Positions 1 to 18,040 of a stretch of DNA of 18,040 bases are shown here, one piece after another. Every line of letters starts with the position of its first letter. The first letter of the stretch is position 1. The notes under the pieces were generated by a model. The model was not told the DNA's origin and searched no databases. It saw nothing but the letters and a program-made list of their open reading frames with translations. Position numbers and translations under genes: made by a program. Source of the stretch: an archaeon (GTDB lineage Archaea > EX4484-52 > B79-G9); assembly GCA_030630425.1 (NCBI GenBank), contig DAOVNB010000002.1, positions 1-18,040 on the forward strand, given 5' to 3'.

Positions 1-141
1 ACATTATTATACAGAATTTCACAACCTATGTTACGGGTTCTGCGGTATTGACCGGGCTTTTGATATTCACGGGTTTGTTAATATTGTTTGTCAAAACAGG
101 GTTCCCACTTCCTATAATCCTTGTAATAATGATACCTTTAG
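1..141. repeat. Terminal direct repeat (circular join), left copy
   Basis: The first 141 bases are identical to bases 17900-18040, and an open reading frame continues through the join. This is the usual sign of a circular molecule assembled slightly past its own start. The unit length would be 17,899 bp. A true terminally redundant linear molecule is possible but less likely, because the repeat falls inside a coding gene. Confidence 0.93.
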
Positions 142-248
142 GGCTTACATATGTTGCATATGGGCTTTTGGGATCCTTGGGTATTGGCATATCCTTATTG
201 ATATTCCTTATTGTCGCGTTTGTCGCGGGGTTGGTGCTGTTTAAATGA
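1..248 (+). CDS. Small three-TM membrane protein, 3' part (continues from 17866)
   Basis: This is the 3' part of a 93-aa protein whose start lies at 17866, so the whole gene is read only when the molecule is circular. The first complete codon here is at position 3. The protein is almost entirely hydrophobic, with three likely membrane helices at roughly residues 25-42, 48-70 and 72-92 and a short polar N-terminus (MVAGYTTTEFYD). It is the second-to-last gene of the structural operon and overlaps the next start as ATGA at 245-248. I do not recognise a family. By position it may be a minor virion membrane protein or a lysis/egress protein. Confidence 0.85.
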   Translation, partial: IIIQNFTTYVTGSAVLTGLLIFTGLLILFVKTGFPLPIILVIMIPLGLTYVAYGLLGSLGIGISLLIFLIVAFVAGLVLFK

Positions 249-424
249 AAGTGGATAAAATAACCGATGATATTATCGCGTTAAAACGGGCTGCAAGAAA
301 AGATGTAAACCGGATTGAGCGAAACATCACAAACGGCATGAACTCTAAAAAGTTGAATCCTAACGACCGGTTTAAGTGTGTTTCGCTGTTAGGTTCTCTT
401 AAACGCATGAAAAGGTTTTTATGA
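245..424 (+). CDS. Small basic protein, 59 aa
   Basis: A 59-aa Lys/Arg-rich protein starting MKVDKITDDI and ending SLKRMKRFL. Its ATG overlaps the stop of the upstream membrane-protein gene (ATGA), so it is probably translationally coupled. It is the last gene of the plus-strand structural operon and its end overlaps the convergent gene at 419-619 by six bases. There is no membrane helix or zinc motif. The coding end (TTAAACGCATGAAAAGG) is nearly the same as the end of the 55-aa gene at 14272-14439. Family unknown; a nucleic-acid-binding or internal virion protein would fit the charge, but this is inference. Confidence 0.7.
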   Translation: MKVDKITDDIIALKRAARKDVNRIERNITNGMNSKKLNPNDRFKCVSLLGSLKRMKRFL

Positions 425-619
425 TTTTGGCTGTAATACATACCTGCGAACTGACGGAACGAATATATAAACCACAATAAGCCATGCAAATATAGATCCT
501 ATAAATGCGCCGGGATTTCCCGTAAAACTGTTTGGCAACACCATAATAATAAATAAAAATATTGTTCCGAAACAATCCCAAAAACCGGGTTTTTTAATTT
601 TCTTTTCTTCTTTTTCCAT
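419..619 (-). CDS. Small two-TM membrane protein, 66 aa
   Basis: A charged N-terminus (MEKEEKKIKKPGFWDCFG) is followed by two hydrophobic helices at about residues 17-31 and 37-54 and a basic tail (VRRYVLQPKS), as in small integral membrane proteins with cytoplasmic ends. The ATG at 619 has a good ribosome site, GGTGGT, just upstream. A TATA-like sequence at 651-660 lies about 35 bases upstream of the start and would give a short leader. It is a single gene, convergent with the structural operon and upstream of nothing on its strand. No family recognised. Confidence 0.7.
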   Translation of the reverse strand: MEKEEKKIKKPGFWDCFGTIFLFIIMVLPNSFTGNPGAFIGSIFAWLIVVYIFVPSVRRYVLQPKS

Positions 620-749
620 AACACCACCTAATGATTCAGTAATGATTGAGATTATATAAAATTAGCCCCCAAATCTCGCCATTTTTGAACAAACGCCGGT
701 ATATTTGTATGTTTCCATGTCGGGATAGTTGAGGGGCTTAAAAACGCTT
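620..749. other. Intergenic region between the 66-aa gene and the integrase stop
   Basis: These 130 bases have no gene. Besides the TATA-like box they contain a separated inverted pair, AGCCCC (664-669) and GGGGCT (733-738), flanking an AT-rich middle. The region lies directly downstream of the integrase, so it is one place an attachment site could lie, but no tRNA-like segment can be seen. Confidence 0.4.
648..662 (-). promoter_or_regulatory. Probable TATA box of the 419-619 gene
   Basis: On the minus strand the sequence reads TTTTATATAAT, centred near 656. That places a transcription start near 630 and a leader of about ten bases that just includes the GGTGGT ribosome site. It matches the archaeal TATA-box consensus; no clear BRE was seen. 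Confidence 0.45.
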
Positions 750-1658
750 CTATGACGCCCAAATTTGTGGTTTTTCTTGTTGGCGCACTACTCGAACTCG
801 TTTCATTTGACGGATAGCGTCTATTAAGGGCGTGCCGGGCAATAAATTAATGAAGTTGTATGTTTTCGGCATCTTGGAATCTTTAGTCCATCCCATATAC
901 ATATTTGCGAGCTGTCCGGGAAGTTCGGCCAGAACTTCGGATCCTCGGGTTTTCCGGAAGATGTAAAGGTATGTGTCCTCTTTGCCCTGTTTTTTGAGCA
1001 TCTTTTTTGTCTTGTTGTATATGTAAGAATATTGGAATGAAAAAACATAATCATTTGAGTGCTTAAAAGGAAGTTTCCCGGCGCATTTAATGACGGGCAA
1101 TACCCGGGTTCCTGTTTTTCCCGTAAGTTTCACAAGGGCACCCCAATCTGTGCGTTTGATGTCATTATATGTTAAATTAAACATCTCGCCCGGACGGGGC
1201 CCTATCTCCTGCGACAATTCAACATAAAGCCGTTCTGCACCCCGAGACATATATTGGCCCATGTTTTCTTCAGTTATGAGTTCTTGGGGCTCCCGGATTA
1301 CAACAGGCCCTGGGTGTATAATATCTCTTAACTCTTTATTTATTTTTAGGTATTTCAGATATTGCCGCAAGGCAGTCTTATAATCTCTTTTTGTATTTTT
1401 CTTATAGTCTGCATCATCAATACTGTTTATGATTTTGTATATTTTTGCCTTTGTTATGTGTTTTTCGGGTGGTAGCTTGTGCCGTTCCATCATAAGTTTT
1501 ATGTGACGCACAAGCTTTATAGTCCGGGCCTTAGATAAATTTATTGCCCTGCAATGATTTTTATAATTCAATAATAAGCGTTTTCGCTTCGGGGTGAGTG
1601 TTTTTAGTTCCGCTATTAAATTTTTCAATCGCTCTTCATAATTATGTATATCTCTCAT
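750..1658 (-). CDS. int: Tyrosine recombinase/integrase (divergent, archaeal type)
   Basis: A 302-aa site-specific recombinase that would cut and rejoin the viral circle with the host chromosome. An N-terminal helical, Lys/Arg-rich core-binding region (to about residue 120, with HITKAKIYKIINSI and a YKTALRQYLKYLK helix) precedes a catalytic domain. Catalytic residues by pattern: Arg155 in QEIGPRPGE, Lys181 in LTGKTGTR, Arg235 in YIFRKTR, Trp257 in MYMGW, and nucleophile Tyr267 in PKTYNF. The usual first His of HxxR is Tyr232 here. The ATG at 1658 is chosen over an upstream TTG at 1679 because GGTG lies at 1663-1666, at ideal spacing. The stop is TAG, with TAA three codons later. It diverges from the 1787 gene. 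An SSV-type integrase with an internal att site cannot be excluded. Confidence 0.88.
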   Translation of the reverse strand: MRDIHNYEERLKNLIAELKTLTPKRKRLLLNYKNHCRAINLSKARTIKLVRHIKLMMERHKLPPEKHITKAKIYKIINSIDDADYKKNTKRDYKTALRQYLKYLKINKELRDIIHPGPVVIREPQELITEENMGQYMSRGAERLYVELSQEIGPRPGEMFNLTYNDIKRTDWGALVKLTGKTGTRVLPVIKCAGKLPFKHSNDYVFSFQYSYIYNKTKKMLKKQGKEDTYLYIFRKTRGSEVLAELPGQLANMYMGWTKDSKMPKTYNFINLLPGTPLIDAIRQMKRVRVVRQQEKPQIWAS

Positions 1659-1698
1659 CAAAACACCTTTTTCAAACAATAACGCTTGTTTACCCCAG

Positions 1699-1724
1699 TA
1701 TATTTATATTACTTACTGTTAAGT
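1699..1724 (-). promoter_or_regulatory. Integrase promoter with adjacent inverted repeat
   Basis: On the minus strand a TATA-like box (TAATATAAATATA, near 1699-1710) lies about 45 bases upstream of the integrase ATG, predicting a leader near 20 bases. Immediately upstream is ACTTA-CTGT-TAAGT (1711-1724), a five-base inverted repeat. Its core TTACTGTTAAGT differs at one base from the motif in the divergent promoter at 11341-11354. It is a candidate operator controlling integration. Confidence 0.5.
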
Positions 1725-1736
1725 GATAATAAAAAC

Positions 1737-1756
1737 AACCAAAACCTTTATATCTG
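1737..1756 (+). promoter_or_regulatory. BRE/TATA promoter of the plus-strand early operon
   Basis: The sequence CCAAAACCTTTATATC has a purine-rich BRE-like run followed by a TATA box centred near 1750. A start of transcription near 1776 would leave a leader of about ten bases before the ATG at 1787, with GTGAT as the ribosome site. A second TATA-like run (GGTATATAAT, 1761-1770) lies too close to the ATG unless transcripts are leaderless. Confidence 0.55.
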
Positions 1757-1786
1757 TGGTGGTATATAATAACCCATAGTGATTTA

Positions 1787-1921
1787 ATGGAAGAAAAAGT
1801 TACATTGAATATTGAAAGAAAAATCATAAAATTAAACCGAGAAGTTGGTCGGTTGAATGAATTACTTGAAGAGGGAAACTTCGAAAGTAGATATGTTTTG
1901 AAAAAGGTTGAAGCCGCTTAA
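1787..1921 (+). CDS. Short coiled-coil protein, 44 aa
   Basis: A 44-aa charged helical protein starting MEEKVTLNIERK and ending VLKKVEAA. Hydrophobic residues recur in a heptad-like pattern (IIKLNREVGRLNELLEEG), suggesting a short dimerising coiled coil. It is the first gene of the plus-strand operon, divergent from the integrase, with a good TATA box upstream and GTGAT as ribosome site. A strong hairpin starts five bases after its stop. Its place beside the integrase promoter suggests a small regulator, but it has no recognisable DNA-binding motif. It is below usual length cutoffs for gene finders. Confidence 0.6.
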   Translation: MEEKVTLNIERKIIKLNREVGRLNELLEEGNFESRYVLKKVEAA

Positions 1922-1925
1922 AGGC

Positions 1926-1959
1926 GGTTCTGCCGAGTGTTGAAGCACTCAACAGAACC
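1926..1959 (+). terminator. Long two-part hairpin after the 44-aa gene (terminator or attenuator)
   Basis: GGTTCTG (1926-1932) pairs with CAGAACC (1953-1959), and inside it GAGTG (1935-1939) pairs with CACTC (1946-1950) around a six-base loop, TTGAAG. The two stems are joined by a 2x2 internal loop (CC/AA). There is no T-run after it, so it is not a typical intrinsic terminator. An attenuator, RNA-stability element or protein-binding hairpin are alternatives. Confidence 0.55.
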
Positions 1960-1999
1960 TCGCGGTTGCATACCTCACTTAAAGACCAAAGGTATGAAT

Positions 2000-2434
2000 A
2001 TGAAATTTGATATGTCGTTCGGTTCAAATGTTGGCAAAAGTGCCTCACTTTTTAATTCTTTTCGCAATCATGATAGGGTATTGAAGCCTCGGAAGGGATT
2101 TAAAACCGGGGTAAGTGGTGTTGTAAAGTACACTTTTTTGGGGGGTTTTTTGCATAAAATTTATGCTGCCGGTTCTCAAAAACGACAACAGGCAAAAAAC
2201 ATACATGAGTTTATGTTGTTTTTGCGTGTGTGTGCAAGGCAAAAAGGAAAGTGGTTTTTTGTTAAAAATCAAGATTTGTTTATAAAGTCGTATGGTTTGT
2301 TTGTGTCGTTTGCTATCATTCTACATTTATTTAATGTAATTTGCTATCAAACATTCTTTTTTGCTATCATACTATCATTCTACATTTTCAAAATGTCGTT
2401 TACTATCAATCTACAAAAAGGGGTGTTTTTTTGA
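2000..2434 (+). CDS. Possible basic protein of unknown function, 144 aa
   Basis: An uninterrupted reading frame starting MKFDMSFGSNVGKS, with ribosome site AAAGGT six bases upstream of the ATG at 2000. The first 95 residues look protein-like and basic (RNHDRVLKPRKGFKTG, GSQKRQQAKN). The last 45 are hydrophobic and aromatic, and are encoded by the repeat array at 2306-2414, which lowers confidence that this part is under protein selection. Its stop overlaps the TTG start of the next gene. No family recognised. Position next to repeats and an RHH protein would suit a replication or control protein, but the frame could also be fortuitous and the whole region non-coding. Confidence 0.42.
   Translation: MKFDMSFGSNVGKSASLFNSFRNHDRVLKPRKGFKTGVSGVVKYTFLGGFLHKIYAAGSQKRQQAKNIHEFMLFLRVCARQKGKWFFVKNQDLFIKSYGLFVSFAIILHLFNVICYQTFFFAIILSFYIFKMSFTINLQKGVFF
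2306..2414 (+). repeat. Iteron-like repeat array with palindromes
   Basis: The core CTATCAWTCTAC occurs three times (2313-2324, 2372-2383, 2403-2414), each copy preceded by T-rich sequence, with two partial CTATCA copies at 2344 and 2364. Two of the full copies run into inverted repeats: TACATT/AATGTA (2322-2338) and ACATTTT-C-AAAATGT (2382-2396). The array ends six bases before the ribosome site of the RHH-protein gene at 2431. Such direct repeats plus dyads are typical of a plasmid or virus origin, or of the operator of an autoregulated repressor. Confidence 0.7.
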
Positions 2435-2943
2435 GTAATACACAAATTGCTTTTAGAGTTCGCCCAAAAGATGAAGAAAACTGGTACAAGGTAAAGAATT
2501 ATATACAAAAAAAACACGGAAAATTGCATGGCGTTATTGGAATGGAAGCAATCAATTTAATGCTTTTAGGAATGGAAAAATCCCCCGACACGCACACACA
2601 AAAACACCTTACACGAACAGTAAACCACCGCTATGCGGACTTATTAAGTTTTTTGTCTCAATTTAACGAAATTGACGAACCAACACTAAAAACGGATATA
2701 GGAGACCGTATCGGGCAAGATAACAGAACATACAAAAAATACAATGTAATCTTAGTTGACCGTTCAATTTTAACTTATTCTCACACAATCGGTAACAAGC
2801 GGATTAAAATTTATTCTGTGAATATTCCTAAAATCAGACGCGAATTAAAACGCATGAAAAATGAGGTTGTCGCAGTTCCAAAAACACAAACAGAAAACAT
2901 AATACAAATGTCACGGCCCGAGCCGTGCCAAGAGGTGGTATAA
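2431..2943 (+). CDS. Ribbon-helix-helix DNA-binding protein, 170 aa
   Basis: The N-terminus reads as a ribbon-helix-helix fold: strand QIAFRVR (residues 5-11), helix A around 14-27 (DEENWYKVKNYIQ) and helix B around 33-47 (HGVIGMEAINLMLL). This is the archaeal plasmid/virus RHH pattern that binds DNA as a dimer. Residues 67-135 look like a second helical domain ending in beta-rich KRIKIYSVN, possibly winged-helix. The TTG at 2431 is chosen because GGGGTG lies at 2420-2425 and the repeat array ends just before it; upstream frame extension would translate the array. It probably binds that array as repressor or copy-control/initiator protein; this is inference. Confidence 0.75.
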   Translation: MSNTQIAFRVRPKDEENWYKVKNYIQKKHGKLHGVIGMEAINLMLLGMEKSPDTHTQKHLTRTVNHRYADLLSFLSQFNEIDEPTLKTDIGDRIGQDNRTYKKYNVILVDRSILTYSHTIGNKRIKIYSVNIPKIRRELKRMKNEVVAVPKTQTENIIQMSRPEPCQEVV

Positions 2944-3297
2944 ATGGCACAAACAGCAACAGAAACAAAGGACGATTCGGGCGAAAACAAGCAACCGATA
3001 TCCATTATAGACGACTACACAGACAGAATATTTGAATTAAAAAAAGAATTAAAAGACGCACATACTCGAATTAAGGGATTACAAAAAGCACTTTTGGGAA
3101 TTTCTGAAAATGCAGAGTGTGCAGGGATCCAAGAAGGGACTCTTGAAGAGGCAAAAGAGAGCATCAAACGAAGATTTACTGCACGGGAAATTGATGCAAT
3201 ATTATCTTTTATGTGGTTTTCCGATATGATGCAAAGCATCCGTAACCAGATTGCAGGATTAAAAGAGCGGGTAAATGCCATTGAGGTTAAACCATGA
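2944..3297 (+). CDS. Coiled-coil protein of unknown function, 117 aa
   Basis: Starts directly after the stop of the RHH gene with a strong ribosome site, GAGGTGG. After a polar N-terminus (MAQTATETKDDSG), residues 26-48 form a charged heptad-rich helix (IFELKKELKDAHTRIKGLQK). A second helical half includes FTAREIDAILSFMWFSDMM and a further coil, IAGLKERVNAIE. There is no membrane segment or enzymatic motif. The first ten codons are almost identical in DNA to those of the next gene. It overlaps the next start as ATGA. Function unknown; a self-assembling or partner-binding protein is plausible. Confidence 0.8.
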   Translation: MAQTATETKDDSGENKQPISIIDDYTDRIFELKKELKDAHTRIKGLQKALLGISENAECAGIQEGTLEEAKESIKRRFTAREIDAILSFMWFSDMMQSIRNQIAGLKERVNAIEVKP

Positions 3298-3479
3298 CAC
3301 AAACAGCAACAGAAACAAAAGAACACGGCATCATGCTTATGCACATCTGCAAATGCGGGGCTAAATTCAGTAATGCCGTGCTGCAGAAAACACACATCTT
3401 AGGAAAAGGGTTTTTTTGCCCATCCTGTGGCATGAAAAAAGACGGCCGCAGTTGGAAAGAAACAAAAGAGAGGTTTTGA
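3294..3479 (+). CDS. Zinc-ribbon microprotein, 61 aa
   Basis: Its ATG overlaps the preceding stop (ATGA). Cys pairs in ICKCGAKF (CxC) and FFCPSCGMKK (CxxC), about 20 residues apart, form a probable zinc-binding ribbon of the kind found in small nucleic-acid- or protein-binding adaptors. The N-terminus MTQTATETKE repeats that of the upstream gene at both protein and DNA level. The end of the gene supplies the ribosome site of the next one (AGGTTTTGATATTATG, 3471-3486). Function unknown. Confidence 0.75.
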   Translation: MTQTATETKEHGIMLMHICKCGAKFSNAVLQKTHILGKGFFCPSCGMKKDGRSWKETKERF

Positions 3480-3483
3480 TATT

Positions 3484-3771
3484 ATGGATACAAGCGCATG
3501 GCTAACAATTAAAGACACAGGAAGCATGAGACTGACGAAAGGACAACCAAGCATCAACTGGGACGAAGTCAGTATAAAAATAAATGTAGTTCTCCCAAAT
3601 GAACTGTTCAACAGACCAAGACTAAAGGCAGACATAAAAATACCGAAAGAAGCCGCCTTGCCGACAGAGATAACCGCAGAGACAGTAGAGGACTGCAAGG
3701 AAGCAATAAAGCAGGCGACAGGTCTTGAGATGAGCATAACTGTTGTAAAGCCAGATGAAGAGACAGAGTGA
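3484..3771 (+). CDS. Hypothetical protein, 95 aa
   Basis: The ATG at 3484 follows AGGTTTTGATATT. The protein (MDTSAWLTIKDTGSMRL, later INVVLPNELFNRPRLKADIKIP and SITVVKPDEETE) is acidic to neutral and soluble, with alternating strand-like segments and one helix (TVEDCKEAIKQATG), suggesting a small alpha/beta fold. It sits inside a run of small genes, and its end carries the same 16-base leader as its start, exactly 300 bases downstream. No family recognised. Confidence 0.75.
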   Translation: MDTSAWLTIKDTGSMRLTKGQPSINWDEVSIKINVVLPNELFNRPRLKADIKIPKEAALPTEITAETVEDCKEAIKQATGLEMSITVVKPDEETE

Positions 3772-3783
3772 GGTTTTGATATT

Positions 3784-3873
3784 ATGAGCGACAAACCAAC
3801 AAAAGAAGATTCTGCCGTGTTCATGGAATGGATAAACGGATAGATTGATGAAAACTTCGATGAGTTGTTATGA
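3784..3873 (+). CDS. Short acidic ORF interrupted by in-frame TAG
   Basis: From the ATG at 3784, with a full copy of the AGGTTTTGATATT leader, the frame reads 19 codons (ending FMEWING), then TAG at 3841-3843, then IDENFDELL and TGA at 3871-3873. That second stop overlaps the next gene's start as ATGA, as other junctions in this operon do. The sequence across the TAG looks like one 29-30 residue acidic peptide. The TAG may be a real stop, an amber mutation, or a read-through/pyrrolysine codon. Which applies cannot be decided here. Function unknown. Confidence 0.45.
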
Positions 3874-3962
3874 ATAAAATCTGCAAAAATTGCGGCTATC
3901 TCCCGGAAGATAACCCCGAATATTGCCCGGAGTGCGGCGTAAGACTTTGGGAATGGTTTTAA
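3870..3962 (+). CDS. Zinc-ribbon microprotein, 30 aa
   Basis: A 30-residue protein, MNKICKNCGYLPEDN then PEYCPECGVRLWEWF, with two CxxCG knuckles eleven residues apart. This is a minimal treble-clef/zinc-ribbon as found at the ends of many archaeal proteins but here standing alone. The start overlaps the preceding stop (ATGA) and its stop is two bases from the next ATG. The compact Cys pattern and tight packing support it despite its size. Its role (adaptor or anti-host factor) is unknown. Confidence 0.65.
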   Translation: MNKICKNCGYLPEDNPEYCPECGVRLWEWF

Positions 3963-3964
3963 TT

Positions 3965-4105
3965 ATGAAAATAAAAATATATAAGTGCCGTTACTGTAAG
4001 CGAAAATACAAAAAAACAAGTGTTTGGATGTTTCGTCATTTCAAAAAACATCATCCAAATGAAAAAATCGCTATTAAGGAAGTTGTTATTGATGTGGCAT
4101 GCTAA
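3965..4105 (+). CDS. C2H2 zinc-finger protein, 46 aa
   Basis: The sequence IYKCRYCKRKYKK then WMFRHFKKHHP gives C8-x2-C11-x13-H25-x3/4-H29/H30, the classical TFIIIA-type C2H2 finger, in a very basic 46-aa protein. Single C2H2 fingers are recurrent in archaeal viruses, where they may bind DNA. It starts at ATG 3965, using the leader TGGTTTTAATT, in preference to an upstream in-frame codon at 3923 that would overlap the previous gene. It overlaps the next gene (from 4092) by 14 bases in another frame. Confidence 0.75.
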   Translation: MKIKIYKCRYCKRKYKKTSVWMFRHFKKHHPNEKIAIKEVVIDVAC

Positions 4106-4205
4106 ACAGCTTAAGGCAATACAAAGAGTAAAACGCCGGCAAGCAAAGGAAAAGAAAAAAGATATTTCAAAACAAAAAACACTAACAGGAGAGGTAAGGT
4201 TTTAA
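4092..4205 (+). CDS. Short highly basic peptide, 37 aa
   Basis: The frame from ATG 4092 encodes MWHAKQLKAIQRVKRRQAK and a Lys-rich helix ending LTGEVRF. About a third of residues are Lys or Arg, suggesting nucleic-acid binding. It overlaps the end of the C2H2 gene and its own end carries the GAGGTAAGGTTTTAATT leader for the HD gene, so it may partly serve translational coupling. There is no strong ribosome site of its own other than GTTGTTATTGATG, so confidence is moderate. Confidence 0.5.
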   Translation: MWHAKQLKAIQRVKRRQAKEKKKDISKQKTLTGEVRF

Positions 4206-4207
4206 TT

Positions 4208-4828
4208 ATGAAAACAAAACAAGAATGCGCTGATGAAATTAAATCTGAAATTATTTCATTATTGATTTCAACAAAAAGAAAAGGGTTTGGAAAATTAATT
4301 CCATATATAGAATCTATAGGATATTTTACAAGCCCTGCAAGCACAAAATATCACGGTTCATATATCGGCGGTCTTGCAAGGCACAGTTTAAGAGTTGCAG
4401 AGTTGTTTTCTGAACATCTCGAGAAATTAAAACAATTAAACAATGTACCTCATGAAAGCATAATTATCTGTTCGTTGCTGCATGATTTGTGTAAAGCCGG
4501 GGCATACATACAAACAAAAGGCGGCTTCGAGTATAACAAAGAACACCCACAAGGACACGCAAAACTTTCAATCCGGCTTATTGAAAAGCATATAGACTTG
4601 ACCGAGTTAGAGCGGACAATAATTAAATACCACATGGGTTATTACGGCTCTGTTGAATTCAGCAAATATAAAGGTGAATATGGCCTTGATGCGCTTGCAA
4701 TGGCACAGGAAATGAAGATAGTTAAATTGTTCCATTGGTGCGATGATATGGAAAGCCAATTTGAGGATCTACATAATAACCCCGGCAAAAAATACGCAGT
4801 ATGCAGGAGCATAAATAATAGTTTTTGA
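4208..4828 (+). CDS. HD-domain phosphohydrolase, 206 aa
   Basis: The protein shows the metal-binding pattern of the HD superfamily: H59 in GGLARHSLRVAE, H92-D93 in SLLHDLCKAG, then H117 (QGHAKLS), H142 (IKYHMG) and D179/D180 (WCDDMES). Such proteins hydrolyse nucleotides or phosphodiesters with divalent metal. The GGLxxHSL and LLHDxxK signatures are like those of single-domain phage and archaeal HD hydrolases. It is soluble, with no partner domain. The start is ATG 4208 after AAGGTTTTAATT. In a virus it could alter the nucleotide pool, degrade a host defence signal nucleotide, or process RNA; the substrate cannot be told from sequence. Hairpins begin at its stop. Confidence 0.85.
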   Translation: MKTKQECADEIKSEIISLLISTKRKGFGKLIPYIESIGYFTSPASTKYHGSYIGGLARHSLRVAELFSEHLEKLKQLNNVPHESIIICSLLHDLCKAGAYIQTKGGFEYNKEHPQGHAKLSIRLIEKHIDLTELERTIIKYHMGYYGSVEFSKYKGEYGLDALAMAQEMKIVKLFHWCDDMESQFEDLHNNPGKKYAVCRSINNSF

Positions 4829-4848
4829 AAAGGCGACAACAACCTTTT
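4828..4848 (+). terminator. Hairpin with T-run at the end of the HD gene
   Basis: AAAAGG (4828-4833) pairs with CCTTTT (4843-4848) around a nine-base loop, followed by a further T. It begins at the last base of the HD-gene stop codon. A weak intrinsic terminator, or the first element of the hairpin cluster that follows. Confidence 0.45.
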
Positions 4849-5102
4849 TGAGACTCTATAAACATACCCGGGGTGAGTCCACCGCTCACCCCATTAAATT
4901 CATAGTTTCCCTTGACGGGAAAGGTTGCTATTGGTGGGACAATGAGGCGGGGTTTGGAGACAGCCCGCCTCATCAATAATATTCCTGTCTTTTGATTTAT
5001 CAAAAGACTTCAAATCCTTCGGTTTGGAACGATGTATGGAGTTGGCGGACTCGTGATGACACAAAACCGCCATCACCAATGATTAAAGACGGAGAATTGA
5101 AA
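4829..5102 (+). ncRNA. Gene-free region of consecutive perfect hairpins (possible structured RNA or origin)
   Basis: No convincing gene lies between the HD gene and the ATG at 5103. Hairpins follow one another: 4870-4892 (GGGGTGAG/CTCACCCC, 8 bp, loop 7), 4906-4922 (TTTCCC/GGGAAA, 6 bp, loop 5), 4942-4973 (ATGAGGCGGG/CCCGCCTCAT, 10 bp, loop 12), 4987-5008 (GTCTTTTGA/TCAAAAGAC, 9 bp, loop TTTA), 5011-5026 (CAAA-CC/GG-TTTG with one bulge, loop TTC), and 5043-5072 (TGGCGG/CCGCCA). The last competes with GTGATG/CATCAC (5053-5058 with 5071-5076). It could be a structured transcript, a cis-acting RNA for the next gene, or a cruciform-rich origin/packaging site. The strand is assumed from the flanking genes. 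Confidence 0.55.
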
Positions 5103-5240
5103 ATGAAAACAAGAAAGGAACGATATGCTGAAAATAGAAAAGTAAGAAAGACACTCGGGATAATTAGGAGAAAATGTAAATGTTGTGGGTGTTATCTCCC
5201 AAATCGGCACAAAGTATGGTGCAAAGAAAAAAGGCGATGA
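5103..5240 (+). CDS. Cys-rich basic zinc-finger microprotein, 45 aa
   Basis: From ATG 5103, with GGAG at 5091-5094, the protein reads MKTRKERYAENRKVRKT then CKCCGCYLPNRHKVWC and KEKRR. The Cys cluster CxCCxC followed eleven residues later by a Cys resembles the small CxxCG...xWC zinc knuckles, on a strongly basic background, so it probably binds nucleic acid. A longer frame begins inside the hairpin region at 4992 but has no ribosome site and would translate through the stems, so the shorter start is used. Confidence 0.65.
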   Translation: MKTRKERYAENRKVRKTLGIIRRKCKCCGCYLPNRHKVWCKEKRR

Positions 5241-5279
5241 TACCCCAAAAACAGAAAACAAGACGGAGAAGAAATAATT

Positions 5280-5540
5280 ATGGAAAAATCAAAAAGACCA
5301 ATATGGAAACTTAGAACTTTAGTGCTTTATCCACTTACCATTTTTGCTTTTGAGGGGTTGGTTTATTGTTTGAGGGTTGTAGATAATCGTTTGCCGGATC
5401 CGAATAGTGCTGTTGCTATTGCCGCGTTAATCTCTTTGATTTTATTGATAATATATATGTCATTAAGTCCGTTTTGGGTTGCGGGATGTTATGATTACTA
5501 TATTGAATATATGAAGAAAAAAGGGCGGGTAGATGAATAA
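5280..5540 (+). CDS. Two-TM membrane protein, 86 aa
   Basis: Start ATG 5280 has GGAGAA upstream. A basic N-terminus (MEKSKRPIWKLR) precedes a first membrane helix (about 12-31) and a second, longer one (about 43-65, AVAIAALISLILLIIYMSLS), then a tail with YDYYIEYMKKKGR. It begins a run of five small membrane-associated genes with overlapping or abutting ends; its stop overlaps the next ATG (TAATG). Family unknown. Confidence 0.75.
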   Translation: MEKSKRPIWKLRTLVLYPLTIFAFEGLVYCLRVVDNRLPDPNSAVAIAALISLILLIIYMSLSPFWVAGCYDYYIEYMKKKGRVDE

Positions 5541-5773
5541 TGCCAAGAGATGAACCTTTTAGTTGGCGGCCGACACGGGACTTTTACAAGCTCGCACAAC
5601 GGCTCAAGCTGATAGATAAGAACAAAGAGGACATACAGCACGGCGCGAAGTCGCAGACCATAGACAAAGCCGTAGAGATAGCCAACTCACGCCTTGACGA
5701 ACTCGAGGACAGGGCCCGGGGCCTATCAAACACAGAACTTATTATACTGAACAAATTACGGGGGTTGAAATAA
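5540..5773 (+). CDS. Soluble helical protein, 77 aa
   Basis: Translationally coupled to the upstream membrane protein through TAATG. The first half has FSWRPTRDFYKLAQRLKL. The second half is a charged helix likely to form a coiled coil (AVEIANSRLDELEDRARGLS, then ELIILNKLRGLK). Base composition is more GC-rich than its neighbours (for example CGCGAAGTCGCAGACC, CAGGGCCCGGGGCC), which could mean a different origin. No membrane segment or known motif. Function unknown. Confidence 0.75.
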   Translation: MPRDEPFSWRPTRDFYKLAQRLKLIDKNKEDIQHGAKSQTIDKAVEIANSRLDELEDRARGLSNTELIILNKLRGLK

Positions 5774-5932
5774 ATGAAATGGTGTGTAGTGTGTGTTTTA
5801 TGTAATTTATGGATATGTGGTTTTGCTGTTGCTGTGAATATTAATGTAGATGATATTGCCTTTTGGTTTTGGATAATAATTTCTTCCATACTGGGCCTTA
5901 TTTTTTATGATGGGCTTGAGGTGAAAGAGTAA
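5774..5932 (+). CDS. Small two-TM membrane protein, 52 aa
   Basis: The ATG follows the previous stop directly and the stop abuts the next ATG, so the gene is packed like its neighbours. It encodes MKWCVVCVLCNLWICGFAVA, a first Cys-rich membrane helix, then a short polar loop NINVDD and a second helix (FWFWIIISSILGLIF) ending DGLEVKE. The last codons contain the GAGGTG ribosome site for the next gene. It is too short for usual gene-finder thresholds. Unknown family. Confidence 0.6.
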   Translation: MKWCVVCVLCNLWICGFAVAVNINVDDIAFWFWIIISSILGLIFYDGLEVKE

Positions 5933-6127
5933 ATGAAAGAAAAAGTATCACAACTAGAAACATTCATTGCCTTTTTCGGTTTGTTAGTTACTGGTTTATT
6001 ATTAGGTGTAGGTATGGCTCAAGGTAATCTTTTCAAAGTAATAGTTGCTATGCCGCTTGCGGTAATCAGTACAAACTATAGTGTTAAGATTATAGAACTA
6101 ATAAAAGAACGGGGGCTTATGAAATGA
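5933..6127 (+). CDS. Two-TM membrane protein, 64 aa
   Basis: The start ATG has GAGGTG upstream. The sequence has two hydrophobic helices (about 9-30, FIAFFGLLVTGLLLGVGMA, and 34-48, LFKVIVAMPLAVIS) with a Gly-rich first helix, then a charged end (IIELIKERGLMK). Its last bases overlap the next gene's ATGA. A small-hydrophobic (holin-like or scaffold) role is possible but only by general resemblance. Confidence 0.7.
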   Translation: MKEKVSQLETFIAFFGLLVTGLLLGVGMAQGNLFKVIVAMPLAVISTNYSVKIIELIKERGLMK

Positions 6128-6435
6128 AATATAGTATATTTATGATATTGTTGGTGCTTGTACCATTGAGTTTAACAATACCTATGATACAAACAATATT
6201 CCCATTAAATACACTTTTAGGCCAAAGCTTATTTTGGGCTTCAATGGGTTTAGCTGTCTGTGCTATCAGTATGATTCTTGAAAACTTAGGGCAAGAGAAA
6301 TGCCCTAAATGCGGCACTCGTATGGATGAGATACACGATACTTATTACAGGACTATATATAATTGGGATTTACTTTGTCATAAATGCGGATACACAACAA
6401 GAAAAAAGGAAAACAACAATAAAAGGGGCTCATGA
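6124..6435 (+). CDS. Membrane-anchored zinc-ribbon protein, 103 aa
   Basis: Two membrane helices (about 4-25 and 34-53) are followed by a cytoplasmic zinc ribbon: CPKCG at about 60-64 and CHKCG at about 85-89, separated by about 20 residues, then a basic tail (RKKENNNKRGS). The start overlaps the previous stop as ATGA. The topology places a zinc-binding domain on the inner face of the membrane, where it could recruit a partner. Specific family unknown. Confidence 0.75.
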   Translation: MKYSIFMILLVLVPLSLTIPMIQTIFPLNTLLGQSLFWASMGLAVCAISMILENLGQEKCPKCGTRMDEIHDTYYRTIYNWDLLCHKCGYTTRKKENNNKRGS

Positions 6436-6436
6436 A

Positions 6437-6673
6437 ATGACAGAAAATATAAGAGAAAATATCAAAGGACATTTTCATACCGGTGTATTTTATGGCCTTT
6501 GTTTTGGTGGCCCAATAGGACTATTTTTGGTAACATACCCAATACTTGCAATGATTTATGCAGTATTAATATTACTCTTAAAAAATGGTTTAGAAGAAAA
6601 TACATATTTTCATTGCAAAAGTTTGCAAACTTTTGTAACACAATCAAAAAAACGGGGGAAAACTCACGAATGA
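6437..6673 (+). CDS. Membrane protein, 78 aa
   Basis: The ATG at 6437 is chosen because it follows the previous stop by one base with AAAAGGGG upstream; a longer frame from 6326 would overlap the zinc-ribbon gene. There are two hydrophobic segments (about 17-35, VFYGLCFGGPIGLFLVTYP, and 36-48) then a soluble tail with KKRGKTHE. The coding sequence of the tail contains a perfect 20-base palindrome at 6616-6635. Unknown family. Confidence 0.65.
   Translation: MTENIRENIKGHFHTGVFYGLCFGGPIGLFLVTYPILAMIYAVLILLLKNGLEENTYFHCKSLQTFVTQSKKRGKTHE
6616..6643. promoter_or_regulatory. Perfect 20-bp palindrome overlapping a TTGTAACACAA motif
   Basis: CAAAAGTTTGCAAACTTTTG (6616-6635) is its own reverse complement over all 20 bases. 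It overlaps TTGTAACACAA (6633-6643), which recurs at 6748-6758 and in inverted form at 6778-6787. It lies in the tail of the 78-aa gene about 240 bases before the winged-helix gene. This arrangement suggests binding sites for a dimeric regulator. Confidence 0.55.
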
Positions 6674-6870
6674 AAAATTAAAATTGTTCATAAAGTCGGT
6701 TTATTTTGCCCTATTTTACCCCGTTAGGTTGGGGGTAATTGTGCAAATTGTAACACAACTTTTCAAAAACCCCCCATTTGTGTTACAGAACGATTTTAAG
6801 GCAATATTTTTATTCGATAATGCGGATGATTGACAAAAACAGGGGATTTATGTTAAATAGGGGTGGTTGA
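6674..6870 (+). other. Intergenic region with large inverted repeat upstream of the winged-helix gene
   Basis: No gene with a supported start was found in these 197 bases. A frame from 6692 lacks ATG or GTG and a close ribosome site. TGTAACACAA (6749-6758) and TTGTGTTACA (6778-6787) form a perfect 10-bp inverted repeat around a 19-base loop with a six-C run. AT-rich CAATATTTTTATTCG (about 6804-6818) could be a TATA region. A seven-codon mini-frame with AGGGG upstream (ATG 6850, stop 6870) ends against the TTG start at 6871. Confidence 0.5.
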
Positions 6871-7167
6871 TTGTTAGAAGTAGCAGAATATTTTAAGGAT
6901 CATAAACGCACAACAATATCTTACCTTGTGGAATACTTCAAGATACACCACACGGATAAGGTCAGAAACATGAGCGACAAGGCGATTTATATGCATGTCC
7001 GCAGGCAGATAAGACAGTTGATTAAAAGAGATTTGCTTGTCGTTTCCGGGACAAATGAAAAGAACGAATACATATACGGGGCGGTTGATTGTGAAAAATT
7101 ACAAACAGCGATACTGGACGAGATTAGAAAACTGGAACGACAAGAAAAAATACTTGCTATGTATTAG
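6871..7167 (+). CDS. Winged-helix DNA-binding protein, 98 aa
   Basis: Helices at about 2-10, 15-24 (TISYLVEYFKIHH) and 35-53 (DKAIYMHVRRQIRQLIKR), followed by a beta wing LLVVSGTNEKNEYIYGAV, match the winged helix-turn-helix layout of small archaeal regulators. The tail is a charged helix. The TTG start at 6871 has GGGGTGG a few bases upstream. The stop is TAG. Repeated TTGTAACACAA elements and a 20-bp palindrome upstream are candidate binding sites for this protein. It overlaps the next gene by about 77 bases in another frame. Confidence 0.75.
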   Translation: MLEVAEYFKDHKRTTISYLVEYFKIHHTDKVRNMSDKAIYMHVRRQIRQLIKRDLLVVSGTNEKNEYIYGAVDCEKLQTAILDEIRKLERQEKILAMY

Positions 7168-7342
7168 TTTAGCCATTGATACAATGACGGTCTTGTTGTT
7201 TATTTATGTTTTGTTCAACATGAGTTTAGCAAAGGACTATTATATGCAGCGCATAGATCTATTGAATTGTACCGACATGATTAAGTCCGGGTATGATCTG
7301 GCCATGTATAATTTGACTAATCTCTCATACACAACACCATAA
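7091..7342 (+). CDS. Single-TM protein, 83 aa (GTG start)
   Basis: From GTG 7091, with GGGGCGG upstream, the protein has a basic, aromatic cytoplasmic N-terminus (MKNYKQRYWTRLENW), one strong membrane helix (about 22-43) and a roughly 40-residue outer part with one Cys, a DYYMQR segment and a C-terminal YNLTNLSYTTP carrying two N-glycosylation sequons. Inside-positive charge fits N-in, C-out. It overlaps the winged-helix gene in a different frame, which is unusual, but the TM/soluble organisation is convincing. It is the last plus-strand gene before the convergent operon. Confidence 0.6.
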   Translation: MKNYKQRYWTRLENWNDKKKYLLCISLAIDTMTVLLFIYVLFNMSLAKDYYMQRIDLLNCTDMIKSGYDLAMYNLTNLSYTTP

Positions 7343-7403
7343 AAATTGGATACCCTAAATTGATTGTAAATAATATTTAAGAGTGAGAAAAATAAAATAA
7401 TTT

Positions 7404-7435
7404 CCCCCACTTTTATATATATAGTAAAGGGGTGG
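7404..7435. terminator. Hairpin between convergent operons
   Basis: CCCCCACTTT (7404-7413) and AAAGGGGTGG (7426-7435) pair over eight of ten positions, with a TATATATATA-rich loop. It sits between the ends of two convergent operons, where bidirectional termination is expected. The CTTTTATATATATAG could be read as a promoter with GGGGTGG as ribosome site, but no start codon follows. Confidence 0.45.
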
Positions 7436-7452
7436 ATAAAGGATAATCGACA

Positions 7453-8457
7453 TCACATACATAATTCTTCTCGTATCATCTTAGAAAGATTTTGAGCGGT
7501 ATTAATCCCCACACCATAAGTTATTAATATTTTGCTTTTGGTATATTCTTGAAGTTCCGCCGGGCTTTTATTCTTTAAATCTTCTATTATGCCTTTTGTA
7601 GTCCATTTCTTTGTATCTTCATTGATTGCCTTTTCATGTTTGGCTTTAATTGTCGCGAGATATTCCGCCCGTTTCTTTTCGTATGCGTTCGCCAACTTTG
7701 CCGGTATCTTTTGTATTGTCAAATAATCGAGTTTGACATAAAAGCCCTCAATATTTACTTTAGGAATTGGGAAATATAGCTTATCTTGATAGTCGTTATA
7801 ATCGACACCATACGGCTTTACATATCCTATTTTTTGTTTGACGCTGTAACCTTTGGCCTTATAATGCCCGTGAAACAGCATACGGATTTTGCTGTCTATG
7901 AATTTGATAAAAGGCACATTAAAGAACACGATTAAATTATCTGTTCTGAATGTTTCGAGGATTTCTTTAACCGCCCGGTTTTGTTTCGTGTACCAATCAG
8001 TAGATGGCGCGGTTGTTCCTAATTCTTCCCATATAATGACATCGCCCTTTTTGAGCTTGCCGGAGTTAAGAAGTGCAAAAAATTCTTTAGCGGAAAAAAC
8101 AATATGCTCTATTGACAGGTTAGGCATAAAGGACAACGCCAAACCCATACAAGAGTAAGATTTTCCAGAACCCGTCGCCCCTGTAAATATCGCTAAATAA
8201 TTTTGGTTTTTCTCATAAATCCGGGCCTTTATGCTGTTGATGTGGGCGTCATAAACGGCGGTTTCGTTAAAAGGATCCTTATTGTATGTTTGAAATATTC
8301 CCGAACTTCCATTTATGAATGGATCTGTTTTAAGGGCGTCTATTAATGGCGGTTTATTTGAATTTTTAACGCGGCGTTTTGTTATGGTGTTGTTCGCGAT
8401 TATATCCGTGATACTTTTAAACGGATCCAGAAATTCACGGGTTGCGGTTTCGCTCAT
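7453..8457 (-). CDS. P-loop ATPase, likely virion assembly or DNA packaging motor, 334 aa
   Basis: Walker A is GATGSGKS at residues 93-100, Walker B is DVIIWEE at 139-145, a sensor-type Asn is N180 in FFNVP, and a likely arginine finger is R192 (SKIR). The N-terminal 70 residues are polar. The C-terminal 45 residues look like a helix-turn-helix (ELQEYTKSKILITYGVG then AQNLSKMIREEL). The layout is that of compact Zot/FtsK-HerA-like or AAA ATPases of archaeal viruses and plasmids. No membrane segment is present; the 245-aa membrane protein in the same operon could anchor it. Last gene of the operon; its ATG overlaps the previous stop (ATGA). A replicative ATPase is the main alternative. Confidence 0.85.
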   Translation of the reverse strand: MSETATREFLDPFKSITDIIANNTITKRRVKNSNKPPLIDALKTDPFINGSSGIFQTYNKDPFNETAVYDAHINSIKARIYEKNQNYLAIFTGATGSGKSYSCMGLALSFMPNLSIEHIVFSAKEFFALLNSGKLKKGDVIIWEELGTTAPSTDWYTKQNRAVKEILETFRTDNLIVFFNVPFIKFIDSKIRMLFHGHYKAKGYSVKQKIGYVKPYGVDYNDYQDKLYFPIPKVNIEGFYVKLDYLTIQKIPAKLANAYEKKRAEYLATIKAKHEKAINEDTKKWTTKGIIEDLKNKSPAELQEYTKSKILITYGVGINTAQNLSKMIREELCM

Positions 8458-8882
8458 GTTTTCGCCGCCGTTTTAGGTTGCACGCCGTGGGCTGTTTCTA
8501 TTAAATTATAATTTTGGTGTAAAATCATTAAGAGCATTTGTTGAGATATACACAATTCAAAATATTTTTTTCTATTAGTGATTAGCCCGAGGTTTGTTTC
8601 TCCGTATACTTTTCTTTTTTGTTTTTCAATATTGTTTATTCCATCATATATGTCGGGATTTAGAAACAGGTTTTTAAGCAGCAACCCCTTTAAAACCTGT
8701 ATCGAACAATCGAAACTTATAACGGCCTGTTTTTCATATTCCCCCATTGTGGACGCTATAAAATTCATGCGGTCGAGGTGGCGAAACACAATAAAATTAT
8801 ATCCCTGTGTTGCGGTTTGTTTGCTTAAATCGTCGCCTATTTCGTCATAAATCATTTTATTATTTACGCCGCCGCCAATCAT
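8454..8882 (-). CDS. Hypothetical soluble protein, 142 aa
   Basis: Mostly helical and without membrane segment: DEIGDDLSKQTATQGYNF, FRHLDRMNFIASTMGEYE, then a run of hydrophobic helices (IQVLKGLLLKNLFL, YFELCISQQMLLMILHQNY). It overlaps both neighbours by ATGA/TGATG junctions, directly upstream of the ATPase, so it may act with it. An alternative start at the internal Met (NNKMIYDE) would place GGCGGCGG as ribosome site and shorten it by nine residues. No family recognised. Confidence 0.75.
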   Translation of the reverse strand: MIGGGVNNKMIYDEIGDDLSKQTATQGYNFIVFRHLDRMNFIASTMGEYEKQAVISFDCSIQVLKGLLLKNLFLNPDIYDGINNIEKQKRKVYGETNLGLITNRKKYFELCISQQMLLMILHQNYNLIETAHGVQPKTAAKT

Positions 8883-9142
8883 GCTGCAAGACCAACCCGA
8901 ACTTTAAAAGTTCTTATAACGCTTACGAGTTCTTTATTTGCGACAGAATAAAGATATTTCCCATATTCAATTAAGAATTCAAACCCTGTTTTTTGTTCAA
9001 TGGCCCACAACATGGCGGGGACTTTAGATAATGGTTGTTCATCTTCATATATTGTGCGTCCATATGCGTTTTCTTCAAATAGCGTTATTTTAACGCGTGG
9101 CTCACGGCTTGTTTTTCTCAAAAAGTGTTTTTTTGGCACCAT
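8879..9142 (-). CDS. Hypothetical protein, 87 aa
   Basis: The ATG at 9142 is preferred because GGGGGTG lies just upstream; frames extending to 9208 would overlap the previous gene by more than 100 bases. The protein starts MVPKKHFLRKTSREPRVKI and continues with strand- and helix-rich segments (VPAMLWAIEQKTGFEFLIEY, LYSVANKELVSVIRTFKVRV). Basic start, no membrane helix. It overlaps the end of the upstream gene by 41 bases and couples to the 142-aa gene. Function unknown. Confidence 0.72.
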   Translation of the reverse strand: MVPKKHFLRKTSREPRVKITLFEENAYGRTIYEDEQPLSKVPAMLWAIEQKTGFEFLIEYGKYLYSVANKELVSVIRTFKVRVGLAA

Positions 9143-9635
9143 CAACACCCCCGTATTTATAAACTTCATATTGCAGCTTGTATATTTTGTTAAGCCCCGC
9201 CCGGACACTACGCAAAGGGGTTGTAAGCCCTTTCATGGCGAGTTTTTGTTTAGATGTCGCATTGTCGGGATTTATGAAATAATCCGTTGTACCGCTAAAA
9301 AAACGGGGTTCTTCCATGCGTATTTTATAGTTTGTGTCGTCTAAATCTGTTATCTCATCAAATATTACTGTTTCATCCTCTAAATAAGAGAGGTATTGTG
9401 TTTTAGGATCCTTAATCATGGCTTTTTTACAAAACTTTAATTGGCTTGTAAATACCGCGTTCATAAACAGGTTTTTAATTATTTTCGGGGTTTTTTCAAA
9501 GTTGTAGATGTGGCGGATTAAATATTTTTGTGTCGGGCCTGTATTGATTAAAACCTTTTCAATTCCCCGGACTTTCGCCATTTTTGTTTTAATTTTGTCT
9601 AAACGCTTGTTTAGATCCTTATAGTTCTGCCTCAT
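9102..9635 (-). CDS. Hypothetical protein, 177 aa
   Basis: Its ATG overlaps the stop of the membrane-protein gene upstream (ATGA). The N-terminus is a basic helix (KDLNKRLDKIKTKMAKVRG). The middle has LIRHIYNFEKTPKIIKNLFM and an acidic segment (LEDETVIFDEITDLDDTNY), and the end is basic (KYGGVDGAKKTLFEKNKP). It is soluble with no recognised motif. It is conserved in position within the coat-to-ATPase operon and is likely a packaging/assembly or virion protein, by context only. Confidence 0.75.
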   Translation of the reverse strand: MRQNYKDLNKRLDKIKTKMAKVRGIEKVLINTGPTQKYLIRHIYNFEKTPKIIKNLFMNAVFTSQLKFCKKAMIKDPKTQYLSYLEDETVIFDEITDLDDTNYKIRMEEPRFFSGTTDYFINPDNATSKQKLAMKGLTTPLRSVRAGLNKIYKLQYEVYKYGGVDGAKKTLFEKNKP

Positions 9636-10369
9636 TGAACAAGCCCCGCAGCTTTAAGCGACATAAAGAGGTTCGCAACCCCCACAACAAGCGTTATTAA
9701 GAAACCAATAACAAGCAACAACAATATAGTTTTTTCTTTATTGACAACTTTAGACATACCATAAGCAACCGCCAATTTTAGAACTTCGTTAAATCTTGAT
9801 GCGCCAATATCCTTTTTATTTTCTAAAGGGATGCTTTTTGCGCCCTCATCTTCAACAAAAACACAGGGAATGGAAAATAAAGCCGACTGTTTGATATAAT
9901 ATATGTCTTTTTTATCAATTAATCTTTTTTTCTTTTCAAGTTCCGGGTTTAATTCTAATTTTTTGACTTGACGATCAAGAATTTTATTTGCCCGGACATT
10001 AAAATAAACACCATATCCTTTATGCCGTTTCAACAGCAATTTAAAATTTGTAACAATATCTTTCCATGAAAACAGCGCAATACCTGTAAAAGCAAGGATT
10101 GTAAGACTTTCAAAACAGAATAAAAACAAAAGAGCAACCGCCCATACTTTAAGCCCGAGTTGAACATATAAGAAATATCCAAAACCACCAAAAAAGGCCA
10201 TAAGCATAAATCCTATAATTACAATTTTCCAGAACATGGACGGCTCTTTTTTAATGGGTGGGGTATACTCTTTTTTGGGTTCTGTTGCGGGTTCTTCTTC
10301 TTTAATCCCCTCAAAAACATACGATATTTCGGAATCATCTTTTTTCTTTTTATTCGCAAATAAACCCAC
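9632..10369 (-). CDS. Polytopic membrane protein, 245 aa (GTG start)
   Basis: A GTG start at 10369 has AGGTGAT upstream. A cytoplasmic, charged N-terminus (1-45, KKKKDD and Glu/Pro-rich EEEPATEPKKEYTPP) precedes two adjacent membrane helices (about 47-69 and 74-100). A soluble basic domain follows (about 103-212, with KLLLKRHKGYGVYF and KKRLIDKKDIYYIKQS), then one more helix (about 214-236, ILLLLVIGFLITLVVGVANL). The soluble part lies between helices, probably cytoplasmic. This could be the membrane platform for the ATPase or the site of particle budding. No family identified. Confidence 0.8.
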   Translation of the reverse strand: MGLFANKKKKDDSEISYVFEGIKEEEPATEPKKEYTPPIKKEPSMFWKIVIIGFMLMAFFGGFGYFLYVQLGLKVWAVALLFLFCFESLTILAFTGIALFSWKDIVTNFKLLLKRHKGYGVYFNVRANKILDRQVKKLELNPELEKKKRLIDKKDIYYIKQSALFSIPCVFVEDEGAKSIPLENKKDIGASRFNEVLKLAVAYGMSKVVNKEKTILLLLVIGFLITLVVGVANLFMSLKAAGLVQ

Positions 10370-10377
10370 ACTATCAC

Positions 10378-10737
10378 CTACTGTTTAAATGTTTTTTTTG
10401 GGATGTTTCCCCGTTCGACTTTGACCTGCCGGTTGTTAAATGTTGCTTCTAAAGTTTTGCCGCCATACGCCCGCGTCATATTGATTATAAGCCCCTTTTC
10501 ACTCTCGAAAAACCCTTTTGCATCCTCTAATTCATCACTATCTTCACACATAACAAGAATTGTGCTTAAAAAATGCAGTTGTTGGACTTCTTTTTCCCCG
10601 AGATTACCAAGAACGAGATCTATTTTTTCATTTTCATATTTTGGCTCAACAAATTTCTGTTTGAGCATAATGTCATTTTCGACGAAACTTTCGCCGGAAT
10701 ATTCTGTTTCTACTTCGGAACCATCATCTTTTGACAT
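10378..10737 (-). CDS. Acidic soluble protein, 119 aa
   Basis: The ATG at 10737 is used rather than a TTG at 10761 that overlaps the upstream gene. The protein is acidic at first (MSKDDGSEVETEYSGE) and contains IDLVLGNLGEKEVQQLHFLS, an acidic helix (CEDSDELEDAKGFFESEKG) and a basic C-terminus (VKVERGNIPKKTFKQ). The stop is TAG and lies inside the ribosome site of the next gene. No membrane helix or known motif. Confidence 0.75.
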   Translation of the reverse strand: MSKDDGSEVETEYSGESFVENDIMLKQKFVEPKYENEKIDLVLGNLGEKEVQQLHFLSTILVMCEDSDELEDAKGFFESEKGLIINMTRAYGGKTLEATFNNRQVKVERGNIPKKTFKQ

Positions 10738-10741
10738 AAAT

Positions 10742-11068
10742 TTATTCGTCCTTTTCTTCAATAGAAGTAAATATTAAAATTAAGCTTACGAGGAGCCAGA
10801 TTAACGCCAAATATGCCGTTATGCCGTATGTTTGCGTGTCGCAAATAACGGCGTTTGTGTTGGTTGTTGTGTTGCCCGTAACTGTTGAATTTTGGATAAC
10901 ATCAAAACAGTTCGTGACTTCAATCCCCGGGCTTAAAAAAAGATAGCATGAAAAAAGGATCCCAAAAATTCCAGCAAAAGTAATTAAATATTTTTGTTCT
11001 GTGGATTTTGCGATATAAACAAGAAGTGCGGTCATTAAAAACCATGCAGCGAAAACAAAAATATCCAT
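10742..11068 (-). CDS. Three-TM membrane protein with Cys loop, 108 aa
   Basis: Membrane helices at about 3-20, 27-45 and 81-101 enclose an outer loop (46-80) with C54 and C76 and several N-glycosylation sequons (QNST, GNTT). A disulphide in the loop is likely. The C-terminus is acidic (SIEEKDE). The start has a clear AGGTG ribosome site. It follows coat-like protein 1, so a minor envelope/virion protein is likely; a host-entry or fusion role is speculative. No family recognised. Confidence 0.78.
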   Translation of the reverse strand: MDIFVFAAWFLMTALLVYIAKSTEQKYLITFAGIFGILFSCYLFLSPGIEVTNCFDVIQNSTVTGNTTTNTNAVICDTQTYGITAYLALIWLLVSLILIFTSIEEKDE

Positions 11069-11090
11069 TTTTTACACCTTTAAGATGGGT

Positions 11091-11106
11091 GGGGGATTCC
11101 GCCCCC
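11091..11106 (-). terminator. GC hairpin after coat-like protein 1
   Basis: GGGGG (11091-11095) and CCCCC (11102-11106) form a five-base GC stem with a six-base loop just downstream of the coat-like gene on the minus strand and about 20 bases upstream of the next start codon. No T-run follows. It is likely an attenuator or RNA-end stabiliser that allows the coat mRNA to be made in excess of the rest of the operon. Confidence 0.5.
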
Positions 11107-11116
11107 GTCGTGTGGT

Positions 11117-11305
11117 TTACCTAACCATTGACACCGCAAGGAATAAACCAGCGATTCCGAGGAAAAGAGGAATAAAACCTACGATGGTACCAGTTGTGCC
11201 TGTTAGATTAGCATCCGTAATTATGCTTTGGGTTATCGGGATAGCTACTGCAACAATCAAGATTGTTCCAACAACAACAGACATTATAGCTCCAGTCATA
11301 GACAT
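11117..11305 (-). CDS. Spindle-shaped-virus-like coat protein 1, 62 aa
   Basis: Two hydrophobic helices (about 6-24, IMSVVVGTILIVAVAIPI, and 39-61, TIVGFIPLFLGIAGLFLAV) are joined by a polar turn, TDANLTGTTG. The layout P-x22-PLF resembles the SSV1 VP1/VP3 pattern, in which two membrane-like helices are separated by an NxT/G/T-rich turn and the second starts L-x-P-L-F. It is the first gene of the minus operon with AGGTG upstream and a hairpin after, as for a highly expressed structural gene. Homology rests on motif and length only. An unrelated small membrane protein is the alternative. Confidence 0.72.
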   Translation of the reverse strand: MSMTGAIMSVVVGTILIVAVAIPITQSIITDANLTGTTGTIVGFIPLFLGIAGLFLAVSMVR

Positions 11306-11386
11306 AAATTAAACACCTCTGAACCGTATCTTTTCGCTGATTACTTTTAAGTAAATAGCACGAATAAGAGTTTAAGAGCTATAATT
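11306..11386. promoter_or_regulatory. Divergent promoter region with TTACTT-TT-AAGTAA palindrome
   Basis: This 81-bp gap separates the two largest operons, read in opposite directions. At 11341-11354 the palindrome TTACTT-TT-AAGTAA lies near the expected TATA position for both directions (starts at 11305 and 11387). TTACTTTTAAGT is one base different from TTACTGTTAAGT near the integrase. It is a likely shared operator or overlapping TATA/operator site for late genes. Confidence 0.6.
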
Positions 11387-14044
11387 ATGGCAGATACTAT
11401 TGTAATTCGGGACAAATACGGAAATATAAAGGCGTCCGGAACAACGGGCAACCTTAAAACTTCTTCTGGAGAGAGATATAACGCCCGTGATAGGTTTAAC
11501 GAATCAACCGTCCGGGCCATGCGGGGCGGCAAAACCATACAAGAAATAAAAGACCAACGGACAAGCGGGAGCCAACATATAATTATTGATGATACGGGCA
11601 ACAGAACCGTAAAAACTGAAAAGACCGCAACATCAAGCCACGCCATACAACGAACAACAACCAAAGGAATACGGATTAACCAAGACCGATATAGACAAAA
11701 ACAGGCAACCGCCCGTTATGTCGGGGCCACAAAGGGAGAAGAAAAGACAATAACCCCCCAAGAACAAAGAGGACAGGCGCGGCAAGACCTTAAATATGCA
11801 AAATCAAGAGCGGACAAATACCGAAATATGGGCGATCATAAAAAAGCACATGAAATTATAACAAAAGAATATATGCCGGCCATGAATGAACTATTTGTTT
11901 CTTCATTTCCAACAGCAAGCGAAGTTAAAGAAAGGGGAAATAAAATAATAAGTCCTGTTGTTTCAGGAACCGATAATTTGGTTAATAAGTTAGGATTAAC
12001 CGGGGGAAGAAAAGAAACAGTAACGCTTGAAATAAAAACAACTCCGGGAAAAACAGAAAAAACAATAATCGAAACAAGAAAAGAATATCCTAATATGTTT
12101 GAAAAAATGGGAATAACCCAAACAAAAGAACAAAAAGAAAATACATATATGAGTTCTCAATTTGGTAAGGGTGTCGCCCGGACGGTTTTAGAAATACCTA
12201 AAACTTCGCTACAATTAGGTGTTGCGGGCGGTACTTTATTTACAGATGTTATAAACGAACCGAAAAAATACACCCCCGAATATGTCGGGGCGGGTGTTGG
12301 TTTAATGGCAACAGGCGTTAAAAAAGGCATAGAAGAAAACCCTGGGGCTTTTTTGGGTTCTGTTGCTGCTTGGGGCGTTGCAGATAAAGGAATTAAAACA
12401 GTTATTCATATACCTAAAACAATACAAAAAAAAGCTATTGATGGGGCTATAATAAACAAACACGGCCACACCATGACAATAGGGGCGGAAAATATCGCAA
12501 AAGAAACCCCGCAAATAATTAAAAAAACATATCAAACAAGCACAAGCAAAGGAAATGTTTTTATTGAAAAAATAGGGACAAAAACAATTAAGGATCCTTT
12601 AAAACTCGCGGATGGCACAATTTTACCAAAAGGAAAATATGACATATTCAATGTTGCCGGGGGTTATATCTCGAAAAGAGGCAAAGCCGTTGTTAAGACA
12701 AAAGGCGGTTATGTTGCGTTTATCAATAAAAACAAAAATGTGTTTGTATCCCACACAAAAGGCAACGCAATAACAGATGTTGAGATGTTCGCCGGTAGAA
12801 AAGCCACTTTTAAGGCCGTTGGGGGCGTAGATGATTTTAAATTAAAAGTACTCAAGAATGAAAAAATATACTCATTTAACCGACACGAAACCCTAATAAA
12901 TGATTTAGGCGTATCAAAACAGCAACAGCAAAACATAGCACGGGTATTTGAAACAAAAAGCGGGGCTATTTCCGGGCTTAAATTACAAAAAGGCGATAGT
13001 GTCGGATTAAGATATAATTTAAATCAAGCCCCCCTAAAAAACAATATATTGGATCGTGGGGGTGTTGCAGCAGCTAAAAAAACAGGAATTAAAATAAAGG
13101 ATCTTCAAAAAGAAAATTGGGATGTTTATTTCTCAAAAAGTAAAAGTTCTGTTGGGGCAAAGGCCAAAACCGGCATTTTTGTAAAACAGGCAGCAAAAGA
13201 AACAAAAGATGTTGCGGGCGGATCCTCATTAAAAACTATTGAAAAATTAGACAAAAAAAGCTTATCTTCTCTTATTGAACCGCTCGAAAAGGCACATATA
13301 AAGATTGCGCATACAGTCCCGCGGGTTGTATCAAAAACAAAAAACGAAATATTAACACCCATAAAAGAAAGTATAAGTTCGGGAATTTCGGGCGCAATAG
13401 GGGTTAAAGAAAAAACAATTACAAAAACCGCCATTATGTTAAGTGCCCCCTTTTCATATAAACAAGCTCAAGAAACAATAACAAAAGAGGCAACTATGAC
13501 AAAAGTTAGAGGGCGAGTAAAACAAAAGAACAAACCCGCTTTTATGCAATTTGTAAGCCCTGCAACCGCAATAACAGTAAAACAAACACAGCGACAAAAT
13601 ATAAAATTATTACAAGGGCAAATGCAGGGACAAAAACAAGCAATAAGACCCATACAAGAAATCGCCCCGAGTATGCCGGCACCAATTACGCCACCGGCAA
13701 AAAGAACAGGAGTTAAATTTAACCCAATAAAACCGCCAATAATGGAAACAGGATTTAAAAAACCACCTTTTGGTTTTGGTTCTGACAGGGATACAGGCCC
13801 TAAAAGAAAAAAAATATCTGTTGGATCCCCCACCGTTAAACGCAAAAAGGACATAAACCCGCTTTATGGTTGGGGGGCGGTTGCCCGTTTTGAAAGTATG
13901 TTTGGGAGAAAAGCCATACACCCGAAAAAAACAGAAAAAGAGAAAAGCAAGTTTAAAAAACACTTACGGCGTAGTGGTTTAGTTTTAGACTACAAAATGC
14001 CGGGGTTAAAATCATTATCTAAAAAAAAGAGGTTTTCATTATGA
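11387..14044 (+). CDS. Large basic protein of unknown function, 885 aa (probable structural protein)
   Basis: No signal peptide or clear membrane helix at the N-terminus (MADTIVIRDKYGNIKASG). Residues 1-190 are polar and basic; 278-341 are Gly/Ala-rich and moderately hydrophobic (GVAGGTLFTDV, VGAGVGLMATGV, FLGSVAAWGVADKG). The middle has many short strand-like segments; about 725-745 is Gln-rich (QTQRQNIKLLQGQMQGQKQA). The last 85 residues carry repeated basic clusters (KRKKIS, KRKKDI, KFKKHLRRSG, LSKKKRF). No enzymatic motif. It heads the structural operon, with weak ribosome site, and couples to coat-like protein 2 by ATGA. A virion interior, DNA-compacting or tail-associated role is inference. 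Confidence 0.8.
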   Translation: MADTIVIRDKYGNIKASGTTGNLKTSSGERYNARDRFNESTVRAMRGGKTIQEIKDQRTSGSQHIIIDDTGNRTVKTEKTATSSHAIQRTTTKGIRINQDRYRQKQATARYVGATKGEEKTITPQEQRGQARQDLKYAKSRADKYRNMGDHKKAHEIITKEYMPAMNELFVSSFPTASEVKERGNKIISPVVSGTDNLVNKLGLTGGRKETVTLEIKTTPGKTEKTIIETRKEYPNMFEKMGITQTKEQKENTYMSSQFGKGVARTVLEIPKTSLQLGVAGGTLFTDVINEPKKYTPEYVGAGVGLMATGVKKGIEENPGAFLGSVAAWGVADKGIKTVIHIPKTIQKKAIDGAIINKHGHTMTIGAENIAKETPQIIKKTYQTSTSKGNVFIEKIGTKTIKDPLKLADGTILPKGKYDIFNVAGGYISKRGKAVVKTKGGYVAFINKNKNVFVSHTKGNAITDVEMFAGRKATFKAVGGVDDFKLKVLKNEKIYSFNRHETLINDLGVSKQQQQNIARVFETKSGAISGLKLQKGDSVGLRYNLNQAPLKNNILDRGGVAAAKKTGIKIKDLQKENWDVYFSKSKSSVGAKAKTGIFVKQAAKETKDVAGGSSLKTIEKLDKKSLSSLIEPLEKAHIKIAHTVPRVVSKTKNEILTPIKESISSGISGAIGVKEKTITKTAIMLSAPFSYKQAQETITKEATMTKVRGRVKQKNKPAFMQFVSPATAITVKQTQRQNIKLLQGQMQGQKQAIRPIQEIAPSMPAPITPPAKRTGVKFNPIKPPIMETGFKKPPFGFGSDRDTGPKRKKISVGSPTVKRKKDINPLYGWGAVARFESMFGRKAIHPKKTEKEKSKFKKHLRRSGLVLDYKMPGLKSLSKKKRFSL

Positions 14045-14259
14045 GAAGAAAAGGACAGCTAACTTTTGACGGCATCTTAATGGGCTTTTTGCTACTTGTT
14101 GTTTATGTCGCCCTATTGCCCGCAATAAATGAAATGGTTAGTACGGCGTTGGGGCTTACAAGCGGCATGACATCGGTTATTCTGATATTGTTCCCTTTGT
14201 TTATGCTATTGGGGATAATACGCGGAATGTGGGGTTATGGCTCATTTACAAGCGGTTAA
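14041..14259 (+). CDS. Spindle-shaped-virus-like coat protein 2 with prepilin-like N-terminus, 72 aa
   Basis: Two hydrophobic helices (about 11-27 and 43-62) flank a polar turn (NEMVSTALGLTSG), with a Pro at the end of the first helix and FPLF in the second, as in coat-like protein 1 (11117-11305). The N-terminus MRRKGQLTFDG resembles a class III (archaeal prepilin) signal, [KR]-G-|-Q-L before a hydrophobic stretch, suggesting cleavage by a prepilin peptidase. Start by ATGA overlap, with AGAGGTTTTCATT as leader. Major or minor capsid protein is the best guess. A pilin-like protein is the alternative, and the two ideas are not exclusive. Confidence 0.7.
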   Translation: MRRKGQLTFDGILMGFLLLVVYVALLPAINEMVSTALGLTSGMTSVILILFPLFMLLGIIRGMWGYGSFTSG

Positions 14260-14271
14260 GGGGGTGGTTTC

Positions 14272-14439
14272 ATGGAACGATACAATGTAACGCGAAAGAA
14301 GAACGGACAGTATAAAGATGTTAAAAAAGTGTCTAATCGTCGCACTAAAAATCGCGATAGGATAGACGACGACGGATTTACAGACCAACGCGGAATAAAA
14401 AATTTGTCTTTGTTTAAACGCATAAAAAGGTGTTTTTAA
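14272..14439 (+). CDS. Small basic protein, 55 aa
   Basis: ATG 14272 follows GGGGGTGG. The protein is rich in Arg/Lys/Asn (MERYNVTRKKNGQYKDVKK, SNRRTKNRDRIDDDG) and ends SLFKRIKRCF, like the 59-aa protein at 245-424 (SLKRMKRFL). The DNA of the two gene ends is nearly the same. Its stop overlaps the next start (TAATG). Too short for standard gene finding. A basic internal virion or DNA-binding peptide is plausible; not proven. Confidence 0.65.
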   Translation: MERYNVTRKKNGQYKDVKKVSNRRTKNRDRIDDDGFTDQRGIKNLSLFKRIKRCF

Positions 14440-14642
14440 TGTCTAAATTTATGCAGATAATCGGCAAAGTTGGTAAGAAAATAGGAACCGCTATTAATGA
14501 TTATCGTAAGGAAAAGGCCGAAGAACGAAAAATCTATAAAGACGCTGCAAAGCAGGAAAAAAGAAAACAAATACGCTTAAAAGCAAAAAAAGACATACGC
14601 GACAAAAACAAAAGAAAAAAGGATCTTTGGGGCGACTTATGA
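14439..14642 (+). CDS. Basic coiled-coil protein, 67 aa
   Basis: The ATG at 14439 overlaps the previous stop and has AAAAGGTG just upstream; an in-frame GTG at 14430 is less likely. An amphipathic N-terminus (MSKFMQIIGKVGKKIGTAI) is followed by a long helix made almost only of Lys/Glu/Arg/Ala (RKEKAEERKIYKDAAKQEK, then KRKQIRLKAKKDIRDK) ending KRKKDLWGDL. Net charge is strongly positive, so it likely binds DNA or membrane. It couples to the spike gene by ATGA. A virion nucleoprotein role is plausible by analogy with basic VP2-like proteins. Confidence 0.7.
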   Translation: MSKFMQIIGKVGKKIGTAINDYRKEKAEERKIYKDAAKQEKRKQIRLKAKKDIRDKNKRKKDLWGDL

Positions 14643-17482
14643 ATAAAAAACTGTTAATAGGATTATGTATATTCTTATTAGCGATTAGCCCGGCGTATGC
14701 GTGGGACGACGCAAATTATGGATACAGGAAAGCCATAAACACAAGCGGGAGTACAAACAACGATTACCAAGTGGTTTTTAATTGGACTTATTCGCCAAAC
14801 CAACAGGCAGACATGGACGATTTTAAATGTTATTCGGAGGGCGGCGTTTTGCTTAATCATTGGGTGGAAAATAAAAGCGATAGTGAGTGGGCGTATATTT
14901 GGCTTAAAATGGATACAACCACAGCAAGCACCATAAAAGCATATTGTTATTACGGTTATGTATCCGCAACGAGTTTAAGCAATATTGATACAACTATGTT
15001 GTTCGGTGATGATTTTAACGACGCGTCGGTTAATGCCTCTAAATGGGCGGAACATTCAAGCTTAAACACCGGAACCATGACCGAAAGCGGCGGCGAGTTT
15101 ATCGTAACCGGCGGTGCGGCGAATTATGAATTGGTACACGGGCAAACCGAATTTAGTTACCCGGTAATTTTAGAGGGTAAAATTAAAATGAACGAAAGCG
15201 GTTCGAGTTCGTGGTTTGGTTTAGACGACCGCGCCCCAAGTGGCGGGGCAGATGGGGGAATCGACCAAGCAGTATTTTTTTACTCTACATCAAGCCAATA
15301 TCGAACTATGTTAGATGGTTCGGCGACCGCAACAGCAAGAGCGGACAGTTTGGATACATATAAAAGAACAAAAATTGAATATATAAGCACTACTTCGACA
15401 AAATTTTATATAACTGATATGACAACACCAAAATGGACTTCAACCGGAGACCGACCGACCGATAATATGGGGGTTTATTTTGCAGCTTGTACTGTTTCAA
15501 ATGTTATAACTTCTGACTGGCTCTTTATTAGAAAATACAACACAACAGAACCGACAATATCCATAGGCATAGAAGAAAACCAAACAGGCAATACCCCCCC
15601 AAGCATAACAATAAACACCCCGGGAAATACGACATACTATACAACTTCAATACCGGTTAATATTACCGTTTCGGATACCGACAGCCCCGCGTTTTGGTGT
15701 GCTATATATAACGACGGGGTATTATTACAGAATGAAACCACAAACACCACATACACAACAACCTTGACAAAAACCGGCGGGGCGCATAATGTAAGCGTTC
15801 ATTGTGACGATTACACCGTCACAAGCGACGACGCAGAATATTATTATGTTTTCATGGGGCTTAATGTATCCCTTTTTGACGGTGGGACAGGGGCAACACT
15901 TACAAGTTGGAATATATACGCAACCAACGGGACTTTTAATTATTCGGATACGGGCCTTACAAACCCGACATTAATTGATATTTTCGATTTACCCACAGGA
16001 TCCGTTAATATTACTTTTGAAAAGCCCGGGGGGAATTACCAAAACAGCACATACACCCACACTCTTAATAATTCCGCGCTTGTAGAACTTGCAGCAGATG
16101 TTTATTATAATCAATATTTCTATATCCGGGACATTGACACAGACGCCCTTATATCAAGTTCAAATATTGAATTAACCAACGGCACAAATACAACAAACGG
16201 GAATTTGTCGGCGGGTTCTGTTACCTTTGGCCTTGATGTAATCCCGTGGGGAACTGTAAATATTACGGGTTCCGCTTTTGGTTATGCCCCCAACACAACA
16301 GAAATAACAATTAATGGATCTTCCCAAATATCATATACAACCTATTTGAGAAAAGCGGGTTTGTATCTCGAGGCGAAAGACGAAGAAACATACGCAGCTT
16401 TAACCTTTAATATAACGATTTTAAACTCGACAACTTCGGAAACATGGACGGAGCAGACCGCATTTAATAAGGATTATACACAGTTGGCGACCGGCTACAT
16501 CACAATAAAGGTTACGGCCACAGACTACCCCCAACGCAATTATTACGCAACCATGACGCAATACACCGCATTAAGTTTTGACGCTTATTTATTGAAAGAA
16601 ACAACGGGCCATAATGTGGCTATGGTAATTTTAAACAATAATGATGTTCCGCTACAAAGCGCAACAGTTACAGCAACGAAATTTATTAATGGATCGTGGG
16701 TTTCAGTAGAACAGGGCGAAACGGACAGTTCCGGGACAACTAATTTATTTTTGGATATGTACACCCAATACAAAATAAAAATAGAACATGGCGACATTGT
16801 AACCTTTTACAGGACATTAACCCCCTCTGCAAATTCTTATACTTTCCGGGTGTCCGGGCAGATAGAATTAAATTTTTATAATCTGTTCGAGGGGATCAGT
16901 TATTCAATAATTCCCATACAAAACAGCATTTTAACAGAACAGACAAATTTAAGTTTTGTGATAAGTTCGGCAACGGGGGAGTTGGAATATTTCGGGTATA
17001 TTGTTGAAGATAACGACCATAACGAAATCACAACAGGTTTAATTGATTCTTCGCCGAGCGGGGCAGAAATGATTTATGAGTTGGATATTTCAGCTTTAAA
17101 TTATTCTGTTGGGGACAATATTTATTTTTATACTTATTTCAAAAGAGCAGACACAGACGAGGCGACGTATACCCGCTATTGGATAAATAAAACATATGTC
17201 ATTTGGATTTACACCGACAGCAACACGACAATTATTGACGCATTGGATCAGTTTAGCGCGGAGAACACAAGCGAACTTGCGATGTTGTTTATAGCAACTA
17301 TGATAATGGCGTTATCGTTGGGTGGTTTGGGGGTTATGATCCAGCGCGTAGATGTGGCTATGTTGGTGGCCTTAATGGAATTGGGCGTTTTTGTTATGAT
17401 TGGTTGGGTTCCGTTCTTTGCGGGTTCTGTTGCCGGGCTTTTCGGTATTATAATATTATTTTCGTATGTGATGGGTGGTTAA
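14639..17482 (+). CDS. Secreted DUF2341/LamG-like surface (spike) protein with C-terminal anchor, 947 aa
   Basis: Start ATG 14639 (ATGA overlap); an in-frame codon at 14627 is unlikely since the signal sequence begins here. Signal peptide at 1-21 (cleavage after AYA). Residues 22-120 match DUF2341 (WDDANYGYRKAI, the DDFKCYS segment, WAYIWLKMDT, YCYYGY). A LamG/ConA-like sandwich follows at about 122-310 (DDFNDASVNASKW). An Ig-like domain lies at about 318-405 (PPSITINTPGNTTYYTT), then repeated carboxypeptidase-regulatory-like beta modules to about 740 with many N-x-S/T sequons. The last 70 residues have three membrane helices. It is probably the virion attachment protein. PAV1, as I recall, carries LamG-type large proteins, supporting a spindle-virus link. 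Confidence 0.85.
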   Translation: MNKKLLIGLCIFLLAISPAYAWDDANYGYRKAINTSGSTNNDYQVVFNWTYSPNQQADMDDFKCYSEGGVLLNHWVENKSDSEWAYIWLKMDTTTASTIKAYCYYGYVSATSLSNIDTTMLFGDDFNDASVNASKWAEHSSLNTGTMTESGGEFIVTGGAANYELVHGQTEFSYPVILEGKIKMNESGSSSWFGLDDRAPSGGADGGIDQAVFFYSTSSQYRTMLDGSATATARADSLDTYKRTKIEYISTTSTKFYITDMTTPKWTSTGDRPTDNMGVYFAACTVSNVITSDWLFIRKYNTTEPTISIGIEENQTGNTPPSITINTPGNTTYYTTSIPVNITVSDTDSPAFWCAIYNDGVLLQNETTNTTYTTTLTKTGGAHNVSVHCDDYTVTSDDAEYYYVFMGLNVSLFDGGTGATLTSWNIYATNGTFNYSDTGLTNPTLIDIFDLPTGSVNITFEKPGGNYQNSTYTHTLNNSALVELAADVYYNQYFYIRDIDTDALISSSNIELTNGTNTTNGNLSAGSVTFGLDVIPWGTVNITGSAFGYAPNTTEITINGSSQISYTTYLRKAGLYLEAKDEETYAALTFNITILNSTTSETWTEQTAFNKDYTQLATGYITIKVTATDYPQRNYYATMTQYTALSFDAYLLKETTGHNVAMVILNNNDVPLQSATVTATKFINGSWVSVEQGETDSSGTTNLFLDMYTQYKIKIEHGDIVTFYRTLTPSANSYTFRVSGQIELNFYNLFEGISYSIIPIQNSILTEQTNLSFVISSATGELEYFGYIVEDNDHNEITTGLIDSSPSGAEMIYELDISALNYSVGDNIYFYTYFKRADTDEATYTRYWINKTYVIWIYTDSNTTIIDALDQFSAENTSELAMLFIATMIMALSLGGLGVMIQRVDVAMLVALMELGVFVMIGWVPFFAGSVAGLFGIIILFSYVMGG

Positions 17483-17866
17483 ATGAACGGGGCCGCAATT
17501 TTGATTATGATGTTAATGTTTAACTTCCTTACGGTTATGGGGGGCTATGCCGATAATAGTTTATTGAATAAATTTATTATTGTGGATACGACAGAAGAAA
17601 CCGTTATATCATCAAATGAGCTTACAGACGCGATAAATACGGATTTCAACAATACCGGATCCGTGACTATTACAAACATAATGAGTAGTTACAGTCCGCT
17701 TATTTTTATGTGGAATTTCTTTATTTTTATATTGGGTACCTTGTTTGCGCCGTTTATGGTTTTCGGTTTCGGGTTGCCTTTGATGTTTGCGGTTCCGCTG
17801 TTCATAATGTGGTTTATAACTTATATGTTCTGCATATACGCATTACTCCGGGGGGTGTCGTTCTGA
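17483..17866 (+). CDS. Membrane protein with small ectodomain, 127 aa
   Basis: The ATG abuts the spike stop, with GGGTGG upstream. Helix 1 spans about 4-20, an outer segment 22-68 is acidic and Asn/Thr-rich (DTTEETVISSNELTDAI) with one sequon (NNTG), and helices 2 and 3 span about 71-95 and 98-122. Its stop overlaps the next start (TGATG). It likely pairs with the spike in the envelope, given their adjacency, but no family is recognised. Confidence 0.78.
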   Translation: MNGAAILIMMLMFNFLTVMGGYADNSLLNKFIIVDTTEETVISSNELTDAINTDFNNTGSVTITNIMSSYSPLIFMWNFFIFILGTLFAPFMVFGFGLPLMFAVPLFIMWFITYMFCIYALLRGVSF

Positions 17867-18040
17867 TGGTTGCAGGGTACACAACAACAGAATTTTACGA
17901 CATTATTATACAGAATTTCACAACCTATGTTACGGGTTCTGCGGTATTGACCGGGCTTTTGATATTCACGGGTTTGTTAATATTGTTTGTCAAAACAGGG
18001 TTCCCACTTCCTATAATCCTTGTAATAATGATACCTTTAG
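17866..18040 (+). CDS. Small three-TM membrane protein, 5' part (continues at 1)
   Basis: The first 58 codons of the 93-aa protein completed at 1-248. The start overlaps the preceding stop (TGATG) and the protein begins MVAGYTTTEFYDIII. The window ends inside the gene because the circular unit has been read past its join; 17900-18040 repeats 1-141. See the entry at 1-248 for the helices. Unknown function; last membrane gene of the structural operon. Confidence 0.85.
   Translation, partial: MVAGYTTTEFYDIIIQNFTTYVTGSAVLTGLLIFTGLLILFVKTGFPLPIILVIMIPL
17900..18040. repeat. Terminal direct repeat (circular join), right copy
   Basis: Identical over 141 bases to positions 1-141, so the window holds one full circle plus this overlap. 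Confidence 0.93.

Follow-up and report, generated by a model that had tools for sequence, protein, structure and literature searches.

The Fuselloviridae (SSV1, SSV19) have two hairpin coat proteins, VP1 and VP3. VP4/C792 is described as belonging to the absolute core of the family, together with A82, A92, C166, A154 and B115 (PMC9608457). In the account given in PMC5748691, the protease that matures SSV1 VP1 is unknown; residues 61–65, which precede the cut, are essential, whereas the glutamate at that point is dispensable. The Itzamnaviridae are described as predicted spindle-shaped viruses with circular genomes (PMC9894754), and the Huangdiviridae of Bathyarchaeia as carrying N-X-S/T sequons on their hairpin coats VP1 and VP3 (PMC10848311).

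The sequence analyzed here (termed the window) is an 18,040-nt stretch of contig DAOVNB010000002.1 (positions 1–18,040). It appears to be a complete circular viral genome, from a new lineage of spindle-shaped virus of tiny DPANN archaea.

Organization of the element

Positions 1–141 of the window are identical to positions 17900–18040, which gives a circle of 17,899 bp (17.9 kb). The features are as follows.

1..141, no strand: terminal direct repeat, read as the assembly overlap of the circle
750..1679, minus strand: tyrosine recombinase (integrase), phrog_1 at E 7e-8
7453..8457, minus strand: P-loop ATPase, 334 aa, distant member of the SSV1 B251/His1 ORF16 family (phrog_5484)
8454..8882, minus strand: conserved operon protein, 142 aa
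8879..9208, minus strand: conserved operon protein, 109 aa
9102..9635, minus strand: conserved operon protein, 177 aa
9632..10369, minus strand: conserved operon protein, 245 aa, with hydrophobic segments
10378..10761, minus strand: conserved operon protein, 127 aa
10742..11068, minus strand: membrane protein, 108 aa, adjoining the coat gene; position kept in related loci L006 and L007, possibly also present in Archaeoglobus profundus L144 (28% only)
11091..11106, minus strand: hairpin with a GC stem, immediately following the 62-aa gene, at the same position in relatives
11117..11305, minus strand: 62-aa hairpin protein, candidate major coat, with an N-X-T sequon (N33) in the turn
11306..11386, no strand: divergent region common to the two operons, 81 bp, with an imperfect palindrome TTACTTTTAAGTAA over a TATA-like core
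11387..14044, plus strand: 885-aa protein, head of the right operon, overlapping the 72-aa gene by 4 bp
14041..14259, plus strand: 72-aa hairpin protein, candidate second coat, N-terminal RRKG/QL (the slash marks the putative cut), closest to fusellovirus VP1
14639..17482, plus strand: adhesin-like protein, 947 aa, hydrophobic C-terminus; DUF2341 above cut-off, an Ig-like match below cut-off
17483..17866, plus strand: hydrophobic protein, 127 aa, conserved in L006

The ATPase matches phrog_5484 with an E-value of 3.8e-7, and the ATPases of SSV1 and His1 fall in the same family. The 947-aa adhesin-like protein is a candidate tail or receptor-binding protein.

Sequence pattern of the two hairpin proteins

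The two open reading frames that an earlier note on this DNA had singled out, and the Pro/PLF hairpin pattern it read in them, were borne out, including coordinates, strands and lengths. Each protein has two hydrophobic segments. Prolines are at positions 23 and 46 of the 62-aa protein (22 residues between them) and at positions 27 and 52 of the 72-aa protein (24 residues between them); in both, the second proline is the start of PLF.

Of the 42 members of the 62-aa family, 41 carry a broad motif, [ILVF]P, 19–30 residues, [ILVF]P[LV][FLI], as do all seven of the 72-aa family; among controls, the counts are 2 of 170 for hairpins excised from other membrane proteins and none of 12 for small two-TM open reading frames from the source genome (G000) and two others of its phylum. 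A strict motif (P, 20–30 residues, PL[FL]) gives 31/42 and 6/7 for the families, 5/170 for the control hairpins and 1/12 for the small open reading frames; in both sets of counts the members of each family are mutually related, hence they are not independent draws. SSV1 VP1 and His1 VP21 match both motifs, and SSV1 VP3, which has a longer loop, matches neither. A sequon is present throughout the 62-aa family (42/42) and in 2/7 of the 72-aa family.

Relationship to VP1

A profile of the 72-aa family plus its A. profundus homologue, compared with PDB sequences, places SSV19 VP1 first (E-value = 8.6e-5; the next match is at 0.25). The family matches the fusellovirus VP1 profile at 93%. The case that the 72-aa protein is a member of the VP1-type hairpin coat superfamily is strong.

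Searches with the single 62-aa sequence of PDB, phages, PHROGs and Pfam gave nothing useful, thus family profiles were needed. By hhalign, the 62-aa family matches the 72-aa family profile at 93% and the fusellovirus VP1 profile at 64%, where 35 of the 42 members score above every control; 25 of 42 match the SSV VP1 PHROG. For membership of the 62-aa protein in the same superfamily the case is moderate.

Fusellovirus VP3 as a direct partner was above every control in just one of 42 members of the 62-aa family and in none of seven of the 72-aa family, and His1 VP21 in 0/42 and 0/7; with His1 VP21, one hairpin among the controls scored as high as 84%. Neither was retained as a direct partner. 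Structures were predicted for the 62-aa protein and, on the 72-aa side, from an alignment with the A. profundus homologue as first row. SSV19 VP1 was not among the structure matches listed for this second model.

A prepilin-peptidase-like site

A site of the type [KR]-[GA]/[QE] before helix 1 is present in eight of eight fusellovirus VP1 sequences examined (nine were fetched; the VP1 of L032 was left out of the count because its annotated open reading frame starts inside helix 1). It is found in 6/7 members of the 72-aa family, 24/42 of the 62-aa family and 3/153 controls. The class III signal motif, basic-[GAS]/[QE] before an N-terminal hydrophobic helix, occurs in the 72-aa protein as RRKG/Q and is absent from the window's own 62-aa protein. 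Peptidase_A24 genes are found in the source genome and in 30 of 34 genomes of the phylum (27 over cut-off).

On the basis of these motifs it may be suggested, tentatively and at less than even odds, that a host prepilin peptidase (PibD/FlaK type) matures spindle-virus coat precursors and is the missing SSV1 VP1 protease, with one coat (VP1; the 72-aa protein) of two-coat viruses processed and the other (VP3; the window's 62-aa protein) not. Such an enzyme would fit the residue requirements described for SSV1 VP1 (PMC5748691). In S. islandicus with a disrupted pibD gene, SSV9 is reported to adsorb but infection fails (PMC7217056). The present findings make it testable which protease matures SSV1 VP1.

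Operons and predicted roles

The location of the two genes in separate operons had suggested to the earlier note that the coats could be regulated differently. This was not supported: a single 81-bp gap lies between the divergent operons, and the A. profundus coat genes are on the same strand (adjacent in L113, ~6.5 kb apart in L144). Separate regulation of the two coats is not a conserved feature. A palindrome scan of the divergent region was below threshold in the window, L006 and L041, and gave rank 1 in L007 and L040. The GC-stem hairpin is a possible terminator or attenuator; it does not stand out in folding energy, with z = −0.43 in the window and 0.08 in L041. The hairpin proteins at the coat positions of L041 show similarity to the 62-aa family, the 72-aa family and VP1 that is not above controls.

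Both proteins would be inserted in the host membrane as two-helix hairpins and would coat the budding particle. The 62-aa gene, which opens the ATPase operon and precedes the GC hairpin, would encode the major coat, and the turn of this protein may carry the glycosylation sequon outward. The 72-aa protein, whose gene lies between those for the 885-aa protein and the adhesin, may serve as a second coat, either in a role similar to that of SSV VP3 or close to the adhesin end; a short leader could be cut at RRKG/Q.

Alternative interpretations

The roles may be swapped, with the 72-aa protein corresponding to VP1 as the main building block and the 62-aa protein as a secondary coat. The closer similarity of the 72-aa family to fusellovirus VP1, both by profile (93% vs 64%) and in PDB, points this way, as does its retention of the VP1-like site that the window's 62-aa protein lacks. 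Yet the 62-aa family is the larger one (42 clusters vs 7), its identity between L006 and the window is higher (78% vs 65%), all of its members carry the sequon vs 2/7, and its gene has the GC hairpin after it; the swap is considered rather unlikely. Far less probable is that the 62-aa protein is a membrane protein other than a coat, resembling a pilin or holin or forming rings. The first PDB sequence match of its family is a type IV pilin (E-value = 0.28), a class-III-like site is present in 24/42 members, a V/A-ATPase ring subunit is an equally good fold match, and a holin (phrog_263) appears at E 0.79. However, the predicted fold has no globular pilin domain after helix 1, and the family is tied both to the SSV VP1 PHROG and to the 72-aa family, itself VP1-like.

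A hairpin coat by itself leaves particle shape unfixed, since the coats of APBV1, bacilliform by its name, SMV1 and SSV19 are compared as one group in PMC10866085; pleomorphic proviruses are also described in A. profundus (PMC10919331). That the same coat fold builds a rod (clavavirus-like) or a pleomorphic membrane virion is nevertheless improbable, as the ATPase belongs to the family found in SSV1 and His1, both spindle-shaped, and a large adhesin-like gene is near a coat gene. Another proposal would be a defective plasmid or satellite, still with coat genes but making no particles; no particles are known, and the contig is from a MAG. The open reading frames are intact, though, and the same block is found in L006/L042 and L007 at ~20–78% protein identity; this is considered the least probable of the alternatives. 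The preferred interpretation, considered likely, is a complete, circular, DPANN-associated virus of spindle type that is not a fusellovirus; its 62-aa and 72-aa proteins would have diverged anciently within the VP1-type hairpin coat superfamily. The analysis shows the sequence relations, the predicted 62-aa fold, the gene order and the terminal repeat, whereas membrane assembly, the division of roles, processing, particle shape and host are inferred.

Lineage and host

In tblastn searches of a 50,697-record phage collection, the 62-aa protein gave no match, the 72-aa protein matched a Caulobacter phage alone (E 3), and the ATPase matched one Haloferax virus (E 1e-14). These results make the earlier proposal of a new spindle-virus lineage plausible. 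Two divergent coat genes alone do not mark such a lineage, since the Itzamnaviridae are described with two coats (PMC9894754) and the Huangdiviridae with VP1 and VP3 (PMC10848311). With separate regulation unconserved and two divergent coats already reported for Itzamnaviridae, the element is a new lineage of a kind already known.

Host assignment by bin is soft, because a 4,729-bp piece in an unrelated bin (G240) is 99.98% identical to L042. A search for CRISPR spacers showed no spacer-like match among the eight candidates scored per genome. The element would extend spindle-type viruses to a small DPANN phylum. The two-coat set is common to DPANN elements and an Archaeoglobus provirus, which speaks for an old, useful second coat as opposed to a recent duplicate.

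Comparison with known systems

As in the Fuselloviridae, there are two hairpin coats with the pattern of VP1, whose helix 2 starts Pro...PLF; the 72-aa protein shares with SSV VP1 the basic-[GA]/[EQ] site before helix 1, and the 62-aa protein the sequon-bearing turn. A B251-family ATPase, an integrase, a large adhesin-like protein and a circular genome of similar size (17,899 bp vs 11–19 kb among the records listed) are further likenesses. However, VP1 and VP3 are neighbours in fuselloviruses, whereas the window's coats are on opposite strands 2.7 kb apart; the SSV1 coats are near-identical at the C-terminus and the window's two are not. The 947-aa protein has no PHROG match at E 1 (the VP4/C792 end-filament family is phrog_6848, matched by SSV1 C792), and none of the 22 window open reading frames scanned against PHROGs matches the C166 family, phrog_8228.

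His1 (Halspiviridae) has a VP21 with the same Pro...PLL spacing and an ATPase in the same PHROG; the ATPase of Haloferax virus LSV-48N matches that of the window by tblastn. In contrast, His1 is linear with its own PolB and the window is circular; none of the window's four open reading frames of >300 aa (recombinase, ATPase, 885-aa protein and adhesin) matched a polymerase. The His1 coat matches the window families at control level only.

The Itzamnaviridae, by description, share two divergent coat genes and a circular spindle-type genome (PMC9894754) and differ in host (ANME-1). The Huangdiviridae share, by description, sequon-bearing VP1 and VP3 hairpin coats, whereas their ATPase is reported as closest to that of ATV (PMC10848311).

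Related loci are present in A. profundus (L112, L113, L144) and in a relative (L147). The A. profundus elements differ from the window in having a hyperthermophile host and both coat genes on one strand; the L144 coat has a long N-terminal extension, and the L144 large protein and several operon proteins have no detectable similarity to those of the window. Nonetheless, the gene order of the L144 provirus matches that of the window for both coat families, the SSV-type ATPase, the adhesin-like protein and a large protein whose gene overlaps the 72-like gene by the same 4 bp.

The two hairpin proteins

Two open reading frames are found where the earlier note had placed a pair of coat-like proteins:

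11117–11305, minus strand: 62-aa protein, candidate major coat protein
14041–14259, plus strand: 72-aa protein, candidate second coat protein

The proline spacing noticed in them is borne out, with prolines at positions 23 and 46 (62-aa) and 27 and 52 (72-aa); there are two hydrophobic segments in each. By blastp the two match at 37% over 38 residues. Their families comprise 42 database clusters (62-family) and 7 (72-family), the window protein itself included in each. As controls, hairpins were taken from the membrane proteins encoded in 560 kb of DNA (masked bases counted) of the window's genome, G000, and two genomes of the same phylum. A broad proline-spacing motif is present in 41/42 and 7/7 members, compared with 2/170 controls and none of 12 small two-TM open reading frames; the strict motif gives 31/42 and 6/7, against 5/170 and 1/12. 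P23, P46 and F48 are among the invariant positions of the 62-family alignment, and A32, N33, L34 and T35 of the turn are nearly invariant. An N-X-S/T sequon is found in 42/42 of the 62-family, but in 2/7 of the 72-family. SSV1 VP1 and VP3 are glycosylated and have two such motifs apiece, according to the available text of PMC9608457.

Relationship to known coat proteins

Fusellovirus coat sequences were taken from named records. Using hhalign, the 72-family matches fusellovirus VP1 at 92.9% (score 39.2), the 62-family matches VP1 at 63.7% (score 28.5), and the two families match each other at 93% (score about 40). The top scores among the 170 single control hairpins were 21.2 against VP1, 21.5 against the 62-family profile and 21.2 against the 72-family profile. 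Taken singly, 35/42 and 7/7 members outscore all the controls in comparison with VP1, and 42/42 and 7/7 lie above the control 95th percentile. With VP3 as partner only 1/42 and 0/7 exceed all 170 control hairpins, and with His1 VP21, 0/42 and 0/7. The assignment to VP1-type coats is strong for the 72-aa protein and moderate for the 62-aa protein; the matches of both families to His1 VP21 stay at control level.

SSV1 VP1 falls in phrog_11172 (E = 1.2e-44). This PHROG is matched by 7/7 of the 72-family (E = 0.0027–0.32; top match in six, second in P0049) and by 25/42 of the 62-family (best E = 0.0014), where phrog_9175 is equal at 25; the window's own 62-aa protein has no phrog_11172 match in the PHROG scan. 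In the PDB, SSV19 VP1 is the top match of the 72-aa protein alone (E = 0.11), and of the 72-family profile with an Archaeoglobus profundus homologue (E = 8.6e-5; next match 0.25). The 62-family profile yielded no VP1 in the PDB, its top match being a pilin (E = 0.28); with archaeal homologues added, VP1 is second (E = 1.7).

A 71-aa relative on a 42-kb IMG/VR contig (L002:1719–1934) matches the 62-family at 98%, fusellovirus VP1 at 86% and His1 VP21 at 79%. It may bridge the coat groups, but one of the control hairpins scored 84% with His1.

Gene order and wider relatives

The first 141 bases of the window are identical to the last 141, and the window is therefore read as a 17,899-bp circle. 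Its 334-aa P-loop ATPase matches phrog_5484 (E = 3.8e-7, and 8.4e-10 for the L006 homologue), to which SSV1 B251 (5.2e-101) and His1 ORF16 (2.8e-62) also belong; a tblastn search of phage records at E = 1 gave Haloferax virus LSV-48N as the sole match (E = 1e-14). The 947-aa adhesin-like protein shows DUF2341 over the cut-off and an Ig-like match under it. Positions 4208–4828 encode an HD-domain phosphohydrolase-like protein of the phage-associated family phrog_5889 (E = 7.6e-25).

Two relatives, both labelled DPANN group archaeon, are L006 (WAOB01000038.1) and L007 (JALWJP010000121.1). Going by coordinates, L006 and L042 are one contig, of 17,893 bp with a terminal repeat of 151 bp. L006 and L007 both keep the gene order: 62, 108, 127, 245, 177, 109, 142 and ATPase on one side; 885, 72 and adhesin on the other.

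The 62-family is present in 3/34 genomes of the window's phylum and 5/394 across the domain, G000 being in both counts. One of the five, G346, is taken to be A. profundus; a search with added sequences gave 8/294 genomes of its phylum, the weakest (E = 7.8e-4, a 605-codon frame) being doubtful. A. profundus has three loci with 62-like coats. In L144 a single strand encodes a 131-aa coat and then a 106-aa protein; further along come, in order, a 326-aa ATPase (phrog_5484, E = 3.4e-29), an 854-aa protein whose gene overlaps that of an 80-aa 72-like protein (hmmsearch E = 1.5e-26 within the L144 open reading frames), and a 730-aa lectin-domain protein. By hhalign of window with L144 proteins, 72 matches 80 at 90% and 947 matches 730 at 96%; 108 with 106 is weak (28%), the ATPases give 5% and 885 with 854 0.3%, and the remaining operon proteins are unmatched. 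In L113 both coat genes are adjacent, and in a relative, L147, the order 839, 80, 895 recurs. Compared one at a time, A. profundus coats give 96–97% against the 62-family, and the 80-aa protein gives 90% against the 72-family. The single 62-like coats do not match VP1; an alignment of nine archaeal homologues matches it at 87%. A pleomorphic provirus has been reported from A. profundus (PMC10919331, available text).

Probable host and related elements

The tetranucleotide profile of the window correlates with that of G000 at r = 0.70, whereas six other genomes give no more than 0.26. L042 gives 0.87 with G026, 0.84 with G017 and 0.73 with G240. The G240 bin also contains a fragment with 99.98% identity to L042, which makes bin membership weak host evidence by itself.

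A second circular element of the same MAG, L040 (G000:C32, 1–18859), has a 141-bp terminal repeat. It shares three patches at 94–98% identity with window positions 4801–6872, one of which contains a perfect 20-bp palindrome, CAAAAGTTTGCAAACTTTTG, identical in both (window 6616–6635; L040 15425–15444). The adhesins are 42% identical and the L040 ATPase is in phrog_5484 (E = 1.8e-6), but the coat module differs: a 98-aa hairpin (9741–10037, minus strand) matches phrog_16261, a virion structural protein (E = 3.7e-4). It seems that viruses sharing a host have swapped entire coat modules. In the relative L041 (G002:C131), found in the same host genus, an 885-aa-like protein is retained (27%), but the hairpins at both coat positions show no detectable similarity to the window coat families or VP1; among them are two neighbours, one of 150 aa with a long loop and one of 60 aa, that match one another at 94.7%.

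Divergent region

An 81-bp divergent region is common to both window operons. In L007 this region contains a perfect 22-bp palindrome around TTTATAAA, the top palindrome of the contig, and the L040 divergent promoter has the best-ranked inverted repeat; the regions of the window, L006 and L041 have no palindrome over the scan threshold. Downstream of the coat gene, the window, L006 and L007 each have a perfect stem with at least five G-C pairs, and so do L041 and L040 behind their candidate coat genes. The scan gave no other stem of this kind in L006, L007 or L041, and three in all in the window. Folding energies are better than those of shuffled sequences in L006, L007 and L040, but not in the window or L041. 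We infer that a single switch may serve both operons, perhaps with an attenuator downstream of the major coat gene.

A putative N-terminal processing site

According to the available text of PMC5748691, SSV1 VP1 is synthesised in precursor form and has an N-terminal glutamate in the virion; residues 61–65, just upstream, are essential, the glutamate is dispensable, and the protease is stated to be unknown. A pibD disruption strain of S. islandicus adsorbs SSV9 without productive infection, which PMC7217056 (available text) attributes to pilins. The VP1 cut residues are [KR][GA]|E in 8/8 sequences examined (a ninth was truncated and left out), and the 72-aa protein has RRKG|Q. We take this motif to resemble class III signal peptides. 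A basic-[GA]|[QE]-type site is found in 6/7 of the 72-family and 24/42 of the 62-family, against 3/153 control N-terminal-TM proteins; it lies in the leader of four of the nine archaeal-chromosome homologues (L132, L133, L137, L140) but not of the other five. A stricter FlaFind-like pattern fits 3/8 VP1s, 26/42 of the 62-family and 6/7 of the 72-family, and 12/153 of the controls. Peptidase_A24 genes are present in 30/34 genomes of the phylum, G000 among them. Among the papers listed by a literature search, no title or abstract opening showed a VP1–prepilin peptidase link. Maturation of spindle-virus coat precursors by a host prepilin peptidase is put forward tentatively, as a somewhat doubtful proposal.

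The A. profundus coat at L144:9713–10105 has a long N-terminal extension upstream of RKG|T, similar in length to the SSV1 VP1 propeptide; the profile comparison did not reach into this extension. L137 (G584:C1:959523–959699, in a 2.59-Mb archaeal chromosome contig) encodes a coat-like protein with the DPANN-family turn NLTGTT, near a gene for a 301-aa P-loop protein.

Comparison with known spindle viruses

The window looks like the complete genome of a new spindle-type virus lineage, and appears to carry two anciently diverged VP1-type coat proteins. Among the papers listed by literature searches on DPANN viruses and Archaeoglobus spindle proviruses, none had a title about a spindle virus infecting either host; a survey of viruses of DPANN archaea from 2024 may cover the window's group. 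Membership in the broad spindle-virus kind has good support at the sequence level, and the element is not placed in Fuselloviridae or Halspiviridae. In the available texts, two divergent coat genes are already in print for Itzamnaviridae (PMC9894754), as are VP1/VP3 for Huangdiviridae (PMC10848311).
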